A DNA stretch of 64,000 nt, from positions 186,001 to 250,000 of the forward strand of contig NZ_LN868938.1 in NCBI RefSeq assembly GCF_001182745.1, in the 5' to 3' direction. Below, piece after piece: positions 1-64,000 of the stretch (position 1 is the stretch's first letter; every line of letters starts with the position of its first letter). Below the pieces are notes generated by a model that saw only the letters and a program-made list of their open reading frames with translations, was not told the DNA's origin and made no database searches. A program made the position numbers and the translations under genes. Origin of the DNA: Nocardia farcinica (GTDB lineage Bacteria > Actinomycetota > Actinomycetes > Mycobacteriales > Mycobacteriaceae).

Positions 1-692
1 CCCTGGAGCTGGAGCCCCGCCAGGTTCACGCGTTCGGTGTGGGCGCCGTTCTTTCCCTGCACCCGCACATCAGTTTTCACCCCGCGCCCGGACCGGCGAA
101 TCTGGATCCCCGCGGACATGTGGCATTCCTCGAGCTCGGCGGCCGGGGCCGCCGGTTGCGTGCCGAGCACCGGCCGTCCACGCATCACCGTCCACCGCAG
201 CCCGAGCTTGGTCAGCTCGGCCATCTCCTGGTGCACATACTTCAAGTTCGCGGAGACGGCGAAGTCGAAGCGGGATTCGGTGCGCGACGGCAGCACCACC
301 GGCGCGGCGTCCACCCTCTGGAGGGCCAGCATCTCCCGCCACATATCCGCCGCGATCGGGGCCACGTCGAGCTGCGACCACTGCCGCGTCGTGAGCGTGC
401 GGGTCTCCCACATGAAGGCGGCCACGTCGCGGGCCTCCAACTGCATCGACACCCGATCCCGATTGACATCCGCGACCGGCCCGAACCACTGCAACTGGCC
501 GCCGTGCCAGGCGCTCACCCAGTGCGTCCACGGCGTGAGCACCGGCGACAGCTCCTGCGCCGGAGCCGACAGCGACAAGCGCGAGACCTCGTTCAGCTCC
601 CGCGACCAGGAGAACCGGTCAGGGCACTCGATCACGCCGAGCTGCGCGCCGTCCTTGTCGTGGATCGCGAACGCGGGGGTTTCCAGCTTCAC
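1..692 (-). CDS. Minor tail protein, distal-tail/hub type (3' end outside window)
   Basis: About 230 residues are visible from a GTG start whose GTGA overlaps the stop of the upstream tail gene; the frame stays open to the window edge, so the C-terminus is missing. The product starts MKLETPAFAIHDKDG and has no signal peptide or membrane segment. It is the second gene after the tape measure, where siphophages encode distal tail and tail-hub proteins. The pattern recalls Gp37-like tail proteins of actinophages, but that is an impression and not a search result. Confidence 0.7.
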   Translation of the reverse strand, partial: MKLETPAFAIHDKDGAQLGVIECPDRFSWSRELNEVSRLSLSAPAQELSPVLTPWTHWVSAWHGGQLQWFGPVADVNRDRVSMQLEARDVAAFMWETRTLTTRQWSQLDVAPIAADMWREMLALQRVDAAPVVLPSRTESRFDFAVSANLKYVHQEMAELTKLGLRWTVMRGRPVLGTQPAAPAAELEECHMSAGIQIRRSGRGVKTDVRVQGKNGAHTERVNLAGLQLQ

Positions 693-1939
693 GCCTGCCT
701 CCCGCGCACCGACACCTGCACGGTGAAGTCCAGGCCCGGCTCATGCTGGGCCACCAGCTCCCAGCACTGCCCGGCGTCGAGAATGATCGGCGTCCACGGC
801 GCACCCGTGGGCGTGCCGACAATGCCGACCTGCCGCACCTGCTGCCCGGCCACGATCCCGTACGGGCGGCGCGCCACACTGTCAGCCACCACCGTCGCCC
901 CCGCCGGCAGGCCCGCGATCGACAAGAACCCGGTCCGGTCACACAGCGCGGTCGACCCACACGGGCGCAGCCAGAAGTTCGCCGACACCGGCGCCGCGCC
1001 CGCGGTGACCGTCACGGTCACGACCTCGTCCACGCACAGCACCCCCGACGCCACGGGCAGCGTGGCCACGCGGGTCTGCACCTCGCACACGGGGACACAG
1101 CCCGCGCACACCGGCGGCTGCACCGGCCGCACGTCCACGGTGTTCGGCACACAGGTCACCGACGCCAGGACGGGAATGTCGGTGCAGGTGTCGGGGGATT
1201 CGCAGTCGGGGGCGTGCGCCCAGGTGATCGCCTCGACCACACTGGAATCCCACGTCAGCGTGGCGTGTGTGGCGGGACCGTAGGTGTAGGGGTCGAGTAC
1301 CGCCAGCTCGAAATCCACGTTGAGCACCGCGCCCTGCCGGTGCTCGGCACCCCGCAACCCGAACGCCCGCGTGGTGCGTGGCTCGCGGGTGAGGACCACC
1401 CGGTTCATCGTGCGCCGCAGCGTCGCCGGATCGGCGGCCGAGTTCTCCGGGTGGGCGGCCAGGAACTCGAGTGTGGTCCCGGCGAGGGCGGTGCCGTCGC
1501 GCAGGCGGCAGGCCAGCCACTCCCGCCCGTACTCCGCGCCCGCGTTCGTGCAGCCGACAATCGAGACCTCGACCCGCAGCTGCCGGTGCTGGTCGCGGTG
1601 CGGGCCGACCACGCCACCGGAGCAGATAGCGTCGGCGACCTGCCGGTCCACCGGCGTCGCACCGAATCCCTCGACCGCGGTCACCCAGAACCCCATCAGC
1701 TCCCGCGACTGCGGCAGCTGCGGGTCGTACCAGGGCGCGTTGAGGATGGTGTACGGGTCGTCTCCGAGGAAGGCTTGCAGGCCCGGCCACGAATCGTCGT
1801 ACTGCACATAGTCGTTCGCGCAGGAGCATTGCGCCTGCGCTTCCTCCCACGACTGCGGCACGCCCGGCCGGGCGTGCGCGATCAGCCGCGAGGTGTTGGT
1901 CAGCTCGGCGTCACCGAGCTGGAGCCAGCCGCGAAACAC
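689..1939 (-). CDS. Minor tail protein, 416 aa
   Basis: Starts at GTG (MFRGWLQLGDAEL) with a GAGGAGG ribosome-binding site just upstream, 10 bp after the tape-measure stop. It is the first gene after the tape measure, the usual place of the distal tail protein that joins tube to tip. There are no catalytic motifs. Residues roughly 230-300 are Cys-rich (several C-x2-C and C-x3-C pairs), unusual for a tail protein and possibly structural disulfides or a metal site. Exact family not recognised; the role is assigned from position. Confidence 0.65.
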   Translation of the reverse strand: MFRGWLQLGDAELTNTSRLIAHARPGVPQSWEEAQAQCSCANDYVQYDDSWPGLQAFLGDDPYTILNAPWYDPQLPQSRELMGFWVTAVEGFGATPVDRQVADAICSGGVVGPHRDQHRQLRVEVSIVGCTNAGAEYGREWLACRLRDGTALAGTTLEFLAAHPENSAADPATLRRTMNRVVLTREPRTTRAFGLRGAEHRQGAVLNVDFELAVLDPYTYGPATHATLTWDSSVVEAITWAHAPDCESPDTCTDIPVLASVTCVPNTVDVRPVQPPVCAGCVPVCEVQTRVATLPVASGVLCVDEVVTVTVTAGAAPVSANFWLRPCGSTALCDRTGFLSIAGLPAGATVVADSVARRPYGIVAGQQVRQVGIVGTPTGAPWTPIILDAGQCWELVAQHEPGLDFTVQVSVRGRQA

Positions 1940-1949
1940 ACACCCCTCC

Positions 1950-4900
1950 TCACAACAGGGACATCAGATCGTTCTGGATACGGGCGCCCGCGCCGGCGCC
2001 CTCGTACACGGTCATCGGCGCGTTCACCGTCCGGTTGCCGCCCTTCTCCAGCGCGGCCACCAGCCGGTCGAACGCCTCGGTCTGGCGCGGCGACAGCACC
2101 CGCTCCGGGGCGATGGTGTCCTTGACCATCACGCCCTTGCCCAGCGCCACACCACCGGAGTCGAACGCGTCGATCGCCGCGCCCGCACCGATCGCCAGCG
2201 CCGAGGTGAAGACAGCGGCGGCACCGGCCAGCGCCGCACCGACCACCGCGCCGATGGCCGCGCCGATCGCGGTACCGATACCGGGGATGATCGAACCGAT
2301 CGCCGCACCGATCGCGGTGACCGCGAGCTGGATCATCACGCCCAGGATCGCCGACAGGATCGGGATCACCACCGAGGTCATCAAGTAGCGCAGCAGCGCC
2401 TTGATCAACTCCCGGTTCAACCGGTTCTGCTCGCTGATGACCAGCTCTCGGCTGGACTCGTTGCGCTGCATCAGGTCTGCGGTGTCAGCGACGATCCGGC
2501 CCGAGGTGTCGAACGCCTTCACCAGGTCGCCCCGGAACGACCGGATCTCCTCCCACGTGTCCACCAGTGTGTCGCGGATTTCGATCTCCACACCGGTCAA
2601 CCGGACGAGCATGTCCACCAGCGGGCCGCCGGAGATGTCGCGGCCCAGCACACCGCGCGAGTTGTCCACCCGCGACGCCTGCTGCGCCAGCGCCGCGTTC
2701 GCCACATCCTGCGCGACCTGCTGGAACGCCTGCTGCGCAGTCTGCGCCACCGACACCACCGCATCCGAGATCGCGGTCACCGCGTCGAAGGCGCTACCCG
2801 GCGCACCGAACGGGGCGGGCGCGGTCGCATCACCGCCGGTGTCCAGGTTCTCGACCGCCTGCGTGGTCTGGTCGGTGGAGGCGGTGATCTGATCCGCCGC
2901 CGCCCCCAACCACTGCTCGATGAACCGCACACCGGAGGTGACAGCAGATTCCATGATCGGCATCAGCACGCCGGAGGTGAGCCGCTGGCCGATGTCGCCC
3001 AGCACCGCCTGCATCTGCTCGAACTGCTCAGCCAGCACCCGGTCTTGGCTGGACTCGGTGCGGTCGGCCAAGTCCCGCACCGTGCCCAACACCCGCCCGG
3101 TCTCATCGACCGCCGCCCGGCTGGACTCCATCGCCGCCGTCAGCTCCGGTGTCACCGGCTCCTGCGCCACACCGAGCACCCGCGCGAGATGATCGATGCC
3201 CTGCTGGAACACCGCCGCCGTCAATGGCTCCGGTGCGCTGTCCACCACGCGGTGGCCGGCGAGCTGTTGCAGCGACAGCACCAGCGTCTCGAACAGGCGG
3301 GTCTGCTCGGGGGAGAGGACGCGTTCGGGGGCGATGACGTTCTTCGGCATGAACCCGGTCCCCGTCGCGATACCGCCGGAGTCGAACGGGTTCAACGCAT
3401 CCAGCACCGACCCGGCCAGGTCGCGGGCTTTCGCCCACGCCGCGGGCAGCGTGTCCCCGAGATTGGTGACCAGCCCGGACAGGTATTCGACGGTCTTGTC
3501 CTCGGCCGTGGTCAAGAACTCCGGCGGGATCTCCTTCCACCGCGGTGGTGGAGGCCCGATCACCGAGGTCATCGTCTCCCGGATCGGGTTGGTGAACCGC
3601 TTCACCGTCTCGGCCACCATCCGGGCCACAAAACCGCGCTGCTCATCGGTCGACGGACCGACAGTGTCGCCGCCGGTGGACGGCTGGAAGAACCCGTTCG
3701 CGCCGATCGGCAGCCCGTACAGGGACGCGAAACTCGTCACCGGCGTGCCGAATCCGTAGTGCACGCCGCGGCTGCCATCGGACTCCACCCGCGCGGTCGG
3801 GTATCCCAGCTCCGGGATGCCGCGCAGCTCGCCCGCAGTGTGACCGCCGCCCGGGCCGCCCGGGTCGTCGGTGATCCCGACCAGCATGCCGACGCCCTCG
3901 CGCAGGCCCTTCACCAGCCCCTGCGCGCCGCGCGCCGGGTACCCGGCGAACGTGCTGGTCGCCCAGTACCGCGTCCACGGGTTCAGTCCCAGGATCGCGG
4001 CGATGATGCTGCCCATGAACCCGGAGCAGTCGAAGCTGTCACCGACCCAGCGTGGGCCCGCCCACTGATACGGCTTCCCGTGCTGCGAGCGGGCGAAGTC
4101 GTGGCCGCGCGCGAGCTGGTGCATCCACGGCATCACCGCGCCGCCGTCCCGGAACTTCGGCAGCAGCGCGTCGAACAATCCTTCCGGGGAGACGTTGCCG
4201 ATCCCGCGTTCGCGCACCGCCGCCCCGTAGGCGGCCAGGTTCTCCCGCCCGAGCAGGGAGATGACCCGCCCGCCGTCCCAGGTGAAAGGGATCCCGCGCG
4301 CGATCATGTCGCGGATCGCATACAGCACGTTCTGGCCGCCGGCCTTCAGCACCTCGGCGGCGGTGACGACGTGCTCGCCCGCAGACAGCCACGCGGGGAT
4401 GCTGTCGCTGGTGCCCGTGCCGGGACCGAAAACCCCGCCACCGCGCCTGAACCCCAGCGTCACCGGCTCCATCGGCTCGACGCCGGGCAAGAACTGGCGC
4501 ACCGCGTTCCAGGCCTTCAGCAAGCCCTCGTTCCAGACCGTGTTGACCACGTACCGGACCGGCTTGGCCGCCGATTCCTTGAGCCGATCCCAGGCACCGG
4601 TGATGCCGTCGACGCCCTTCTCGAACCAGCCCTTCACGGTGTCGATCGCGTTCCCGAGCGACGGGAAAAGCTCGTCCTTGACCCAGCGGATCACGTCACC
4701 GATCCGCTCCATCGCCGTCTTGAATTCGTCGGCGAGCTGGCGGATCACCGGCATCACGATCGGGATCAAGACGTTCTGGACCAGCCAGGTGAAGGCCTCG
4801 ATCAGCTTGACCAGCACCGGGGACAGCTCGACCAGGATGTCCAGCAGCGGCGGCAGCAGCTCCGCGGCGAGCCGCACGAGTTCGGGCAGCAGCGGCAGGA

Positions 4901-7652
4901 TCGCCATCAGCAGATTGGTGAAGGCGGTGACGATCTGCGGCAGCACCGGCGCGATCTGACGGATGGCGTCGGCCAGCGCCCTACCGATGGTCATGGCGAC
5001 CTCGGCCAGGATCGGCGCGACCTGCGCGATCACCGGCCGCATCTGGTCGGCGAACGCCGCGATCACCGGCGCGAGCGCGGTGGCCACTTCGGTGAGGGCG
5101 GGCGCGAGCGCCTGCAAGACCGCCGACAGCGATTCGGCGAACAACGGGATCAACGGGGCGACCGCGGTGACCAGGGCCGCAAACGCCTCACCGAGCGGGC
5201 CGATGGCGGGCGCGAGTGCCTGGATGGCCTGCGCCAGCGCGGAGCCGACGACGACCGCGACCTGAGCCAGCGGCTCGATCAGCGGCTGCAGCGCGTCGAG
5301 CAGGACGCCGAGCAGGCTCGCGATCACCGGCAGCACCGGCGCCAGGCCCGCGGTCAGGTCGGCGATGAAGTCGCCGAGAATCGGCATGATCAGGGTCAGC
5401 GACTGCGCGAACACCGCGCCGACCTGGCCGAGCGCGGGGGCCATCGTGACCAGGGCCTGACCCAGGGACTCCAGAAGCGGCCCGAGCGTGGGCATCACGT
5501 CCGCAGCGATCCGCGCGAGGGATACGAACAAATCACCCAGAAGCGGGCCCAGCCCTTGCAGGGCGACGGTCAGCCCGTCGAGAACATCGCCGAGCAATCC
5601 GGATTCGGCCACGAACGAGAACGCGTCTCCCAGCGCGGTACCGATGGACCCGAACGCGCGCCCGATCTGCTCGGCGAACGGAGCGCTGGCCTCCGCCATC
5701 GCTGATAGCCCCGCGAGGAACCCGTCGCTGCCCTCGCGCAGGCCACGCAGCCCGTTCGCAGCGATCGCGAACGCCGCTTGCAGCCCCTCAATACCCTCCG
5801 TCGACTTCAAGAACGCAGCGAAACCGTGCGCGCCCGCGTTCATCTCGGCCGCGACAGCGGTCATGCCGTCGCGCAGCGTGGGAAGCACCGTGTCGGCGAG
5901 CTGCCGCAGCCCCTCCCCGGCACCCTGGAACGCGGTGTCCTGGACGGACTTGCGCACCTCTTCCCACGCGGGCGCGAGCTCGCGGGCAGCGAGCACGAAA
6001 TCCTGGGCGTTGGGGGCGAGCTTGGCCATCGCCTCGGCCAGCTTCTGCGACGACGCAGTGCCCGCGGTCTGCGCTTCGGTGAGTGCAGCGGCAGCCGCAG
6101 CCACCTGCCGCTCGGCTTGCTCGGCGGCCCGGCGCGCCTGCGTGACCCGGTCCTCGGCGTCGGCGGCAGCCTTGCGCGCGGCCACCACCTTGTCGCTGTT
6201 GTCGAGGCCCTTACGTTCGGCGTCGGCGGCCTGCTCGGCGACATCGCGGCCGTCAGCGACGGCCTTGTCGTAGTTGAGTTGTGCCCGCTCGACCCGCAGC
6301 AGTGCGCGTTCCCGCTCCTGCGGTGTCTTGGCGTCGAACACGTCGCGCTGCGCGTCCTTGAGCGCGAGCGCGGCCTCTTTCTGGTCGAGGACGCTGCCGC
6401 GCAGCTTGAACTGCCAGTCCTCCAGCTCATCGGCCGCGGCCTGGTAGGCGTCTCCGATCGCGCGGGTCGCTTCCTCGGCGTCGGCTTGCGCGTCGGTGAG
6501 ATTGCGTTGCGCGTCGGCGGCGGCGTCGGCCGCCGATTGCAGCTGCTGCTGTGCTGCCGCTGTCGCCTTGGCTGCGGCGGCAGCCTCACCGGGGCCGGCT
6601 TCGGCGGCTGCTGCGGCGGCGTCGAATGCGTCCTTGACCCCGGCGAGTGCGACGGTGGCTGTGCCGACCGCCGCCGCGATTCCCGGGCCCAAGGCTGCTG
6701 CCGCCACCACGAGCCCGCCGACCGCACCGGCGGCGAGCCCGGCCGCGCCACCGATACCGGCGATGGCTGCGGCGACGGCCGCCATGCCACCGGCGCCGAT
6801 GCCGACGCTGCGCAGCGAATCCCGCAGCCGGTCGACACGCGATGCTTCGGTGTCGGCGTTGGAGTTGAACCGGAAATTCGCGTTCCCAGAACGCAATTCG
6901 CGCAGGAGGGCGGCGATGCGCTGCAACTGCGCCTCATCGACCTGGATGTCGATCTTGATCTTGACGTCCTTGTCGGACAGTCCCCGCAGACTCCGCAGCG
7001 CGGGCGCGATCTGCGTCAGCCGCTCGAGCTCCGCCGGGGACATGTCCAACTTCACCCTGACCCGGACGTCCTTGTCGGTCAGCGTCCGCAGCGACCGCAC
7101 CACCGGCCCGATCTGCTTGAGCCGCTCCAACTCGGCCGGGGACATGTCGAGGTTGACCCGCACCCGCACGCTCACATCGGTCAGGGCCTGCATCTGCCGC
7201 AGCGTCGACGCGATCGACCGCAGCCGCTTCGCGTCCGCCTCCGACATACCGAGCGCGACGTCCACGCGGATCGTCTTGTCCGGCATGGACTGGAGCTCAC
7301 GCAACGCCGCCAAGTCCGCGGCGTCGACCTGGATGTCGGTGTCGAACTTGATCGTCCGCCCCGCACCAGCGACCGCGGTTTCGATCTCGCTGATCAGCCC
7401 GGCCGAGTCGAACTCCCCGCGCACGCTGATGTGCGGGTCGGTGCGCTGGATCGCGCGCAGCTCGGATTGCAGGTCGGTCGCCAGGCTCGACCCGTCGAAC
7501 GCCGCCCGCACGCTGACGGTGAGCGGATCGATGTCGAGCTGCCGTTGCATATCGCGCATGGCGTCCACGACGACGCGCCGCAGCTCGTCATCGAATCCGC
7601 TTCCGTCAGCGGTGATGGGGATGGAGATGCCGGGCGCCGTCACGCCGCGCAC
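1950..7652 (-). CDS. Tape measure protein with internal NlpC/P60 peptidase, 1900 aa
   Basis: Largest gene of the window. Residues 1-240 hold short repeated units (DMSPAELERL and variants), followed by glycine/alanine hydrophobic stretches (about 270-330), a long coiled coil (about 340-520) and a long helical region, all typical of tape measures that set tail length. Residues about 1190-1290 form an NlpC/P60 module with the catalytic pair in DCSG (Cys about 1209) and GGHTAG (His about 1271), expected to cut cell-wall peptides during DNA entry. A second hydrophobic glycine-zipper stretch lies near residues 1770-1820. The motif DSGGxAxGxG...APERVLSP occurs twice (about 1424 and 1829). Start GTG. 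Confidence 0.93.
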   Translation of the reverse strand: MRGVTAPGISIPITADGSGFDDELRRVVVDAMRDMQRQLDIDPLTVSVRAAFDGSSLATDLQSELRAIQRTDPHISVRGEFDSAGLISEIETAVAGAGRTIKFDTDIQVDAADLAALRELQSMPDKTIRVDVALGMSEADAKRLRSIASTLRQMQALTDVSVRVRVNLDMSPAELERLKQIGPVVRSLRTLTDKDVRVRVKLDMSPAELERLTQIAPALRSLRGLSDKDVKIKIDIQVDEAQLQRIAALLRELRSGNANFRFNSNADTEASRVDRLRDSLRSVGIGAGGMAAVAAAIAGIGGAAGLAAGAVGGLVVAAAALGPGIAAAVGTATVALAGVKDAFDAAAAAAEAGPGEAAAAAKATAAAQQQLQSAADAAADAQRNLTDAQADAEEATRAIGDAYQAAADELEDWQFKLRGSVLDQKEAALALKDAQRDVFDAKTPQERERALLRVERAQLNYDKAVADGRDVAEQAADAERKGLDNSDKVVAARKAAADAEDRVTQARRAAEQAERQVAAAAAALTEAQTAGTASSQKLAEAMAKLAPNAQDFVLAARELAPAWEEVRKSVQDTAFQGAGEGLRQLADTVLPTLRDGMTAVAAEMNAGAHGFAAFLKSTEGIEGLQAAFAIAANGLRGLREGSDGFLAGLSAMAEASAPFAEQIGRAFGSIGTALGDAFSFVAESGLLGDVLDGLTVALQGLGPLLGDLFVSLARIAADVMPTLGPLLESLGQALVTMAPALGQVGAVFAQSLTLIMPILGDFIADLTAGLAPVLPVIASLLGVLLDALQPLIEPLAQVAVVVGSALAQAIQALAPAIGPLGEAFAALVTAVAPLIPLFAESLSAVLQALAPALTEVATALAPVIAAFADQMRPVIAQVAPILAEVAMTIGRALADAIRQIAPVLPQIVTAFTNLLMAILPLLPELVRLAAELLPPLLDILVELSPVLVKLIEAFTWLVQNVLIPIVMPVIRQLADEFKTAMERIGDVIRWVKDELFPSLGNAIDTVKGWFEKGVDGITGAWDRLKESAAKPVRYVVNTVWNEGLLKAWNAVRQFLPGVEPMEPVTLGFRRGGGVFGPGTGTSDSIPAWLSAGEHVVTAAEVLKAGGQNVLYAIRDMIARGIPFTWDGGRVISLLGRENLAAYGAAVRERGIGNVSPEGLFDALLPKFRDGGAVMPWMHQLARGHDFARSQHGKPYQWAGPRWVGDSFDCSGFMGSIIAAILGLNPWTRYWATSTFAGYPARGAQGLVKGLREGVGMLVGITDDPGGPGGGHTAGELRGIPELGYPTARVESDGSRGVHYGFGTPVTSFASLYGLPIGANGFFQPSTGGDTVGPSTDEQRGFVARMVAETVKRFTNPIRETMTSVIGPPPPRWKEIPPEFLTTAEDKTVEYLSGLVTNLGDTLPAAWAKARDLAGSVLDALNPFDSGGIATGTGFMPKNVIAPERVLSPEQTRLFETLVLSLQQLAGHRVVDSAPEPLTAAVFQQGIDHLARVLGVAQEPVTPELTAAMESSRAAVDETGRVLGTVRDLADRTESSQDRVLAEQFEQMQAVLGDIGQRLTSGVLMPIMESAVTSGVRFIEQWLGAAADQITASTDQTTQAVENLDTGGDATAPAPFGAPGSAFDAVTAISDAVVSVAQTAQQAFQQVAQDVANAALAQQASRVDNSRGVLGRDISGGPLVDMLVRLTGVEIEIRDTLVDTWEEIRSFRGDLVKAFDTSGRIVADTADLMQRNESSRELVISEQNRLNRELIKALLRYLMTSVVIPILSAILGVMIQLAVTAIGAAIGSIIPGIGTAIGAAIGAVVGAALAGAAAVFTSALAIGAGAAIDAFDSGGVALGKGVMVKDTIAPERVLSPRQTEAFDRLVAALEKGGNRTVNAPMTVYEGAGAGARIQNDLMSLL

Positions 7653-7679
7653 CGTGCCAAACCGGGGCGCAACGCCCTG

Positions 7680-8084
7680 CTAGATGCCGCGCTGGATTTC
7701 CTCGTGCGCGGCGTCGGTGAGGAACGGGTTCGGGCGGGTGCCCGGATGCCAGACCCTGGCAGCGAACACGAGGCGCGGACCCATCTCGAACCGCAGCGCC
7801 CGCACTCGGCGGGGCCGGATTTCGTGCGGGCGGGTGCCGTCGTGGACGAACTTCGCGTGCGGTGCGGTCGCCGACACCAGCAGGCGCACCTGGTCACCGG
7901 CCACGGTGGTGCGGTGCCCGATCGAATCCCGCAGCGCCCCGGACCGGACAGTGACTCGGCCGCGGGCGTTGGTGACAATCCGCGCGCCGAGCCGATCCAT
8001 GCGCGGCGCGGCCAGCGCCGCCGCCTGCTCACCCGCCCCAGGGATCGGGGTGTAGACCAGGCGGGCGCGCAGCTGCAACGGCAC
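7680..8084 (-). CDS. HK97 gp10-like tail-completion protein, 134 aa
   Basis: Begins MPLQLRARLVYTPIPGAG and contains SGALRDSIG followed by an APHAKFVHDGTRPH segment, the layout of the HK97 gp10/minor capsid-tail terminator family (a tube protein with G..H..H..G-type loops). It sits 27 bp before the tape measure start and 2 bp after the preceding 82-aa gene. Expected to act at the head-tail interface during virion assembly. Length fits the family (about 110-160 aa). Confidence 0.75.
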   Translation of the reverse strand: MPLQLRARLVYTPIPGAGEQAAALAAPRMDRLGARIVTNARGRVTVRSGALRDSIGHRTTVAGDQVRLLVSATAPHAKFVHDGTRPHEIRPRRVRALRFEMGPRLVFAARVWHPGTRPNPFLTDAAHEEIQRGI

Positions 8085-8086
8085 GG

Positions 8087-8335
8087 CTACTCCTGGTCGG
8101 CGGCGCGGCGACGCGCCCGCTTCGGCGCGGCCTGCTCCACCGGCTCCGGCTCGGGCGCGCCGGCATCATCGGGGTCGGGCTGCGCCACCTCGACCGGTGC
8201 GGGGTGGTGCCATTCCACGACCCGCACCAGACCCGCCCGCACCAGGCCCCGCAGGTAGTCGGTCCACTCCACCGTCGTCTGCTCGCCGCGCTCGAGCACG
8301 TCCGTCGACGCCACGCCCTCGATGGTCACTCGCAT
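8087..8335 (-). CDS. Small virion-module protein, 82 aa
   Basis: Starts at ATG (MRVTIEGVASTDVLERG). The N-terminal half looks folded (EWTDYLRGLVRAGLVRVVEW), while the tail is a charged Pro/Glu/Arg-rich stretch ending RARRRAADQE. It lies in a tight run of head-tail genes with a 2-bp gap to the next. No family recognised; the position suggests a head-tail joining or tail assembly accessory. Confidence 0.6.
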   Translation of the reverse strand: MRVTIEGVASTDVLERGEQTTVEWTDYLRGLVRAGLVRVVEWHHPAPVEVAQPDPDDAGAPEPEPVEQAAPKRARRRAADQE

Positions 8336-8346
8336 TCCGGTTCTCC

Positions 8347-8898
8347 TCACTTCGCCAGCTGGGCGTGCGCGGTCTGCACCCACACGATCACCAGCCCCTC
8401 CGGCCCGTCCGGCACCCCGGCCCCGAGCCCTGTATTCACCGCCACGTCAGCGCGTTCGGCGTCCTTCATGGCCGCGCACAGTGCTGCGTCGATGCGCCAC
8501 GAGTCATCCCACAGCACCGCGGCGCGCTGCTCCATCTCCTGCGCGGTGCCGTCGAGCGGATGACACCGGGCGATACCGGCCTCGATGGTGACGGCCTTAC
8601 TCGTCCCGCACGTCACAGCGCCCCCGCTGCCCGTTCCGGTGGCGGCCTCGTGCGGCCAGTTCGCCGTCCGCCACCGCCGCGCCAGACGCACCCACAGGTA
8701 CGGGCCGCAGCCGCCGCAGCTGCTGTGGTCCTGCAAATCCGGATCACCGGTCAGCCAGTACGGCACCACCACCTCGCTACCGGCCAGCAGGTGCACCGTG
8801 TCCGTGCCGCCACCCAGCGGCGGCACCGCCGCAGTGGGGGAGAAGAACCCCCGCAGCCGCTCGACCGCAAGCCCGATCACCGTCACCGCCGCATCCAC
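8347..8898 (-). CDS. Head-tail module protein, 183 aa
   Basis: GTG start (MDAAVTVIGLAVERLRG) with a 4-bp gap to the stop of the upstream adaptor gene. Contains a Cys cluster SSCGGCGPYLWVRLARRW around residues 60-76 and ends VWVQTAHAQLAK. Size and place between the adaptor-like protein and the gp10-like protein suit a head-closure or neck protein. No catalytic motif; the function is inferred from context only. Confidence 0.6.
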   Translation of the reverse strand: MDAAVTVIGLAVERLRGFFSPTAAVPPLGGGTDTVHLLAGSEVVVPYWLTGDPDLQDHSSCGGCGPYLWVRLARRWRTANWPHEAATGTGSGGAVTCGTSKAVTIEAGIARCHPLDGTAQEMEQRAAVLWDDSWRIDAALCAAMKDAERADVAVNTGLGAGVPDGPEGLVIVWVQTAHAQLAK

Positions 8899-8902
8899 GC
8901 CC

Positions 8903-9643
8903 TCACCCCTCGAAATCCGGGGACGACACCGCGCCCGGCGCCGACAGCCGATGCGGATTCACCGCAGCCACCCACATGTCCACCTGCGCGATACCGGTCT
9001 GGAAGTGCTCGAACAGCACAGCGGGATCGGCCATCCTCACCGACACGCCGCGGCGGGCGATCTGCTCCACCCGCTTCGGCAGCGCGCACGCTTCCCCCCG
9101 GCACGCGCTCCAGAACTCCTTGGCCAGCAACGCCACCGCCATCCCCGCACCCGCCGGTGGCTGCTGGCCTTGCAGGTACTCCACCGTCCACGTGCCCGGC
9201 GAACCGGCGGGCCGGGTGAGGTCTTGATCGGGCCATTCCCCGACCGCCGAATACAGCCGATCACCCTCCAGCACATACGCACTGGACGGGATGACCGCGC
9301 CGTCGATGGTCACCGACGTCACCGAGCACACCGGCCCCGGCAGATGCACCACCCCCGGCCCGCCGGCCCGGCACGTCGGCCCGCACGAGCACGAGATGTT
9401 GCGCCACACACCGCCGTCGAGCTCGGGGAACCAGGACCAGCCGGGCAGGAACCAGCGCGGGCCGTCGAGGTCGCGCGGGCACGGCCGCACGATCCGCGGG
9501 CAACACCCGTATTGGCGGCCGGTGAAGCTCCACAGGACCGCGACCGCGGTGTCCACCGCCTGCTGGAGAATCGCGACGTCTTCCGGTGCTTCCACGTCCG
9601 GGAGGCACGTGTAATCCACGGGCCAGGTGCAGGGTGCCGACAT
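8903..9643 (-). CDS. Head-to-tail adaptor-like protein, 246 aa
   Basis: ATG start chosen at MSAPCTWPVDYTC; a longer frame exists but would run into the promoter and operators of the divergent island. The sequence has EAPEDVAILQQAVDTAVAVLWSF (N-terminal helix), a beta-rich middle and a C-terminal MAVALLAKEFW helix, the layout of gp6/gp15-type connector adaptors that bind the portal. Several CxC/CxxC pairs (RNISCSCGPTC) are unusual. First gene of the leftward run after the plus-strand island. Confidence 0.6.
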   Translation of the reverse strand: MSAPCTWPVDYTCLPDVEAPEDVAILQQAVDTAVAVLWSFTGRQYGCCPRIVRPCPRDLDGPRWFLPGWSWFPELDGGVWRNISCSCGPTCRAGGPGVVHLPGPVCSVTSVTIDGAVIPSSAYVLEGDRLYSAVGEWPDQDLTRPAGSPGTWTVEYLQGQQPPAGAGMAVALLAKEFWSACRGEACALPKRVEQIARRGVSVRMADPAVLFEHFQTGIAQVDMWVAAVNPHRLSAPGAVSSPDFEG

Positions 9644-9728
9644 GGGCCGGGACGGTACGAGCACGGGGTGCAACCATCTGTCTGCCCGAGAGCTGATCGC
9701 CCGCGCCCTCGGCCGCGGCAGATAAGCC

Positions 9729-9788
9729 TTGCGTATGGCGGCCATACGTGCGTATGATGTTCATACACCGAGCGGGAGATGGTCCCGC
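9729..9788 (+). promoter_or_regulatory. Promoter with two tandem 15-bp palindromic operators and leader hairpin
   Basis: -35 TTGCGT (9729-9734), 18-bp spacer, -10 TATGAT (9753-9758). GTATGGCGGCCATAC (9733-9747) overlaps the -35 and spacer; GTATGATGTTCATAC (9752-9766) covers the -10. Both are perfect palindromes with 6-bp arms (GTATGG/CCATAC and GTATGA/TCATAC), 19 bp centre to centre, so one dimeric repressor could cover the promoter twice. A hairpin GCGGGA-GATGG-TCCCGC (9772-9788) follows near the expected transcript start. Confidence 0.75.
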
Positions 9789-9811
9789 ACCCGAGAACCG
9801 GAGGACTCGCC

Positions 9812-10363
9812 ATGTACTACCTTGCCGAAAAGCGCGTCGCGGAGCTGCTGGAGCTGGGCGTCGACATCGACACCATCGTCGCCAAGACCGGCGTCACCAA
9901 GCTCAGCGACGGCTGGCACGCGCAGAACCGCCGCGGCGACGACGCACTCGACGCGCTGCTCGCCGAAGCCCACGAGCGCAAGGCCCTGCTCGACCGCATC
10001 GAGTTCTTGGCTGTGGCCATCGGCGAGGACGGACCCGCCCGCCGCGCCGGCGCCGACGCCAAGAACCCGACCTTGGACGGGCTGCGCGCGGTCATCGCCG
10101 GTGTCGAGAAGTACGCCCGCGCCAAGAACATCGACATCCGCACCGACGCGGAGAAGGCCGCCCCCGAACCCACCGCCACCCCCAGGCAGATCTACTACAT
10201 CACCAGCCTGCTGGAGGGTCGCGCCGCCGCGGGTGAGGGTGGCGGGTTCTTCTCCACCAAGGGCCTCTACCGCGGCGACGGCAGCGTCGACCGCGACGCC
10301 GTCGCCGCCCTGACCCGCAAGCAGGCCTCCGCCCTCATCGACAGCCTGCGCGGCACCTACTGA
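9812..10363 (+). CDS. DUF3072-like protein, first gene of plus-strand island, 183 aa
   Basis: ATG preceded by CCGGAGGACTCGCC. The N-terminus (AEKRVAELLELGVDIDTIVAKTGV) looks like a helical, HTH-type segment. The C-terminal 60 residues (TPRQIYYITSLLEGR, then LTRKQASALIDSL) resemble the short DUF3072 fold seen in actinobacterial and phage proteins. No enzyme motif. Transcribed against the surrounding virion genes, from a promoter masked by tandem operators, as expected for a gene expressed in the lysogen or very early. Exact role unknown. Confidence 0.75.
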   Translation: MYYLAEKRVAELLELGVDIDTIVAKTGVTKLSDGWHAQNRRGDDALDALLAEAHERKALLDRIEFLAVAIGEDGPARRAGADAKNPTLDGLRAVIAGVEKYARAKNIDIRTDAEKAAPEPTATPRQIYYITSLLEGRAAAGEGGGFFSTKGLYRGDGSVDRDAVAALTRKQASALIDSLRGTY

Positions 10364-10375
10364 CCACCTCCCACC

Positions 10376-10398
10376 GGGCCGCGCACCGAGCGCGGCCC
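10376..10398 (+). terminator. GC-rich hairpin between island genes
   Basis: GGGCCGCGC (10376-10384) pairs with GCGCGGCCC (10390-10398), nine perfect base pairs with a short loop. There is no T-tract, so it may be a partial terminator or an mRNA stability element between the first and second island genes. Confidence 0.5.
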
Positions 10399-10421
10399 GG
10401 TCCCATCATCGAGAGGACGCC

Positions 10422-10874
10422 ATGTCCACACACCGCGACCCCGGCCAATACTGGTGGGTCGGCGTCGACACCGACCGGCTGCTGTCGCTGACCGGCTGGA
10501 TCGGCGACACCCCGGAGGGCCAAGCCGCTTTTCTGCTGCTCTACCCCCACGCGATGGACGCCGCCGCACGGATGCGCAAGCTCGCCGAAGTGCTGGAGCT
10601 GGCACCTGGACCCACGAGCCCGCCCCCAGACACCCACCAGGTCGACGCGGTCATCGACGGCGACCGGCTCACCCTGCGCCTGCCCGGCTTGCAGGTCAGC
10701 ATCCCGATCCACGCCGACTACGCCGCCGCAGCAGCCCGCGGCTGGGGCGTGCTCGTCATCGGCCAGGACGGCTGGGACGGACGCTGGTCCGGCATCGACA
10801 CCTACCTGTCACGGCGCGGCTTCACCCGTATCCACCACGGCCGCATCGTCATCCACCCGGGAGACCCGACATGA
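10422..10874 (+). CDS. Hypothetical protein of plus-strand island, 150 aa
   Basis: ATG at MSTHRDPGQYWWVG with GAGAGGACGCC upstream. Small soluble protein with a predicted alpha/beta character; WWVGVDTDRLLSLTGWIGDTPEG at the N-terminus and TYLSRRGFTRIHHGRIV at the C-terminus. No recognised domain. Its stop overlaps the start of the next gene by ATGA, so the two are translationally coupled. Small uncharacterised proteins next to an HTH gene and palindromic operators are typical of anti-CRISPR operons, but nothing in its own sequence proves that. Confidence 0.75.
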   Translation: MSTHRDPGQYWWVGVDTDRLLSLTGWIGDTPEGQAAFLLLYPHAMDAAARMRKLAEVLELAPGPTSPPPDTHQVDAVIDGDRLTLRLPGLQVSIPIHADYAAAAARGWGVLVIGQDGWDGRWSGIDTYLSRRGFTRIHHGRIVIHPGDPT

Positions 10875-11473
10875 CCACCGACGCCACCACGACAGCAGCC
10901 GCAGCCGCACGCATCCGGGCGGCCCGCGACGCAGCCGGTGCCGCACAGGCGGCTTTCGAGCAGGCCATCCGCGACGAGGTCGCCGCCGACCGCATCACAC
11001 CCTCCGACGTTGCCCGCGCGCTTGGCACGAAGAACCGGCAGCGCGTCTACGCGATACTCGGCCGCGGCGACGATGGCGCGGCACCCACCAATCCGCCCCT
11101 GCGCCCGGTCGTGTACCTTCGCGGCGCCGGCCGCCCCGACGCCGTGTGGACCCGGGTCCGGGAAGCCATGTGGGCGCGTGGCTGGACGACCATCAGTGAC
11201 CGCACCAGCGCATGGCACCTGGCGCGCGGCGGAACTCCCGTGGTCCTCTGCGATTTCAGCGCGGACCTCGACCACCCCAGCCCAGCACCCGGCGGTGGCA
11301 CATGGTTCGGCTACGACCGATACGTCGTCGTGGGCAAGGTCCGCGCCAAATACGGTGACGACGGCGAGGCGATGCTGCCGCGCATCAACGGCTGCGAGCA
11401 CCCGATCCGCCTCGGTGACGATGTTGACGAGCACGCCCTGGCCCGATGGGTAGCGGAAGCCTTCGCCGACTGA
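10871..11473 (+). CDS. HTH-domain protein upstream of the CRISPR-repeat-like RNA, 200 aa
   Basis: ATG overlaps the previous stop. Residues about 35-65 (ITPSDVARALGTKNRQRVYAIL) read as a helix-turn-helix; the C-terminal 125 residues (VYLRGAGRPDAVWTRVREAMW... DEHALARWVAEAF) form a separate compact domain resembling HTH-linked actinophage proteins of unknown function. It could bind the twin palindromes at 9733-9766 and autoregulate the island. The promoter of the following RNA overlaps its last codons. Regulator assignment is inference. Confidence 0.75.
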   Translation: MTTDATTTAAAAARIRAARDAAGAAQAAFEQAIRDEVAADRITPSDVARALGTKNRQRVYAILGRGDDGAAPTNPPLRPVVYLRGAGRPDAVWTRVREAMWARGWTTISDRTSAWHLARGGTPVVLCDFSADLDHPSPAPGGGTWFGYDRYVVVGKVRAKYGDDGEAMLPRINGCEHPIRLGDDVDEHALARWVAEAFAD

Positions 11474-11479
11474 TATCGT
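11451..11479 (+). promoter_or_regulatory. Promoter for the CRISPR-repeat-like RNA
   Basis: TAGCGG (11451-11456), exactly 17 bp, then TATCGT (11474-11479). The -10 is identical to the -10 of two other promoters of this prophage (34827-34832 and 42709-42714 region, minus strand). Transcription would start near 11486, within the first bases of the first repeat. It overlaps the 3' end of the preceding gene. The -35 is a weak match. Confidence 0.5.
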
Positions 11480-11484
11480 CTGCC

Positions 11485-11619
11485 GTGGTCCCCGCGGTGC
11501 GGGGATGACCCCCGTTCTGCCTTTGCACTGCAATTTGAACGGGTGTACACCCTCCCCGCGCACGCGGGGATGAGCCAAGTCTGGTTCTAGACCCTCCCCG
11601 CGCTGGCGGGGTGTGAAGA
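11485..11619 (+). ncRNA. Three type I-E CRISPR-repeat-like hairpins, candidate repeat-mimic RNA
   Basis: Repeat-like units at 11485-11513, 11549-11577 and 11591-11619. The middle one has the core CTCCCCGCGCACGCGGGG then ATGAGCC, i.e. the stem plus the 5'-handle-like tail of actinobacterial type I-E repeats. The first keeps CCCCGC-GGT-GCGGGG with ATGACC; the third keeps the stem CCCCGC-GCTG-GCGGGG but has a degraded tail. The intervals are 35 and 13 nt, not the regular 32-33 of a true array, and the 35-nt one itself folds (CCCGTTC with GAACGGG). No cas gene is present. Most like the solitary repeat units (Racr-type RNA anti-CRISPRs) described in phages. Confidence 0.55.
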
Positions 11620-11645
11620 CCCCGGCACTTCGGTGCCGGGGTCTT
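11616..11645 (+). terminator. Strong UUCG-tetraloop terminator after the repeat-like RNA
   Basis: AAGACCCCGGCAC (11616-11628) pairs perfectly with GTGCCGGGGTCTT (11633-11645) around a C(TTCG)G tetraloop, followed by a pyrimidine-rich tail. Thirteen base pairs make this one of the most stable hairpins in the window; it ends a transcript of about 160 nt starting near 11486. Confidence 0.85.
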
Positions 11646-11704
11646 CCTTCCTTCTGTCACCCACTTGCACCACTCGACATGTGTGTGCCGAGCAGGCCCG
11701 CAAG

Positions 11705-11836
11705 ATGTGCGAGCAGGACGTGACCGCGCAGATCATCGACGCCGCCGAGGACCGGCGCGCCGCGCTGACCGCCGAGCGGGACCGCCTGCTGGCCCGGCTC
11801 GCCGAAATCGACACCGAACTCGCCGAACTCGCCTGA
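11705..11836 (+). CDS. Small helical protein, 43 aa
   Basis: From MCEQDVTAQIIDAAEDRR to LAEIDTELAELA, a single amphipathic coiled-coil helix. Upstream there is TTGCAC (11664-11669) followed by a spacer ending GTGTGTG, as in the prophage promoter family, but the -10 is lost (CCGAGC), so this is a decayed copy. A GTG 24 bases upstream is an alternative start. Last gene of the plus-strand island. Confidence 0.5.
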   Translation: MCEQDVTAQIIDAAEDRRAALTAERDRLLARLAEIDTELAELA

Positions 11837-11849
11837 CCCCCCGGACACG

Positions 11850-11883
11850 GACAGCCCCGCCACCACACGGTGCCGGGGCTGTC
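11850..11883. terminator. Hairpin between converging genes
   Basis: GACAGCCCCG (11850-11859) and CGGGGCTGTC (11874-11883) form a 10-bp stem between the end of the plus-strand island and the end of the leftward structural gene at 11897; it can serve both strands. Confidence 0.65.
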
Positions 11884-11896
11884 TCCGTCGACAGGC

Positions 11897-12292
11897 TCAG
11901 GCCCCGCCGGTGACGCTCACGTGCACGTCCACCCCGGCCACGCCCACACCCGCCCCGTCGAGCACCCGCACCACCGCGCCCGTGCTCGACACCGACTCCA
12001 CCACCACCGAATACGCCACCACCCCAGCCGGGACCGCTGACACCACCGGCACCGCCAGCTCGGGGAACGCCACCGCCGCACGGCCGTCCTGCCCGGTGGT
12101 GGCCACAGCGGCGTGCACGCGCGGTAGACACGCCTCGAACGCGGCGAAGGTGGTCACCTTCAGCTCGGCGTAGGGCACCGGCGGCGGTTCCCAATCCGGG
12201 TAGATCAGCCGGTATTCCTCGATGTTGCGGGCGGTGATCATCTGCTCGATCAGCTCCACCAGCTCCTCGAACTGGGGCATGGTCAGCGACAA
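11897..12292 (-). CDS. Virion-associated protein, 131 aa
   Basis: TTG start chosen because AGGAGG lies five to six bases upstream; an in-frame ATG four codons later is the alternative. N-terminus is helical (MPQFEELVELIEQMI), C-terminus is a beta-rich, Ig-like stretch (VVRVLDGAGVGVAGVDVHVSVTGG) like carbohydrate-binding or appendage domains on phage fibres. Last gene of the leftward run before the opposite-strand island. Confidence 0.6.
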   Translation of the reverse strand: MSLTMPQFEELVELIEQMITARNIEEYRLIYPDWEPPPVPYAELKVTTFAAFEACLPRVHAAVATTGQDGRAAVAFPELAVPVVSAVPAGVVAYSVVVESVSSTGAVVRVLDGAGVGVAGVDVHVSVTGGA

Positions 12293-12301
12293 CGGATCCT
12301 C

Positions 12302-13006
12302 CTAGACGGTGAGGTCGCGGGCGCGGACCTGCGACAAGGCCGACGAATACTGGTTCTGCAAGAAGTTCGGGAAGTTCGCCTCGGCGCCGATGAACCAGCG
12401 CCGCCGAAAGACGTCTCCCGCCGGCACCACACCGGCTGTGTCGTCCCAGGTGAGGGAGGGTGCGCCGTTGATCAGCAGCGTGAACATGCTCTGGGTCGCG
12501 CTGTACATGCGTCGCCGGAAGGTGATCGTCGCGGTGGTGGTGGAGGCGGTCCCGGTCGTGGCCCGCGTGGTCTGCCCCGTCAAGTTCGTCGCGGTCCCCG
12601 GAGCCGGTATCGAGGAGGACTCCCAGGTCATGATGCGGGTGCCGCCAGCGGGGCCGGTCGTGCGCGATGTCGTCGCGTACACCAGCACCATGCCGGGGCC
12701 GGGCCCGTCCTCGAGCATGCCGACGCCGAAGCTGGTGAAATTGGCGACCGACCCGGTGCCGACCGGCGGCTGTATCGGTACCTCCAGCTCCCAATTGTCG
12801 GTGAAAAGGCGGCCACCGTAGTCGCCGACATAGGTCTCCCACGACCCGGTGCGCGCGGTGTTGCTGGGTAGCGGCCGGGACTGGGCCCGGTTCGTGGCCA
12901 CGACCAGATTCCCGAACTCGGGCCGCCACGCAGGGCCCAGGTCGGCACTGTCGGGACGGTCGAACGTGTCGCGGTAGTCGGCCAGCGCGGGCGGCCCGGT
13001 GATCAT
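12302..13006 (-). CDS. Tail appendage-like beta-rich protein, 234 aa
   Basis: ATG overlaps the stop of the upstream gene (ATGA). Starts with DYRDTFDRPDSADLGPAW, a phrase common at the N-terminus of phage appendage domains with a jelly-roll/LamG-like fold, then a Thr/Ser-rich beta region and WFIGAEANFPNFLQN near the end. Likely a surface or receptor-related virion protein. No enzyme motif; assigned from composition and context. Confidence 0.55.
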   Translation of the reverse strand: MITGPPALADYRDTFDRPDSADLGPAWRPEFGNLVVATNRAQSRPLPSNTARTGSWETYVGDYGGRLFTDNWELEVPIQPPVGTGSVANFTSFGVGMLEDGPGPGMVLVYATTSRTTGPAGGTRIMTWESSSIPAPGTATNLTGQTTRATTGTASTTTATITFRRRMYSATQSMFTLLINGAPSLTWDDTAGVVPAGDVFRRRWFIGAEANFPNFLQNQYSSALSQVRARDLTV

Positions 13007-13410
13007 CGCCGCACCACCCGCAACTCGGCTTTCATCTGCGCGCCCGGCGTGGCGTTCACGCTGGTGAAGTACGCCCACAGCAGCGTATCGGCGTCGAGGT
13101 CGATACTGGCCGCCGTCCACGCAGGCGACACCGCGGGCGTGGCGGCGGTCCCGGCGAGCGGGGTGAGCGGGTCACCCACCCGCAGCTCGGCGGCGATGGT
13201 CCCGCCCGAACCCGCGGTGTGGATGCGGTACCGGATGCCGGTGACGGTCAAGTTGTAGGGCACGACGATCGGCATGTCCTGCTGGCCGACGCCCTGCGCG
13301 TGCAGGGTGTGGGTCTGCCACCACTGCAACACGTCGACCTGCGCGCCCGCGGACCCGCCACCGGCGCGCAGGTCACCGGTGGCGTCATCGAGGTACACCG
13401 GGCGGATCAT
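13003..13410 (-). CDS. Beta-rich structural protein, 135 aa
   Basis: Begins MIRPVYLDDATGDLRAGGGS. The body (MPIVVPYNLTVTGIRYRIHTAGSG ... DADTLLWAYFTSVNATPG) is consistent with a small beta-sandwich like those on tail fibres. Coupled by ATGA overlap to the next gene and 3 bp after the previous one. No family recognised. Confidence 0.55.
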   Translation of the reverse strand: MIRPVYLDDATGDLRAGGGSAGAQVDVLQWWQTHTLHAQGVGQQDMPIVVPYNLTVTGIRYRIHTAGSGGTIAAELRVGDPLTPLAGTAATPAVSPAWTAASIDLDADTLLWAYFTSVNATPGAQMKAELRVVRR

Positions 13411-13413
13411 CGG

Positions 13414-13917
13414 CTACGCCAGAACGATCGGCTGACCGGGCTCGAAATTCACCGTCGTCGCCGAGGTGGCGACACCCAGCCGCTGCACCACCTGACCAGT
13501 ACCGGCCGGCGGCGTAGACGTCGCCAGCCCCGGCGTGGTGGACAGGAACACGTCACCGGGGGTTTGGCTGGTGACCTGCGTGTTGGTGGCCTCCAGGTAG
13601 ACCGTGGCCATCGCGCCGGAGGCGACGGCAGCGAGCACGAACCCGTGCGCGTGCTTGCCCGCGGTCGACGCGTCGGCCTTGCGCACCCGCGCGCCGCCGG
13701 CGTTGTGGATGTTGACGAAATCCCCGGCCGCGAGCGCTTCGCTGGCCTGGATCTGTTGGGTGTCGGCACCGATACCGACCGGCATCAGCGAGGGATCGAG
13801 TCGGCCGGTCGGGTCGAGGGCGGGGATGTCGCCGGCGTTCGCCGCGCCCGCCGAGGCGACGGTGGCCTCGATCTCTGTCAGCGTGCCCGCGACCTGCCGA
13901 ATGTACTTGTCTGCCAT
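13414..13917 (-). CDS. Fibre/decoration-type protein, 167 aa
   Basis: N-terminal MADKYIRQVAGTLTEIEATVASAG is helical; residues about 30-50 (ALDPTGRLDPSLMPVGI) form the short repeat-type linker common in phage fibre proteins; the C-terminal half (TAGKHAHGFVLAAVASGAMATVYLEATN...) resembles DUF2190-like decoration domains. A good AGGAGAACTCG precedes the ATG. Likely displayed on capsid or tail. Confidence 0.6.
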   Translation of the reverse strand: MADKYIRQVAGTLTEIEATVASAGAANAGDIPALDPTGRLDPSLMPVGIGADTQQIQASEALAAGDFVNIHNAGGARVRKADASTAGKHAHGFVLAAVASGAMATVYLEATNTQVTSQTPGDVFLSTTPGLATSTPPAGTGQVVQRLGVATSATTVNFEPGQPIVLA

Positions 13918-13926
13918 CGAGTTCTC

Positions 13927-14709
13927 CTACGTCAATGCGATGGGTTGGGTCGGCGCGTACTCGACCGTGACCGGGTCGACGGGCAGCGCGGCGCGCCGCA
14001 CCCACACTGCGCCGGGCGGAATGGTGTGGGTGAGCATCCCGTTCGTGCCGACCAGCAGCGGCACCCCCGGCGTCCACGTCCACGACAGCTCGGTCACCTC
14101 CCCGCCGGTGACGAGGTCGGCCACCGCGCCCGCCGCCCACGCCGAGGTCGTCAACCACACAGGCCGGTTCAGGTGCGCGGGGTCGGTGGCGTCCGCGTAC
14201 TCCACCGTGCCGTCGTCGCGGGGCACGACCAGGCGGTGCCCGCCGAGCGGGTGCGCGGCCACCGCCTGCACCACGCAACACCCGCCGCCGCCAGGGCCGG
14301 GAGGCCCCGGCGGGCCCGGCACCGGCACCGCGACAGCGCCGGTTTCGGGGACCGGCACCGCGGCGATGTAGCCGAGCCCGCCGACCGGCCCGCACCCCAC
14401 CGCGCCCTCCACCCACAGGATCGGCTCATGGTCGGGGTAGTCCAGCCACAGCTGCGCCCACGCCCGCGACGGCACCAACGCCACCTGTTCGGCCGGGACC
14501 GACCAAGCCATGAGCGCGCCGGTGATCGTGGCAGGCCATATCGCTTCGAACGCGGTGCCGCGCATGGTGAGCCGCAGCCACGCCGACGTCCCGGCAGGCC
14601 ACGGCAGCGGGGTACCGGCCTGCGTGCGCAGCTCGATCTGACCCTGAAACGCGGCATCGGCGTTCAGGGTCAGACGGAGTGTGCCCGCAGGCCAGCCGAG
14701 GGTGAGCAC
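13927..14709 (-). CDS. Structural protein with collagen-like segment, 260 aa
   Basis: GTG start 3 bp after the major tail protein stop. The N-terminal 100 residues (LTLGWPAGTLRLTLNADAAFQ ... SAWLRLTM) look like the LtfC-type beta-sandwich of actinophage virions. Residues about 130-140 are collagen-like (GPPGPPGPGGGG) and link to a beta-rich C-terminus. Such architecture fits a fibre or capsid-surface protein. Family identity is tentative. Confidence 0.6.
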   Translation of the reverse strand: MLTLGWPAGTLRLTLNADAAFQGQIELRTQAGTPLPWPAGTSAWLRLTMRGTAFEAIWPATITGALMAWSVPAEQVALVPSRAWAQLWLDYPDHEPILWVEGAVGCGPVGGLGYIAAVPVPETGAVAVPVPGPPGPPGPGGGGCCVVQAVAAHPLGGHRLVVPRDDGTVEYADATDPAHLNRPVWLTTSAWAAGAVADLVTGGEVTELSWTWTPGVPLLVGTNGMLTHTIPPGAVWVRRAALPVDPVTVEYAPTQPIALT

Positions 14710-14711
14710 GG

Positions 14712-15830
14712 TCAGTAGATGCCGCCCTGCTGCGTCTCCACCACGGTGACACCGGGGTTGGTGCCGCCGGTGAGGTTGTCGGTACCGACCAGCAGCGGCA
14801 GGTTCATCCCGGCCAGCGCGCCGACGAACGTCACCGTGTACGGGCCGCCCGCCGAGCCGGTGACGGTGACGTTGTCCTCACCGATGGACGGCAGCGCCTC
14901 CAACGCGGCCTGCACCGCGGTCGGGGTCGCGTCGAACGGCAGCGCGGTGGTGCTGTCGGCCTGGAACGCCAGGTTGAACGTCCCACCGGTCGGCGTGCCG
15001 GTGAGGGTGACGGTCTGAATCTCGTTGGTGCCGACCGCATCGCAGGGCGGCTGCGACGGCGCGATCGGTGCGGCGGTCTCCCCGTAGTAGGGGCTGGGCA
15101 GCACCAGCGGGCACGCGCCATCGGTCGGCTCCGGCGGCGCGATCGTGGTCTCGAAAATGCGCAGGTGCTGGCCCGGCTTCATGGGCGCGAGCATGCGGCC
15201 CGCCGTGTTGGACGAGTCGATCGCGACCACGTTGTACGGGCCGCGACCCCACCGCACCGGCGACGACGTGCGACCGGTCAGCGAGAACGTCGACACCTGC
15301 GCCCCGATCTGCAAGTCGCCCGACAGCGCGAATTCCTTCACGACACCGAGCAGGACGTACCCGTACTTGGTGATGCCGGCCCCGGCACCGCCGACGAGGA
15401 TGTCGTCGGTGGTGGGAATGTCGGTGCACTCGTCGTCCGCGCCGACACCGGTCCACAACTCGAGCGCCACACCGCGGTTGTCGGGCTGGGTCTTGCGGTC
15501 GGAGAAGCCGATCGGCTTCCCGTCGAAGCTGGTCACCAGCTCCCAGTCCAGCAGCATGTTGTAGAGCGCGGTGCTGACCTTGCACAGCTCCAGCGCGGCG
15601 TTCCACCATTTGCGCTCGGCCTTGTTGCGGTCGGCCACGCAGATCGCACCGTCGGCGTTGGTCTGCTCGATGTCCTCTGCCTCACGCATCTGCGGAGACA
15701 AGGTTGCAGTCACGAAACCGTTGGTCACGAGCCGCGAGCGCGGACCCGCCAGGGGCATACCGCAGGAGTCGACCAGGGTCGCGCGCAGCCGCTTCCCCTT
15801 CACCACGCCGAATTCGGCATCACCAGCCAC
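14712..15830 (-). CDS. Major tail protein with C-terminal Ig-like decoration domain, 372 aa
   Basis: GTG start with GAGGAG upstream. Residues 1-270 match the layout of actinophage major tail (tube) proteins (VKGKRLRATLVDSCGMPLAG; ADRNKAERKWWNAALELC). Residues about 285-372 are an added domain (NEIQTVTLTGTPTGGTFNL ... LTGGTNPGVTVVE) that also ends the capsid protein of this prophage. The tube domain should form the tail shaft; the extra domain should decorate it. Confidence 0.75.
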   Translation of the reverse strand: MAGDAEFGVVKGKRLRATLVDSCGMPLAGPRSRLVTNGFVTATLSPQMREAEDIEQTNADGAICVADRNKAERKWWNAALELCKVSTALYNMLLDWELVTSFDGKPIGFSDRKTQPDNRGVALELWTGVGADDECTDIPTTDDILVGGAGAGITKYGYVLLGVVKEFALSGDLQIGAQVSTFSLTGRTSSPVRWGRGPYNVVAIDSSNTAGRMLAPMKPGQHLRIFETTIAPPEPTDGACPLVLPSPYYGETAAPIAPSQPPCDAVGTNEIQTVTLTGTPTGGTFNLAFQADSTTALPFDATPTAVQAALEALPSIGEDNVTVTGSAGGPYTVTFVGALAGMNLPLLVGTDNLTGGTNPGVTVVETQQGGIY

Positions 15831-15921
15831 GACAGTTCTCCTCGAAAGTCAATGTGAGGTTGTGTGCGTGGCTGCCCAGGCCCGTCGACAGCGCAGAGTA
15901 AAGAGGCGGGGTGCAGTGGGG

Positions 15922-16365
15922 TCAGTTCGTCCAATCCCCGAGCGGCGCCTCACCGCGCAGCACCCGCTGAAGGTCTTCCTTCACCGCGGCGAGCTTGCTG
16001 TTCACCGCGGTGAGTTGGTCACGCAGAGCCGCTATCTCGGTGCGCAACGCTTGGTTGTCGGCGTGCGATGCCCGCAGCTCCTCGCGCAGCATGCGGCGTT
16101 CCTCGGCCATCTCCGCGCGCAGGCTCGCCCGTTCCTCCTGCATCTCGTCCACCAGCCGCCGGTACGCCTCGGCCACCGTGCGTTCCGCCTCCGCGCGTAC
16201 GTTCTCCGCCTCGGCCTGCGTGCGTTCCGCCTCCGCGCGGGTGCTCTCGGCCTCGGCCGCGGTGCGTTCGACCTCGGCGGCCCGCCGCTTGCGCTCCACG
16301 ACACCGGTCACGACAGCACCGAGGGCGCCGGACCCGAGCGCGGCCACCCCGAGTTCGACAATCAC
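15922..16365 (-). CDS. Membrane-anchored coiled-coil protein next to holin, 147 aa
   Basis: GTG start (VIVELGVAALGSGALGAVVTGVV): one N-terminal membrane segment of about 20 residues followed by roughly 110 residues of charged coiled coil built from near-repeats such as RAEAERTQAEAE. It starts 4 bp after the holin stop, so it may be a lysis partner (holin accessory or spanin-like). Alternatively it is a virion-associated membrane protein. Confidence 0.6.
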   Translation of the reverse strand: MIVELGVAALGSGALGAVVTGVVERKRRAAEVERTAAEAESTRAEAERTQAEAENVRAEAERTVAEAYRRLVDEMQEERASLRAEMAEERRMLREELRASHADNQALRTEIAALRDQLTAVNSKLAAVKEDLQRVLRGEAPLGDWTN

Positions 16366-16369
16366 CAGA

Positions 16370-16648
16370 TCACCCCAGATCCGTTGGTAGGCCGTGCCGG
16401 GCGCGGGGTTCGGGGCGCAGCAGTGACGGGGACTCCGGGTCACCGACCGTGGTGGAGACGACGGAGGACAGCAGCGACAGCGCCGCCGCCCACGCCGCCA
16501 CGCCGACCGCGCCGACGACGAAAGCCCACGGGATTCCGCCGGTGATGAGCGCGCCGGTCGAGACGGCGGACAGCAGCGCGAGCAGGGTTTGCGCGAACGT
16601 CTTCACCGCGCGCTCGGCCGCGGCGTGCCAAAACTGCCTACTCAGCAT
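16370..16648 (-). CDS. Holin, r1t type, 92 aa
   Basis: MLSRQFWHAAAERAVKTFAQTLLALL followed by a second hydrophobic helix and GDPESPSLL: the FW.DAAERA.KTFAQ start, two membrane helices and GDP.SPS tail are the signature of the phage r1t holin family. It should form membrane lesions at lysis. The gene lies inside the virion block, and no endolysin is in the window. A second in-frame ATG with the same ribosome-binding site occurs 57 bases upstream (16705), giving a possible longer form. Confidence 0.8.
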   Translation of the reverse strand: MLSRQFWHAAAERAVKTFAQTLLALLSAVSTGALITGGIPWAFVVGAVGVAAWAAALSLLSSVVSTTVGDPESPSLLRPEPRARHGLPTDLG

Positions 16649-17057
16649 CGGAGGCACCCTCGGCGACGTCGCTGGTCGCGCCAGCGGCGGTGTCGGCGTC
16701 AGCATCGGAGGCACCCTCAGCGGCGTCCGCGTCGCCGGTCACGCCCACGGCGTCGCCGGTCTCCGGCTCGGCCGCGCGCCGACTGCGCTTGGCGCGCGGT
16801 TTGCTCGCCGGCTTCGGCTTCTCCACCGGGGGTACCACCTCCACCGGCTCGGGCGCGTCCTCACGGATCAGGCCCGCGGCGCGCGCCACCTCCACCGGCA
16901 CACTGAACGCCAAGCCCTCCCCGCCGGTGACCGTCTTGACCAGCCCGGCCCGACCGGGCCCGGCGGCCTCGATCAGCCGCGACGCCAGCAGAGGACGGGA
17001 CCGCTGGCCGGTACGCACAGTGGCGGTGTCGCCGTCGATTTCGATGGTGACGTGCAT
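16638..17057 (-). CDS. Small protein with acidic repetitive tail, 139 aa
   Basis: Starts MHVTIEIDGDTATVRTGQ; residues 1-70 look folded (ASRLIEAAGPGRAGLVKTV), the middle is Pro/Lys/Arg-rich (KPKPASKPRAKRSRRA) and the tail is Ala/Asp/Glu repeats (GDADAAEGASDADAD). Located after the capsid-linked gene and overlapping the holin start. Similar head-module proteins occur in actinophages, but the function is unknown. Confidence 0.65.
   Translation of the reverse strand: MHVTIEIDGDTATVRTGQRSRPLLASRLIEAAGPGRAGLVKTVTGGEGLAFSVPVEVARAAGLIREDAPEPVEVVPPVEKPKPASKPRAKRSRRAAEPETGDAVGVTGDADAAEGASDADADTAAGATSDVAEGASDAE
16642..16718. repeat. 20-bp direct repeat carrying the holin start region
   Basis: The same 20 bases occur at 16642-16661 and 16699-16718, 57 bp apart. 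On the minus strand each copy reads GAGGGTGCCTCCGATGCTGA, i.e. a Shine-Dalgarno-like GAGGG followed by ATG in the holin frame. In the overlapping 139-aa gene they encode the repeated EGASDA units. Confidence 0.8.
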
Positions 17058-17060
17058 GAA

Positions 17061-17795
17061 TCAGGCTCCGATCGTGATGGCGTCCGCCCAGCACTCCCAG
17101 GTCACCAGGACCTCGCGCTCGGCGACCGTGAGGCGGTCGTTGTGGGGATAGTCCGGGCCGTGCGTGCGCGCGATCGAGGACCGATGCACCACGACCGGCC
17201 CGGTGGACACGATGGTGTCGCCGAGCGCGGCGTATCCCGCGCCGAACGCCCACCTGTGCCCCAGCGGCGAGAGCCGCTGGCCGCCCTGGACGATCACCAT
17301 GTCCGCGGCGACGAGCGCGGCGGCCAGGTGCGGGGCGGCGTGCAGCACACCAGGGAAACCGTGCCCGGCCACGCTTTCCTCGAGCGCGCCGACCGCCTCG
17401 ACCAGGGACGCGGCGGACGCGGGGGTGCCGGCGGCGGAGAGCAGGCGCGGAACCAGCTGCTCCTCCACGCGGGTCGACTCCTGCAACCGGAGCAGCTGTT
17501 CCGCGCGGGCAGCCGCTTCCGCCTCGGGAACGGCGGCGGCGCAGTCGTCGTCGGCGCCGATCACATCGCCGGTGAACTCGCCGCTCAACGGTGAACGCGG
17601 GGTGCCCTTCGGTGACGGCTCAGGCAGCACGGGAGAGCAGTCGATCGGCCACACCCACGTGGTGCCGCAGTTCCACGAGTCCACGATGATCCCGTGCGCG
17701 AGCCGCGACGGGTCCGGGACATCGAGGACGGTGGCCGCGGCGTACAAGCCGACGACGGACGGGTTCGCCAGCGGCGGCCGGAAAATCTCAGCCAC
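17061..17795 (-). CDS. Head-module protein following the capsid gene, 244 aa
   Basis: GTG start (VAEIFRPPLANPS) with AAGGAGG seven bases upstream; this start is preferred to a longer frame because the upstream bases form an intergenic hairpin. Contains NPSVVGLYAAATVLDVPDPSRL and a C-terminal LTVAEREVLVTWECWADAITIGA. First gene after the capsid, often a head-tail connector or minor capsid protein; no family recognised. Confidence 0.65.
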   Translation of the reverse strand: MAEIFRPPLANPSVVGLYAAATVLDVPDPSRLAHGIIVDSWNCGTTWVWPIDCSPVLPEPSPKGTPRSPLSGEFTGDVIGADDDCAAAVPEAEAAARAEQLLRLQESTRVEEQLVPRLLSAAGTPASAASLVEAVGALEESVAGHGFPGVLHAAPHLAAALVAADMVIVQGGQRLSPLGHRWAFGAGYAALGDTIVSTGPVVVHRSSIARTHGPDYPHNDRLTVAEREVLVTWECWADAITIGA

Positions 17796-17820
17796 GGCCG
17801 AACCTCCTTCGGGGGGTTGG

Positions 17821-17884
17821 GGTCCGGCCGGGGGCAGGGTGAGCGGGGCAGCCACACAGGGACTACTCACCCCACCCCCGGACC
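17821..17884 (-). terminator. Long imperfect hairpin between capsid and downstream genes
   Basis: GGTCCGG...GGGTGAG (17821-17843) can pair with CTCACCC...GGACC (17866-17884), a long interrupted stem in the 115-bp gap after the capsid gene. It may attenuate transcription so that capsid is made in excess, or stabilise the capsid mRNA 3' end. Confidence 0.5.
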
Positions 17885-17910
17885 GGAGTCTTTCAAGGGG
17901 GGTGGGCCGG

Positions 17911-19950
17911 TCAGGCCGCAGCGGTGTTCGGCGCGCCGGCGGTCGACTGGGCCACGGTCACCCCGGGATCGGTGCCGCCGGTGAACGTGTCCGCCGCGAC
18001 GAGCTCGGGCAGCGCGGTCGCGCCGAGCACGCCCTGGAACGTCACCGTGTACGGGCCGCCCGCGACACCGGACACCGCCACGTTGCCCGCACCGATGGAC
18101 GGCAGCATCGCCAACGCGAGCTGCACGTGCGCGGCCCCCGCGTTGTGCGCGATCGGGTCGGTGGTGTGCCCGCGGAAGGTGAGCGTGAAGTGCCCGCCGG
18201 TCGGGGAACCGGTGATGGTGACGGTCTGCACCTCGTTGGTGGTGGACGAGCACACCAACTCGGCGCGGGCGCCGACCGCGCCGTTCGCGCACAGCGGGAC
18301 GGTGATCACCTCGGAGGTCAAGCACCGCTTGTCCACCAGGTACTCGTCCTCCACGAAAAGCTCGGTGTACCGGTTCTTCTGGAGCATGGCCTTGTCGTAG
18401 AGGGTGCCGACCTCGATCACCTGGGACAGGTGCCGGTACCAGGTGCCGCGCGGGTACAGCAGCACCTGCACGCTGGTCGGCCACACCACCGACGCCTCCG
18501 GCAGCGGCTGCCAGTGCTGCACCCACTGCATGAAGATGTTCCGGTCCGCGAGCCACTGATCGACCTGCTGATCGGTCACGCTCTTGACGTCGCGGCCTTG
18601 CTGATTCGCCATGTCGGCCTTGGCGACATCGAGCATCCACGCTTCGGTGACGCCCTCGATGGGGGCGTCGTGGGCCTTGCGCTCCTTCTGCCGGATCACC
18701 GCAGCCCGCAACGCCAAGCTGTTGAGGAACGAACCGGTCGCGCCGAGCACCGACGCCGGAGGCACCACACGGGAAGTGGAGCCGGCCACCATGTCCAGGA
18801 TCGACCAGACCGACAGCTTGATCTGGTAGGCCTTCATGACTTCCTTCATGAAGCGCTCGATCAGCTCCGGCCAGCCGCGCCGCTGCAGGATGCCCGCGGT
18901 CACGCACAGGCCGATCGCCTGGAGTCGGATTTCCTCCATGTCCACGCACGGGATCTCGATGCAGGGCTTGGTGGGATCCTCCATCAGCTCTGCTTCGGTG
19001 AAACGCCACGGCAGCGTGTTGTACAGCGCGGAGAAATCGGGTTCCTGGGGGCGGCGCAGGCCTCCGCGGGTGATGTTCATGTCCGGCAGCGACAGCAGCC
19101 CCGTTGCGGGGTCGACGTCACAGAAGCTGTAGATCGTTTCCGAGGGGGAGCACCAGTGCGCCGACGCGACCAGCGCGCCGTCATCGGCGTATCGGGCGTC
19201 CGCGTACTCGGTGGCGGCGATGATCCGGTCCACCTGGTCGGCGAAATCCTTCTCCGACTCGGCGGTCACGATCTGCTCGGGCGCGAACTCGCGCTCGAGC
19301 GTCGCCAGCGACAACGGCACCAGCGCCTGCCGCATCCGGTGCGGTGCCCTGTTCGGCACGATCTGGTTGCGCGAGTTGACTTTCTCGATCGCGGCGGCCA
19401 GCTCCCGGTAGCCGACGATGCCGTCGACGTGCCCGTGCACCTGGGGGCGCATGTGGAAACCGATCTGGGTGGGCTTGGGTGCCGACTCGGCGGCGGTCTT
19501 GCCGGTGCGGGCGGCCAGGCCCTTGAACGTCGGCTTGCCGGCCGATGCGGTGACGGCAGGCTCGACGGCGGCGTCGGCGGCGATGGTCTCGGCCTCCGCG
19601 ACAACCTCATCCGCGGCGGTGTCGGTGCTGTCGGGCTCACCGCCGCCGGTGTCGTCGCCGGTGGTGGTGTCCTCGGCGGGTGCCTGCCGGGCCGCGCGCG
19701 CGTCCACCAGTGCCTGCGCTTCGGCCAGGCGCTGCTGCTCGGCGGCGGCCTGCTCGGCGAGCAGGCCGTTGATCTTCTCCGCGGCCTCGTTGAGCGCCTT
19801 CATCCGCGCCAGGGCTTCGGCCGAGACGGTGGCGTCCTCGCCCGCGACGTCCTTGGCGATCGCGTCGAACTCGGATTCGGCCCGGGTCAGCAGCTCCTCG
19901 AGCTGGGTCTTGGTGAGCGCGCCGAGGTCGGCGGGCAACTCGAACTCCAT
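17911..19950 (-). CDS. Major capsid protein with fused scaffold and Ig-like C-terminus, 679 aa
   Basis: ATG (MEFELPADLGALTKTQ) preceded by GGGAGGACAG. Residues 1-170 are coiled-coil and acidic linker, like a delta/scaffold domain; about 180-585 are the shell domain (HVDGIVGYRELAAAIEKVNSRNQ, ELIERFMKEVMKAYQIKL); about 590-679 are an added Ig-like domain (NEVQTVTITGSPTGGHFTLTF ... TFTGGTDPGVTVAQ). The same added domain is on the major tail protein. The protease encoded upstream is expected to remove the N-terminal part. Shell-fold assignment rests on gene order and pattern. Confidence 0.85.
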   Translation of the reverse strand: MEFELPADLGALTKTQLEELLTRAESEFDAIAKDVAGEDATVSAEALARMKALNEAAEKINGLLAEQAAAEQQRLAEAQALVDARAARQAPAEDTTTGDDTGGGEPDSTDTAADEVVAEAETIAADAAVEPAVTASAGKPTFKGLAARTGKTAAESAPKPTQIGFHMRPQVHGHVDGIVGYRELAAAIEKVNSRNQIVPNRAPHRMRQALVPLSLATLEREFAPEQIVTAESEKDFADQVDRIIAATEYADARYADDGALVASAHWCSPSETIYSFCDVDPATGLLSLPDMNITRGGLRRPQEPDFSALYNTLPWRFTEAELMEDPTKPCIEIPCVDMEEIRLQAIGLCVTAGILQRRGWPELIERFMKEVMKAYQIKLSVWSILDMVAGSTSRVVPPASVLGATGSFLNSLALRAAVIRQKERKAHDAPIEGVTEAWMLDVAKADMANQQGRDVKSVTDQQVDQWLADRNIFMQWVQHWQPLPEASVVWPTSVQVLLYPRGTWYRHLSQVIEVGTLYDKAMLQKNRYTELFVEDEYLVDKRCLTSEVITVPLCANGAVGARAELVCSSTTNEVQTVTITGSPTGGHFTLTFRGHTTDPIAHNAGAAHVQLALAMLPSIGAGNVAVSGVAGGPYTVTFQGVLGATALPELVAADTFTGGTDPGVTVAQSTAGAPNTAAA

Positions 19951-20079
19951 GTCTGTCCTCCCGTAGAGGGTCCGGTGTGTCGCCGGGAGGCCCGCAGCCA
20001 TGCCCCGATTCGCGCGGAAACGTAGATAGGTGGGGTGCAACGCCATACGATGCGAACCGGAAACGGGGGGTGAGCTGCG

Positions 20080-20114
20080 TAAACCCCTCGAACATGTGAT
20101 CGAGAAGGGGTTTA
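20080..20114 (+). promoter_or_regulatory. Hairpin masking the ribosome-binding site of the lipoprotein gene
   Basis: TAAACCCCT (20080-20088) pairs perfectly with AGGGGTTTA (20106-20114); the 3' arm contains the GAAGGGG purine tract lying just before the ATG at 20119. In the mRNA this would hide the ribosome-binding site. The loop contains ACATGT. Confidence 0.55.
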
Positions 20115-20118
20115 TGGG

Positions 20119-20652
20119 ATGCGGGTAGTCAGAACGGCGGCCGTGGTGGCCGCGGTGTTGGCGTTGGCGAGCTGCACAAGCAACGGGGACGACACCCCGC
20201 GCGGGGACGCGACCCCGATCATGCCGGGCACGACAGCCACGACGGCGAGCGCGGCGACGACCAGCGCGTCACCGGGGGTACTGGCACCCACCGAGACCGG
20301 GCTGAGCACCAGCACCGGCATCGAAACCATGATCGTGTCCGTCGAAGACGTGAACGGCAGGTATGGGCCGGTCACGGTGTTCACGTTCCAGCTGGTCAAC
20401 ACCGGTCAGAAGGTGTTCGAGGGCTACAACTGGCCCACCCCGACCGTCGTGTACGGTCCCGCCGGCACCCCGGCCGAGCACACCGTGTCGCTGTCGGAGG
20501 GGTACGGCGACGGTGTACAGGGCGCGATCCCGCCGGGCTCCCGCCAGACGGTGCAGCACGCCTACAAGGTGACCAAGGCCGAGCTGAATCCCGCTGTCGT
20601 CACCGTGGGTTCGCTGGTGTGGCAAGGCGATTTCGCCGCGTTCCAGCGGTAG
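20119..20652 (+). CDS. Prophage lipoprotein, 177 aa
   Basis: Signal peptide MRVVRTAAVVAAVLALASC with lipobox LASC (Cys19) predicts export and lipid anchoring outside the cell membrane. A low-complexity Thr/Ala/Ser linker (about 25-65) is followed by a folded beta-rich domain (VTVFTFQLVNTGQKVFEGYNWPTP), of the DUF4352/telomere-protecting-like immunoglobulin type. It faces against the capsid gene. Phage lipoproteins expressed from lysogens often block superinfection; that role here is inference. Confidence 0.8.
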   Translation: MRVVRTAAVVAAVLALASCTSNGDDTPRGDATPIMPGTTATTASAATTSASPGVLAPTETGLSTSTGIETMIVSVEDVNGRYGPVTVFTFQLVNTGQKVFEGYNWPTPTVVYGPAGTPAEHTVSLSEGYGDGVQGAIPPGSRQTVQHAYKVTKAELNPAVVTVGSLVWQGDFAAFQR

Positions 20653-20729
20653 GGGACCGCGAGTCGAGACCCCGGCCGACACGGCTGCTCCGCGCCAAGC
20701 GGTGAGCCGTGATCGTCCGGGGTCTCGCG

Positions 20730-20900
20730 CTATTCGGGTGCCTCGACCGGCCGCAGGTCGGCCACGCGCGCGGGGAACGGGTACCGGCCGGGTGCGTCCT
20801 CGATGGTCTCGACGGTCGCGGTCGGGCCGTCGATTTCCAGCACCCGGAAGCGGGACACCCCGCCGTCGCCCAGCTTCACCACGTCGCCCACGTCCACCAC
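20730..20900 (-). CDS. Small SH3-like protein, 56 aa
   Basis: From GTG (VVDVGDVVKLGDGGVSRFRV) to ADLRPVEAPE; the pattern of short strands with GD..KL and RFRVLEIDGPTATVE suggests a small KOW/SH3-type barrel. TATCGT (rev. of 20908-20913) lies 7 bases upstream of the first GTG, so a leaderless transcript is plausible. Function unknown. Confidence 0.6.
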   Translation of the reverse strand: MVDVGDVVKLGDGGVSRFRVLEIDGPTATVETIEDAPGRYPFPARVADLRPVEAPE

Positions 20901-20937
20901 ACCGCGAACGATACCCGCCGGTCTGATCCGGGTTGCG

Positions 20938-21183
20938 TCACACGCGCGGCGGCCAACTCCAGTGCCCGGCCTTGGGGGTCTCCGAGAACGGGACGGCTCT
21001 CTTGTGGCTGGTGCCGTTGGGGTAGATGACGAACAGGTCCACACGGGTCTCGGGGTGCTGGCTGGTGCCGTCGTGGTCGTGGACGCCGGTGATGATGGCG
21101 GCGGTGGGCTCGGACGCGTGCTCGCCGCCGGGGGTGCCGTAGGTCTGGAAATGGACGATGCGGCCGATGCTCGGTGTGCTCAT
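20938..21183 (-). CDS. Small phage protein, 81 aa
   Basis: ATG at MSTPSIGRIVHFQTYGTPGGEH. The sequence (AAIITGVHDHD..., DLFVIYPNGTSHKRAVPFSE..., GHWSWPPRV) is of a kind often seen as small accessory genes in Streptomyces and Nocardia phages. Divergent from the cassette-driven plus-strand operon starting at 21295. No function known. Confidence 0.7.
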   Translation of the reverse strand: MSTPSIGRIVHFQTYGTPGGEHASEPTAAIITGVHDHDGTSQHPETRVDLFVIYPNGTSHKRAVPFSETPKAGHWSWPPRV

Positions 21184-21217
21184 GGCGGGGGACGGTAGGC
21201 GTGGTGGGCGCAACGAC

Positions 21218-21294
21218 TTGCACCATCCGGCGGTGTGTGTGTATAGTTGTGGGTGTCAGAGGGACAAGCCCTCACCAACCCGGAGGAGCCGGAC
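21218..21294 (+). promoter_or_regulatory. Promoter-hairpin-start-box cassette, copy 1
   Basis: -35 TTGCAC (21218-21223), 18-bp spacer ending GTGTGTGTG, -10 TATAGT (21242-21247); then the hairpin GAGGG-ACAAG-CCCTC (21259-21273) at the expected mRNA 5' end and a CCCGGAGGAGCCGGAC box abutting the ATG at 21295. Member of the dispersed family described in the findings. Confidence 0.85.
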
Positions 21295-21711
21295 ATGACC
21301 ACCACCACCTACCGCCGCGCCCGCGCCGCCCGCAAGGCCGCCGCCCACCTCATCCGCACCCGCATCACCGCCGCCCAGGCCGCCCGCCTGGTCCGCGCCC
21401 TGCGCAAGCTCAACGGCTACGTCATGACCGGCCTGCTCGAGCGCGGCGAGTTCGTCACCGTGAGCCAGGTGCTCGCCCAGCTCGGCGCCGACGCCGACCT
21501 GATCCGCCGCTACGCCTCGCAGGCGGGCAAGGCGATCAAGCGCGCCTACCTCGCCGCCTACGACGGCCGCGAGCCGGTCATGGTGTGGAAGCTCGTCCAC
21601 GACCGCCCCCGCCAGGTCGCCGCCTACCTGGCCGACGAGCCCGCCGTCCGCGAGGGCCTGGCCGCCTACGCCCGCACCGCCCACCTGGTCGCCGCCCCCG
21701 CCGCCGCCTGA
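21295..21711 (+). CDS. Small Ala/Arg-rich phage protein, 138 aa
   Basis: MTTTTYRRARAARKAAAHLIRTRI: strongly basic, entirely helical N-terminal half, then GADADLIRRYASQAGKAIKRAYLAAY. Product may bind nucleic acid. Start fixed by the cassette (GGAGGAGCCGGAC ATG). First gene of the plus-strand operon. Confidence 0.8.
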   Translation: MTTTTYRRARAARKAAAHLIRTRITAAQAARLVRALRKLNGYVMTGLLERGEFVTVSQVLAQLGADADLIRRYASQAGKAIKRAYLAAYDGREPVMVWKLVHDRPRQVAAYLADEPAVREGLAAYARTAHLVAAPAAA

Positions 21712-21721
21712 CCGACCCCCA

Positions 21722-21744
21722 GCCGGGCGGAACCCCCGCCCGGC
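21722..21744 (+). terminator. Hairpin after first operon gene
   Basis: GCCGGGCGG (21722-21730) and CCGCCCGGC (21736-21744): nine base pairs with a five-base loop, just after the stop at 21711 and 25 bases before the next ATG. Confidence 0.55.
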
Positions 21745-21769
21745 CCCCGCCTCCCGAGAGGAGCACGCC

Positions 21770-21934
21770 ATGCGCGAACTGATCCACGACACCGACCAGC
21801 TCGACGCCCTCCCGCCCGGTGCCCGCATCGTGGACCAGGGTGTCCGAGCCACCAAGACCGACGACGGGGCGTGGCTGTACGAGACCGGCATGTTCTGGGA
21901 GCCGATCCGGTTCCCGGTGCGCCGGATCAAGTAG
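21770..21934 (+). CDS. Small acidic protein, 54 aa
   Basis: MRELIHDTDQLDALPPGARI to RFPVRRIK with GAGAGGAGCACGCC before the ATG. Contains IHDTDQLDALPPGARIVDQGVR, which recurs in variant form in the 187-aa gene at 23093 (ADPEELSALPGGALVHDGT); this DxLxxLPxGxxVxD unit is a common small fold in actinophage proteins. Function unknown. Confidence 0.7.
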   Translation: MRELIHDTDQLDALPPGARIVDQGVRATKTDDGAWLYETGMFWEPIRFPVRRIK

Positions 21935-21943
21935 CCGCCCGCC

Positions 21944-21971
21944 GCGGGCCGCCCATTCCCGGGCGGCCCGC
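21944..21971 (+). terminator. Strong hairpin terminator
   Basis: GCGGGCCGCCC (21944-21954) pairs with GGGCGGCCCGC (21961-21971), 11 perfect base pairs with a six-base loop, between the 54-aa gene and the next promoter cassette. Confidence 0.7.
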
Positions 21972-21976
21972 AACGC

Positions 21977-22055
21977 TTGCGCTGTTCGCTTACGTGTGTA
22001 TAGTTGGATTGTTCGAGGGATTGCGCCCTCACCCACCCGGAAGGAGCCGGACCCC
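21977..22055 (+). promoter_or_regulatory. Promoter-hairpin-start-box cassette, copy 2
   Basis: -35 TTGCGC (21977-21982), 16-bp spacer ending GTGTG, -10 TATAGT (21999-22004), hairpin GAGGG-ATTGCG-CCCTC (22015-22030), then CACCCACCCGGAAGGAGCCGG before the ATG at 22056. Confidence 0.85.
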
Positions 22056-22298
22056 ATGCTCATGCCCCACCCCATCACCACGACCGCCGTGCCCGTGCTG
22101 GTGCTCGTCACCGTCCTGACCCACGCGCTCGCGCTCGCCCCCACCCACGGCATCCAAGCCCGCATCGGCGTCGCCCTGGCCGAGACCGCCGACGCCGCGC
22201 TCGCCGCAGGTGCCACCCGCCCCAAGCTGCTCGCCGCTGCCGACGCCGGACTCCGCGGCGCGGCCCGCGCCCCCCGTGAGGAGACCACCCATGCCTGA
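22056..22298 (+). CDS. Small membrane protein, 80 aa
   Basis: ATG fixed by the cassette. Residues about 8-30 (TTTAVPVLVLVTVLTHALAL) form a membrane helix; the rest is Ala-rich and helical. The stop overlaps the next ATG. Function unknown. Confidence 0.7.
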   Translation: MLMPHPITTTAVPVLVLVTVLTHALALAPTHGIQARIGVALAETADAALAAGATRPKLLAAADAGLRGAARAPREETTHA

Positions 22299-23100
22299 CC
22301 AGACCAGCCCGGTCGGTGACAACTTCCCCATGAGCACCTACACCGAGGGCGACCTCGTGATCATCGACGGCCGTAGGTGGCGCGTCGCCCGGATCAGTGA
22401 CGACGGCCGACCGTCCGTCCGCCTGGTCAGGATGCCGACATACACCCGGATCGGCACCACGGTCTACGCCGACGTGCTGGATCGGATCGGCACCCGCGTC
22501 CCGCCCACGCCTGAGCTGTCGCGTGAGCACCTGGCGGTGTTCGCCGTCGACCCCCACGCCGCAGCCGAGTCGGAAGTCGCGGCGATGGCGCAGGAGCTGG
22601 TGGCCGCCCGCGCCCGGATCGCGGAGATGGAGAGCGAACGCGCCGCCGCGACCGCCGCGTCCCTGGGCGGCGGCGTTTACAGCTTCGCGTTCGACCGTGC
22701 CCGCGCCTCCGTAGAGCACATCGTCACGACCGACGCGTGGCGGGACAAGCTGTCGGCGGCCGACCGCGCCAGCCTGGTCGACCAGCTCGACACGGCCATG
22801 CGCGCAGGCATGGAACCCGCCATCGCGAACGCCGTCGTCGCTGGGTCCGTGCTTGCTGGGCGCGCCCGATTCGCCGAGCTGGAGAAGCGCGTCGCCGAGC
22901 TGGAGGGCGAGCTTGGGCCACTGCGCACGCAGCGCAGCGCCGCCTACGCGATCCTCGCCAGCATCGCGGCCGAGCTGGGAGCGGAAGAAGAGACCCGGTG
23001 GGAGTGCCTGCCGGAGATGGCGCGCGCCCTCGCCACGCGCAAGATCAACCCCGACACCGTCCTGTGGGCTCCCACCGAGGAAGGGCAGGCCGATGCCTGA
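22291..23100 (+). CDS. Coiled-coil phage protein, 269 aa
   Basis: ATG at MPDQTSPVGDNFPMSTYTEGD with GTGAGGAGACCACCC upstream. Residues 15-70 look like a small beta-barrel (GDLVIIDGRRWRVARISDDG), 95-130 and 190-225 are coiled coil (ELEKRVAELEGELG). Ends GQADA at a gene junction whose sequence recurs at the next gene. No recognised family. Confidence 0.7.
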   Translation: MPDQTSPVGDNFPMSTYTEGDLVIIDGRRWRVARISDDGRPSVRLVRMPTYTRIGTTVYADVLDRIGTRVPPTPELSREHLAVFAVDPHAAAESEVAAMAQELVAARARIAEMESERAAATAASLGGGVYSFAFDRARASVEHIVTTDAWRDKLSAADRASLVDQLDTAMRAGMEPAIANAVVAGSVLAGRARFAELEKRVAELEGELGPLRTQRSAAYAILASIAAELGAEEETRWECLPEMARALATRKINPDTVLWAPTEEGQADA

Positions 23101-23656
23101 GCGGACGCCGCGACTGACCGCCGAGGAGCTGGAGGCCCTGCGTGAGGCCACGCTCCAGCACTACGAGGCCGCCGGCTACCCGGACGAGCTGACCGACCGT
23201 CTGCGCGCCTACACCGACGAGCCGGACGGCGGGCTGATCAACCTGATCGACATGGCCAGCTCGCTGGCCCGCAGCCACGAGGCCGCGCTGGAACGGATCG
23301 CCGAGCTGGAGGCCGAGCGCGCCCGCCTGGTCGAGGGCGTGGCATCGACGGTGCGCAGGTTCAGCGCGACCCTGGATGAGCGGGACGCCCTGCGCGCCCG
23401 CCTCGCCGAGCTGGAGGCGCAGCAGCAGCCGCGTGTCATCGCCGACCCCGAAGAGCTGTCGGCACTGCCGGGTGGTGCTCTCGTGCACGACGGGACCGCG
23501 GTCTTCGATCACCTCGGCGCCGGGTGGTGGGTCACGACCGGCAGCGCCGACCCGATCCATAGCGAGGCCATCCTCGAGGCCGAGCCGGACGGGACATGCG
23601 GGTGCACGGTCATCGTCCTGCGGACGCCCCGGCAGGAAGGACAGGCCGATGCCTGA
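23093..23656 (+). CDS. Coiled-coil protein with LPxGxxVxD unit, 187 aa
   Basis: Starts MPERTPRLTAEELEALREA in the overlapping junction GGCCGATGCCTGAGCGGA. Central coiled coil (RIAELEAERARLVEGV; LRARLAELEAQQQ), then EELSALPGGALVHDGTAVFDHLGAGWWVTTG, a small actinophage module. Ends EGQADA like its neighbour, suggesting tandem duplication of gene ends. Function unknown. Confidence 0.7.
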   Translation: MPERTPRLTAEELEALREATLQHYEAAGYPDELTDRLRAYTDEPDGGLINLIDMASSLARSHEAALERIAELEAERARLVEGVASTVRRFSATLDERDALRARLAELEAQQQPRVIADPEELSALPGGALVHDGTAVFDHLGAGWWVTTGSADPIHSEAILEAEPDGTCGCTVIVLRTPRQEGQADA

Positions 23657-24065
23657 GCGGATCTCCGACCACATCCTCGTCCGCGTGGCGCGGCCCGATG
23701 GCGGCTACGACGACCGGATCGAGTGCGTCGCGCCCGAGACCTGCGAGGGCTGGCAGGAGTGCTGCGAGCGGCACGAAGTCGACGGTCACAATGCTGACGT
23801 TGGGCCGTACGACTGTGACACCGACGTGCCGTGGTTCGACGAGGAGGAGTTCAAGTTCCACGGCGTGATCCACACCTACCGCTACCCACACGGTTGGACG
23901 GTCCCGTTCCAGGGCTGCATCGTGGCCCATCACCACCGGTGTTGGGGCTCCGACGTGGACGGCATCGACGAGACCACGCCACCCGGCCGGTACCCCATCC
24001 GCGCTGAGTGGGATGACGACGAGTGCATCCTCTCGCTCGCCGATCAGGCGGTGGCCGATGCCTGA
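23649..24065 (+). CDS. Cys/His-rich phage protein, 138 aa
   Basis: MPERISDHILVRVARPDGG; many Cys and His (CEGWQECCERHEVDGHN, GCIVAHHHRCWGSD) suggest metal binding. Strongly acidic. Same junction type at both ends (ATGCCTGA). No family recognised. Confidence 0.7.
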   Translation: MPERISDHILVRVARPDGGYDDRIECVAPETCEGWQECCERHEVDGHNADVGPYDCDTDVPWFDEEEFKFHGVIHTYRYPHGWTVPFQGCIVAHHHRCWGSDVDGIDETTPPGRYPIRAEWDDDECILSLADQAVADA

Positions 24066-24177
24066 CCGCTACCTGCGCGCCACCCGGCGCCCCCACGACT
24101 ACGCCGAGACCATCCCGTCCCGCCGCGCCCAGGAGGCCATCGCGCGGGCCGACCGAGAGGACCACCGCCGTGCCTGA
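24058..24177 (+). CDS. Tiny basic protein, 39 aa
   Basis: MPDRYLRATRRPHDYAETIP to REDHRRA, starting in the overlapping junction GCCGATGCCTGACCGC and ending in GTGCCTGA. It is held in the operon by overlaps on both sides, the main reason to accept it. Confidence 0.6.
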   Translation: MPDRYLRATRRPHDYAETIPSRRAQEAIARADREDHRRA

Positions 24178-24367
24178 TGTCCGTACCGAGACGCGTGTCG
24201 CGGCCCTGCAGATCCCCGTCGAACTGCTGCGTGGGCTGGACGTCCTCGACCGCGAGATTCGAGGCGGGAAGTTCGCGGCGGCACGCGAATCCGTGCGAAT
24301 GCTGCGCGATCTGGTGCATGTCCAGGAGCGCGCGATCAGGAAGCTGCTGAGCGAGGCGACCCGATGA
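24170..24367 (+). CDS. Small helical protein, 65 aa
   Basis: GTG start overlapping the previous stop; VPDVRTETRVAALQIPVELL and ARESVRMLRDLVHVQERAIRKLL are two amphipathic helices. Overlaps the next gene by ATGA. Function unknown. Confidence 0.65.
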   Translation: MPDVRTETRVAALQIPVELLRGLDVLDREIRGGKFAAARESVRMLRDLVHVQERAIRKLLSEATR

Positions 24368-24576
24368 GCGCGGGTCAGCTGTCGCTGTTCACGGTGCCCG
24401 GCGAGGTCACCGTGGACCTCGCGCCAGACGGTGAGCGCTGGATGGTGCAGATCCCTGGTTGGTCGGTGATGTTTCTCGGTCGTCGCATCTGGCCGACCGA
24501 GCGCGCTGTCCGCGCGGAGGTGGGGAAGCTCATCGCCTACAGGGAGGCGCTGCGCGGTGAGGACAGGCGGCGGTGA
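24364..24576 (+). CDS. Small protein, 70 aa
   Basis: MSAGQLSLFTVPGEVTVDLAPDGERWMVQIPGWSV... then RIWPTERAVRAEVGKLIAYREAL: a beta hairpin region followed by a helix. Overlaps both neighbours by ATGA-type junctions. Function unknown. Confidence 0.65.
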   Translation: MSAGQLSLFTVPGEVTVDLAPDGERWMVQIPGWSVMFLGRRIWPTERAVRAEVGKLIAYREALRGEDRRR

Positions 24577-25049
24577 GCGGCGTCCGGTACCCGTTCACCC
24601 CGGCCGAGTTGGCGTTGCTGCGGTGGCGCGTCGATGACATCGGGCCTTTCCTCGCTGAAGGGGAGTACGCGGTGGAGGGCTGGCGGCGCAGCGAAGGCTG
24701 TGGCGGTGGCCACGGCTTCCACTACGAGCACACCAAGACCGCGCTGGTCGGTCGCCGGTGTGAGTGGCTGGAAGACGCCTGGTACCCGGACGGGCGGGTG
24801 CGGCGGTGGCGGGACGGTCGAGTCCTGTGGGAGGCCCGCATCACCTACAAGCGGCTGCTGGCGTGGCGGGAGTCGTTGCCGTTCCCGGTGATCCACGCCG
24901 CCCGCGTGTGGTGGCGGACCGCGCCGGTGTGGACCCGCGACCTGCCCCGCCTGAAAGCGCTCACGCTGCAACAGCTGGACGCGCTCGAACCCCCGCCCAC
25001 CGCGCCAGCTGATCTGCTCGACCTACTGGAGGCCGCTGATGTCCGTTGA
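24573..25049 (+). CDS. Hypothetical phage protein, 158 aa
   Basis: MSGVRYPFTPAELALLRWRVDD; aromatic- and Arg-rich, with HGFHYEHTKTALVGRRCEWLEDAWYPDGRV and a C-terminal helix (LTLQQLDALEPPPTAPADLLDLLEAAD). GTG or ATG-type overlap with neighbours. No recognised motif. Confidence 0.65.
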   Translation: MSGVRYPFTPAELALLRWRVDDIGPFLAEGEYAVEGWRRSEGCGGGHGFHYEHTKTALVGRRCEWLEDAWYPDGRVRRWRDGRVLWEARITYKRLLAWRESLPFPVIHAARVWWRTAPVWTRDLPRLKALTLQQLDALEPPPTAPADLLDLLEAADVR

Positions 25050-25287
25050 TCGCCGACACCCGCCGAAAGATGCTCGCGCGGCGAAGAGCGCGCGAGCGCT
25101 TGCCCGCTATCTCGGTCTCCAGCCCAGGAACCCGCGATTCGACGTGTGCGACTGCGGCCACTACCGCGGCGAGCACGAGCGGGGCGGCCGGGGGCGTTGC
25201 CGCGAAGACGACTCGTACGGGGTTCGCTGCGCGTGCCCGTCGTACGAGCCGTGGATCGACCCCGACAATGAGGAGGGCGGGTGGTGA
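25039..25287 (+). CDS. Cys/His-rich small protein, 82 aa
   Basis: MSVDRRHPPKDARAAKSARAL, then CDCGHYRGEHERGGRGRCREDD...CACPSYEPW: a clear C-x-C-x-H...C...C-x-C metal-site pattern that recurs in small actinophage zinc-binding proteins. Probably a zinc ribbon; partner unknown. Confidence 0.7.
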   Translation: MSVDRRHPPKDARAAKSARALARYLGLQPRNPRFDVCDCGHYRGEHERGGRGRCREDDSYGVRCACPSYEPWIDPDNEEGGW

Positions 25288-25658
25288 TCGAGCATCCGCC
25301 CGCGGTGTGCTGTGCGTTCTTCCTGCGCGTCCCGGTCGAAGAGGTGCCGGGCCGGTACCGCTACATCCGCCTGCACGTCGAGAGCTGGCGGGAGGACGGC
25401 TATCTGGAGACACCGCACCCGCCCGCGGTCGGGGACCGGATCGCCCTCACCGATCAGCTCGCGGGCATTGACGGCGTGTTCGTCGTGCTACGCCGGGAGT
25501 GGTTCCACACCGCCTACGAATCCCCGATGTGGCCTGCGGGGACGGGTGCGCCTAAGCGGGGGCCGCTGCTGGAGATCGTGGTGGAGGCCGCGACCAGCGA
25601 GCTGCTGGCCGACGAACTCAACTGGGCAGACGAGGCGGAGGATCACACGCAGGTGTAG
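25281..25658 (+). CDS. Hypothetical protein closing the plus-strand operon, 125 aa
   Basis: GTG start (VIEHPPAVCCAFFLRVPVEE). Mixed alpha/beta composition (GIDGVFVVLRREWFHTAYES) with an acidic end. Followed directly by a strong hairpin terminator, marking the operon end. Function unknown. Confidence 0.65.
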   Translation: MVIEHPPAVCCAFFLRVPVEEVPGRYRYIRLHVESWREDGYLETPHPPAVGDRIALTDQLAGIDGVFVVLRREWFHTAYESPMWPAGTGAPKRGPLLEIVVEAATSELLADELNWADEAEDHTQV

Positions 25659-25664
25659 CCGTGC

Positions 25665-25702
25665 GACTGCGGCCACCGCCAGCGAATGGGGTGGCCGCAG
25701 TC
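25665..25702. terminator. Bidirectional terminator closing the plus-strand operon
   Basis: GACTGCGGCCACC (25665-25677) and GGTGGCCGCAGTC (25690-25702) form a perfect 13-bp stem between converging genes (stops at 25658 and 25711). Confidence 0.85.
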
Positions 25703-25710
25703 GTTACGGG

Positions 25711-25941
25711 TCAGACGAACATCGCGGTGCGTTCCTCGGCCGGGGTGATCTTCTCCAGCGCGACCGGGATGCTCAAGGACAACAACAACGCAAGCCCGGT
25801 GCCGTTCGCCAGCGTGGCAGTGACCAGGCGGGGCCGCGAGTCTTCCATGAACCGTGCCAGCTCGCCCTCAAGCGCGAGACCGCCCACGCCATCGAGCAGG
25901 AATTTCGTTCCGCCGTAGTGCAGCCAGTAACTCGTTTCCAC
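25711..25941 (-). CDS. Small membrane-associated protein, 76 aa
   Basis: GTG start (VETSYWLHYGGTKFLLDGVGG) with GAGGAGGAACACGG upstream. A hydrophobic segment (NGTGLALLLSLSIPVALEKI, about residues 46-65) may insert in the membrane; it ends ITPAEERTAMFV. Its position after the protease gene is isolated by terminators on both sides. Function unknown. Confidence 0.65.
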   Translation of the reverse strand: METSYWLHYGGTKFLLDGVGGLALEGELARFMEDSRPRLVTATLANGTGLALLLSLSIPVALEKITPAEERTAMFV

Positions 25942-26061
25942 CCGTGTTCCTCCTCTGATAGGCCCCGACCGAGCGCGATCCTATCCGCGAGCGCCGACAC
26001 GCCTGGTGGAAGCGTTGAGCGGGCGGGGGACACGCTGAGTGTCTAGTCCCCTCAACGAGTT

Positions 26062-26093
26062 CGGCCCCACCAGCGTGTCTGCTGGTGGGGCCG
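26062..26093 (-). terminator. Terminator after the head gene run
   Basis: CGGCCCCACCAGC (26062-26074) and GCTGGTGGGGCCG (26081-26093): 13-bp perfect stem with a six-base loop, right after the leftward gene ending at 26102. Confidence 0.85.
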
Positions 26094-26101
26094 CGCCTGT
26101 G

Positions 26102-26275
26102 TCACTGGGCGGTCTTCACCTCGGTGATGGTGCCGCCGCCCTTCTCCTGCAACTTGATCCTCGCCTCCGTCACCGTCAGGAACGGACCGATCTTCTCCCC
26201 GGTGACCGTGGTGACCAGATAGCCGGCCACCTTCCTCACCGAGGATCGTGCGCCGCCGCCGCAGCAACTTCCCAT
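26102..26275 (-). CDS. Small protein, 57 aa
   Basis: MGSCCGGGARSSVRKVAGYL; the ATG shares one base with the stop of the protease gene, so the genes are coupled. Residues 18-57 (GYLVTTVTGEKIGPFLTVTEARIKL) look like the small DUF7196-type proteins found beside actinophage capsid genes. Function unknown. Confidence 0.7.
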   Translation of the reverse strand: MGSCCGGGARSSVRKVAGYLVTTVTGEKIGPFLTVTEARIKLQEKGGGTITEVKTAQ

Positions 26276-28323
26276 CAGATGACCGCCTTCCGTCGTGCGT
26301 GCTGTTCCCGGATCACGTCGGCGAGGATCCGCCGCCGCCTGCTCGCCGATGCCACCAGTTCCCGCGCGGTACGGGCGCGGTCGAGCGCCGCCTGTCGTTC
26401 GGCGTAGGCGGCGACCGCGCGCTGAGCCACGTCATCCAGGACCGCGGAATCCACGACCGGGCGGGATTGGCGGGGGGAGAACGACGCCACCAACGCCAGA
26501 TCCCCGTCCCGGTCCCTGCGGCGGGACAAGATCGGGAAACCGGGTGTGTTCACGGCGTGGGCGGCAATCAGCTCGGGCCGCCCGCCGACGCGTTCCCAAT
26601 GCCCGGAATGCGGGGCGCCCAGGGCTTGGCGGACCATGTCCTCGCTGGCGTGCGGGTTGACCGCGCCCGACACCCAGATACCGATGTCGTTCTCACCGGC
26701 GCGGACGAAAGCCCACGCTGTCGCCACGTTGTCGTAGTGGTCGAGAGCGGCGCGCATCCCGTTGCCGGCGGGGGCGTGGCCACCGCCCACGGTGAGGCGG
26801 CCGACGCGCAGGATCTCGCCGTTGTCGAGGTAGACGTGGGACTGGTGGAACTCTGCGTAGCCGGAGTGCGACCGGTAGGGGGTGACGGTCCGGTTGCGGT
26901 AGCCCATGTGCTGGGTGTCCCAGGTGGCGAGGTAGCCGACCACGCGGCCCTCGCTGGTGAGGTGGATCGGGGTGGGTTCGTCCAGTCCGGGATCGGTGAA
27001 CCAGTCGGCGGGGAACGTGTCGGGCTTGACCGTCATGCCGGCGGTGAGGGCGGGCATAGTGGTGTCGTCGGTGGTGTCGCCCAAGATCATGTGCGCGTCC
27101 CGGAACTCGGGCACGCTGACGAGGGTCGCGGCGACGACCTCGGCGACGTCGATGCGCATCACCACCTGCGCGCCGTCCATCATCATCTGCTCGGCGGTCT
27201 CGGGAGTGACGGGATTGCCGGAGGGGTCGGACAGCACCTCGGCGCGGGCGACCAGTTCGACAGACGGGCGGGTCACACCGGCCTCGATCTGCTGGATCGC
27301 CTCATCGGCTTCCGGGCTGTCGAGCATCCTGCCGGTGCCCCACACCGCGCCGTCGCGTTCCTCGATGGTCTCAAGGACACCGACCGTGTACGCGCCATCA
27401 TGGCCCGGGTCGGCGGTCTTCTGCCATTTGAGGGCGAGGGGCAGCGCGCTGTCCACGAGCTGCACGTTGTTGGCGAGCATCCAGCCTTGGGAGCGGCCGG
27501 GCACGCCGGTGGGGATGATCATGGCCTCGAATCTGCGTGCCATTGTGGTGCCTCCTGCGGGTGGTGATGCTGACGCTACTCGAGCCGGTGCCTGCACCTG
27601 CGCGGGGACGATGGTGACGATGCACCGGCAGCCCATCACCTCATCGGGTGGGCCGGACGGGTCGCCGGGCCGGTCGAGACTCGCTGTCCCGACCTCGAAC
27701 CTCGCGGAGAGCGGGACGCGTTGCCGGTCGGCGGCGCGATGGGTGGGGCGGGTGCGGTCGTCATGCAGGCACCACCACACCTTGTCGAACTGGGCGCCGG
27801 TCTCCCGGGACTCGATGGCCGCCAACTCGATCCGGGACGCGTTGAACACCGCCACCGCCTCATGCCGGCCCAACTCGTCCGCGGCAGCGCCCCATTCGGT
27901 CGGGGACAGCACGCGGGCGACAGCCTCCCGAGCGCCGGTGACCGTGGCGGCGTTGCGGATGGCGGTGCGGACACGGCCGAGCGCACGCCCCGGCACGGCG
28001 GCCATCCGCTGCCGCACCCCCGTCAGGTAGCGGTCCCGCCAGGCGTTCGCCTTCTCCCGCGCCCCACCCAGCAGCCGGTCCACCAGGCCCGCGAATCCGG
28101 CCATGAACCGGGTTTCCAAGATCCTGTCCCAGACGGTGGCGGCGGTGCGGGTGATCGCGTCCGCGTCCGGCGGTACCGGGCCCGGATCGCTGGCGGCGGC
28201 GGTGAACACCGGCAGGACCGCATCGAGGGCGACGGGCAGCCACTCAGCCAACGCGGCCGTGGTGAGCGCGGCCACCTCCTGCTCCAGAGTCAGGACCGCG
28301 AGGAAGTCAGCGCGCGTGCTCAT
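26275..28323 (-). CDS. MuF-like head morphogenesis protein fused to prohead protease, 682 aa
   Basis: ATG (MSTRADFLAVLTLEQEV) overlaps the portal stop. Residues about 1-250 are MuF-like; the diagnostic CLHDDRTRPTHRAADRQRV segment lies near residue 210. From about residue 280 (RRFEAMIIPTGVPGRSQGW) a prohead-protease-type beta-barrel domain follows, expected to trim the capsid scaffold. The last 200 residues contain a further domain (APAGNGMRAALDHYDNVATAWAFV, typical of protease-linked regions) and a helical C-terminus. Fusion of both roles is common in actinophages. Confidence 0.8.
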   Translation of the reverse strand: MSTRADFLAVLTLEQEVAALTTAALAEWLPVALDAVLPVFTAAASDPGPVPPDADAITRTAATVWDRILETRFMAGFAGLVDRLLGGAREKANAWRDRYLTGVRQRMAAVPGRALGRVRTAIRNAATVTGAREAVARVLSPTEWGAAADELGRHEAVAVFNASRIELAAIESRETGAQFDKVWWCLHDDRTRPTHRAADRQRVPLSARFEVGTASLDRPGDPSGPPDEVMGCRCIVTIVPAQVQAPARVASASPPAGGTTMARRFEAMIIPTGVPGRSQGWMLANNVQLVDSALPLALKWQKTADPGHDGAYTVGVLETIEERDGAVWGTGRMLDSPEADEAIQQIEAGVTRPSVELVARAEVLSDPSGNPVTPETAEQMMMDGAQVVMRIDVAEVVAATLVSVPEFRDAHMILGDTTDDTTMPALTAGMTVKPDTFPADWFTDPGLDEPTPIHLTSEGRVVGYLATWDTQHMGYRNRTVTPYRSHSGYAEFHQSHVYLDNGEILRVGRLTVGGGHAPAGNGMRAALDHYDNVATAWAFVRAGENDIGIWVSGAVNPHASEDMVRQALGAPHSGHWERVGGRPELIAAHAVNTPGFPILSRRRDRDGDLALVASFSPRQSRPVVDSAVLDDVAQRAVAAYAERQAALDRARTARELVASASRRRRILADVIREQHARRKAVI

Positions 28324-30146
28324 GTGAGCACCTGCCGCACCACAGCGACCGGCACCACCGGCCTCGACTGCGACGTCAGCGCCGCGCGGGATATCTCGGT
28401 GACGGCGGCGGCCAGGCGGGCACGATTGATGCCGAGCTGCACGCACAGCTCCTCGTCCAGCACCTCATCCCAGCCGGTGATGAGACGGTCGATATCGGCT
28501 GCCGCGCACCGCAAATGCAAGTGCGTGTCTCGGGCGGGGACATCACGCAGGCGTCCCTGATCCTGGCGTGTGCGCCTGCGTTTGCCGGCCAGCCGCAACG
28601 CTTCGTTGACCGACATGCGCACAACCGTGGCTGCCGCGGCCTCGCGGGTGTCGGGTTGGCGGCTGGTGTCGATCGCGGGTGGTTCGGGTGGCGGCCCCGA
28701 TGTAGGCGGGGCGGGTGCGAGTTCGGGCAGGTCGGAGAGTGCGGGGACGAGCGTGCGGAGGACGGGGGCGAGGGTGGGCAGCAGTTCGGGCTTGCGGCGG
28801 ATGGTGTCGGTGGCCCAGTCGCGCCAGCCGTCGCGGGTGGACAGGTCGTAGCCGTCGGTGTCTTGGGACAGGCCGAGCTGCTGGAGGTAGGTGGTGGGGC
28901 GGGCGACGCCGTCCATGAATGCTTGCCGGGTCTTCTCCACGCCATCGGGTTCGGCGTCGACGTCGCTGGTGTCGTACCAGACGACGACGTCGCTGCCGGG
29001 CGGGAGGAGGGGGCGCAGGAGTTGGGTGGTGAAGGCGTCGCAGATGACTTCCATTTCGGGGGCTGCGTGCCAGCGCACGCCTTCCTCCTCGACACCGGCC
29101 AGCGACCAGTGGTTGAGGTCGGCGAGTCCGAGCAGTACCTCGGGTGGCATGTCCAAGGTCATCGCGAGGCGGCGGACGGCTTTCTCGAGCGCGGCCAGTG
29201 CCTTCTCCGACACTTCGCTGTCGAACTTGATGTGGCGGATCTTGTCGACGTACTCGCCTGCCACGGTGATGATGATCGGCACCAGCGCCTCCGCGGAGGA
29301 CGGGTCTTCGATCGCCTTGCTCATGGCGGCCTGCAGGGCTTGGCGTAGCTCTCCGGCGGAGACGAATCGGCCCGCGGCCGGTGGTGGGGGCGGCAGGTTG
29401 GGGGCGTCGGGTGATTCGCCGCGTGGGGGTTCGGTGGTGGGCATGGAGATTTCGCGGGGCAGCACGAGCACGCCGTTGCCGGCCTGCCGGGATTTGCCTG
29501 CCGCCTCCACGTTCTGGGTCATGCGGACGATCTGCCGCAGGATCGGCAGGGCGGCCTTGACCGGGGACCAGGGCAGCACGGAGCGGCGGGGGTCGCGTCG
29601 CCAGATCCTCGACAGGGTGTCGGTGTCGGGCTGGACCTCGTACTTGGTGCCGTCCTCGAGCTCGAGTTCGACCTTGTCGCCGCGGGTCTTCACCTCGTCG
29701 CGGGACAGGATGTGCCACTGTTCTTCGCCGCCGGGGTAGATGATCGCCAGCCATGCCTCCCCGGGGATCATCATCAGCGGGGCCAGCCGGGACAGCAGCT
29801 GTGATTGGCCGGTGGCGCCGCCGGCGATGGCGCGGACGATCTGCTTGGCGAGTTCGTTGTCCGTGCTGCCGGTTGGTTTGCCGGTCTCGGGGTCGAGGTC
29901 GGAGGCGACGAGCCGGAAGCGGGACAGCAGCGCGGTTTTCCACAGCAGCGCAAAAGACAGTTCGCCGACCAGGTCGAGCATGTCCCACGCTTCGGCCTGC
30001 CAGTCCCCGCGCGCCCCGTTGGCGGGTTTGGTGATCTTGCCCCACCGGTCGGGCGGTACGGGGGCGGCGGCGGCCGACAGCGCGGGAAGGGCCGGCGCCT
30101 CCGTGTCGGTGGTGCCGGTCTTTCGTTTACGCCAGATGATCGCCAT
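28320..30146 (-). CDS. Portal protein, 608 aa
   Basis: ATG MAIIWRKRKTGTTD. Contains the portal-type stem and wing pattern (LLSRFRLVASDLD; IPGEAWLAIIYPGGEEQWHILSRDEV; EALVPIIITVAGEYVDKIRHIKF; LDMPPEVLLGLADLNHWSL). The last 100 residues are Arg-rich and may contact the MuF domain. Forms the dodecameric DNA channel at the head vertex. Follows the terminase direction of transcription, as usual, although many small genes intervene. Confidence 0.88.
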   Translation of the reverse strand: MAIIWRKRKTGTTDTEAPALPALSAAAAPVPPDRWGKITKPANGARGDWQAEAWDMLDLVGELSFALLWKTALLSRFRLVASDLDPETGKPTGSTDNELAKQIVRAIAGGATGQSQLLSRLAPLMMIPGEAWLAIIYPGGEEQWHILSRDEVKTRGDKVELELEDGTKYEVQPDTDTLSRIWRRDPRRSVLPWSPVKAALPILRQIVRMTQNVEAAGKSRQAGNGVLVLPREISMPTTEPPRGESPDAPNLPPPPPAAGRFVSAGELRQALQAAMSKAIEDPSSAEALVPIIITVAGEYVDKIRHIKFDSEVSEKALAALEKAVRRLAMTLDMPPEVLLGLADLNHWSLAGVEEEGVRWHAAPEMEVICDAFTTQLLRPLLPPGSDVVVWYDTSDVDAEPDGVEKTRQAFMDGVARPTTYLQQLGLSQDTDGYDLSTRDGWRDWATDTIRRKPELLPTLAPVLRTLVPALSDLPELAPAPPTSGPPPEPPAIDTSRQPDTREAAAATVVRMSVNEALRLAGKRRRTRQDQGRLRDVPARDTHLHLRCAAADIDRLITGWDEVLDEELCVQLGINRARLAAAVTEISRAALTSQSRPVVPVAVVRQVLT

Positions 30147-30188
30147 CGCGCGGCACCGTAGAGGCCGGGGGTGCAGCGCGGCGGCGGG

Positions 30189-30353
30189 TTATCGGGGGTG
30201 CTGTTCCCGGTGGATGCGGTCGCGGATTTCGTAGGCGGTGGGGCCTCGGCCGGTGCGGTGCGTCCGGTATCCGGCCACGCCGATCCAGGCTAGGGCGAGT
30301 GCGGACAGCACGGTGATGACGGCGAGCCCGGCCGCGAACACGTGGGCGGTCAC
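30189..30353 (-). CDS. Small single-pass membrane protein, 54 aa
   Basis: GTG start overlapping the upstream stop by GTGA. Residues 3-30 (AHVFAAGLAVITVLSALALAWIGVAGY) form one membrane helix, followed by a basic cytoplasmic-type tail ending RIHREQHPR. Function unknown. Confidence 0.65.
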   Translation of the reverse strand: MTAHVFAAGLAVITVLSALALAWIGVAGYRTHRTGRGPTAYEIRDRIHREQHPR

Positions 30354-30679
30354 CAGGTGCGCACCGCGTCCGGCAGGGGCCAGCGGTGCCGGTGCGGCCA
30401 CGCTTGTTCGGGGCGGGCGATGACCATTTCGGCCTGCTCGGTGATCGCGCGGCGGTGCGACCAAATGTGTTCGGCGGTGGGCGCGATCACCACCTGTGCG
30501 TGGACGGTGTGCATGCGTTCGAGCAGCACCAGCAGCGGCATGAACTCCTTGAGTTCGGCGATGTAGATTTCGGCGAGGTCGAGGCCGCGGCGCTGCGCGC
30601 ACGCCTCGATCAGTGCCCGCAGCTGGTCGGTGTCGCGTCCAGCGTGCTCCTGGCGGATATATCCGATAGCGGTCGTCAA
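30350..30679 (-). CDS. Resolvase-N-like protein lacking catalytic serine, 109 aa
   Basis: TTG start with GGAGGGG eight bases upstream. MTTAIGYIRQEHAGRDTDQLRALIEACAQRRGLDLAEIYI has the YxR...D..Q...L...A...G start pattern of serine recombinase N-domains, but no catalytic serine is visible. Similar short recombinase-like proteins are widespread in actinobacteria and their phages; probably non-catalytic. Coupled to the 54-aa membrane protein. Confidence 0.6.
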   Translation of the reverse strand: MTTAIGYIRQEHAGRDTDQLRALIEACAQRRGLDLAEIYIAELKEFMPLLVLLERMHTVHAQVVIAPTAEHIWSHRRAITEQAEMVIARPEQAWPHRHRWPLPDAVRTW

Positions 30680-30864
30680 CGTGGTTCCCCTCCGTATCGT
30701 GTGGTTGGTGGGCGCCCGACGCCGAGGGCCTCCCCTGTGGGTTGGTCGCTGGAATGCTGGCGGGGGTGGCGCGCCCCGGCGTCGGGGCTGTCGGGGACGT
30801 TACGGCTGGATGAAAGGCCGAATGTACGAAGAATGTTCGATGGTTTTCGGGGTAGGTTGTGGGC

Positions 30865-32061
30865 GTGACTCGCAATGCCGGGAAGGTTGACCCAGCACAG
30901 AACCATGTCGGCGCGGCCATCGCGAAGTATCGGCGGATGCGGGGGTTGACGCAGCACCAGCTGGCGGCTGCCGCGCACGTGTCGCGGTCGATGCTGGCGC
31001 AGGTGGAGACCGGTAAGGCGCAGGCGTCGACGGTGTGGATCGGGTCGATCGCGAACGCGTTGCGCGTGGATTCCTCGCGCCTGTACGGGACCGGCAGCGA
31101 ACCCGAGCAGCTGGTGGATGTGCTGCCGGTGTTGCGCCGGTCGCTGGCCGCGGTCGACCTGATGGACGATATCGAGCCGGCCCCGCTCGAGCAGCTTCAG
31201 GTGATGGTCGCCGAGGTGTCGGCGTGGCGGCGTGACGCCAAGTACAGCAAGATCACCGCGGTGCTGCCGGACCTGGTGGATCAGCTGCTGGTGTCCGGGC
31301 GTGAGGCGGGCCGTCCGGCGTACACGCTGCTGGTGGACGCCTACCGGGCGGCGAACACCGTCGCGCACAAGCTCGGATACTCCGATCTGTCGATGACGGC
31401 GACCGAGCGGATGGTGTGGGCGGCGCAGCAGTCCGGTGACCCGCTGCTGCTGTCCACCGTCCACTACGTGCAGGCGGCGACGCTGTCGCGGATCGGCGCC
31501 GACCGGAAAGCCCTTCGGCTGCTGGCGCGTTCGATGTCGGACATCGAGCCGCTGGCCGACGAAGACGCTACCGCGGGCGCGGTGTATTCGATCCTGCACA
31601 TGCGGGCCGGGACGATCGCGGCGGCGGCCGGGGAAGGCGACACCGCGCGCTCGCACCTGGCCGAGGCTGAGCAGCTGGCCCGCCACATCGGCGACCGCGT
31701 CGTCTACAACACCCCGGTGGGGCCGACGAACGTGAAGCTGTATCAGGTGTGCGCGGAGGCTGATCTGGGGGAGCCGGGCCGCGCGATCGAGATAGCGAAG
31801 ACCACGCGGATGCCGAGCGGTTTCCCGGCCGAGCGCAGGTCGTATTTCTGGGTGGACACCGCGCGCGCGTTCCTGGCGGCGGGCCAGCTGGACGCGGCGA
31901 TGGCGGCGTTGCAGGAGTCGCGGTTGGCCTCGGCGGAGCACTTCCGGTCCTCGCGTGCGGTGCGGTCCACCATCGAGACGCTGGCGACGCAGCAGCGGCG
32001 ACCCAGTGAGACGCTGCGGAGTCTCGCGCACGCCGCCGGCCTGGACGCGCTGCTGGTCTAG
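30865..32061 (+). CDS. XRE-family regulator with TPR-like C-terminus, 398 aa
   Basis: GTG start at VTRNAGKVDPAQNHVG; a GTG two codons upstream is the alternative. TAGGTT lies 6 bases before this GTG, which would give a leaderless mRNA. Residues about 15-70 are an XRE helix-turn-helix (YRRMRGLTQHQLAAAAHVSRSMLAQVETG); the remaining 320 residues are helical repeats (TPR-like), as in Streptomyces-type regulators sensing small ligands or peptides. Lies against the head genes; probably expressed in the lysogen. Confidence 0.85.
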   Translation: MTRNAGKVDPAQNHVGAAIAKYRRMRGLTQHQLAAAAHVSRSMLAQVETGKAQASTVWIGSIANALRVDSSRLYGTGSEPEQLVDVLPVLRRSLAAVDLMDDIEPAPLEQLQVMVAEVSAWRRDAKYSKITAVLPDLVDQLLVSGREAGRPAYTLLVDAYRAANTVAHKLGYSDLSMTATERMVWAAQQSGDPLLLSTVHYVQAATLSRIGADRKALRLLARSMSDIEPLADEDATAGAVYSILHMRAGTIAAAAGEGDTARSHLAEAEQLARHIGDRVVYNTPVGPTNVKLYQVCAEADLGEPGRAIEIAKTTRMPSGFPAERRSYFWVDTARAFLAAGQLDAAMAALQESRLASAEHFRSSRAVRSTIETLATQQRRPSETLRSLAHAAGLDALLV

Positions 32062-32213
32062 GGGCTGATGTCCCGCATCACCGAGCGCAGCACCTCGGCC
32101 AGTTCGTGGAGGCGTTTCGCGGGAATGTAGGTGCCCCGTAGAGAGGTTCGGTCCAGCTCGGCGGCGACCGCCTCGAGGCGTTGGGTCGGTGTCGGGGGCG
32201 CGGGTGCCGTCAT
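32058..32213 (-). CDS. Small protein converging on the XRE-TPR gene, 51 aa
   Basis: MTAPAPPTPTQRLEAVAAEL to AEVLRSVMRDISP; its TAG overlaps the TAG of the opposing regulator gene by two bases. Helical, basic. Accepted because the frame is open with a sensible start and tail-to-tail packing; function unknown. Confidence 0.55.
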   Translation of the reverse strand: MTAPAPPTPTQRLEAVAAELDRTSLRGTYIPAKRLHELAEVLRSVMRDISP

Positions 32214-32250
32214 GGCTGGTGCCTACCACATGCCACCGACAAGCGGTGTT

Positions 32251-32283
32251 GCCCCCGCGCCCCATCCCCCCAGGGCGCGGGGG
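32251..32283 (-). terminator. Terminator after the membrane protein gene
   Basis: GCCCCCGCGCCC (32251-32262) and GGGCGCGGGGG (32273-32283) form a GC-rich stem of about 11 bp immediately after the stop at 32292 (leftward). Confidence 0.75.
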
Positions 32284-32291
32284 TTGCGGGG

Positions 32292-32795
32292 TTAGCGGGG
32301 CAGGTGCTTGGACTTGGACGGGTCGGGATCGGGCACGTCGTCGTGGTGGTCATCCCCACCGCCACCCTCGCAGAGCGGGCACCACGAGCGAGCGTGCCAT
32401 TGCGTCGCCCCGAGTTCGAGCCCGACCACGACCGCCAACGCGAACGACACCGGGATGAGCGGGCCGCTGCCGGCGATGATGTTCCACACCAGCGTGAGGA
32501 CGAGGCACACGAACGCCAGCGGGAACAGCACTGCGAGCACGGCGCACCAGCGGTGATAGCGGCGTCCCGCGTCTCGGCTGTGCTGGGTGGGGCCCTCGAG
32601 CGGGTACCGGTCGAAGCACGTGCCGTGGCAGCGCTGCCGCGACAGGTGGCCCAGTGCCAGCGCGATGATGGGGAGGGTGCCGAGGTTGACCAGGGTGACC
32701 CACCCTGATCCGAACAGGGGCGTCACCACGTACAGGACGGCGCTGAGCAGGAACAGGGCGGGCAGTGCCCGGTAGGCGAGACAGGAGATGGACAA
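32292..32795 (-). CDS. Membrane protein, about 4 helices, 167 aa
   Basis: TTG start (LSISCLAYRALPALFLL) with GGAGG eight bases upstream, preferred over a longer frame that would overlap the neighbouring gene. Hydrophobic segments near residues 10-28, 34-50, 83-103 and 110-128; the C-terminus has Cys and His/Asp clusters (WCPLCEGGGGDDHHDD). Unknown function; could be an exclusion or metal-handling membrane protein. Confidence 0.65.
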   Translation of the reverse strand: MSISCLAYRALPALFLLSAVLYVVTPLFGSGWVTLVNLGTLPIIALALGHLSRQRCHGTCFDRYPLEGPTQHSRDAGRRYHRWCAVLAVLFPLAFVCLVLTLVWNIIAGSGPLIPVSFALAVVVGLELGATQWHARSWCPLCEGGGGDDHHDDVPDPDPSKSKHLPR

Positions 32796-32868
32796 GGCGG
32801 GGGCCTCCTCGCGGTAGCGGATGAAAAGGGGGGAAGCGCCCCGCCAGGGTGTGGCGGGGCGCTCGGCG

Positions 32869-33327
32869 TCACTCGGCGGTGACGGGCTCTGCGGGTCGGG
32901 CTCCATCGGTCAACGCCCATTCGATCTGGTCGATGGCCTGCTGTGCGTGCTCGAGGGAGAAGACGGCGACCCGGCCGTCCGGGGTGTCCAGGCACCACAG
33001 GCCGTAGCGGGGGGTGCCGGGCAGGTAGCGGCTGACGGTGTACCGGTGGTTGCAGGCGTGCCACACCTGGGTGGACAGGGTCGGCCGCAGCCTGGTCGCG
33101 TCGTGGGTGATGACGTCGCGGACGGTGGGGGCGGCACCGTCGAAGGTGGCCGCGAACGCGTCCTGGGCGGCGTCGTGCAGGCGTTCGAGGACGGCGCGCG
33201 TGTCGTCCCAGGCCGCCCAGGGCGGAGTGAAGTAGGTGGGTTCATCGGCCAGGTGCGCCGCGAGCGCGTCATCGCTCGCGGCGACGAGGTGCGCGGCGGC
33301 GATCTGGGCGGGGGTGTAGGCGGTCAT
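32869..33327 (-). CDS. Small phage protein, 152 aa
   Basis: ATG (MTAYTPAQIAAAHLVAASDDAL) preceded by a start box CGGAAGGACCGGAC and by a variant hairpin TGGGG-ACCAAG-CCCCA. Residues 90-140 (YTVSRYLPGTPRYGLWCLDTPDGRVAVFSLEHA) look like a small beta domain. Function unknown. Confidence 0.75.
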   Translation of the reverse strand: MTAYTPAQIAAAHLVAASDDALAAHLADEPTYFTPPWAAWDDTRAVLERLHDAAQDAFAATFDGAAPTVRDVITHDATRLRPTLSTQVWHACNHRYTVSRYLPGTPRYGLWCLDTPDGRVAVFSLEHAQQAIDQIEWALTDGARPAEPVTAE

Positions 33328-33446
33328 GTCCGGTCCTTCCGGGGCGGGTGGGGCTTGGTCCCCAGGGCAAGGGCCGCCGCGGGGTGGCGGCGGCGGTCCG
33401 TCGTGCGGGGGGTGGGGCCCGCCCCGTGGTGAGGCGGGCCGGTGGG

Positions 33447-33590
33447 TCAGGCGACCTCGGCGGGGGCGTCGGCCCAGAGGCAGACGGTGACCCGCTCGCC
33501 GGTGCGGGTGTCGCGCCAGGTGGTGCACTCCTCGTGCCCGCAGGTGGGGCGGGGGTCGGTGGTGAGGGTGGGGGTCCACTGGTCGGTCAT
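33447..33590 (-). CDS. Tiny Cys/His protein, 47 aa
   Basis: MTDQWTPTLTTDPRPTCGHE to TVCLWADAPAEVA, with CGHEECTTW and a third Cys: a possible zinc knuckle. The ATG is set by a perfect copy of the promoter-hairpin-start-box cassette directly upstream, which is strong evidence that this very short frame is expressed. Confidence 0.75.
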   Translation of the reverse strand: MTDQWTPTLTTDPRPTCGHEECTTWRDTRTGERVTVCLWADAPAEVA

Positions 33591-33667
33591 GTCCGGCTCC
33601 TTCCGGGTGGGTGAGGGCTTGTCCCTCTGACATCACTAACTATACACACACACGCGCAGTCGTGCAA
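33591..33667 (-). promoter_or_regulatory. Promoter-hairpin-start-box cassette, copy 3
   Basis: Read leftward: -35 TTGCAC (33667-33662), 17-bp spacer ending GTGTGTGTG, -10 TATAGT (33644-33639), hairpin GAGGG-ACAAG-CCCTC, then CACCCACCCGGAAGGAGCCGGAC and the ATG at 33590. Nearly identical to copy 1 on the other strand 12 kb away. Confidence 0.85.
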
Positions 33668-33671
33668 GGGG

Positions 33672-33965
33672 TTATTCCAGATCCCCCCGAGCCAGCAGTC
33701 CGGTCACCTGCGACGCCGCCAACGCCAGCCCCGGCGCCCACCACCACGGCACGCCGGCCGCCCACGCTGCGGGCAGCGCCAGCGCGGCGGCGACCCACAC
33801 CGACATGCACCACGGGCAGAACATCAGGAACGTCACCGCCGACTCACCGCCGCGCCGGGCGAGCACGGCATCCCGCAGCGGGGCGGTGAGCTTGTCGGTG
33901 GTGATCAGGCGGGTGAGGCGGGCGACGGTGAGGGTGTAGACGACGAGAGCGACGACAGTGAGCAT
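33672..33965 (-). CDS. DUF1360-type membrane protein, 97 aa
   Basis: MLTVVALVVYTLTVARLTRL, then TTDKLTAPLRDAV...GESAVTFLMFCPWCMSVWVAA: the RL...D.....R and FL..CPWC.S.WV.A pattern of DUF1360 proteins, found in spores and many actinophages. Three hydrophobic segments. Function unknown. Confidence 0.75.
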   Translation of the reverse strand: MLTVVALVVYTLTVARLTRLITTDKLTAPLRDAVLARRGGESAVTFLMFCPWCMSVWVAAALALPAAWAAGVPWWWAPGLALAASQVTGLLARGDLE

Positions 33966-34000
33966 GGCGCGGACGGTAGAGACCGCCCGCGCAGCCCGAG

Positions 34001-34495
34001 TCAGCGTCGGCCCCAGCGGGCCATCTCCAGCAGCTCGACGTAGCGGGCCGCCGACACGGTGACCTCCACCGGCGTCGCGCCCCGGTAGGTGATCCGCTCG
34101 TCGCCGTCGCCGAGCGCGGCGATGGTCGCGGCCGCGTCGACGGCATCGGGCGAGGGCCGGTGTTCGAGGCAGTCGCAGGCGCTCACTGCGCAGGCGGCCG
34201 GGGCGGCACGGTGCCACGTCTCGGTGGTGATGTGGCCGCAGTCGCTGCACAGCTCGACGCGCTCGCCGGTGGGGGTGACCTCGCTGCGGTAGGCGGTGAT
34301 CTCGATTTCCTGGCAGTCGCGGCGGATGAGCCGGAGCTTGGCGAGGTCGAGGCTCGGGGTCACGACGTACTCGTAACCGCGCCGCAGCGGGTCGCTGCCG
34401 GAGTAGGTGACGATGTCGCCGACGTGCAGCAGCTTGCCGGTGCGGCGCGGGCGCAGACGCTGGTTCATCAGCTCGGACAAGGGGATGGAAAGCAT
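34001..34495 (-). CDS. Phage protein with Cys-rich middle, 164 aa
   Basis: ATG (MLSIPLSELMNQRLRPRRTG) after a GGAAGGACCGGAC box and a variant hairpin GACGG-ACTACG-CCGTC. Contains a small-barrel-like start (GKLLHVGDIVTYSGSDPLRRG) and Cys residues (CSDCGHITTE, CAVSACDCLEH) suited to zinc binding. Unknown function. Confidence 0.75.
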   Translation of the reverse strand: MLSIPLSELMNQRLRPRRTGKLLHVGDIVTYSGSDPLRRGYEYVVTPSLDLAKLRLIRRDCQEIEITAYRSEVTPTGERVELCSDCGHITTETWHRAAPAACAVSACDCLEHRPSPDAVDAAATIAALGDGDERITYRGATPVEVTVSAARYVELLEMARWGRR

Positions 34496-34578
34496 GTCCG
34501 GTCCTTCCGGTGGGTGGTGACGGCGTAGTCCGTCGTGCAAGGGAGGGGCCGCCCGGCGGGGGCGGCCCCTGGGTGGAA

Positions 34579-34779
34579 TCAGGCGGCGGGGGCGATGAGG
34601 ACCAGGCCGATCCCCTTGCTTCCGTAGTACGCGGCCAGCTCCTCGGCCTCGACGGCGTCGAAAGTCATGATGTCGTCGCGGCCGTCGAAGAAACGGAGGG
34701 TCCAGGCGGCGGTGGTCTCGATCGCGAGCGCGGCCAGCACGGCGTCGTCGCTGGCGGGGGTGATGGTGGTGTCGTTCAT
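34579..34779 (-). CDS. Small phage protein, 66 aa
   Basis: MNDTTITPASDDAVLAALAI to LVLIAPAA; one beta-hairpin plus helix (MTFDAVEAEELAAYYGSKG). Start fixed by cassette copy 4. Function unknown. Confidence 0.75.
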   Translation of the reverse strand: MNDTTITPASDDAVLAALAIETTAAWTLRFFDGRDDIMTFDAVEAEELAAYYGSKGIGLVLIAPAA

Positions 34780-34855
34780 GTCCGGCTCCTCCGGTTCGGT
34801 GAGGGCTTCTCCCTCTGACACCTCTAACGATACACACACACGTGCAGGCGCGCAA
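34780..34855 (-). promoter_or_regulatory. Promoter-hairpin-start-box cassette, copy 4
   Basis: Leftward: -35 TTGCGC (34855-34850), 17-bp spacer ending GTGTGTG, -10 TATCGT (34832-34827), hairpin GAGGG-AGAAG-CCCTC, then ACCGGAGGAGCCGGAC and the ATG at 34779. It starts only a few bases after the terminase stop at 34861. Confidence 0.85.
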
Positions 34856-34860
34856 GTGGT

Positions 34861-36450
34861 TCAGGAACCCAATCCGGACGGCATCTCACCCCAGCTACCG
34901 GTCCCGTCCGCCAACGTGACACCTCCACCGCCGGACAGCACGTCATAGGCGATCGTCGCGGCAGCCACCCGGTCGGGCTGGTGCTGACCCTCCTGCCAGC
35001 GGATCGCGTGCGCCTCCATCGTCGCCAGCCGGTGCCCGACCACCCGGCACCCGCCGGTGCCCACCGCGTGCCGCAGCCCTGCCGACCGCACCAGCGCGTT
35101 CCCGCTGGCGGTCCACGGCGTCACCAGGAACGGCGGCGCCGCGGGCACCCGCACCCCCTCGACGTGCCCCCCGCTGGCGGCGGCCTCCACCACCAGATCC
35201 TCGTACGCGCGGGCGATCATGGCCGCGTACGTCGTCGGCGCGCTGTATGCCTCGAACACCACCTCCGTCGCGCCGTAGGCCAGCGCCAGCAGGCACGCGC
35301 GCCGCGGCCACTGCACAGACGACATCTGCCCCGACGCGTCCTCGGACAGGACCACCGTGCCGTCCCCCGCGAGCCCGGCCGCGATGAGGCCGGCCTCATC
35401 GCCCTTGCCGGTCTCGGCCGGGTCGATCGCGACCAGGCGCCGGTACAAGGCCGGCTCAGCGGCGAGCCGGTAGGTGTCGAACCAGGCTTGGGAGAACAAC
35501 GCGCCGCCGAGCGGGTACGGGCTGCCGAGATACAGGGCACTCCACACGCGCGGACCCACGGCGCGTTCGATGCGCCGCCAGTCCTCGACGGTGCGCCCGC
35601 GCGCGGACACCAGCGGCTCGCCCTCGGGCCGGCCGAGCGCGTCGGGCACACCGCGGGTCGCGACGGCGGGGATGTTGATGTGCGTCCATTCCCGCTCGGC
35701 GGGGGGGAGCTTGGCGTCCTCGGCGAGCAGGAACCCCGCCAGGTCGTTTTCGTGCCAGCGGGTTTGGATCAGGATGATCGGCGCGCCCGGCGCGAGGCGG
35801 GTGGTGAGGTCACCTTGGAATCCGGCGATCACCTTGGCGCGCTCGGTGGGGGAGTCGGCGGCGGCCATGCCCTTGAGCGGGTCGTCGATGACGAGCATGT
35901 CGCAGGGGCGGCCGGTGATCGTGCCGCCCATGCCGACCGCGACGACACCGCCCCGGTGGCCCCTGATCTGCCAGTTGCCCGCGGCGAACCGGTCGCTGGC
36001 CAGCGCCAGGCCGAGGCGGTCGGGAAGCGGTACCCCGGTCAGGGGGTCGCGGGCGCCGGTGCCGTAGGCGGTGATGATGTTGCGGGCGGTCTGGGCCGCT
36101 TGCCGTGCCAGGTCTTCGGAGTAGGAGGCGAGCAGGATACGGGTGTCGGGGTTGCGCTGGAGCTGGCGCAGCACCGTCCACACCGAAACGAGTGTGCTCT
36201 TGCCCTCCTGCGGCGGGCACGTGATCAGCAGCCGCGCACCGCGGGTTGTGGTGGCCTGCTCGAGGTGTTCGGCGATCAGCTCGATCGCGGGGGTGATGTT
36301 GTATCCGGGGTCTATCTGCCGCGCGAGTTCGGCCGGGTTCGCGCACGCGGTCAGCGCGGCGCGCCGGGTCATGGCCTGTCGGGCCCAGGCGGTGAACGCC
36401 GCCCGCTGCTGCTCAGGTAGGCGGGCGGCGCGCTCCCAGATATCGGTCAC
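34861..36450 (-). CDS. terL: Terminase large subunit, 529 aa
   Basis: ATPase domain with Walker A-like PPQEGKST (residues 79-86) and Walker B MLVIDDP (185-191), then the RNase H-like nuclease domain beginning at LVAIDPAETGKGDEAGLI. Packages DNA into the procapsid. GTG start eight bases after the preceding HTH gene. Length matches actinophage TerL (about 500-560). Confidence 0.93.
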   Translation of the reverse strand: MTDIWERAARLPEQQRAAFTAWARQAMTRRAALTACANPAELARQIDPGYNITPAIELIAEHLEQATTTRGARLLITCPPQEGKSTLVSVWTVLRQLQRNPDTRILLASYSEDLARQAAQTARNIITAYGTGARDPLTGVPLPDRLGLALASDRFAAGNWQIRGHRGGVVAVGMGGTITGRPCDMLVIDDPLKGMAAADSPTERAKVIAGFQGDLTTRLAPGAPIILIQTRWHENDLAGFLLAEDAKLPPAEREWTHINIPAVATRGVPDALGRPEGEPLVSARGRTVEDWRRIERAVGPRVWSALYLGSPYPLGGALFSQAWFDTYRLAAEPALYRRLVAIDPAETGKGDEAGLIAAGLAGDGTVVLSEDASGQMSSVQWPRRACLLALAYGATEVVFEAYSAPTTYAAMIARAYEDLVVEAAASGGHVEGVRVPAAPPFLVTPWTASGNALVRSAGLRHAVGTGGCRVVGHRLATMEAHAIRWQEGQHQPDRVAAATIAYDVLSGGGGVTLADGTGSWGEMPSGLGS

Positions 36451-36457
36451 CGGGCAC

Positions 36458-36820
36458 CTACTCGATGTCTTCCGGGTAACGCGGCACGATGTTGCCGGCG
36501 GCGCGGCGGGCGGCGGCGACGATGCTCAGCCACAGGCCGGGCAGCGGTTCGGTGTCGGATGGTCCGCGCCAGACGCGCACGATGTGGGGGCCGGCGACGG
36601 TGGCTGCTTCCTCGGCGAGCTTCTGCACGCGGTCATCGAACTCGCTGCGTAGGCGGTCTACGTCGTTCCATACGCCATCGGGGATCGCGTCGCGGCCATT
36701 CTCCCACCGCTGGTAGGAGGTGACTTTGACCCTGAGCACGGCGGCCATTTCCTCGCGGCTGAGCCCGAGCTCGGTTCGGGCGAGCAGCATTTCCGCGCCG
36801 CGGCCGTACTCGTACGCCAT
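36458..36820 (-). CDS. XRE-type HTH protein, 120 aa
   Basis: ATG chosen at MAYEYGRGAEMLLARTELG with AAAGGGACGAT upstream; an in-frame ATG 36 codons earlier adds only a Pro/His-rich segment. HTH at about residues 13-45 (LSREEMAAVLRVKVTSYQRWENG). The rest is helical with PLPGLWLSIVAAARRAAG. Immediately precedes terL; may be a regulator or a packaging helper. Confidence 0.7.
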   Translation of the reverse strand: MAYEYGRGAEMLLARTELGLSREEMAAVLRVKVTSYQRWENGRDAIPDGVWNDVDRLRSEFDDRVQKLAEEAATVAGPHIVRVWRGPSDTEPLPGLWLSIVAAARRAAGNIVPRYPEDIE

Positions 36821-36924
36821 ATCGTCCCTTTCGGCCAGCACCCCCGCCAGGGTTGGGGGGTGGTGGCCCCAATGGTGGCACGCGGGAGCGCGCCGCCACT
36901 GGGGCAGGGACGCCGCTGGGGCGG

Positions 36925-37266
36925 TCATGCCGCCACGTGGTGGACGTAGAGCAGCCAGTACGGGGACACGCGGACGGTCATGTCCTCGGTGAGGTCGGCG
37001 GCGGTGGACTGGCGCACCACCTCGACGGCGTCGGCGGCGCAGTCGCCGCACACCATCTGCTCGGTCTGGCCGTCCTCGGTGTCGACCCAGGTGACCGACG
37101 CGGCAGCGGGGTGGGTGCAGCCGTCGTGCTCGCACCACGAGCCGGTGAAGTAGTCGCCGGTCTCGACGGTGATGGTGACGTCGGCGGCGGCCAGCTCGGA
37201 GAGGTTGAGGGCGGCGACGATGGTGGCGCGGGCGGGGGCGGTGCTGCGGGCGGTGTAGGTGGTCAT
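36925..37266 (-). CDS. Small phage protein with zinc-site Cys, 113 aa
   Basis: MTTYTARSTAPARATIVAAL; CEHDGCTHPAAASVTW and CGDCA supply four Cys and a His in a C-x4-C-x-H...C-x2-C layout. Start set by cassette copy 5. Function unknown. Confidence 0.78.
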   Translation of the reverse strand: MTTYTARSTAPARATIVAALNLSELAAADVTITVETGDYFTGSWCEHDGCTHPAAASVTWVDTEDGQTEQMVCGDCAADAVEVVRQSTAADLTEDMTVRVSPYWLLYVHHVAA

Positions 37267-37343
37267 GTCCGGCTCCTTCCGGGTGGGTGAGGGCTTCTCC
37301 CTCTGACACCCACAACTATACACACACACGTGCAGGCGCGCAA
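37267..37343 (-). promoter_or_regulatory. Promoter-hairpin-start-box cassette, copy 5
   Basis: Leftward: -35 TTGCGC (37343-37338), 17-bp spacer ending GTGTGTGTG, -10 TATAGT (37320-37315), hairpin GAGGG-AGAAG-CCCTC, CACCCACCCGGAAGGAGCCGG box, ATG at 37266. Confidence 0.85.
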
Positions 37344-37405
37344 GGGGGTGCCCGCGCCAATGTGTAGCGGGCCGGGGTGCAACACCCCGGCCCGCCCGCG
37401 ACCAG

Positions 37406-37627
37406 CTAGAACGGCCCCCAGTGCACGCCGCGATCCCACGCCGCCGACACCTGGTCCTCGGTGGCACCGGCCGCGCGAGCGGCCTGCTCGGCGGCGGCCT
37501 GCTCGGCGCTCGGCTCGCCGGTGTGGTCGCCGTCCTCGTAGGCGGCGCGCCACCGCGCGGCCACCCGCTGCACCTGCGACAGCGCCACCGCCAGCGCGAC
37601 GGGATCGACATGGGTCAGGGTCTGCAT
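37406..37627 (-). CDS. Small helical protein, 73 aa
   Basis: MQTLTHVDPVALAVALSQVQ to WDRGVHWGPF; Ala-rich helices. A hairpin GCGAGGG-ATTGAG-CCCTCGC and a GGAAGGAGCCGGAC box precede the ATG but no -10 is visible, so it is expressed from an upstream promoter while keeping the leader. Confidence 0.72.
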   Translation of the reverse strand: MQTLTHVDPVALAVALSQVQRVAARWRAAYEDGDHTGEPSAEQAAAEQAARAAGATEDQVSAAWDRGVHWGPF

Positions 37628-37680
37628 GTCCGGCTCCTTCCGGGTGCGGCGAGGGCTCAATCCCTCGCCGGGGTGATCGG

Positions 37681-37797
37681 TTACAGCAGGGCCAGCGCCA
37701 CCGCGCCAGCCGCGACGAGCAGCACCCACGCCACCCACACCACCAGCCCGGACCGGGGCGACAGCGGGGGAGGGGTTGCGCGGTGGCGGCCCGTCAT
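37681..37797 (-). CDS. Tiny membrane protein, 38 aa
   Basis: MTGRHRATPPPLSPRSGLVV then a single hydrophobic helix to the end (VAWVLLVAAGAVALALL). ATG overlaps the previous stop (ATGA). Expression is supported by the coupling. Confidence 0.65.
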   Translation of the reverse strand: MTGRHRATPPPLSPRSGLVVWVAWVLLVAAGAVALALL

Positions 37798-38054
37798 GCG
37801 ATCGAGGGATCGAGGCGGCGCGTCAGCTCGGCGATGTCGTCGGCCAGCCGCGCCCTGATCTCCGGGGTCAACGGGAAGTGCAGGTAGTAGTGCGCGGGAA
37901 TGCGCGGCTGCCTGCGCTCCAGGTCTCGCGCCGTGTCGTGGGCTTCGACCTCCAGGGCGAAGGGGATAAAGACCAGCGGCTGGCGGGGCGGGATCACGAT
38001 CCACCGCCAGTCCTTCCCGGTGCGGATGGGGGCGACGATCGACTTCGGTTTCAC
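37794..38054 (-). CDS. Small phage protein, 86 aa
   Basis: GTG start (VKPKSIVAPIRTGKDWRW) overlapping the stop of the upstream 38-aa gene. Contains WRWIVIPPRQPLVFIPFALE and RLADDIAELTRRLDPSIA. Function unknown. Confidence 0.7.
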   Translation of the reverse strand: MKPKSIVAPIRTGKDWRWIVIPPRQPLVFIPFALEVEAHDTARDLERRQPRIPAHYYLHFPLTPEIRARLADDIAELTRRLDPSIA

Positions 38055-38167
38055 ACCCCCACCCCCGTGGTGAGCACCCAGCCAAGCGGCCAGATCGCGA
38101 GCATCGTGAGGGAGGGCAGCAGCAAGGCGGCAGCAAAGCTGTCGGTGGCCCGACGTAGGGTTTTCAA
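38051..38167 (-). CDS. Tiny membrane protein, TTG start, 38 aa
   Basis: LKTLRRATDSFAAALLLPSL then a hydrophobic helix to VLTTGVGV. TTG is accepted because the start box CCGGAAGGAGCCGGAA of cassette copy 6 abuts it. Coupled to the next gene by overlap. Confidence 0.65.
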   Translation of the reverse strand: MKTLRRATDSFAAALLLPSLTMLAIWPLGWVLTTGVGV

Positions 38168-38245
38168 TTCCGGCTCCTTCCGGGTGGGTGAGGGCGCAAT
38201 CCCTCGAACACCCCCTACTGTACACACACATGCATGGCTGGTCAA
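38168..38245 (-). promoter_or_regulatory. Promoter-hairpin-start-box cassette, copy 6
   Basis: Leftward: -35 TTGACC (38245-38240), 17-bp spacer ending TGTGTGTG, -10 TACAGT (38222-38217), hairpin GAGGG-ATTGCG-CCCTC, CACCCACCCGGAAGGAGCCGG box, TTG at 38167. The -35 overlaps the last codons of the upstream gene. Confidence 0.82.
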
Positions 38246-38436
38246 CGGTATCGCTCCATCCCCGGCAGAACCGGCGTCGCCTCGTCTCGCTGCTGACGGC
38301 AGCTCACGCACAGCCGGTCACGCGGCACCGGAAAACCGGGGTCGAACGGGGCGCGGCAGACGCGGCAGTCCATCAGCACCCGCGGCCCATACCGGCCGAC
38401 CCGGTACCGCGACGGGATCGGACGCCGGCCGGTCAC
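38242..38436 (-). CDS. Small zinc-ribbon-like protein, 64 aa
   Basis: GTG start coupled to the terminase small subunit stop. MDCRVCRAPFDPGFPVPRDRLCVSCRQQR has two C-x2-C pairs spaced as in zinc ribbons. Arg-rich. Possibly nucleic-acid binding. Confidence 0.7.
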   Translation of the reverse strand: MTGRRPIPSRYRVGRYGPRVLMDCRVCRAPFDPGFPVPRDRLCVSCRQQRDEATPVLPGMERYR

Positions 38437-38981
38437 GGCGGGCTGTCCTCGGTCGCCACCACCTCACCGTCAACCACATCACCCGGCGCGACGGCGGGCG
38501 GGTCTTGCATCAGCGCGGTGAACTCGGCCTTGAGCTGGTCGAGGGTGGCGGCGTCACCGGTGTTGAACTGCTGGTTCACGGTGATGCCCGGTCCGGCCAA
38601 GCCGTGGATGGTCAGCATGCGGCCGTAGGCGCGGTCAGCGACGCGGGCGCCCTTCTCGAATTGGTCGAGGTCGCCGACGCTGCGGCCCTCCAGCATCATC
38701 GCGATCCCGTGCCGCCACATCAGCTCGGCGCGGGCGGCCAGGCGGGGGCGCAGGTGCTCGGCCGACTCGGTGGCCGCGCGTTTGAACGCCGCGTTGACCG
38801 CGTATCGGGCCGCCGACCCGGACCCGTAGCCCAGCCGCTCGGCGATCTCGGCGTAGCTGAAGCCCTGCACCGACAGGTCCATCGCGGCCTGGTGGCGTGC
38901 CATCGTCGCCGGTGAGGTCACCGAGTTACCCGCGGACTTGCCCCGGCGCTTCTTCGCGCCCGGCTTCTTCGGTGTCGGCAT
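38433..38981 (-). CDS. terS: Terminase small subunit-like protein, 182 aa
   Basis: ATG at MPTPKKPGAKKRRGKSAGNS (a longer frame adds 18 residues). Residues about 25-65 hold an HTH typical of small terminases (DLSVQGFSYAEIAERLGYGSGSAARYAVNAAF); the rest is a helical oligomerisation region and an acidic tail. Should recognise the packaging site and load TerL, which is 2 kb downstream. Confidence 0.65.
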   Translation of the reverse strand: MPTPKKPGAKKRRGKSAGNSVTSPATMARHQAAMDLSVQGFSYAEIAERLGYGSGSAARYAVNAAFKRAATESAEHLRPRLAARAELMWRHGIAMMLEGRSVGDLDQFEKGARVADRAYGRMLTIHGLAGPGITVNQQFNTGDAATLDQLKAEFTALMQDPPAVAPGDVVDGEVVATEDSPP

Positions 38982-39315
38982 CAGACGGCCCCGCCCCGGT
39001 AGCTGGTGTGGTTGCCCATGCGGGCAGGGTGCCAACCTGGGGTGAAGCCAGCACGTAGGCGATGAGCGCCGCGAACGCGGGAGCCTGCTCGGCGCGGCGC
39101 CGGTGCTCGGCCGTGGCCAGGTGCGCGGGGTCGGTCCGCGCGCAACGCCATTCCCGCGAGGGCATCAACACGCATTCGTCCTCGGCCAGCAGCTTCCAGT
39201 GCTCGCGGACGCGCAGTCCGCCCGCGAGGTACCGCCGCGCCGCCGACCGCTTCCAGGCGCGGAACTTCATGCGGGGGAAGTAGTACGGGGTGCGGGGCGT
39301 CTGTCCCCGGCTCAC
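38926..39315 (-). CDS. Phage protein upstream of terS, 129 aa
   Basis: GTG start (VSRGQTPRTPYYFPRMKF) coupled by GTGA overlap to the preceding 54-aa gene. Basic N-terminus, helical middle, acidic C-terminus overlapping the terS start by 56 bases in another frame. No motif recognised. Confidence 0.6.
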   Translation of the reverse strand: MSRGQTPRTPYYFPRMKFRAWKRSAARRYLAGGLRVREHWKLLAEDECVLMPSREWRCARTDPAHLATAEHRRRAEQAPAFAALIAYVLASPQVGTLPAWATTPATGAGPSDADTEEAGREEAPGQVRG

Positions 39316-39476
39316 GATGCCCTCACTTCCTCGAGCAGGAGCCTGGACCGCGCGCCGGTCCAGGCCAGCCGGTCGGAGAAATCGGCCGAGCAGTACTTGC
39401 AGTTGCAACCGACCTCGTGCGTGCGCGGGTACGCGCCGCGGTCGGTGCACTCCTGGTACTTGTCCCACCACGCCAC
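39312..39476 (-). CDS. Small Cys-containing protein, 54 aa
   Basis: GTG start with GGAGGT eight bases upstream: VAWWDKYQECTDRGAYPRTH to LEEVRAS, with C-x-C-x2-C (GCNCKYCSADF), a likely metal site. Coupled to the following gene. Function unknown. Confidence 0.65.
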   Translation of the reverse strand: MAWWDKYQECTDRGAYPRTHEVGCNCKYCSADFSDRLAWTGARSRLLLEEVRAS

Positions 39477-39497
39477 CGGGCTACACCTCCCGGGTGT

Positions 39498-39749
39498 TCA
39501 CCGCGACCACCGCCACAGCAGCGCGCCGAGACCAGCGCCCCCGGCCACGATGCACGCGAACGCGGTTGCGACGGAGCCGATCAGCGGCGGCAGCACCGCC
39601 CACACCACCATCCACAGCACGGCCCCGGCGGTGATGCCGGCGAGCACGCACACGGGCAGCAGGGCGGCGAGCAGGAACGTGGTGGGCAGGGCGCGGCGGC
39701 GTGCCTGCGGGGGGTGGATGCGGGTGGGGGCGGCGGTCACCACGTCCAC
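39498..39749 (-). CDS. Two-helix membrane protein, 83 aa
   Basis: GTG start (VDVVTAAPTRIHPPQARRR), then two or three hydrophobic segments (TTFLLAALLPVCVLAGI; VLWMVVWAVLPPLIG; ATAFACIVAGGAGLG). Size suits a holin or exclusion-type membrane protein, but the location in the early region argues for another role. Confidence 0.65.
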   Translation of the reverse strand: MDVVTAAPTRIHPPQARRRALPTTFLLAALLPVCVLAGITAGAVLWMVVWAVLPPLIGSVATAFACIVAGGAGLGALLWRWSR

Positions 39750-39841
39750 ACCTCGAGCGGGGTGGTGTATCGGGGCGTGGGCTGTTCGAGGGTGCGGATG
39801 GGGTAGTGCATCAGCAGCTCGAGGAGGGCGAGCAGAGACAT
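39737..39841 (-). CDS. Tiny protein, 34 aa
   Basis: MSLLALLELLMHYPIRTLEQ to LEVWTW with AGAAGGACTGACCC before the ATG; stop overlaps the next gene's start. Coupling and ribosome-binding site are the only support. Confidence 0.5.
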   Translation of the reverse strand: MSLLALLELLMHYPIRTLEQPTPRYTTPLEVWTW

Positions 39842-39844
39842 GGG

Positions 39845-40456
39845 TCAGTCCTTCTGGGGGTGGTTGGGATCAGCGGAAGTCGCGGGCCGGACGTGGTTTT
39901 CGATCCACGCCAGTGGGACGGGGCGCAGGCCGTGGGCGTCGACGCCGACGTGGATCTGACGGCCGCGGATCGGCAGGGGTGAGTGGGTGTGCCCGTGCAG
40001 AAGCCATTGCCCGGTGTCGGGCATCCGCCATTCGGGGTAGCGGATTTCGGGGGTGTGGTCGCCGTCCGGGTCGTCGCGGAATGGGAAGTGCGACAGCAGT
40101 ACCCGGTGGCCGTTGATGCGGCGCACCGCGGTCTGCTGCACGCTGGCGAACGCCTCGAGGTACACGCGCTGTTCGCGGTGTGCTTCTCGGTGCATGGGGT
40201 GGCAGCCGTCGTGGTTGCCGGTGACCAGGTGCTTGATGCCGGGTCGGCCGAGGATCCATTGCAGGGCGGCGGCTTCGGCGCGGTGGCCGCCGAGGGAGAT
40301 GTCGCCGAGCACCCACACCTGATCGCGGGGGCCGATGAGGCGGTCCCAGGACTCGGCCAACGCTTGGTCGTGGTCGGCGACGTCACGGAACGCGCGCGAC
40401 CGCGCGACGTTGGTGTGGCCGATGTGCAGGTCGCTGGTGAACCACACCGCGCTCAC
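39845..40456 (-). CDS. Calcineurin-like metallophosphoesterase, 203 aa
   Basis: All dinuclear-metal motifs are present in order: SDLHIGH (residues 8-14), GDISLGG (about 51), TGNHDG (about 79), LSHFPF (about 120) and HGHTHS (about 154). GTG start coupled to the upstream stop. Family members hydrolyse phosphodiesters or cyclic nucleotides/dinucleotides; a phage copy may remove host signalling nucleotides or act in DNA/RNA processing. Substrate unknown. Confidence 0.85.
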   Translation of the reverse strand: MSAVWFTSDLHIGHTNVARSRAFRDVADHDQALAESWDRLIGPRDQVWVLGDISLGGHRAEAAALQWILGRPGIKHLVTGNHDGCHPMHREAHREQRVYLEAFASVQQTAVRRINGHRVLLSHFPFRDDPDGDHTPEIRYPEWRMPDTGQWLLHGHTHSPLPIRGRQIHVGVDAHGLRPVPLAWIENHVRPATSADPNHPQKD

Positions 40457-40746
40457 GGCCGGGCTCCGCTGGGGTGCGGGTGCTCTGCGAGCAGGCGGGT
40501 CGCTTCGTCCAGGCGCTGGTATTTCTCGGCCGTGGTGTGCCCGTCCCACGTGTTGGTGGCGTGGGGGACGTGCGCGAACAGGTCCATGTCGTGTTCGGCG
40601 ATGTGCCAGCAGGCTTGGCCGGTGGCGAGTTCGATGGTGACGACGGGCCAGTCCGGGGCCAGCGGGTCGGTGGAGATGGTGGCCGGGTAGATGGCGGCCA
40701 GGTGCGCGATGAGGTGAGCGCGTTCGCGGTACAGCTCGATGCTCAT
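40453..40746 (-). CDS. Small phage protein, 97 aa
   Basis: MSIELYRERAHLIAHLAAIY...; contains DWPVVTIELATGQACWHIAEHDMDLFAHV, a compact alpha/beta pattern often found in actinophage early regions. Overlaps the phosphoesterase start. Function unknown. Confidence 0.7.
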   Translation of the reverse strand: MSIELYRERAHLIAHLAAIYPATISTDPLAPDWPVVTIELATGQACWHIAEHDMDLFAHVPHATNTWDGHTTAEKYQRLDEATRLLAEHPHPSGARP

Positions 40747-40770
40747 GCGGTGCGCTCCGCTTCGATCGTG

Positions 40771-41238
40771 TCAGACAACGGCATTCCCTTCTGGTGTGGT
40801 GATCGGGACGGTCGGCACGCGCAGGTAGCGGGCGCCGGTGGTGCGGGCGATGTGCTGGACGAGGTCGACCAGCGGGCCGGTGGGGTCGGTGTCGTCGCGG
40901 GCGTCGTTCCAGGCGCAGCGCACGGCCCCGGAGGCGTCGGCGGTGATCGCGACCGTCCGCGGTGTGGGGGAGGCGATTTCGGCGCGCAGGGTGTAGGCGA
41001 CGATCGGGCCGCTGCGGCGGGGCGCGTGGTGGTGGTCGAGCGCGGCGGCGACGGCGTGCTCGAGGACGGTCGGCCATTCGTCGGCGGGGCAGTCGAGGCC
41101 GATGGAGAACGCCGTCGCGAGGGTGTGTCCGTCGAACTCCCAGCCGACGAGCCGACCACGGTGGTCGGGGCCGGCGTCGAGGACCGCGCGGTTGAGCTGG
41201 TCGAGGCTGTCGGCGCGGGTTGCGGTCGGGGTGGTCAC
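40771..41238 (-). CDS. Phage protein, 155 aa
   Basis: GTG start (VTTPTATRADSLDQLNRAVL) coupled by GTGA to the methyltransferase stop. Mixed alpha/beta composition (LVGWEFDGHTLATAFSIGLD; HIARTTGARYLRVPTVPI). No recognised family. Confidence 0.65.
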   Translation of the reverse strand: MTTPTATRADSLDQLNRAVLDAGPDHRGRLVGWEFDGHTLATAFSIGLDCPADEWPTVLEHAVAAALDHHHAPRRSGPIVAYTLRAEIASPTPRTVAITADASGAVRCAWNDARDDTDPTGPLVDLVQHIARTTGARYLRVPTVPITTPEGNAVV

Positions 41239-41693
41239 GCTGCCTCGCTCGCGGTCTTGATGTAGCGGTCGTGCAGGACGAGCGACCCGGCGACGGCGAC
41301 GTTGAGCGACCACGGGACCGGCGCGGGGATCTGCACCAGGTGGTGGCACTGGTCGAGGATGTCGGCGGGGATGCCGCGGTCCTCGGCGCCGAGGAGGTAC
41401 AGGGCTCGGTCGGGGTGCCGGAATCGGGTGAGTGGTGTGGCTCGCTCGTCCAGCTCGACGCCGACCAGCTCGCACCCGTAGGGCAGGTGGTCGAGCAAGT
41501 CGGGCATGTCGTGGAACTTGATCAGCGGCATGCTGTTGTGTGTCTTGCTGGTGTCGCTGGACTGGTACTCGTAGCGGCGTGGGCCGACCGTGGCGATGAG
41601 GGTCGCGCGGTAGGCGGTGGCGCTGCGCCAGAGGGTGCCGACGTTGGCGCTGGTCTTGGGGTGGTAGACGGCGACGCCGAAGAACCCTGTCAT
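41235..41693 (-). CDS. TrmH/SpoU-type RNA 2'-O-methyltransferase, 152 aa
   Basis: SPOUT-fold signature motifs in order: NVGTLWRSA (residue about 17), ALYLLGAEDRGIP (about 95) and PWSLNVAVAGSLVLHDRY (about 127). Length matches the minimal TrmL type that methylates tRNA wobble ribose. Early-region phage gene, so it may protect or retune tRNA during infection. Overlaps both neighbours. Confidence 0.85.
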   Translation of the reverse strand: MTGFFGVAVYHPKTSANVGTLWRSATAYRATLIATVGPRRYEYQSSDTSKTHNSMPLIKFHDMPDLLDHLPYGCELVGVELDERATPLTRFRHPDRALYLLGAEDRGIPADILDQCHHLVQIPAPVPWSLNVAVAGSLVLHDRYIKTASEAA

Positions 41694-41878
41694 TTGTCGC
41701 CCTCGCGGGGCGTGCGGGCGGCGAGGACGCTGCCGATGACGGCGAGGGCCTGGCGCTCGGTGAAACCGGCCTGGGTCAGCGCGGTGAAGACGTCGAACGT
41801 GGTGGTGGCGAACTGGCGGGCGTTCGCGCTGGGTTCGATGTTGCGGGCGTCGCCGGGTCGGAAGTGGTCGGGGTTCAT
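41690..41878 (-). CDS. Small protein, 62 aa
   Basis: MNPDHFRPGDARNIEPSANA to ARTPREGDK; helical UBA-like stretch (ALTQAGFTERQALAVIGSVL). ATGA overlaps on both sides. Function unknown. Confidence 0.65.
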   Translation of the reverse strand: MNPDHFRPGDARNIEPSANARQFATTTFDVFTALTQAGFTERQALAVIGSVLAARTPREGDK

Positions 41879-42246
41879 AAGGTTTCCCTTCGGGTCGGGG
41901 ATGGAGTACTCGGGTGCGGTGCAGTGCTCGGCGGGTTCTTGGTCAGGTGCCAGTGCCCGCACGGGCACAGGTAGGCGCGGGAGGGGAGGCGGGAGCCGGG
42001 GCGGCCGCGCTGCCAGATGGTCGAGAGGCTGGTTTCGGCCGCTTCGCGGGTGCGGAACTTGCGTTTGCCCTTGGACGGGCAGGCGGGGCGGGGTGGGGCG
42101 GTCGCGTGGGCGATGTGCCGCTCCACGCCCCTGACGGCGTGCTTGCGTTTCCGCACGGACATGGTCTCGAACCCGCACGCGCACTTGCCGATGAACACCC
42201 CGCCGAACGGGCGGCGGACCTCGGCGAGTTCGTGTGTGTCGGGCAT
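41875..42246 (-). CDS. Cys/His-rich basic protein, 123 aa
   Basis: MPDTHELAEVRRPFGGVFIG; GKCACGFETMSVRKRKHAVRGVERH and YLCPCGHWHLTK look like two separated zinc-binding units (C-x-C and C-x-C-x-H-x-H), the second common in small actinophage proteins. Very basic middle. Possibly nucleic-acid binding. Confidence 0.65.
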   Translation of the reverse strand: MPDTHELAEVRRPFGGVFIGKCACGFETMSVRKRKHAVRGVERHIAHATAPPRPACPSKGKRKFRTREAAETSLSTIWQRGRPGSRLPSRAYLCPCGHWHLTKNPPSTAPHPSTPSPTRRETL

Positions 42247-42249
42247 TGG

Positions 42250-42360
42250 TCAGTAGTCGTCTTCGGTGGGGAATTCGCCGCGCTCGTCGCACCAGCGGCA
42301 GCCGTTGCCGTTGCAGAACTGGCACAGCGCCCAACGCAGGCGATGGAGGCGGCGGGTCAC
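42250..42360 (-). CDS. Tiny zinc-knuckle protein, 36 aa
   Basis: GTG start overlapping the previous stop: VTRRLHRLRWALCQFCNGNG then C-x2-C-x-G-x-G-C-x2-C, the DnaJ-type Cys pattern. The overlap and the motif argue that it is real despite its size. Confidence 0.6.
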   Translation of the reverse strand: MTRRLHRLRWALCQFCNGNGCRWCDERGEFPTEDDY

Positions 42361-42647
42361 TGAGTGGCCTCGTGGTGGCACTCGCAGCGGTGGCCGCCGG
42401 GGCAGGCGGACAGCACCGGCGTCGCGGCGATGGCGTCGAGAGCGGCGGCCACGGCGGCGGCGTGGACGACGGTCACCACGTCGGCGACGACCCAATCGGC
42501 CGAGAGCATTTCGCCGATGGCCGCGGCCACCTGGTCGGCGGCCGCGTACCGGTGCGGGTCGTGGGGGATGACGAGCGTGCGCGTGGTGTCGTCGGCGCAT
42601 CGGCGCACGGTGACGATGAACTGTGCGGGGGTGAGGGGTTGCGACAA
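42357..42647 (-). CDS. Small phage protein, TTG start, 96 aa
   Basis: LSQPLTPAQFIVTVRRCADD; the TTG is set by the abutting CCGGAAGGAGCCGGAA box of cassette copy 7. Ends CPGGHRCECHHEATQ, a Cys/His-rich tail. Function unknown. Confidence 0.7.
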   Translation of the reverse strand: MSQPLTPAQFIVTVRRCADDTTRTLVIPHDPHRYAAADQVAAAIGEMLSADWVVADVVTVVHAAAVAAALDAIAATPVLSACPGGHRCECHHEATQ

Positions 42648-42738
42648 ATTCCGGCTCCTTCCGGGTTGCGGTGAGGGCTCAATCCCTCGTGCTCAAGTCA
42701 TACGATACACACCTAACTGACGTAGCGCAACGCGCTAC
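42648..42738 (-). promoter_or_regulatory. Promoter-hairpin-start-box cassette, copy 7, with 17-bp palindrome
   Basis: Leftward: -35 TTGCGC (42730-42725), 17-bp spacer ending GGTGTG, -10 TATCGT, hairpin GAGGG-ATTGAG-CCCTC, CAACCCGGAAGGAGCCGG box, TTG at 42647. The perfect palindrome GTAGCGC-AAC-GCGCTAC (42722-42738) contains the -35, so this copy probably has its own repressor site. Confidence 0.8.
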
Positions 42739-42868
42739 AGGCATCGCCGCAAGGAGTCCGCGATCCCCCGAAGGACCGTTCCTAATCAGCGATTACGCGG
42801 GAAAACGGGTTCGTGCTCCGGGCAGCTCATCGGCAGCAGAGATACCGGACGGTACACACACATACGTC

Positions 42869-43627
42869 CTACTCGGCGGCCTGTCGTAGCTCTGCCTTGA
42901 TCCGCTCCACGGTCCGCGTCGTCACCCCCAGCTGGTCGGCGATCTCCTGGGTGGACAGTCCGCGGGCGTCGAGCTCGGCGCATCGGAAACGCCTTTCGGC
43001 GGCGACCTGGGCGCGGGTCGGCGGCGCGGGCGGGCCCGACGCTGCGACCGTCACGCGCGGGTCGTCGATGTCGTAGCCCTCCCAATCCAGAGGCGCGGGT
43101 GTGCCGCTCTCGACGGCACGATTGCGTCGGCGAACGTCGGGGCCTGGCGTTGCCGACAGCTGTTCGTAAACGTCCCGGACCGCCGCCCACACTGTGTAGG
43201 AGATCGACAGGGTGTTTCTGTACGCGATGCTCCACAGCGATTTCGCCGGTACGCCGGTCTGTATCGCCAGCTGCGCCAGCGGCCAGCCCAGGGCCTGCAA
43301 CGCGCACAGCCTGCGGGTCGCGCCGATCGCGAGGACGCGGCCCTGTCGCGGGTTCGGCGTGTGGCTGACCTCGAGCAGTGCCACAGCGAAGCGGGTCCGC
43401 ATCGTCGTGCTTTCCCCGGCGAGGATCTGGCGTACCGATTCCTCGTGCATGCCGGCGTCGGCGGCGATGGAGCGCAGGGAGAGTCCCCAACCGTTGAGCT
43501 GCCGGAGGTGGGCGACGACGGGGGTGGTGTCGGTGTAGCCGGGTTGGCCCGGGTAGAGCATGGCGAGGGTGTAACGAGCCTTCTTCTGGCCGAGCGGCTT
43601 CCACTGGCTGCGGACCTTGTCGCTCAT
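42869..43627 (-). CDS. HTH DNA-binding protein, 252 aa
   Basis: ATG overlaps the stop of the previous gene. Two HTH-like regions: LSLRSIAADAGMHEESVRQILAG near residue 55 and, at the C-terminus, LSTQEIADQLGVTTRTVERIKAEL. A third helical segment (LAQLAIQTGVPAKSLWSIAYR) is similar. Possibly an early regulator or an origin-binding protein; no replication motif otherwise. Confidence 0.75.
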   Translation of the reverse strand: MSDKVRSQWKPLGQKKARYTLAMLYPGQPGYTDTTPVVAHLRQLNGWGLSLRSIAADAGMHEESVRQILAGESTTMRTRFAVALLEVSHTPNPRQGRVLAIGATRRLCALQALGWPLAQLAIQTGVPAKSLWSIAYRNTLSISYTVWAAVRDVYEQLSATPGPDVRRRNRAVESGTPAPLDWEGYDIDDPRVTVAASGPPAPPTRAQVAAERRFRCAELDARGLSTQEIADQLGVTTRTVERIKAELRQAAE

Positions 43628-44118
43628 TTGCCACCATCCAGGGGGAACAGGGGGAGGGTGGAATCGGTGGGCCGGGCGCGGCGGGGGCGGCTGGTGGGGT
43701 GCATGACGATGACGGTGGGCGGGCACTCGACCCGGCGCGCCGCCGCGAGTTCCTCGATCAGCTGGCCGCGGGATTCCTTGAGCCGGTCGATTTCGGCGAG
43801 CAGGCGGGCGTGTTCGTGAGGGGTGATGTGCCCGGCGCGGGCGCGGCTCGTTGCCCGGGCGGCGTCGGCCTCCGTGGCGAGCAGGCGGGTGGTGAGCACA
43901 GCGACCGGTTCGGCGCGCACCATCTGCACGGTGCGGCGCGAGCAGCCCAGCCACGCGGCGATGGTGTCGGTGGTGACGCCGCGGTGGGTCAGGTGCGCGA
44001 CCAGCCACGCTCGATCATGGGGCGTGAGGTGGCTGTGGTGGACCCGCCCGGCTATGGCGGCCTCCACCAGGTTCTCGTCAGGCTCCCAGTGGGGGGTGTG
44101 CAGCGGGACGACGGACAC
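43624..44118 (-). CDS. HTH protein, 164 aa
   Basis: GTG start (VSVVPLHTPHWEPDENLVE) with AGGAGGTGACCGA upstream. HTH at about residues 50-75 (VTTDTIAAWLGCSRRTVQMVR), then a coiled coil (ARLLAEIDRLKESRGQLIEEL). Typical of actinophage replication-region DNA-binding proteins. Confidence 0.75.
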   Translation of the reverse strand: MSVVPLHTPHWEPDENLVEAAIAGRVHHSHLTPHDRAWLVAHLTHRGVTTDTIAAWLGCSRRTVQMVRAEPVAVLTTRLLATEADAARATSRARAGHITPHEHARLLAEIDRLKESRGQLIEELAAARRVECPPTVIVMHPTSRPRRARPTDSTLPLFPLDGGK

Positions 44119-44138
44119 TCGGTCACCTCCTGGATCGG

Positions 44139-45164
44139 TCACGACGTGACTCCCGGTATCGGCGCAGGCACGGGGGTCGGGACAGCGGGACGGCGGCGGC
44201 GCCACCGGGACGTGCGGTTGTGGCGGCTGGACTTGGCGGCGAGTTCGGCGCGGATCGCGGACATGGCGGCGAGCCGGGCGGTTTCGCTGCGGTGGTCGCA
44301 CTCGCGGCCATCGGGGCGGCGGCCCAGGTCGTCGCACTCGCGGCAGGCGGTGATGGCGTCGAGGTGGCGTTGCTGCTCCTGCGCGGCGCGCTCGGCCGCG
44401 AGCTGGCGCGCGGCTTCCTCCTGGCGGGCCTGCTCGGCGGCGGCCTGCTCGGCGTCGAACGCCTCCCGCTGGCGGCGGTACCAGCCGCACGGCCCGCACG
44501 GCTCCGGTGTGCCGTGCGGGTGGGCGGGGCAAACACTGGGGGGTGCCGAGCCGTCACCGCCCGCGACGGGCGCGCTCGTGGTGACCGGCTCTCTGGTTCC
44601 CTCCTTCTCTCGATAGCTCTCGATCAACACCCGGACCCCCTCGTCACCGGTGACGAGGGGGGTGGCCGTGTCGGTGCTGGTGGCCGCCGCTGTCGTGGCC
44701 ACGGGCGGCGCGGTCTCCACGGTCTGCGCGGTGGTGGTCCCCGTCGTCTCCTGTGACGAGGGCCCCTCGTCGTTGATGACGAGGGGGGTGGGGGTGTCGA
44801 TGCTGGTCAGCAGCTCCGGCAGCGGCTGCCACAGCAACAGGTACTCGTTGGAGGATTGGCCGCCGTCCGCGCGGCGCCGGGGCCGCGACACCAGCGCGCC
44901 CAGCCGCCGCAACTCCCGCAACGCGCGGTCCACGGCGGACAACGACATGCCGATCAGCGCCGCGATGGTCCGGCGTTTCGGGAACCCCCGCCGGGTTCTG
45001 CTGTTGATGTGGCGGGCGATGGCCGCCCACACCTTCATCGCGGTCGCGGATATGCCGGCGTCGAGTAGCCAGGTCGGCACCTGCGCGAAGCGGGTGCCCT
45101 TGGGCCGCGCGCTGGCGGCTTCCCACAGGTGATCCGGCAGGTGGCCGGGCACAGGATCGGTCAT
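44139..45164 (-). CDS. Replication-region winged-HTH protein, 341 aa
   Basis: ATG MTDPVPGHLPDHLWEAASAR. Residues about 20-110 form a DnaD/replication-initiator-like winged helix (AMKVWAAIARHINSRTRRGF; SLSAVDRALRELRRLGALVSR). A Thr/Ala linker follows, then Cys pairs (CPAHPHGTPEPCGPC; ECDDLGRRPDGRECDH) around a coiled coil. Likely binds the phage origin or loads helicase; no helicase gene is in view. Confidence 0.75.
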   Translation of the reverse strand: MTDPVPGHLPDHLWEAASARPKGTRFAQVPTWLLDAGISATAMKVWAAIARHINSRTRRGFPKRRTIAALIGMSLSAVDRALRELRRLGALVSRPRRRADGGQSSNEYLLLWQPLPELLTSIDTPTPLVINDEGPSSQETTGTTTAQTVETAPPVATTAAATSTDTATPLVTGDEGVRVLIESYREKEGTREPVTTSAPVAGGDGSAPPSVCPAHPHGTPEPCGPCGWYRRQREAFDAEQAAAEQARQEEAARQLAAERAAQEQQRHLDAITACRECDDLGRRPDGRECDHRSETARLAAMSAIRAELAAKSSRHNRTSRWRRRRPAVPTPVPAPIPGVTS

Positions 45165-45215
45165 GGGGTGCTCCGTTCCGGGACGGTCCCGGTGTAGTGA
45201 CGGCTGGTCCGTCGT
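45165..45215 (-). promoter_or_regulatory. Variant leader hairpin upstream of the winged-HTH gene
   Basis: Leftward: GACGG-ACCAG-CCGTC hairpin within GCACGACGGACCAGCCGTC, then CACTACACCGGGACCGTCCC and the ATG at 45164. Same architecture as the cassette leader but with other stem bases; no -10 of the TATAGT type is visible upstream. Confidence 0.5.
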
Positions 45216-45271
45216 GCGGGTGGGGATGAGGGTGGCGCGCGACGAGGGGGCCGCGCGGTGCGGCCCCCTCG

Positions 45272-46087
45272 TCATGCGGCCTCTACTTCGTGGATGTGGC
45301 CGTTGTCGTCCAGCTGGACCCAGCGGCCCCATAGCCAGACAGGTGTAGCGGCAGACTGCTCACCGTGGCGTAGCCAGAACCCGAGCATGTGCGCCGCCCC
45401 GGGGTTGGCCTCGACCCAACCATGACAGGAACCGCACAGGTGCAACAGGTTGCTCAGGCTGTTGTCCACGCCCTGCGAGCGGTGGCGCCGATGATGAATC
45501 TCGCCGTGGTCCCACACCAGCGAGGAACCGCAGCGCTCGCAACGCATGTGGGACCGGGCGTGCACGGCCTGGCGGGTGGACTGCGAAGGATCACTCCTGC
45601 TGCTGTTGTTGCGCGGCCGCATTCGGGTGCCGACCTGTCGGAGTCGGCGGCTGACCCCGGATGCGTCGATGCCGTACCGCTTGCCGATCTCCACCGTCGA
45701 CATGCCAGCTTCGTACAGCTCGCGCATCTCCCTGCTGACCGCCGCACGCGCGGCCCTGCGGGCCGCTGCGCGTTCCGCCTTCTCCATCGCCTCGCGTGAG
45801 CGGTACGGCCCGTACGAGCGCGTGGCGTGCTCGCCGTGGTGCTTGGCGTGCTCGTGCTTGGTCATCGGTTGAAGGTTCTCGGGCCGGTTGTCGTCCTTGA
45901 CGCCGTTGACGTGGTGCACTTCCTCGGCGTCTGTGACCACGCCATCCACCACGCGATGCTCGTACACCTCGACGTACTGGTTCGTGCCGATCCTCCAGCG
46001 CAGGCGGATGTAGCCCCGCTGGTGCGGGTACCGCGCCGGTTCCCCGTCCGGCACCCGCTCACCAGATTTCAGCTGCCGAATCACCAT
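45272..46087 (-). CDS. Double HNH endonuclease with central HTH, 271 aa
   Basis: ATG MVIRQLKSGERVPDGEPARY. N-terminal HNH (EVHHVNGVKDDNRPENLQPM, about residues 57-76), central HTH of recombinase type (EAGMSTVEIGKRYGIDASGVSRRL, about 128-151), C-terminal second HNH with zinc Cys (RCERCGSSLVWDHGEIHHRRH ... NLLHLCGSCH). A free-standing homing-type or DNA-processing nuclease; two nuclease modules around a DNA-binding helix is an unusual layout. Confidence 0.8.
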   Translation of the reverse strand: MVIRQLKSGERVPDGEPARYPHQRGYIRLRWRIGTNQYVEVYEHRVVDGVVTDAEEVHHVNGVKDDNRPENLQPMTKHEHAKHHGEHATRSYGPYRSREAMEKAERAAARRAARAAVSREMRELYEAGMSTVEIGKRYGIDASGVSRRLRQVGTRMRPRNNSSRSDPSQSTRQAVHARSHMRCERCGSSLVWDHGEIHHRRHRSQGVDNSLSNLLHLCGSCHGWVEANPGAAHMLGFWLRHGEQSAATPVWLWGRWVQLDDNGHIHEVEAA

Positions 46088-46446
46088 TCCCCCCTGCCCG
46101 CGACCGCGTACTGAGATCGCACGGACGCGCCGACCGATTGCAGCGCGCGTAGTTCGGCCTCCCGCGCCTTGGCGCGCCGGTCGGCGTACTTGTAGGCGGC
46201 ATCGGCCACGTCGCGCTGCTCGCGCTCGGTGTAGGTCGCCAGCTCTGCGGCGTACTTCTTTTCGTGCGATGGCCCCTTGTGCTCCATGTACGCGCGGGCA
46301 AACGCTCGGTCGTAATCCCGGTCCGCGCGTAGGAACGTCGCGTAGGCGTCGGCGCACTCGGTCACCGACTTGGCGATGTCGTTCGCCGCGTCACGGATGG
46401 CGCGTTCGACCTGCACCGGGTTGAACGCTTCGGTGCTCCTACTCAC
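46081..46446 (-). CDS. Erf-linked helical protein, 121 aa
   Basis: GTG start (VSRSTEAFNPVQVERAIRDA) overlapping the Erf stop in another frame. Entirely helical and charged (DRDYDRAFARAYMEHKGPSHEKKY). Proteins of this size often follow Erf/RecT in phages and may assist annealing. Function unproven. Confidence 0.65.
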   Translation of the reverse strand: MSRSTEAFNPVQVERAIRDAANDIAKSVTECADAYATFLRADRDYDRAFARAYMEHKGPSHEKKYAAELATYTEREQRDVADAAYKYADRRAKAREAELRALQSVGASVRSQYAVAGRGEW

Positions 46447-47119
46447 CGGCGGGCCCCTCGCTGCCGTCGTGGGCGCTGCTCGTGGTGCGGTACTGCTCGG
46501 CCAGCGCGCGGATCGGGCCCGGGTCGGTGGCGTCGCGGATGTGAATCCTGTGCTGGGCGAAGAAGTCGGCACCGGCCTTGTGGCGGTCGATGCCGAGCTG
46601 GTCACACAGCTCGGCCAGTTCCTCGCGGGCGGCGTCGGCCTCCGGGTTGCGCGCGACGCGCTCGTGGCTGGCCGCGTCGGGGTCGGGCTGGCGGGTGGGG
46701 ATCGTCAATCCCTGGAGCAGGAACGTGCGGTAGGCGACGGACTGGGCTTTCGGGGTGGCCTTGTCGCCGGAGTCGGCGGCCTCCCCGTACGCGCCGCCCA
46801 CGAGCGTGTCCCCGGCCGGGCCGATCACCGTGTACTCCATGTGCACGATCACGTTGCGCATGGCGGTGCCCCGCGTGGTGACGTAGCGCTCGGTCTGGAT
46901 CGACAGCGGGCGCGGGATGATCACAACCCCGTGGCGGCGCAGCACCGGCCCGACCCTGTTCAGTACGGCGTCGATGCCCCGGAAGTCGAATCCCTGATCG
47001 GCGTTGCGGTCTCGCTTCTCGATGACCTGCACCTCACCCATCACCCGCGAAAATGCCTCGTACACGCCGACCTTCGGCGGGTCGGGCAGCGGTTCGGTGG
47101 TTTCGATGGCCTCACTCAC
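46439..47119 (-). CDS. erf: Erf-family single-strand annealing protein, 226 aa
   Basis: GTG start. KVGVYEAFSRVMGEVQVIEKRDRNADQGFDFRGIDAVLNRVGPVLRRHGVVIIP is the Erf core with the conserved FRGID.. and LR..GV.I motif; GEAADSGDKATPKAQSVAYRTFLLQGLTIP follows as in the family. Anneals ssDNA for recombination or circularisation of the phage genome. No partner exonuclease is obvious in the window. Confidence 0.9.
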   Translation of the reverse strand: MSEAIETTEPLPDPPKVGVYEAFSRVMGEVQVIEKRDRNADQGFDFRGIDAVLNRVGPVLRRHGVVIIPRPLSIQTERYVTTRGTAMRNVIVHMEYTVIGPAGDTLVGGAYGEAADSGDKATPKAQSVAYRTFLLQGLTIPTRQPDPDAASHERVARNPEADAAREELAELCDQLGIDRHKAGADFFAQHRIHIRDATDPGPIRALAEQYRTTSSAHDGSEGPAGE

Positions 47120-47654
47120 CGGCAGCCTCCAGCTCTGCGAGGGCGGGGATGGCGGCCAGCAGCTCCGCGACCACCGCGCGGGCGTGCCCGGTGGGCCGCA
47201 CCTGCAAGGTGGGGCGCGGCATGTACCGCTCGGTGCCGGGCACGTCCTCGACGGCGGCCCGGTCCAGCGCCCTTTCCTGAATCTCGACCGGCACGGACCG
47301 GTGCACGGTCAGCAGGTGCGGGGCGTGCTCGGCGAGCACGGCCGCGACCTCGGCCGGGTCGCCGAACTCCGGCCAGGTCTCCACCTGGTCGGGGTAGTTC
47401 AGGCGGCACCACCGCTCGAACGCCTCCCGGTCCACCACCTGCGCCTGCGGTCTCGGGTTCGTCATCGACACCGTGCCCAGCGTGCGGGTGGTGTCGCGCG
47501 GGTCGAACGCGGTCAGCTTGGAGCCGCGCGACAGCCGCCGGTTCAGCTCGGCCCGGTAGGTCTTGGCCTGCTCACCGACCGACTTCTCCGCAGCGGCGAG
47601 CACAGCGGCCCGCATCACCAGTGAGTCGGTGTCGATGTCATCGAGTGCGGACAT
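47112..47654 (-). CDS. Phage protein upstream of Erf, 180 aa
   Basis: MSALDDIDTDSLVMRAAVLA; AEKSVGEQAKTYRAELNRRLSRGSKLTAFD, then SMTNPRPQAQVVDREAFERWCRLNYPDQVE. This arrangement (small protein directly before Erf) is common in actinophages; function unknown. Overlaps the Erf start. Confidence 0.7.
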   Translation of the reverse strand: MSALDDIDTDSLVMRAAVLAAAEKSVGEQAKTYRAELNRRLSRGSKLTAFDPRDTTRTLGTVSMTNPRPQAQVVDREAFERWCRLNYPDQVETWPEFGDPAEVAAVLAEHAPHLLTVHRSVPVEIQERALDRAAVEDVPGTERYMPRPTLQVRPTGHARAVVAELLAAIPALAELEAAGE

Positions 47655-47668
47655 GGTTTCTCCTCGGG

Positions 47669-48379
47669 TCATAGGGGTTGGGGGCCGGTGTCGCGGCCGT
47701 CGAATGCCAGCTCCCACACCCACGCCGGATACGAATTGACCTCGCCGAAAAGGGCGTGCTGCACCTTGACGGGCTTGATCCCGCGTGTCTTGGCGATGGC
47801 GGATGCTTGGCGGCCGACGCTGTTGAGGAACCTGGTCGAGGTGTTCTCGATGCGGTGCAGGCGTGCGTAGCCGAGCGCGGTGAACCAGTCGTGGCGTCCC
47901 TCGATCGAGTCCAGGCGCGCATCGGTCTTGGCCGCGATCGCCTTGGCTTCCTCGGCGGTACGCTGCGCGGCCTCGAGCTGGTCGATCTGCGCGCGCATCA
48001 GGTCGAACATCGACGCGTCGCGTGCGACCTCGGCGGCGCGGGTCTGGGTCGCGAAATAGGCCTGCGCGGCGGCGACCTCGGGCTTGTTCGGGTCGCCGTT
48101 CATCGCCACCAGGTAGGCGGCGAAACGGGACAGCTCGACGTCGAACTGTGCCGGGCCGCGCCCCCGCGAAACTTTGCGGGATCCCGCAAAGTGGCTGGTC
48201 ACGTCGTGGCCTTGGTTCACCGCGGATTGCTTGGCCCGCTCCAATGGCACGAGGAAGTTCCGCCACGACGAGTAGCCCATGAGCGGCATCAGGTCACGCG
48301 CCGACCAGAACTCGACGCCACCGGCGCGGGTCCGGCGGATGGCGTCGAACGGCGACCCGGCCAGGGCGGGGGAGCTCAC
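47669..48379 (-). CDS. DinD-like antirepressor, 236 aa
   Basis: GTG start with GGAGG five bases upstream, coupled to the excisionase-like gene. FDAIRRTRAGGVEFWSARDLMPLMGYSSWRNFLVPLERAK and DVELSRFAAYLVAMNGDPNKPEVAAAQAYFATQTR are the DNA-damage-inducible D/BRO-type core. The last 60 residues resemble a KilA-C-type end. DinD-like proteins inhibit RecA filaments or act as phage antirepressors, linking DNA damage to induction. Confidence 0.8.
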   Translation of the reverse strand: MSSPALAGSPFDAIRRTRAGGVEFWSARDLMPLMGYSSWRNFLVPLERAKQSAVNQGHDVTSHFAGSRKVSRGRGPAQFDVELSRFAAYLVAMNGDPNKPEVAAAQAYFATQTRAAEVARDASMFDLMRAQIDQLEAAQRTAEEAKAIAAKTDARLDSIEGRHDWFTALGYARLHRIENTSTRFLNSVGRQASAIAKTRGIKPVKVQHALFGEVNSYPAWVWELAFDGRDTGPQPL

Positions 48380-48609
48380 GCGGTCCTCCGATTGGCGGCG
48401 CACTCCCGCTCGACCTGCCGCTCGGACGGCAGCGACCGGAAGAACTGCGCCAGCGACTCGGGATCGATGAGGATCTGCGAGCCGAGATACCGCGCGGCGA
48501 TCTGGTTCTCGCGAACGAGTTTGCGGATGGTCCACTCGCTCATGCCCGTGGCCGCCGCCGCCTGGCGCACGTTGTAGCTGATCTGATGGGGGAGTCCGTC
48601 AGCCTGCAC
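48376..48609 (-). CDS. Excisionase-like HTH protein, 77 aa
   Basis: GTG start with GGAAGGGGG six bases upstream. YNVRQAAAATGMSEWTIRKLVRENQIAARYLGSQILIDPESLAQFF is the winged-helix pattern of Xis/MerR-like excisionases (wing GSQILI). Two genes from the switch and 1.1 kb from int. Could equally be an early regulator. Confidence 0.75.
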   Translation of the reverse strand: MQADGLPHQISYNVRQAAAATGMSEWTIRKLVRENQIAARYLGSQILIDPESLAQFFRSLPSERQVERECAANRRTA

Positions 48610-48850
48610 GGCGGTCCCCCTTCCCCTCCACCGGGAGAGATTCGAGGAAGATGTGCGGCTCCACGCCGAGCGCTGAGGCGAGCGCGAGGATTTGCCCCAC
48701 CTTCGCGTCGCGCTCGCCGCGTTCCAGCCGCGCCACGGAATTGACGTGAAGTCCAGCACGTTCGGCAAGCTCTGCCTGAGTCAGCTTGCGCCGTGCCCGC
48801 GCCGCCCGAAGCTCAGCCGCGATGTGCTGAGCCGATGCTGAATTGCCCAT
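48599..48850 (-). CDS. XRE regulator, leftward arm of the switch (Cro-like?), 83 aa
   Basis: MGNSASAQHIAAELRAARAR; HTH at residues about 20-55 (LTQAELAERAGLHVNSVARLERGERDAK). First gene of the leftward lytic transcription unit, divergent from a second XRE gene, so Cro-like by position; it could also be the repressor. Confidence 0.82.
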   Translation of the reverse strand: MGNSASAQHIAAELRAARARRKLTQAELAERAGLHVNSVARLERGERDAKVGQILALASALGVEPHIFLESLPVEGKGDRRAG

Positions 48851-48877
48851 GTCAGGGAGCCTAGCGCCCCATCTGGG

Positions 48878-48930
48878 GTTATCGCAACCCTGTCCAGGGG
48901 AGTAAAAACCCTAGGTGACCTGGCGATAAC
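48878..48930. promoter_or_regulatory. Divergent control region with 8-bp inverted repeats
   Basis: GTTATCGC (48878-48885) and its exact inverse GCGATAAC (48923-48930), 45 bp apart. Each contains GATAAC in the direction of one divergent gene, a plausible -10, so regulator binding at the arms would control both promoters. The whole region lies between the two XRE genes. Confidence 0.6.
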
Positions 48931-49014
48931 TCCGCTGATGCTCGGCCGATGCAGGTTCCCCGCGAGTAACGTCACGCTTGCCTACCAGCGCGCGCGGGTG
49001 CCAGACTCCCCCGT

Positions 49015-49293
49015 ATGGGTGTCGGAAAACCCCGATCGGGGAGTGATGCTGTAGAGGCTGCCAACGCCGCCGTGGCGGCTCATCTCCGCGCGGAACGCGC
49101 ACGGGCAGACATGAAGCAAACGGAGCTCGCCGAAGCGGCCCACCTCGCAGTCAATACAATCCGGCGCCTCGAAAGCGGCGAGCGGAAAATGACGCTCGAG
49201 CAATTAGTGCTGATCGCCGAAGCGCTCGGCGTGACCCCTGGCGAATTCCTCGACGCCGCTCAATCGGCGTTCCGAAAGCGCCAGGGCCAGTAG
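49015..49293 (+). CDS. XRE regulator, rightward arm of the switch (immunity repressor candidate), 92 aa
   Basis: ATG MGVGKPRSGSDAVEAANAAV; HTH at about residues 33-68 (MKQTELAEAAHLAVNTIRRLESGERKM). Points away from the lytic genes and toward int, as a lysogeny repressor would. Small for a repressor; no oligomerisation or cleavage domain, so RecA-driven autocleavage is not expected. Confidence 0.82.
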   Translation: MGVGKPRSGSDAVEAANAAVAAHLRAERARADMKQTELAEAAHLAVNTIRRLESGERKMTLEQLVLIAEALGVTPGEFLDAAQSAFRKRQGQ

Positions 49294-49452
49294 GCAGCTC
49301 GCCGGCATATCCCAGTCGGTCGCCGCGGTGATGAGTTCGGCGGCCGTGATGTCGGCCGGGCCGCGGCCGCTCAATTGCCGGGCCGCCTTGTGGAATCGGG
49401 CATGATGCGTTGAGGCGTGCGGGTGTGCTGGATGGTCGCCGCTATCGGTCAT
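49204..49452 (-). CDS. Putative small protein opposing the XRE gene, 82 aa
   Basis: MTDSGDHPAHPHASTHHARF with a GGGGAGG site ten bases upstream of the ATG. The last 30 codons run antisense to the end of the XRE gene. Middle segment GRGPADITAAELITAATDWDMPASCLLALALSE looks folded. Could be real or chance; no homologue recognised. Confidence 0.4.
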   Translation of the reverse strand: MTDSGDHPAHPHASTHHARFHKAARQLSGRGPADITAAELITAATDWDMPASCLLALALSERRLSGVEEFARGHAERFGDQH

Positions 49453-49589
49453 TCGCTCGAACCTCCCCCTGTCCGCGCCTGTCGTCTCGCGCCCCTGCTA
49501 GCCGATGCCACCCCATCGCTACCACCCTCTCCGCAACCAACCTGCTATCGAACATACATTCGAACGGATTCGAACGGAAGGGGAGCCCA

Positions 49590-49703
49590 ATGGAAGTATC
49601 CGCGCAGACAGGCGGCATGGAACGCCCCAGAACCGGTCCCCCGACGACCGGCCCGTACCGAATCCCCTTGTTAACCAAGGGTTGTCACTGCCGCCGATCA
49701 TAG
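49590..49703 (+). CDS. Putative tiny protein, 37 aa
   Basis: MEVSAQTGGMERPRTGPPTT to KGCHCRRS with AAGGGGAGCCCA upstream of the ATG. Two tandem TTCGAACGGA units lie directly upstream. Between the switch and int; might influence integration. Weak support beyond start signals. Confidence 0.4.
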   Translation: MEVSAQTGGMERPRTGPPTTGPYRIPLLTKGCHCRRS

Positions 49704-49746
49704 AACCAGCTGTCCGGTTTAGAACAGGTTTTCCGGGGTATTCATC

Positions 49747-51126
49747 CTATTTTTCGGGCTGTGACATCTCACCAAGGTCGAGCAGCCCGTGGAGATTGCC
49801 CAGCGCTTTCCGCGCCAGCGCCAAGTCCACCCGCTGATACCCCCGCGTCGTCACCACCGACGCATGCCCCAGGATCGCCTGAATCACCCGCGCATCCACA
49901 CCAGCCTCCAGCAGCAGCGTCGCCGTCGTCCCCCGCATCGCATGCACATCCACCGGCTCGCTGATCCCCGCCCGCTGCTGCGCCTTCTTCCACCCCTTCC
50001 GGTCCAGCACATCCGAAATCGGCTTCACCCCCTGCCCGCGAGCGCCCTGCGCCACCCACACCAGACCCCACGGATTCGGCTGCCACGTCTCCCGATACAC
50101 CTCGAGGATCGCAGCCAGCGGCTCCGGCAACGGAATCACCCGCTGCGACGCCGAGGTCTTCGGCCGCGTCAGCGCCGCACCCCGCCACAACGGCACGTGC
50201 TCGAAACCCGCCGGGACGTCGAACCGCTTCGGGTCGTCCGGCTCGGCGCCCTTCTTCAACGGCAACCACTCCAGCTGCCACGCCAGATCCAGCGAACCAT
50301 CCTCGAGAAACACCCGATCCCACTGCAACCCCAACAGCTCACCCTGCCGGCCGCCGAGCATCAGCCCCGCCGCCCACCGGGTCACCAGCGGGTCCGGCTC
50401 ACGCAGCGCCGACAGCAGCACCGCGCGGGCCTGCTCGGAAGTCAACGCGCCGTGCGACTCCGACAACACCTGCGGCCGCGTCACCAACTCGGCCACGTTG
50501 CGGTGCGCCTTCCCCTCCGACACCGCATCACCCAACGCCGCCGAAAGCACGTTGTGCGCCTCCTCGACACTCCGCGTCGAGTACGGATGTTGCTGCCCAT
50601 TCCTCGTATACGTCGAGGACAGGATGTGCTTGTGCATGTGCCGCACATGCTGCGGCTCCAGCTGGGACAGCTTGCGCGTCCCGATCGCCGGCACGATCCG
50701 GGTTCTGATCGCGGACCGATAGGACTTGAGCACGTGGGGGCGCACCTTCCCCGGCGCGATCTCCGTACTCCAGTGCTCCAGCCACTCGGCCACAGTCAGC
50801 TGCTGATCGAGCTGCCTCATCCCCTTGGCCAGGTCGGCTTTCAGCTGCGCGAGCTTCTTCACCACGGTGGCGCGGTCCTTGGAATACACCGGCTTGGACC
50901 GCGCCCGGCCGCCCCCTGGGGGAGGCTCGAGTTCGAGCTGTCCCACCCACATGCCATCACCGCGCTGGAAAATCGACCCCTCGCCCGGCATGCGCCGCGG
51001 CTTGGGCCGCTCCCGCTCGAGCTGTTTGAGGGTGCGTTTCACCGCGGCGACCCGCTTGGTCAGCTCGGCCTTGGTGTCGGCCTCGACCACGATCGTCTCG
51101 AACCACCGGCCCTCGCGCAGCTCCAT
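49747..51126 (-). CDS. int: Tyrosine integrase, 459 aa
   Basis: ATG chosen at MELREGRWFETIVVEAD (GAGGGG upstream); a longer frame runs into the arm-type repeats. N-terminal arm-binding region (PGEGSIFQRGDGMWVGQLEL), SAM-like core-binding domain (TVAEWLEHWSTEIA), catalytic domain with Arg in GGRQGELLGLQW, Lys in RPKTSASQR, HAMRG, LGHAS and Tyr in TTRGYQRV. Inserts the phage at a tRNA gene; the remnant site lies 110 bp upstream. Confidence 0.95.
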   Translation of the reverse strand: MELREGRWFETIVVEADTKAELTKRVAAVKRTLKQLERERPKPRRMPGEGSIFQRGDGMWVGQLELEPPPGGGRARSKPVYSKDRATVVKKLAQLKADLAKGMRQLDQQLTVAEWLEHWSTEIAPGKVRPHVLKSYRSAIRTRIVPAIGTRKLSQLEPQHVRHMHKHILSSTYTRNGQQHPYSTRSVEEAHNVLSAALGDAVSEGKAHRNVAELVTRPQVLSESHGALTSEQARAVLLSALREPDPLVTRWAAGLMLGGRQGELLGLQWDRVFLEDGSLDLAWQLEWLPLKKGAEPDDPKRFDVPAGFEHVPLWRGAALTRPKTSASQRVIPLPEPLAAILEVYRETWQPNPWGLVWVAQGARGQGVKPISDVLDRKGWKKAQQRAGISEPVDVHAMRGTTATLLLEAGVDARVIQAILGHASVVTTRGYQRVDLALARKALGNLHGLLDLGEMSQPEK

Positions 51127-51138
51127 CCCGCACCCCTC

Positions 51139-51188
51139 CACTGTTGCCGAGCACTGTAGCCAAGCGGCCACTGTTGCCCACTGTTGTA
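51139..51188. repeat. Four direct repeats, candidate integrase arm sites
   Basis: CACTGTTGCC at 51139-51148 and 51169-51178, CACTGTAGCC at 51152-51161, CACTGTTGTA at 51179-51188. They sit between the integrase start and the attachment site, where arm-type sites of tyrosine integrases are found. Confidence 0.65.
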
Positions 51189-51234
51189 CGCGTTGCGGGT
51201 ATTTCTACCAGCGGCATCCGACCAGCGTGGCGAT

Positions 51235-51302
51235 ATGGGAGGGCGCAGGAATTCCGCCTCACACGCGGAAGGTCGCTGGTTCGATCCCAGCTGGGACCAC
51301 CA
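51235..51302 (+). other. attR: 3' part of a tRNA-Val(CAC) gene
   Basis: Recognisable: D-arm end (GGGAGGGCGC), anticodon arm TCCGC-CTCACAC-GCGGA with anticodon CAC (valine), variable loop AGGTC, T-arm GCTGG-TTCGATC-CCAGC, acceptor 3' strand TGGGACC, A, CCA (51300-51302). The 5' acceptor strand expected (GGTCCCA) is absent upstream, so it is not a working tRNA. This is the scar left when the phage entered the 3' half of the tRNA; the intact copy should be at the far prophage end. Confidence 0.8.
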
Positions 51303-51311
51303 TCAAGAGAA

Positions 51312-51342
51312 GGCCCTGACCAGGAGAATCCTCGTCAGGGCC
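51312..51342 (+). terminator. Native terminator downstream of the tRNA site
   Basis: GGCCCTGAC (51312-51320) and GTCAGGGCC (51334-51342) followed by TCTTTC. It belongs to the host tRNA gene and confirms that host chromosome starts at the tRNA 3' end. Confidence 0.85.
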
Positions 51343-51349
51343 TCTTTCG

Positions 51350-51819
51350 TGTCCGGACCGGGTTCGAGCTGGATCCGATTGCCCCGTCAGCCGCCGTGAC
51401 GCCGGAGGGCGGTTGTCGGCGCGCGGGGCCGAGTCTCTGCTCAGGTCGCCGTGACGTTGCCCACGACGGTCGCGTGGCATCGGGTGGACCTTGTCGTCCG
51501 TGGGCCGACCGGGCGGCGACATATCGGTAGTTCAAGCGCTGCCCAGGACCATCACGCCGACGGCACCGGTGATTTCCCAGGCGGACGCCGTCGCCTCCGG
51601 ATGTCACCACCGAGGTGACGTACGCGCTCTGGAAGGGTCGAGCGATCCGGAAATCGGATGGGGTGCAGCAGAATTCGATATTGGACATTCGTGGGAGCGC
51701 GGCGCAGGCTCGAGAAGGCGGCGAAGAAACGGTTCGCCGCGAACTCGAATTTCCGATCGCACAAATCTGGCACCGAAAGGGGACAGGGTCGGACCTGCTG
51801 GTCGTGGCCCGATATCGTC
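51350..51819 (+). promoter_or_regulatory. Intergenic region before ubiD
   Basis: 470 bp without a supported gene. Contains the palindrome TCACC-ACCGA-GGTGA (51604-51618) and TATCGT (51813-51818) just before the ubiD ATG; the former is a possible regulator site for the ubiD operon. Frames open across it on both strands look like GC-rich noise. Confidence 0.4.
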
Positions 51820-53259
51820 ATGACGCTTTTTCATGATCTGCGGCACTACATCGACAACCTGACCGAGAAGCTGGGACCGGACGAGGTACGGCAGATCGAC
51901 GGCGCGCACTGGGATCTCGAGATCGGCGGAATAACGGAGTTGTCGGCCGAGAAGGAGGGCCCGGCGCTGCTGTTCGACAATATTCCGGGCTATCCGGCGG
52001 GGTATCGTGTGTTCACGAATTTCATGGGTACTGCGGAACGTTGTGCGGTGGCACTCGGGCTGCCCGCGGACACACCGAAGATGGACATCATCCGGGCCTG
52101 GAAAGACATCGGTAAGCGCATCGAACCGATCCAGCCCGTCGAAGTCGCCACGGGTGCGGTGCTCGAAAACGTGGTGGAGGGCGATGAGGTCGATCTGACC
52201 GCCTTTCCGGCCCCGCGTTGGCACGACGGGGACGGCGGCCGGTATATCGGGACCGCCTGCATGGTGATCACCCGCGATCCCGACACGGGCTGGGTGAATA
52301 TCGGAACTTACCGCGGCTGCATCCAGGGCAGGGACCGGCTGTCGCTGTGGATGCTGGGGAACCGGCACGCGCGGGCCATCGCGGAGAAGTACTGGCAGCG
52401 CGGCCTCTCGTGCCCGATCGCTGTCGTGGTCGGATCGGATCCGATTCTGTCGACCGTGGCGGCGATCGCGGCACCGGCAGGCGTCTCCGAATACGACGTC
52501 GCGGGCGGGCTGCGGGGCAAGGGGGTCGACGTGCTCATCGCGCCCGGCAGCGATCTGCCGATTCCGGCGCACGCCGAGATCGTCATCCAGGGGGAGATGC
52601 CACCGATGGAGGAGGAGTCCGTTCTCGAGGGGCCGTTCGGGGAATGGACGGGCTATTTCACCCACGCGGGTCACGAAACCGTCGTGCGAGTGACGCGGGT
52701 GATGCACCGCGACGATCCGATCATCCTGGGCGCTCCGCCGATGATTCCGACCGTCCCCGCCGGCGACCAGGCGGTACCGCTGTACTCCGCATCGGTGACC
52801 TGGGATCACCTCGAAGCGTCGGGAGTGCAGAACATCCGCGGCGTCTGGGCTTACGCGCGTCAGTTGATGATGGTGATCTCGATCGAGCAGACCGGCGCGG
52901 GTGATGCGATGCATGCGCTGCTGGCGGCGGCGGGCCGCAAACGGACCGGCGGCATGGAACGGTACTTCGTCGTGGTGGACGAGGACATCGACATCACCGA
53001 TATCAACCATGTGCTGTGGGCGATGTTCACCCGCGTCGATCCCGCCGAGTCCATTCATGTGCTCCGGACGCCGACCACGGCGATCGACCCGCGGTTGGCG
53101 CCGGCCAAGCGGGAGGCCGGCGACATGTCCATGGGAATCGTTCTGGTGGACGCGTGCAAGCCCTTCGCGTGGAAGGACTCCTACCCGCGCGCCAACCGCT
53201 TCGACGAGGCATTCCGCGCCGAGATCCGGGAACGATGGAAGTCGACGCTACCGCTGTAG
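51820..53259 (+). CDS. ubiD: UbiD-family prenyl-FMN-dependent (de)carboxylase, 479 aa
   Basis: ATG MTLFHDLRHYIDNLTEKLG. Family landmarks: DLTAFPAPRWHDGDGGRYIGTACMVITRDP, GTYRGCIQGRDRLSLW, GEMPPMEEESVLEGPFGEWTGYF (the E..EGPFGE active-site region) and FTRVDPAESIHV. Needs the prenylated FMN cofactor that UbiX makes, and ubiX is two genes downstream. Decarboxylates (or carboxylates) aromatic or alpha,beta-unsaturated acids. First host operon next to the prophage; substrate unknown. Confidence 0.9.
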   Translation: MTLFHDLRHYIDNLTEKLGPDEVRQIDGAHWDLEIGGITELSAEKEGPALLFDNIPGYPAGYRVFTNFMGTAERCAVALGLPADTPKMDIIRAWKDIGKRIEPIQPVEVATGAVLENVVEGDEVDLTAFPAPRWHDGDGGRYIGTACMVITRDPDTGWVNIGTYRGCIQGRDRLSLWMLGNRHARAIAEKYWQRGLSCPIAVVVGSDPILSTVAAIAAPAGVSEYDVAGGLRGKGVDVLIAPGSDLPIPAHAEIVIQGEMPPMEEESVLEGPFGEWTGYFTHAGHETVVRVTRVMHRDDPIILGAPPMIPTVPAGDQAVPLYSASVTWDHLEASGVQNIRGVWAYARQLMMVISIEQTGAGDAMHALLAAAGRKRTGGMERYFVVVDEDIDITDINHVLWAMFTRVDPAESIHVLRTPTTAIDPRLAPAKREAGDMSMGIVLVDACKPFAWKDSYPRANRFDEAFRAEIRERWKSTLPL

Positions 53260-53267
53260 GCCGCGCG

Positions 53268-53765
53268 ATGGCACTGTCGAGCCGGATCGAACGCAGCGGT
53301 CGTGTCGTGTCGAGTGTTCCCGAGGAGGTTGCCGTGCTGGTGCGCGGCCGGCCCGAGATCGGGGCGAGGGAGCAGGCTTTTCCGTTCCTGTCGGTGGATG
53401 CCGACGGCTTCCCGCACAGCGCATTGCTGTCCCGGGCAGAACTCGAGCCGACCCCGGACGGTGCCGCGTTGCTCGCGGTGATCGCGAGTACCCGCACCCG
53501 GGCGAACGTGGTCCGGACCGGGACGGCGGCGCTGCTGGCGACGGCGGGCTCGGTCTGTCATCACCTGAAGCTCGAACTGGTCGCCGCGGTCACCGAAAAG
53601 GACCTGCTCGGTGGCGTCTTCATCACCACCGGGCACAAACGTGACGACATCGGTGTTCCGATGCTGCCCCTGTCCTTTCGCCCGACGAGCGAGCTCGCCG
53701 AGGTGGAGGACTGGCGACGCGGTGCCGCGATGTTCGCCAGGCTACGGAAGGAGGCGTTGCGATGA
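53268..53765 (+). CDS. Flavin-nucleotide/PNPOx-like protein, 165 aa
   Basis: ATG MALSSRIERSGRVVSSVPEE (an earlier in-frame ATG at 53235 would overlap ubiD). REQAFPFLSVDADGFPHSALLSRAELE and RTRANVVRTGTAALLATAG fit the split-barrel of pyridoxamine-5'-phosphate-oxidase-like FMN proteins. Sandwiched between ubiD and ubiX and overlapping ubiX by ATGA, so it may deliver reduced flavin to prenyl-FMN synthesis. That role is inference. Confidence 0.75.
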   Translation: MALSSRIERSGRVVSSVPEEVAVLVRGRPEIGAREQAFPFLSVDADGFPHSALLSRAELEPTPDGAALLAVIASTRTRANVVRTGTAALLATAGSVCHHLKLELVAAVTEKDLLGGVFITTGHKRDDIGVPMLPLSFRPTSELAEVEDWRRGAAMFARLRKEALR

Positions 53766-54412
53766 CGGCGCCCATGCAGCGCATCATCGTCGGCATCAGT
53801 GGTGCCAGCGGCGCACCGTTCGCTGTTCGGCTGCTACAGACCTTGCACGAGATGCCAGGTGTGCAAACACATCTCGTGATGAGCAGTTGGGCGAGATCGA
53901 ACATCGAGACCGAGACGCCCTATAGCGTGCGCGAGGTGGCGGAGTTGGCGGACGTCACCTACAAGCTGGGTGATCAAGGTGCCGTCATATCCTCGGGGTC
54001 CTTTCGGACAGCCGGAATGATCGTTGTCCCGTGCAGCATGCGCACGCTCGCGGCGATCCGGCACGGAATCGCGGACAATCTCCTCTGCCGGGCCGCCGAC
54101 GTCGTTCTGAAGGAGCGGCGCCGGCTGGTGCTCGTGCCACGGGAGACACCACTGAGTGATCTCCATCTGGAGAACATGCTCGGGTTGAGCCGGATGGGCG
54201 CGCGCATAGTCCCGCCGATGCCCGCGTTCTACAACCGCCCCGAGACGATCGATGACCTGATCGATCACGTCGTGGCACGTGTGCTGGACCAGTTCGACCT
54301 CGATGCTCCGCAGGCGCGGCGGTGGCCGGGCCTGGCCGCGACGCGGCGGGACCGATCGGATGGCCGGACCCGGTCGGGCGTCCCGACGGCTACCCCGCGC
54401 CGGCCGGTGTGA
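53762..54412 (+). CDS. ubiX: UbiX-type flavin prenyltransferase, 216 aa
   Basis: GISGASGAPFAVRLLQTL (residues 11-28) is the flavin-binding start of UbiX; SSGSFRTAGMIVVPCSMRTLAAIRHGIADNLLCRAADVVLKERRRLVLVPRETPLSDLHLENML follows the family. Joins dimethylallyl phosphate to reduced FMN to give the UbiD cofactor. The last 20 codons overlap the end of the opposite lysR gene. Confidence 0.92.
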   Translation: MTAPMQRIIVGISGASGAPFAVRLLQTLHEMPGVQTHLVMSSWARSNIETETPYSVREVAELADVTYKLGDQGAVISSGSFRTAGMIVVPCSMRTLAAIRHGIADNLLCRAADVVLKERRRLVLVPRETPLSDLHLENMLGLSRMGARIVPPMPAFYNRPETIDDLIDHVVARVLDQFDLDAPQARRWPGLAATRRDRSDGRTRSGVPTATPRRPV

Positions 54413-55286
54413 CGAGCTGGGCGATGTGCTCGACGAACGCCCGCGCGGCAGGGGCGCCGCCCCTGCCGTCGCGCCAGAGCATGCCGAGGTGCCCTCGGGG
54501 CAACCCGTCGACCTCGACGCCCACCACCCGGCCGTCGCCGACCAGCGCGGACTCCGGGACCAAGGCCAAGCCAAGCCCCTTCCCGGCCAGTGCCACCAGT
54601 ACGTCCGGGTCGCTGGCTTCGAAGGCGACCTGAGCTCGCACTCCCTCGCGGGCCAGCGTCTGGTCGAGCCGACGACGAAGCCCCGATCCCTCCGGCAGGG
54701 CGATCAGCGAACGACCGCTCAACGCGGAGAGTGGTAGCCGCCGCCGACGCGCGAGCGGATCGCCGGGCGGCAACGCCGCGACCATGCGTTCGCTGCGCAG
54801 CGGACGGCTGCGCATGCCGGCCACCGGCTCGTCGGTCAGGCTGGTGAACGCGATGTCGAGGTCGTTGTCGTAGACGCGGTGGGCCAGGATGGCCGCGGTG
54901 TCTTCGACCAAGGAGATCCCCACGCCCGGATGGCGTCGATGGAAAGACGCGAGGAGTTCGGGCAGATCGATGCTGCGGGGCGAGATCGAGGTGATGGTGC
55001 CGATCGCGACGTGGCCGGTCAGCAGGCCCGACAGCGCCTCCACGGACGCGCGCCCCGCCGCGACGGCGTCGAGCACCTGCACCGCGTGGGGCAGCAGCGC
55101 CGCACCCGCGGCCGTCAATGTCACGCCGCGCGGCTTGCGCACGAAGAGTTGCTGCCCCAGTTCGCGTTCCAGCGATTTGATGTGTGTGCTGATCCCCGAT
55201 TGCGCGACGTGGACCCGTTCGGCCGCGCGGGTGAAGTTCCCCTCCTCGGCGACCGCGAGGAAATAGTGCAGGTGACGCAGCTCCAT
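54390..55286 (-). CDS. LysR-family transcriptional regulator, 298 aa
   Basis: N-terminal winged HTH (FLAVAEEGNFTRAAERVHVAQSGISTHIKSLERELG, residues 9-43) and a LysR substrate-binding domain. Begins one base after the asparaginase-fold gene, so it may be co-transcribed with the dioxygenase operon and may control it and/or the ubiD operon in response to the aromatic substrate or a product. Confidence 0.9.
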   Translation of the reverse strand: MELRHLHYFLAVAEEGNFTRAAERVHVAQSGISTHIKSLERELGQQLFVRKPRGVTLTAAGAALLPHAVQVLDAVAAGRASVEALSGLLTGHVAIGTITSISPRSIDLPELLASFHRRHPGVGISLVEDTAAILAHRVYDNDLDIAFTSLTDEPVAGMRSRPLRSERMVAALPPGDPLARRRRLPLSALSGRSLIALPEGSGLRRRLDQTLAREGVRAQVAFEASDPDVLVALAGKGLGLALVPESALVGDGRVVGVEVDGLPRGHLGMLWRDGRGGAPAARAFVEHIAQLVTPAGAG

Positions 55287-55287
55287 C

Positions 55288-56979
55288 TCAATGCGTGTCG
55301 AATATCTGCTGGTAGGCCGCTACCGCGCGCTCGGTGGCAGCCCGCTCGTCCGCCGTCGGGTGTTCGGGGTCCGCGGCCACCGGCAGCGCGCCCAGTTTCA
55401 GCAACGCCGCCATGAGCAGCATGCGTGCCTTGGTGGCCGTGAGGTTGCTGCCCGCGATCACGGTCGGATCGGTGCGGTAGGCGAGACCGGCGGTGTTGCC
55501 CCGGCCCACCCGCACCACCGGCATCCCCGAGTAGATCGCGAGCGAGAGGGCGGAATTCGTCGCCGGGTCGGCGGAACCGAAGGGCGACATACCCTCGCAG
55601 ACGAAACCGGCCAGCGGCGCGTTCGCCAGGTTCGCGCGCCGGCGAGCCGATACCTCGACCGCGGTGGTGTGGTCCGGTTGCGCGTCCGGACCGACCGCGA
55701 CCGGCACGTAGCGGGTGAACTTGACGATAGTCACCAACGGCATCGCGCTCGGAACCAACTCGCCCGCTGCGTCTTTCACCGTGACATCGACGGTGCGGAT
55801 GCGGCCGTCGGCGGCCTCGGCCACACCGGTCACCTGCTCGGGCAGGCACCCGAGACGGACGTCGGAGCGGTGGGTGTGGCGGTAGGCGGGCGTGTAGGTC
55901 ACCCGCGGCGGTCCGTATCCACCCATGGTGGCGACGATGCCGCCGTGTCCACCGGTCGTCGCGTACCCGCCCGGCCTCGCGTCGACCTTGGTGACCTCGC
56001 GCGCGGAGTACACGAGCTCGTCGACGATCAGCGTGGCGCCGAGCTGGTTTCGGCCCTGCTCGTCCAGCGCGGCTGACGACAGCAGGAACTTGACCCCGTC
56101 GACGATGTTGCGCGCTCCGTCGCCGCTGACCGACTGGTGCCTGCGCTGCGCGGTGTGGCCGACGATCGGCACCGGCGTATCGATGAGCAATCCGAGCCAG
56201 TACAGCGTCTCCTCGGCGGTGGGGCTGCCCTCGAGCCACTGAGCACCGATGTAGTCGCCGGAGCCGAGCACCCGCTGGACGAGGTTGGTGGCCCGCGCCA
56301 GCGTGCGGAGATCCGGTTCGCGGTGCAGGTGGTAGGGGTAGTAGGCGAAGTAGTCCTCGCCCAGCGACTCCGCCGCCCCGTCGGCTTGGCCGCCGGTGTA
56401 GCCGGCGCTGGGCGCGGGCCGAAAGAAGTCGAAGACCGCGTGCGCGCTCAGCCCGATCGGGTGGCCGTGGTCTTCGAGCCCGAACCGCTCGATCTCCTCG
56501 TAGAGCCGCTCGGCGTCGGGGTAGAAGGTCTGTCTGCTGCGCGTGGCGGGCGCCAGCGGCGACGCGGTCGCCGCTTCCCAGGCCGAGCCGTCGGCTTGGC
56601 GAGCCATGTACGGAAGTGGGTAGAGCCCGTCTTCGGGCCGCAGCTCGACCTCGTACACCGGTGTGGCGCCGGCTGTTTCGGTGGCGTGGAGGACGCCCTC
56701 GGCGTCGAGCCAGCCGTCCGGCGGTGCGTAGAGTGCTCGTGCGTCGTACTCCAGCGGATGCGCGGAGTATGCCTCGACGAGAACGGTCACCGGTGCGGCG
56801 AGACGTTGCGGCCGGAGCAGATCGAAGCGCGGTGCGGTGCCGTCGAGGGTGGTCAGCGGCGGCAGCCCGTGGCGAACGCGCGCCTTGCCTGAGGTCACGA
56901 GGTCCGGGCTGTTACCGATGGTGGCGGTGGGCCCGGAGAAGACCGCGATCCGGGCGGGTTCGGGGGTGGGCGTGGTCAT
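55288..56979 (-). CDS. Asparaginase-fold protein in the aromatic cluster, 563 aa
   Basis: ATG overlaps the SDR stop. The region around residues 240-345 follows the type I/II asparaginase template (GSDYIGAQWLEGSPTAEETLYWLGLLIDTPVPIVGHTAQRRHQSVSGDGARNIVDGV, then LIVDELVYSAREVTKVDARPGG). N-terminal start IAVFSGPTATIGNSPD is the first asparaginase motif in modified form. Length is nearly twice that of asparaginases. Likely hydrolyses an amide, lactam or related compound of the pathway; substrate unknown. Confidence 0.7.
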   Translation of the reverse strand: MTTPTPEPARIAVFSGPTATIGNSPDLVTSGKARVRHGLPPLTTLDGTAPRFDLLRPQRLAAPVTVLVEAYSAHPLEYDARALYAPPDGWLDAEGVLHATETAGATPVYEVELRPEDGLYPLPYMARQADGSAWEAATASPLAPATRSRQTFYPDAERLYEEIERFGLEDHGHPIGLSAHAVFDFFRPAPSAGYTGGQADGAAESLGEDYFAYYPYHLHREPDLRTLARATNLVQRVLGSGDYIGAQWLEGSPTAEETLYWLGLLIDTPVPIVGHTAQRRHQSVSGDGARNIVDGVKFLLSSAALDEQGRNQLGATLIVDELVYSAREVTKVDARPGGYATTGGHGGIVATMGGYGPPRVTYTPAYRHTHRSDVRLGCLPEQVTGVAEAADGRIRTVDVTVKDAAGELVPSAMPLVTIVKFTRYVPVAVGPDAQPDHTTAVEVSARRRANLANAPLAGFVCEGMSPFGSADPATNSALSLAIYSGMPVVRVGRGNTAGLAYRTDPTVIAGSNLTATKARMLLMAALLKLGALPVAADPEHPTADERAATERAVAAYQQIFDTH

Positions 56980-57797
56980 GAGATCAGCTCACCGCCCAGC
57001 GGAACGAGGCCGCGGCTGTGCAGGCCGCCGTCGGAGTGGATGACGCAGCCGGTCACCGACTTGGTGCGCTCCTTCGACGCCAGGAAGAGATAGGCCCAGG
57101 CGTGATCAGCCGGTTCGGAGGCGACATGCAGCGGATTGGTGCGGCGGATCAGCTCGGGCAGATCCGGCAGGTCGATCAGGCGTTGCCGGCCGGAGTCCAT
57201 CGCTTCCACACCGCGCAGCTGCGTCACGGTGCCACCTGGCGCGACAGCATTCACCCGGATGTGCGGAGCGAGTTCGAACGACAATTGAGAGAGCAACCCG
57301 CGGACCGCGAATTTCGAGCCGGTGTAGAGCGGACCGCCACCGCCGGGAAGGTAACCCGCGTTCGAAATGGTCAGCACGACGTTGCCCTCCGCGGCGGCCA
57401 GCTCCGGTAGCGCGGCCTTGACCGCCAGCAGCGAGCCTTTGACGTTGATGTCGAACATCTCGGTGAAGGCGGCATCGATCCGGTCCTCCGGCAGGGTGTC
57501 CAGCGAGGCGAAGTAGTCGAAGATCCCCGCGACGGTCACCAGCGTGTCCAGCCGGCCGAACCGCTGGACGGCCTCGGCCACCGCTCGCTTGTGGTCCGCG
57601 AGTCGGCGGACGTCACCCTGGATCGCGGCCACGTCCGCGCCGTATGTCCGCGTCAGCTCCGCGACGGCGTCGGCGGCGCGATCGAGCACGGCGACTCGCG
57701 CGCCTTCGGCGACGAACCGCTCGACCACCGCACGGCCGATTCCGCTGCCACCTCCGGTGATGAGCGCGACCTTTCCGGCCAGCCAACCTTCTGCCAC
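56976..57797 (-). CDS. SDR dehydrogenase, cis-dihydrodiol type, 273 aa
   Basis: GTG start (VAEGWLAGKVALITGGGSGIG) with AAAGGAACAACA upstream; an ATG nine codons earlier is an alternative. Rossmann TGGGSGIG (residues 14-21), NAG-type ISNAG with Ser, YTGSK (catalytic Tyr-Lys), and the family tail CVIHSDGG. Resembles BphB/HcaB dehydrogenases that rearomatise a cis-dihydrodiol to a catechol with NAD. Directly follows the dioxygenase genes, which fits. Confidence 0.85.
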   Translation of the reverse strand: MAEGWLAGKVALITGGGSGIGRAVVERFVAEGARVAVLDRAADAVAELTRTYGADVAAIQGDVRRLADHKRAVAEAVQRFGRLDTLVTVAGIFDYFASLDTLPEDRIDAAFTEMFDINVKGSLLAVKAALPELAAAEGNVVLTISNAGYLPGGGGPLYTGSKFAVRGLLSQLSFELAPHIRVNAVAPGGTVTQLRGVEAMDSGRQRLIDLPDLPELIRRTNPLHVASEPADHAWAYLFLASKERTKSVTGCVIHSDGGLHSRGLVPLGGELIS

Positions 57798-57820
57798 TGT
57801 TGTTCCTTTCACGTCTCTTG

Positions 57821-58024
57821 TCATGCCGTCGGTCCGATCGAGCCCTCGAGCATTCGGGTGAACACGTCCGGCGGCTGCCACGTCAGGGCCTCGAGCTCGA
57901 CGGGATCCAGGCGCACGCACGTGCCGCGCCGCGGTGATCTGATCTCGAGTCGCTCGCCGTTGCCCTCCGTCACCACCCGCACGACGACGTCGGCGAACTC
58001 GTTGCTCAGTCGTTGGGTCGTCAC
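57821..58024 (-). CDS. Small conserved protein of dioxygenase operons, 67 aa
   Basis: GTG start coupled to the beta-subunit stop. NEFADVVVRVVTEGNGERLEIRSPRRGTCVRLDPVELEALTWQPPDVFTRML is the short protein found between dioxygenase and dehydrogenase genes in actinomycete aromatic operons, often misnamed dihydrodiol dehydrogenase. No catalytic residues; role unknown. Confidence 0.75.
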   Translation of the reverse strand: MTTQRLSNEFADVVVRVVTEGNGERLEIRSPRRGTCVRLDPVELEALTWQPPDVFTRMLEGSIGPTA

Positions 58025-58539
58025 AGGAACACCCCGAGGTTGGGAGTGATCAGCGTGGTGTGAGCGAGGCGCACCGTCCGTGCCGCCAGCCGGAAGCCGG
58101 CGGCGGTGTCGTGCAGGATGTCGAACCGCTCGCCGACGATCAGGTCGGACTCGACGCCGTCACCCTGAGCCCGGAAGCACAGGAAGTTGCTGCGGACGTC
58201 GTATTTGTCCGCGGCGTCGAGTGCATCGACGCGCACGTTGGTGATCAGGCGCTGGGTGCGCGACGGTGGATCCTCGGCGTACGCATGCTCGGTGGCGAGC
58301 CGCGAGACCCGCATCTTCATCGAGGCGTAGGTGTCCTTCATGTGGAAGCCGGTGGGCGAGAATTCCAGGCTGCGTGCCTCGGGCCCGCGCGTGACGCGGA
58401 TGGGCATGCGGTAGACGAGATCCTCCGACAGACAATCCAGCCAGCGTTCGAACTCTCGATGGTCGAGGTACTCCGCTTCGCGGTAGAGGAAGTCGGCGCA
58501 CGCCGCGGTGATATCTCGGGAAACCGTGGCGGCGGTCAT
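58021..58539 (-). CDS. Rieske dioxygenase beta (small) subunit, 172 aa
   Basis: ATG overlaps the alpha-subunit stop (ATGA). NTF2-like cone fold pattern (FLYREAEYLDHREFERWLDCLSEDLVYRMPIRVTRG; RLITNVRVDALDAADKYDVRSNFLCFRAQGDGVES). Forms the alpha3beta3 oxygenase with the upstream gene. Length matches BphA2/HcaF-type subunits (about 170-190). Confidence 0.9.
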   Translation of the reverse strand: MTAATVSRDITAACADFLYREAEYLDHREFERWLDCLSEDLVYRMPIRVTRGPEARSLEFSPTGFHMKDTYASMKMRVSRLATEHAYAEDPPSRTQRLITNVRVDALDAADKYDVRSNFLCFRAQGDGVESDLIVGERFDILHDTAAGFRLAARTVRLAHTTLITPNLGVFL

Positions 58540-59945
58540 CGTCGGACCTCCTGGCCGTCGACCTCGTCCGCGGTGGACACCTCGTGCAGCCAGCGCCGGT
58601 AGAAGGCGCGCTGTGGCGCTTCCCCCAGTGCGGTCGTCGTCGCGCGTCCGGGGAATGCCCACTCGGGGTCCTCGGCGTAGTCGCTCATACCGTTCAAACC
58701 GAGCTGGAAGTTGAATCGCATACCGTTCTTGCGGGCGAAGACGGATCTGCCCGCGACTGGAGCGCCGCCCCAGACCACCGTGTCGTCCTGTTCCAGGATC
58801 CCGGCCGGTCCGTGCATGCTCAGCGCCGCGACGTAGGCCTCCTCGTTGAAATCGGCGGGTGCGCTGTTCCAGCCCAACGTCCAGTTCCAGTTGACGATCG
58901 TGTCCGGGCCGGTCGGCTGCCACTGGCGCAGATAGGTGAACACCGCGGGCGGCGCGTCCGGATGCGGTGCTGCGGGTACCCGCACCAGCCCGAGGTTGGG
59001 GAAGATGAGAAATGTGGTCGCCGAGTGGTTTTCGACGAATTGTCGCTGGTCGGCCGGGAGCCGGTCCAACTGGAAGGTCTCGGCGACCTCCGGCGGGAAC
59101 CCCGAGCGGTGCCAGGGCGGGGGCAGGAACCCGTCGTTGACGATCATCCCGTGGCCCTCGTCGAAGAACACGTGCCGCGAGACGCCCTGCGGCCCTGCGC
59201 CACCCGTCTCGATGCCGGGGAACATCCCGACTTCCTCGGCAGAGCGATGCAGGGAGGGGACGTGGTAGGCGTCCGCCATGAAGTTCTCTGCGCCTGACTT
59301 CCAATTCGCTGGTACCCGCCAGCGGTGTGGCTCGCCGATAGCGGACATGCCCTGCTCGTTGAGTCCGAGCAACGCGTCCAAGTACCAGCGCATCCCACCG
59401 AGGTATTCGTCGAGGGTGGGGGCACCGGGATCGAGCGAGGCGAAGATCAGGCCGTGGACCGAATCGACATGCGGCGCCGCGGCGAGGCCCCACTGCTCGG
59501 CATCGAGTTTTCGGTATGCCTTCTTCCGGTGCGGCGCTCCGCTCCAGTCGCCGTTGTTCTTGAAGACCCACGAGTGGTACGGACAACGGAAGTGGGAGCT
59601 GTTTCCTTTTTCCACCCGGCACACCGGACTGCCGCGGTGTGTGCATTTGTTGAAAAGGACGTTGATGCGTCCGTCCTCGTCGCGAACGACGATGAACTGG
59701 TCCTGCCCGATGTACCGGAGCACATAGTCACCCGGTGTCGGAATTTCCGTCTCGTGGGCGACGAAGCACCAACAGCGTGCGAATATCCGGTCCAGCTCGT
59801 ACCGGTAGATGTCGGGGTCGCTGAATATCCGTGGAGAGACTATTCCCTGTTCCAGCTCGCGGTCCATCCGGCGGAAGAATTCTTCCGTCGAGCTCGGTGA
59901 TTCGGTGGGCCCACCGGACGTGGGCAGGGTTTTCCGGTCGAACAC
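58536..59945 (-). CDS. Rieske dioxygenase alpha (large) subunit, 469 aa
   Basis: GTG start (VFDRKTLPTSGG) with GAGGAG eight bases upstream, giving the normal family length; a longer frame to 60107 would cross the promoter. Rieske ligands C101-x-H103 and C121-x2-H124 (CTHRG, CPYHSW); mononuclear iron site in DAYHVPSLH (D226, H229, H234). Adds O2 to an aromatic ring as a cis-dihydrodiol. No ferredoxin or reductase gene is in the window, so electrons must come from elsewhere. Confidence 0.93.
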   Translation of the reverse strand: MFDRKTLPTSGGPTESPSSTEEFFRRMDRELEQGIVSPRIFSDPDIYRYELDRIFARCWCFVAHETEIPTPGDYVLRYIGQDQFIVVRDEDGRINVLFNKCTHRGSPVCRVEKGNSSHFRCPYHSWVFKNNGDWSGAPHRKKAYRKLDAEQWGLAAAPHVDSVHGLIFASLDPGAPTLDEYLGGMRWYLDALLGLNEQGMSAIGEPHRWRVPANWKSGAENFMADAYHVPSLHRSAEEVGMFPGIETGGAGPQGVSRHVFFDEGHGMIVNDGFLPPPWHRSGFPPEVAETFQLDRLPADQRQFVENHSATTFLIFPNLGLVRVPAAPHPDAPPAVFTYLRQWQPTGPDTIVNWNWTLGWNSAPADFNEEAYVAALSMHGPAGILEQDDTVVWGGAPVAGRSVFARKNGMRFNFQLGLNGMSDYAEDPEWAFPGRATTTALGEAPQRAFYRRWLHEVSTADEVDGQEVRR

Positions 59946-60127
59946 GTGGCTTTCTCCTCGCGCTGCAATCACGGTATTTTCGGGTAACCTACGAGCGGCT
60001 CGAGCACCCGGCAACGGAATCGGTCCGAATGCTGGAACGGCCTTGGAACAGTCGATTTCCGGTCGGCTGCCGCGCCGACGGACTATGGTCGATAGCCGCG
60101 GATTCACTGAACGATCGAGGTGCTGTA

Positions 60128-62443
60128 ATGGCCGATACCGCGCCCCTGCCGGGCCTGCCGGTGGAACTGACCAGCCTGGTGGGCCGCACGGTGGAGTCGG
60201 CGGAGATCCGGCGGCTGCTGGGGAACGCGCGGCTGGTCACCCTCACCGGTATGGGCGGGGTCGGCAAGACGCGATTGGCGCTGCAGGTGGCGCGGAAGGC
60301 CAGGCGCGGTTTCGCCGACGGCGCGCTCGTGGTGGAACTGGCCGAGGTCTCCGACCCGGCACTGGTTCCGCTGACGGTCGCCCAGGGACTCGGTGTGTCG
60401 ACCCACCTGCCGGATGTGGTGGCGACGCTGATCGATTACCTGCGCGGCCGCGAACTGCTGCTGGTGCTGGACAACTGCGAACACCTGCTCGACGAGAGCG
60501 CGGTGCTGGTCCGGAATCTCCTGTCGGCCTGCGCCGCGCTGCGGATTCTGGTCACCAGCCGCGAACCGTTGCGGGTCGCTGGTGAACACGTCTTCGAAGT
60601 CGGGCCGCTCGGTGTCGGGCTGCCGGCCGACTGTCCCGGTGGGCCCGGCGACATCAGGCCCGACGCGGTGACGTTGTTCGTCGAGAGAGCCGCCGCGGCG
60701 GCGCCGGGCTTCCGCATCACCCCGGAGAACGCCGCCACGATCGAGGAACTGTGCCGCAGGCTGGACGGCCTACCGCTGGCGATCGAGTTGGCTGCCGGAC
60801 GGATGCGGGCGCTCTCGCCCCGGGAACTGCTCGACCGGCTCGCCGACCATCACCGGCTGCTCAGTGCCGGCGACCGTTCGGCATCCCCGCGTCACCAGTC
60901 GCTACGGGCCACGCTGGACTGGAGCTACGGGTTGTGCTCACCTCAGGAACGTCGGCTCTGGGAGCGGCTGTCGGTCTTCAACGGTCCCGTGTGCCTGCAG
61001 GTCGCCGAATCGGTGTGCAGCGACCCCGGGCTGCCGTGCGAAGCCGTCGTGGACGGGATGGCGGCCCTGGTCGACAAGTCGATCGTCGTGCGACATGTGA
61101 CGGGCGGGCGCGCGACCTACCGGATGTTGGAGACAGTGCGCGAATACGGGCTGCGCAAGCTGCGCGCACGCGCCGACGACGCCGCGGTGGTGGGGCGATA
61201 TCGCGCCTACTATCAGCGGCTGGCGCGGGAGTTCGACGCGAGCTGGTTCGGGCCGGGCCAGGAGCGGCTGGTGGAGCGGATGCGCGGCGAGCACGCGAAC
61301 CTGCGGGCGGTGCTCGATTCGCTGCTGTCCGACCCGGCGGGCGGGCCTGCCGGTCTCGGCATGGCGGCCGCACTCTTCTGGTACTGGCTGGGATGCGGAC
61401 AGCAGCGCGAGGGCAGGCACTGGCTCGATCGTGCGCTGTCCTCGAACACGGCGCCCAGTTCCGAACGCGCGGCAGCGCTTTGGTCCAACGGATACCTGGC
61501 GGTGGCCGAGGGGAAGGCCGTCGTCGCGCTCGACCTGCTGCGAGCGAGCCAGGAGTTGGCGATCGAATTGGGCGACACCGTGAACCTCGCGCACGCGACG
61601 CATTTCCGTGGCGTCGCCGAACACAACCTCGGGAACACCGCCTTGGGCATGAAGCTGATCGAGGAGGGTTCGGCAATGGAGGAGGCGGGCGGTCCCGGCC
61701 TGCTGCACATTCTGGCGTTGGAGCAATTGGGCTGGGCGTACTGCCTACGTCACGAACCCGAGCGTGCGCTGGAAGTGCTCGAGCAGTGTCGCCGGGCCTT
61801 GACCGCGCGTGGTGAACGCTGGCTGCTGTCGTGGATCAACGCGTTCCTCGGGCTGGCGCACTGGATGCGCGGGGAGTATGGGCTCGCCGACAGCCACCTG
61901 CGGGAGGCGTTGACCGACAAGCGCGCCTTCCACGACGCGTTGGGAATCGCGGTGGTGATGGAGGTGCTGGCGTGGGTGGCCGCGGCCGAAGGACGGGCAG
62001 AGCATGCGGCCGGGCTGATGGGTGCGGTCCGACAGGTGTGGGAGCCGCTCGGTGAGTACCCCGGAGGTTTCGAGTTGCGCAACTGGAGTGATCGCACCGC
62101 GCGGGAATGCCGGGCGGTGCTGGGGGACAGGGTATTCGAGGCGGCTTTCGCCGACGGCCGTCGGCTCGGAACCGAGCGAGCGGTCGATTTCGCCCTGGGT
62201 GTGCCGCCGCGGGGCGACGAGCCCGGGGCGCCGCGCGCCGCGGATCCGGTGACGGCCCTGCTGACTCCGCGCGAGTTGGAAGTCGGCAGGCTGCTCGCCG
62301 AGGGAATGACCAACAAGCAGATCGCGCAGGCGTTGGTGGTCGCGCTGCGGACCGTGGACAGCCACGTCGAACACATCTTCGCGAAGCTGGGGGTGAACTC
62401 GCGCACGCAGGCGGCGTTGTTGCTGTCAGAGCGTGGACGGTGA
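60128..62443 (+). CDS. LuxR-family regulator with NB-ARC-type ATPase, 771 aa
   Basis: ATG MADTAPLPGLPVELTSLVGR with GAGGT upstream; longer frames cover the divergent promoter. P-loop GMGGVGKT (41-48), Walker B LLLVLDNCE, RNBS-type LRILVTSREPLRV, a long helical repeat region, and a C-terminal LuxR HTH (LTPRELEVGRLLAEGMTNKQIAQAL). ATP-dependent signal-sensing activator, divergent from the dioxygenase operon and possibly its regulator. Confidence 0.88.
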   Translation: MADTAPLPGLPVELTSLVGRTVESAEIRRLLGNARLVTLTGMGGVGKTRLALQVARKARRGFADGALVVELAEVSDPALVPLTVAQGLGVSTHLPDVVATLIDYLRGRELLLVLDNCEHLLDESAVLVRNLLSACAALRILVTSREPLRVAGEHVFEVGPLGVGLPADCPGGPGDIRPDAVTLFVERAAAAAPGFRITPENAATIEELCRRLDGLPLAIELAAGRMRALSPRELLDRLADHHRLLSAGDRSASPRHQSLRATLDWSYGLCSPQERRLWERLSVFNGPVCLQVAESVCSDPGLPCEAVVDGMAALVDKSIVVRHVTGGRATYRMLETVREYGLRKLRARADDAAVVGRYRAYYQRLAREFDASWFGPGQERLVERMRGEHANLRAVLDSLLSDPAGGPAGLGMAAALFWYWLGCGQQREGRHWLDRALSSNTAPSSERAAALWSNGYLAVAEGKAVVALDLLRASQELAIELGDTVNLAHATHFRGVAEHNLGNTALGMKLIEEGSAMEEAGGPGLLHILALEQLGWAYCLRHEPERALEVLEQCRRALTARGERWLLSWINAFLGLAHWMRGEYGLADSHLREALTDKRAFHDALGIAVVMEVLAWVAAAEGRAEHAAGLMGAVRQVWEPLGEYPGGFELRNWSDRTARECRAVLGDRVFEAAFADGRRLGTERAVDFALGVPPRGDEPGAPRAADPVTALLTPRELEVGRLLAEGMTNKQIAQALVVALRTVDSHVEHIFAKLGVNSRTQAALLLSERGR

Positions 62444-62506
62444 CGACGACGGCGCAGGCCGTGCTGCGGCGGGCAGGGTGAGGCACCCTGGTGACCCGGG
62501 AGCATT

Positions 62507-62539
62507 CCCGCCCGGACGCCGGTGCGACGTCCGGGCGGG
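62507..62539. terminator. Bidirectional terminator between converging genes
   Basis: CCCGCCCGGACG (62507-62518) and CGTCCGGGCGGG (62528-62539): 12-bp perfect stem between the LuxR stop and the OYE stop. Confidence 0.85.
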
Positions 62540-62542
62540 CGC

Positions 62543-63703
62543 TCACGACCGGACGTCCTGGCCCGCGCGTGGGATCCAGCCCGGCCGGCTGAGCAGGTAG
62601 CGGACCATGCGGGGTGGAATCGTCAAGGCAGCCGCGATCTCGTCGTGATCGGCCGGCAACTGCGTCCGGATGCTGTGGTGTGCACCGGATTTCACCTTGT
62701 CGACCCATTCGGGGTCGATGAGCGCGGCGCGTCCGACGGCGACCAGATCCGCACCCGCCGCCATCGCGTCCTCGGCGTCGTCGAGAGTCCGTATCCCCCC
62801 GCTGGCGACCACGGCGCTCCGTCCGCCGACGGCCGCCGCGATGGCGGGAATCGGGTTGCGGGATTCCACCGCCGCTCGGGGCTTCGTCCAGTCCCGGTCC
62901 TCCGGCTGTGGGGAGTTCCTGCGAAAGTCGTCCATGGAGATGTGCACGTAGTCCACATCCTCGGCCAGGCGGTGGGCCAGGTGCGCGGCGTCGTCCAGCG
63001 TGTACCCGCCGGGTTCGGACTCGAACGGCGTGACCCGAAAACCCAGGGTGATTTCGCGCCCGATCGCCGCGCGCACCGTTCGAGCCACCGCGAGCGGAAA
63101 GCGCATGCGCTCGTCGAGCCCGCCGCCCCACTGATCGGTGCGCCGGTTGGCGCGCGGGGAGAAGAACTGGTGGATCAGATAGTGATTCGCGCCGTGGATC
63201 TCGATGCCGTCGAATCCTGCTGCCACACCGAGCGCTGCGGCGCGGCCGAATGCCTCGAGCAGTTCGGGGATCTCGTCGCCGGCCAGTTCTCTCGGCACCG
63301 TGGCATCGGGGCGCAGGGAGGGAACCGCCGACGGGCCGCGGATTCCCGCGGGGCCGACGAGATCCGGGATCGCGATGCGGCCGCCGTCGTAGATCTGCAG
63401 GATGCCGAGCCCGCCGGTGCCCCGCATCGCGCGGGCGACGGCGGTGAGACTGGTGAGATGTTCCGCGCCGGTGGCGCCGATGCCCTGCCACGCCCGGCCG
63501 TCCTCGTGTATGTACGCGCACGAGGTGATGGCGGCACCGAACTCGGTGGCGCCCCGCCGGGCCAGATAGCTCAATTCGTCGTCGGTGACCGAGCCGTCGG
63601 GATTGGAGGCGTTGGTGGTCATCGGTGCGAGGACGAATCTGTTTCGCAGTATCGCGCCGGATCGGAGGCGGAGGGGCGCCCAGGGGTCTGGGTGATCGCG
63701 CAC
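62543..63703 (-). CDS. Old Yellow Enzyme-type NADH:flavin oxidoreductase, 386 aa
   Basis: GTG start with AGGAG eight bases upstream. FMN-barrel landmarks: NRFVLAPMTTN, GFDGIEIHGANHYLIHQFFSPRANRRTDQWGGG, VVASGGIRTLDDAEDAMAAGADLVAVGRAALIDPEW. Lacks the C-terminal iron-sulfur and second flavin domains of the 2,4-dienoyl-CoA reductase subclass. Reduces alpha,beta-unsaturated carbonyls; may act on a ring-cleavage product here. Confidence 0.9.
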   Translation of the reverse strand: MRDHPDPWAPLRLRSGAILRNRFVLAPMTTNASNPDGSVTDDELSYLARRGATEFGAAITSCAYIHEDGRAWQGIGATGAEHLTSLTAVARAMRGTGGLGILQIYDGGRIAIPDLVGPAGIRGPSAVPSLRPDATVPRELAGDEIPELLEAFGRAAALGVAAGFDGIEIHGANHYLIHQFFSPRANRRTDQWGGGLDERMRFPLAVARTVRAAIGREITLGFRVTPFESEPGGYTLDDAAHLAHRLAEDVDYVHISMDDFRRNSPQPEDRDWTKPRAAVESRNPIPAIAAAVGGRSAVVASGGIRTLDDAEDAMAAGADLVAVGRAALIDPEWVDKVKSGAHHSIRTQLPADHDEIAAALTIPPRMVRYLLSRPGWIPRAGQDVRS

Positions 63704-63739
63704 GGTGACAACTCCTGTGGGTAGGGGACGAGACGATGG

Positions 63740-64000
63740 TCAGGCCAGCGGCGGTGGCGTCGGGCGGACCGCGTAGGACAGGGCGATCGATCGACCTGTC
63801 CGCGGATCGCCCAGTTCCACGCTCCAGCCGGCGCTGAACTGGTCGACCTCGGGCCGCATCGGGATGGTGCCGGACATCAGCACGGTCCCGGGTTCGAACA
63901 AGCCACGCGAACGCAGGTCCTCGATCCAGTACTGGGGCGTCAGCAACTCGGCGAGGGTCCCCTGTTGAATGACGGTCGGCTCCCCGTCGACCAGCACCGA
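63740..64000 (-). CDS. DUF2848 protein (5' end outside window)
   Basis: Only the last 86 codons or so are visible. GTLAELLTPQYWIEDLRSRG and GTVLMSGTIPMRPEVDQFSAGWSVELGDPRTGRSIALSYAV match the C-terminal pattern of DUF2848, a fumarylacetoacetase-related family common in aromatic and amide degradation clusters. A GTG near 63997 is internal, not the real start; the gene continues beyond the window. Confidence 0.7.
   Translation of the reverse strand, partial: SVLVDGEPTVIQQGTLAELLTPQYWIEDLRSRGLFEPGTVLMSGTIPMRPEVDQFSAGWSVELGDPRTGRSIALSYAVRPTPPPLA

Follow-up and report, generated by a model that had tools for sequence, protein, structure and literature searches.

The stretch of DNA analysed here (the window) comprises 64,000 nucleotides of Nocardia farcinica, corresponding to C1:186001-250000 of a 6.46-Mb host genome, and overlaps a prophage of about 58.4 kb that extends from window position -7152 to 51302 (C1:178848-237302). 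The prophage is integrated at the 3′ end of a tRNA-Val(CAC) gene, a 50-bp repeat of which forms attL at C1:178848, left of the window, and attR at 51253..51302 on the plus strand. Its integrase, a tyrosine recombinase (49747..51171, minus strand; PF00589, phrog_1), is accompanied by structural genes on the minus strand, namely those for the tape measure (1950-7652), a head-tail adaptor (8903-9745), the major tail protein (14712-15830), the major head protein (17911-20046), the portal (28320-30146) and the terminase large subunit (34861-36450). The major head and major tail proteins have a similar C-terminal domain, and both match phrog_10909, phrog_2839 and phrog_5042.

A small plus-strand operon is located amid these minus-strand structural genes. 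It is preceded by a palindromic, operator-like 15-mer, GTATGATGTTCATAC (9752..9766, plus strand), followed by a first gene at 9779..10363 with no match in PHROGs, PADLOC or NCBIfam, by gene A (10422..10874, 150 aa), with no match in PADLOC or NCBIfam, and by gene B (10871..11473, 200 aa), all on the plus strand. Gene B is the last gene and has no Pfam match; its product is predicted to consist of an N-terminal helix and a helix-turn-helix-like pair, in a structure model of low confidence (pLDDT 66). Searches of PADLOC and NCBIfam returned nothing useful for the operon genes, and the operon behind GTATGATGTTCATAC is possibly an anti-defence operon.

Just 3′ of gene B, in the intergenic segment between its stop codon and a terminator, lie three GC-rich hairpins, all on the plus strand, whose first stem C falls at 11490, 11554 and 11596, so that three repeat-like units are packed within 134 nt. 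Their stem-loops read CCCCGC-GGT-GCGGGG, CCCCGC-GCAC-GCGGGG and CCCCGC-GCTG-GCGGGG, respectively. Hairpins of the form CCCCGC-N3-4-GCGGGG occur in the 64-kb window only as these three units, and one more is present in the 40 kb of flanks examined (stretch L016). Unit 1 (11485..11511) has a 6-bp stem, a 3-nt loop and a handle-like ATGACCC, and is separated by a 37-nt interval, pseudo-spacer 1 (11512..11548), from unit 2 (11549..11576). Unit 3 (11591..11618) retains the stem and has lost the handle. All of these features are on the plus strand, as is an intrinsic terminator at 11615..11646 with 14 pairs and a TTCG loop (one found, 0.1 expected), in agreement with the UUCG-tetraloop terminator that a sequence-only reading of 11451..11645 had proposed. 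The same reading had placed a promoter, TAGCGG-17 bp-TATCGT, ahead of the first hairpin. Its -10 part holds up as an extended -10, TGATATCGT (TGNTANNNT; 11471..11479, plus strand), a putative cassette promoter whose TGA doubles as the stop codon of gene B and whose TANNNT is unique within the 80 nt preceding the cassette. Its -35, TAGCGG, does not: a scan for consensus sigma-70 promoters gave 0 sites, with no -35/-10 pair upstream of the cassette.

The hairpins had been read as resembling type I-E CRISPR repeats, and the host genome was found to encode a type I-E system with a matching repeat, including the stem and the ATGAGCC tail. Contig C2 carries seven CRISPR arrays, with 72 spacers in the stretches taken and a 61-bp period in nearly all units, together with an I-E operon that reads open for Cas3, Cse1, Cas7, Cas5e, Cas6e, Cas1 and Cas2, Cse2 being identified by Pfam. 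The host Cas6e aligns over its length with solved Cse3/TTHB192 chains, and Cas3 aligns with solved Cas3 chains. No cas gene was detected among the window proteins scanned, as the sequence-only reading had stated, and the sole Cas6e match in the host genome is on C2. The host repeat, GTGCTCCCCGCGCAYGCGGGGATGAGCC, is 28 nt long, with CAC, CAT and CGT as its commonest loop variants. Unit 2 agrees with the CAC variant at 25 of 28 positions, in an unbroken run of the last 25 bases that covers stem, loop and handle. For unit 1, 25 of 28 alignment columns are identical to a host repeat variant, and for unit 3, 19 of 29. Elsewhere in the window the host repeat matches at no more than 20 of 28 positions, and 100 first-order Markov copies of the window yield 22/28 at best. 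Similarly, a 22-mer of the host repeat, with up to one mismatch, has 85 matches in the 6.46-Mb genome, and outside the CRISPR arrays these are only unit 2 and one site with a single mismatch (C2:954941). Judged by these sequence comparisons, the match of unit 2 is more than chance.

Scans for the three-hairpin pattern revealed one viral contig, the 92-kb provirus IMG/VR 637000198_000003 (G150), and one genome contig, from Nocardia paucivorans NBRC 100373, so that only three cassettes were found in total. A covariance model built from the three had matches in 66 of 401 family genomes; the true cassettes scored 206 and 133 bits and every other match listed scored at most 50.4 bits, the low matches in the window's own genome and in N. 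paucivorans C1 coinciding with known CRISPR repeats. In a set of 24 sequences from phages, prophages and flanks, nothing but these same three loci scored above 22 bits with the model, one of them counted twice via overlapping pieces. Rfam gave 0 matches at the gathering score, and blastn of the cassette against phages gave only weak matches (E of at least 1). One of these, in Saccharomonospora phage PIS 136 (JX006077, near 15.7 kb; L036 1875-2090), is part of a regular I-E-like mini-array with four copies of the repeat ATCCGCCCCGCRCACGCGGGGATGAACC and a period of about 61 bp by eye, and was set aside as such.

These cassettes appear to travel as a module. Between G150 and the window, the cassette is identical at 115 of 122 positions (94%) and gene A at 428 of 453 nucleotide columns, as compared to 437 of 671 columns (65%) for gene B and 182 of 336 for the downstream 300 nt. 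Segments of at least 100 bp in common comprise only the operon, the cassette and two other short segments, and no terminase relative was found in the 92-kb provirus. The operon occupies 9752-11473 in the window, 10976-12710 in stretch L076 and 8646-10079 in stretch L023, in otherwise unrelated elements, and the 15-mer GTATGATGTTCATAC recurs beside the same genes in G150 and, twice and inverted, in N. paucivorans. In the latter the cassette precedes the shared operator and operon instead of following gene B, its intervals differ in sequence and its three-hairpin layout is the same; the proteins scanned on this contig include a ParA-like gene product and one weak head-protease match. Besides G150, three of the 149 other Nocardia genomes carry a gene B homologue. 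One Nocardia relative is directly followed, by eye, by a terminator-like hairpin with no cassette, a second has no cassette in the stretch examined, and of the three loci with gene B relatives in viral contigs only G150 has one. Since gene B occurs without the cassette, and the N. paucivorans cassette stands upstream of the operon, the cassette forms a module of its own, distinct from gene B and from the gene B terminator.

The unit-1 core CCCCGCGGTGCGGGGATGA is present in all three cassettes, and the handle is kept in unit 1 in three of three, in unit 2 in two of three and in unit 3 in none. Unit-to-unit spacing is 65 and 42 nt in both the window and G150 and 56 and 49 nt in N. paucivorans, as compared to 61 in the host arrays, which excludes a regular CRISPR array and bears out the earlier remark that the intervals are wrong for adaptive immunity. 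Each cassette has a sole TANNNT in its upstream 80 nt, preceded by TGN and ending 10 nt (window), 12 nt (G150) and 10 nt (N. paucivorans) before the first stem, although the window and G150 are related at the promoter and the three cases are therefore not independent; random sites in the three sources are preceded by a TANNNT at a distance of 10-12 nt with frequencies of 0.002, 0.004 and 0.008. Predicted folds also place terminator-like hairpins after unit 3 in G150 and N. paucivorans. Units 1-3 themselves have no T-runs after them, and a cluster of terminators was rejected on these grounds.

Folding predictions give a mixed picture. In an unrestricted minimum-energy fold, units 1 and 2 join in one long stem in the window and G150, and units 2 and 3 do so in N. 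paucivorans, which speaks against separate repeat hairpins. Limiting spans to 40 nt restores the individual repeat hairpins in the window, in N. paucivorans and, as regards units 1 and 2, in G150. The longer interval carries the self-complementary CCCGTTC...GAACGGG, as first noticed from the letters, and pseudo-spacer 1 is predicted to fold on itself, in the window through CCGTTC...GAACGG, at -10.5, -9.9 and -4.8 kcal/mol in the three cassettes; the mean for host spacers is -8.1, and beside these the fold is unexceptional. A further small hairpin of modest significance (11572..11587, plus strand) pairs GAGCCA of the unit-2 handle with UGGUUC of pseudo-spacer 2, the 13-nt second interval, and a hairpin of different sequence is found at this place in N. 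paucivorans. The predicted probability that the unit-2 handle pairs with the bases that follow it is 0.96, 0.91 and 0.87 in the three cassettes, values reached by 1, 7 and 11% of the 72 host crRNAs, or by 4, 8 and 19% when the host crRNAs are truncated; unit-1 handle pairing is reached by 32-65% of host crRNAs. Because the handle pairing is only modestly unusual, we take the aberrant length to be the firmer feature, and handle sequestration is offered as a suggestion.

The evidence that reaches beyond the sequence-only reading concerns the host spacers, which target the very prophage that bears the cassette. The 72 spacers were compared with 104 kb of C1, with five shuffles of each as a control. 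Spacer S6, the second from the 5′ end of its array, matches 35131..35163 (plus strand) at 32 of 32 positions, or 33 of 33 with the next base, inside the terminase large subunit gene, with the flank GGAA before the first C. Spacer S19 matches 34595..34627 (minus strand) at 30 of 32 positions, with two mismatches in the first 8 and the flank GTA, and spacer S32 matches 20353..20385 (minus strand) at 28 of 32, with the first 8 intact and the flank GGAA. The other host spacers reach at most 25 matches in the 104 kb, and shuffled spacers at most 24 among the best 25 matches listed. Over 78 sequences totalling 0.9 Mb shuffled spacers reach 25 matches at five places, for which reason weaker spacer matches of 26/32 in L026, L042 and L054 were not counted. 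The first base is C in 64 of the 72 spacers, which fits a flank-derived base and makes AA(C) the likely PAM of the host I-E system; the E. coli I-E PAM is AAG. Given these matches, including 33/33 beside an AA(C) flank, the prophage is maintained in spite of apparent I-E targeting. A perfect target that coexists with an apparently whole CRISPR system is a classic sign of inhibition, though cas genes that are silent, or a different inhibitor, would account for the coexistence as well. The S6 and S19 protospacers are also present in IMG/VR 2681813555_000004 (L038), a 27.8-kb sequence whose terminase is identical to that of the window and which, from its length, probably ends short of the cassette region.

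The mimicry, the host system, the targeting spacers and the modular conservation are computed observations, and at the level of sequence there is good support for a phage RNA cassette, conserved and self-contained, that mimics the repeat. In our judgement the best explanation, and a probable one, is that the cassette acts as an RNA anti-CRISPR, as the earlier suggestion of an RNA mimic of I-E repeats had it; the host system and the modular conservation in mobile elements both favour this. Cleavage by type I-E Cas6e falls 3′ of the stem, with a handle of 8 nt remaining. We infer that the stretch of about 160 nt would encode a small RNA that starts at the extended -10 just before the first hairpin, ends at its own terminator and carries three mimics of the host repeat. 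The hairpins would be bound by host Cas6e, with cleavage following units 1 and 2, the two that retain the ATGA handle. The resulting crRNA-like fragments would have an aberrant length, some 65 and 42 nt rather than 61 (56 and 49 in N. paucivorans), and guide parts that could fold on themselves. Such fragments would trap Cas6e and further Cascade subunits in non-functional complexes, and this sequestration would protect a prophage that is targeted by the host's own spacers. We hold only tentatively, at somewhat less than even likelihood, to the fuller version, namely that this is a multi-unit decoy, cut by Cas6e into aberrant, self-folded, handle-hidden crRNAs that would disable several Cascades, and a module that would move between unrelated actinophages together with a possibly anti-defence operon.

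Several other readings were weighed against an RNA anti-CRISPR. Repeat-like units parted by unique DNA, with handles on units 1 and 2, could be a phage-borne CRISPR mini-array from which the host I-E machinery makes real guides, against rival phages or to repress the cas promoter or a host gene; viral mini-arrays are known (PMC11656645), and the PIS 136 array is a regular four-repeat example. The spacing of 65/42 and 56/49 against 61, the missing handle of unit 3 and the lack of conservation of the pseudo-spacers in N. paucivorans all argue otherwise. So do searches for targets: pseudo-spacer 1 has no other occurrence with up to three mismatches in 150 Nocardia genomes, occurs in viral contigs solely within the G150 cassette and has no credible match among phages, and neither interval has an exact 9-nt seed match in the cas stretch (L012). 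Guides against the cas stretch or known phages were rejected for these reasons, and we regard a mini-array as quite unlikely. One exact 9-nt seed match of an interval occurs in stretch L010, at 19/37 overall, and pseudo-spacer 2 was covered by this seed comparison. A functionless, decayed fragment of a host array acquired by the phage would account for the divergence of units 1 and 3 from the repeat, and N. paucivorans retains orphan repeats of the same kind. Such a fragment would hardly stay 94% identical between otherwise unrelated phages beside a gene at 65%, or present a similar -10 position and the same odd unit 1, with its 3-nt loop, in three of three cassettes, and we give this reading very little likelihood indeed.

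The cassette might instead specify a stable-hairpin RNA that has nothing to do with CRISPR, such as a regulatory or stabilising element of the operon, its repeat likeness resulting from convergence of GC-rich hairpins. Its position 3′ of gene B in two elements would suit such a role, and of the two carriers whose host genome can be checked one has no Cas6e or Cas7 match. However, the 25-base identity includes an unpaired ATGAGCC tail that the stem does not need, gene B has relatives in two genomes without the cassette, and the N. paucivorans cassette sits upstream of the operon; we regard this reading as very unlikely. The N. paucivorans result, from a draft genome with leftover repeats only, nonetheless counts partly against an RNA anti-CRISPR. 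Cas6e is present in 36 of the 150 Nocardia genomes, and the leftover I-E repeats of N. paucivorans, few in number, form an orphan CRISPR remnant at G088:C1:20079-20628 (L071). Finally, self-targeting could be tolerated because the cas genes are silent, or through the action of a protein Acr or of a further prophage. If cas genes were silent, or the adjacent operon encoded a protein anti-CRISPR, the cassette might be a mere accessory or regulator; the operon, with its operator palindrome and helix-turn-helix-like protein, is reminiscent of acr-aca operons. The operon genes match no PADLOC or NCBIfam family, which is weak evidence against this, and the repeat mimicry would be left unexplained, making it an unlikely account.

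Prophage-borne loci for protein anti-CRISPRs have been found through self-targeting spacers. The present locus resembles them in that a prophage targeted by host spacers carries a small accessory operon with its own signals amid structural genes, and differs in that the candidate inhibitor is an RNA rather than a protein. The closest precedents for an RNA anti-CRISPR are the Racrs, solitary repeat units that include RacrIF1, RacrIE1 and RacrIE2 (PMC10651486). As described there, RacrIE1 and RacrIE2 indicate that a type I-E system can be inhibited by a repeat-mimic RNA, RacrIF1 uses its one repeat to occupy Cas6f and Cas7f, and expression of a non-targeting crRNA also lowered interference (PMC10651486). 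From the effects of RacrIF1 and of the non-targeting crRNA, a transcript with several Cas6e sites is, by analogy, a plausible inhibitor.

Racrs and the cassette alike are prophage-encoded and intergenic, mimic the repeat and hairpin of the host subtype and occur with a host system of the same subtype. A Racr also has a promoter upstream, where the cassette has a putative extended -10, conserved in position in three elements, but no consensus sigma-70 site. Units 1 and 2 each match the repeat at 25/28 with an I-E operon in the same genome, and the element is a prophage with tRNA-Val att sites. They differ in that a Racr has one mimic and the cassette three in 134 nt, and in that cassette products would keep a 5′ handle, whereas the active product of RacrIF1 lies upstream of a single stem and is without one. 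A Racr also has no full or partial repeat within 100 bp, and the cassette units do. We therefore class the cassette as working like a Racr, as a new variant and not a strict member, should the proposed mechanism hold. SRUFinder drops full matches less than 100 bp apart and units with partial matches above 70% in the 100-bp flanks (PMC10651486), and by these rules the cassette should have fallen outside its survey; 25/28 is 89%, just below its 90% cut, which applies to known repeats, the comparison here being with host repeats. The viral mini-arrays (PMC11656645) likewise have host-like repeats parted by short unique DNA, in contrast to which the cassette has irregular intervals, non-identical units and no interval target in the collections searched.

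The published survey of RNA anti-CRISPRs retained solitary repeats alone and is therefore blind to tandem decoys, which the present case shows a way to find. Among the literature matches listed, there was no multi-unit Racr and no Nocardia case. The locus would thus represent a type I-E Racr-like candidate in actinobacteria, adjoining accessory genes with a possible anti-defence role of their own, and it provides a natural test system, namely a lysogen whose I-E spacer perfectly matches its resident prophage.

Sites matching the unit-1 pattern with one mismatch were also found in six other Nocardia genomes (L027-L031, L034) and were rejected as cassettes, none having a second repeat-like hairpin within 290 nt. 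The sixth is a single I-E-repeat-like site, GTGCTCCCCGCGCTGCGGGGATGATCC (G051:C24:46423-46444, minus strand; L031), directly upstream of a gene for a small basic protein in a genome without a Cas6e match, and is possibly a solitary repeat unit, or chance. The other five share one chromosomal upstream region, where the hairpin TTCCCCGCGGCGCGGGGATGA, repeat-like but chromosomal, is conserved in G029, G030, G031, G032 and G143 (L027-L030, L034) ahead of a gene that we take to be of the coaBC/dfp type.
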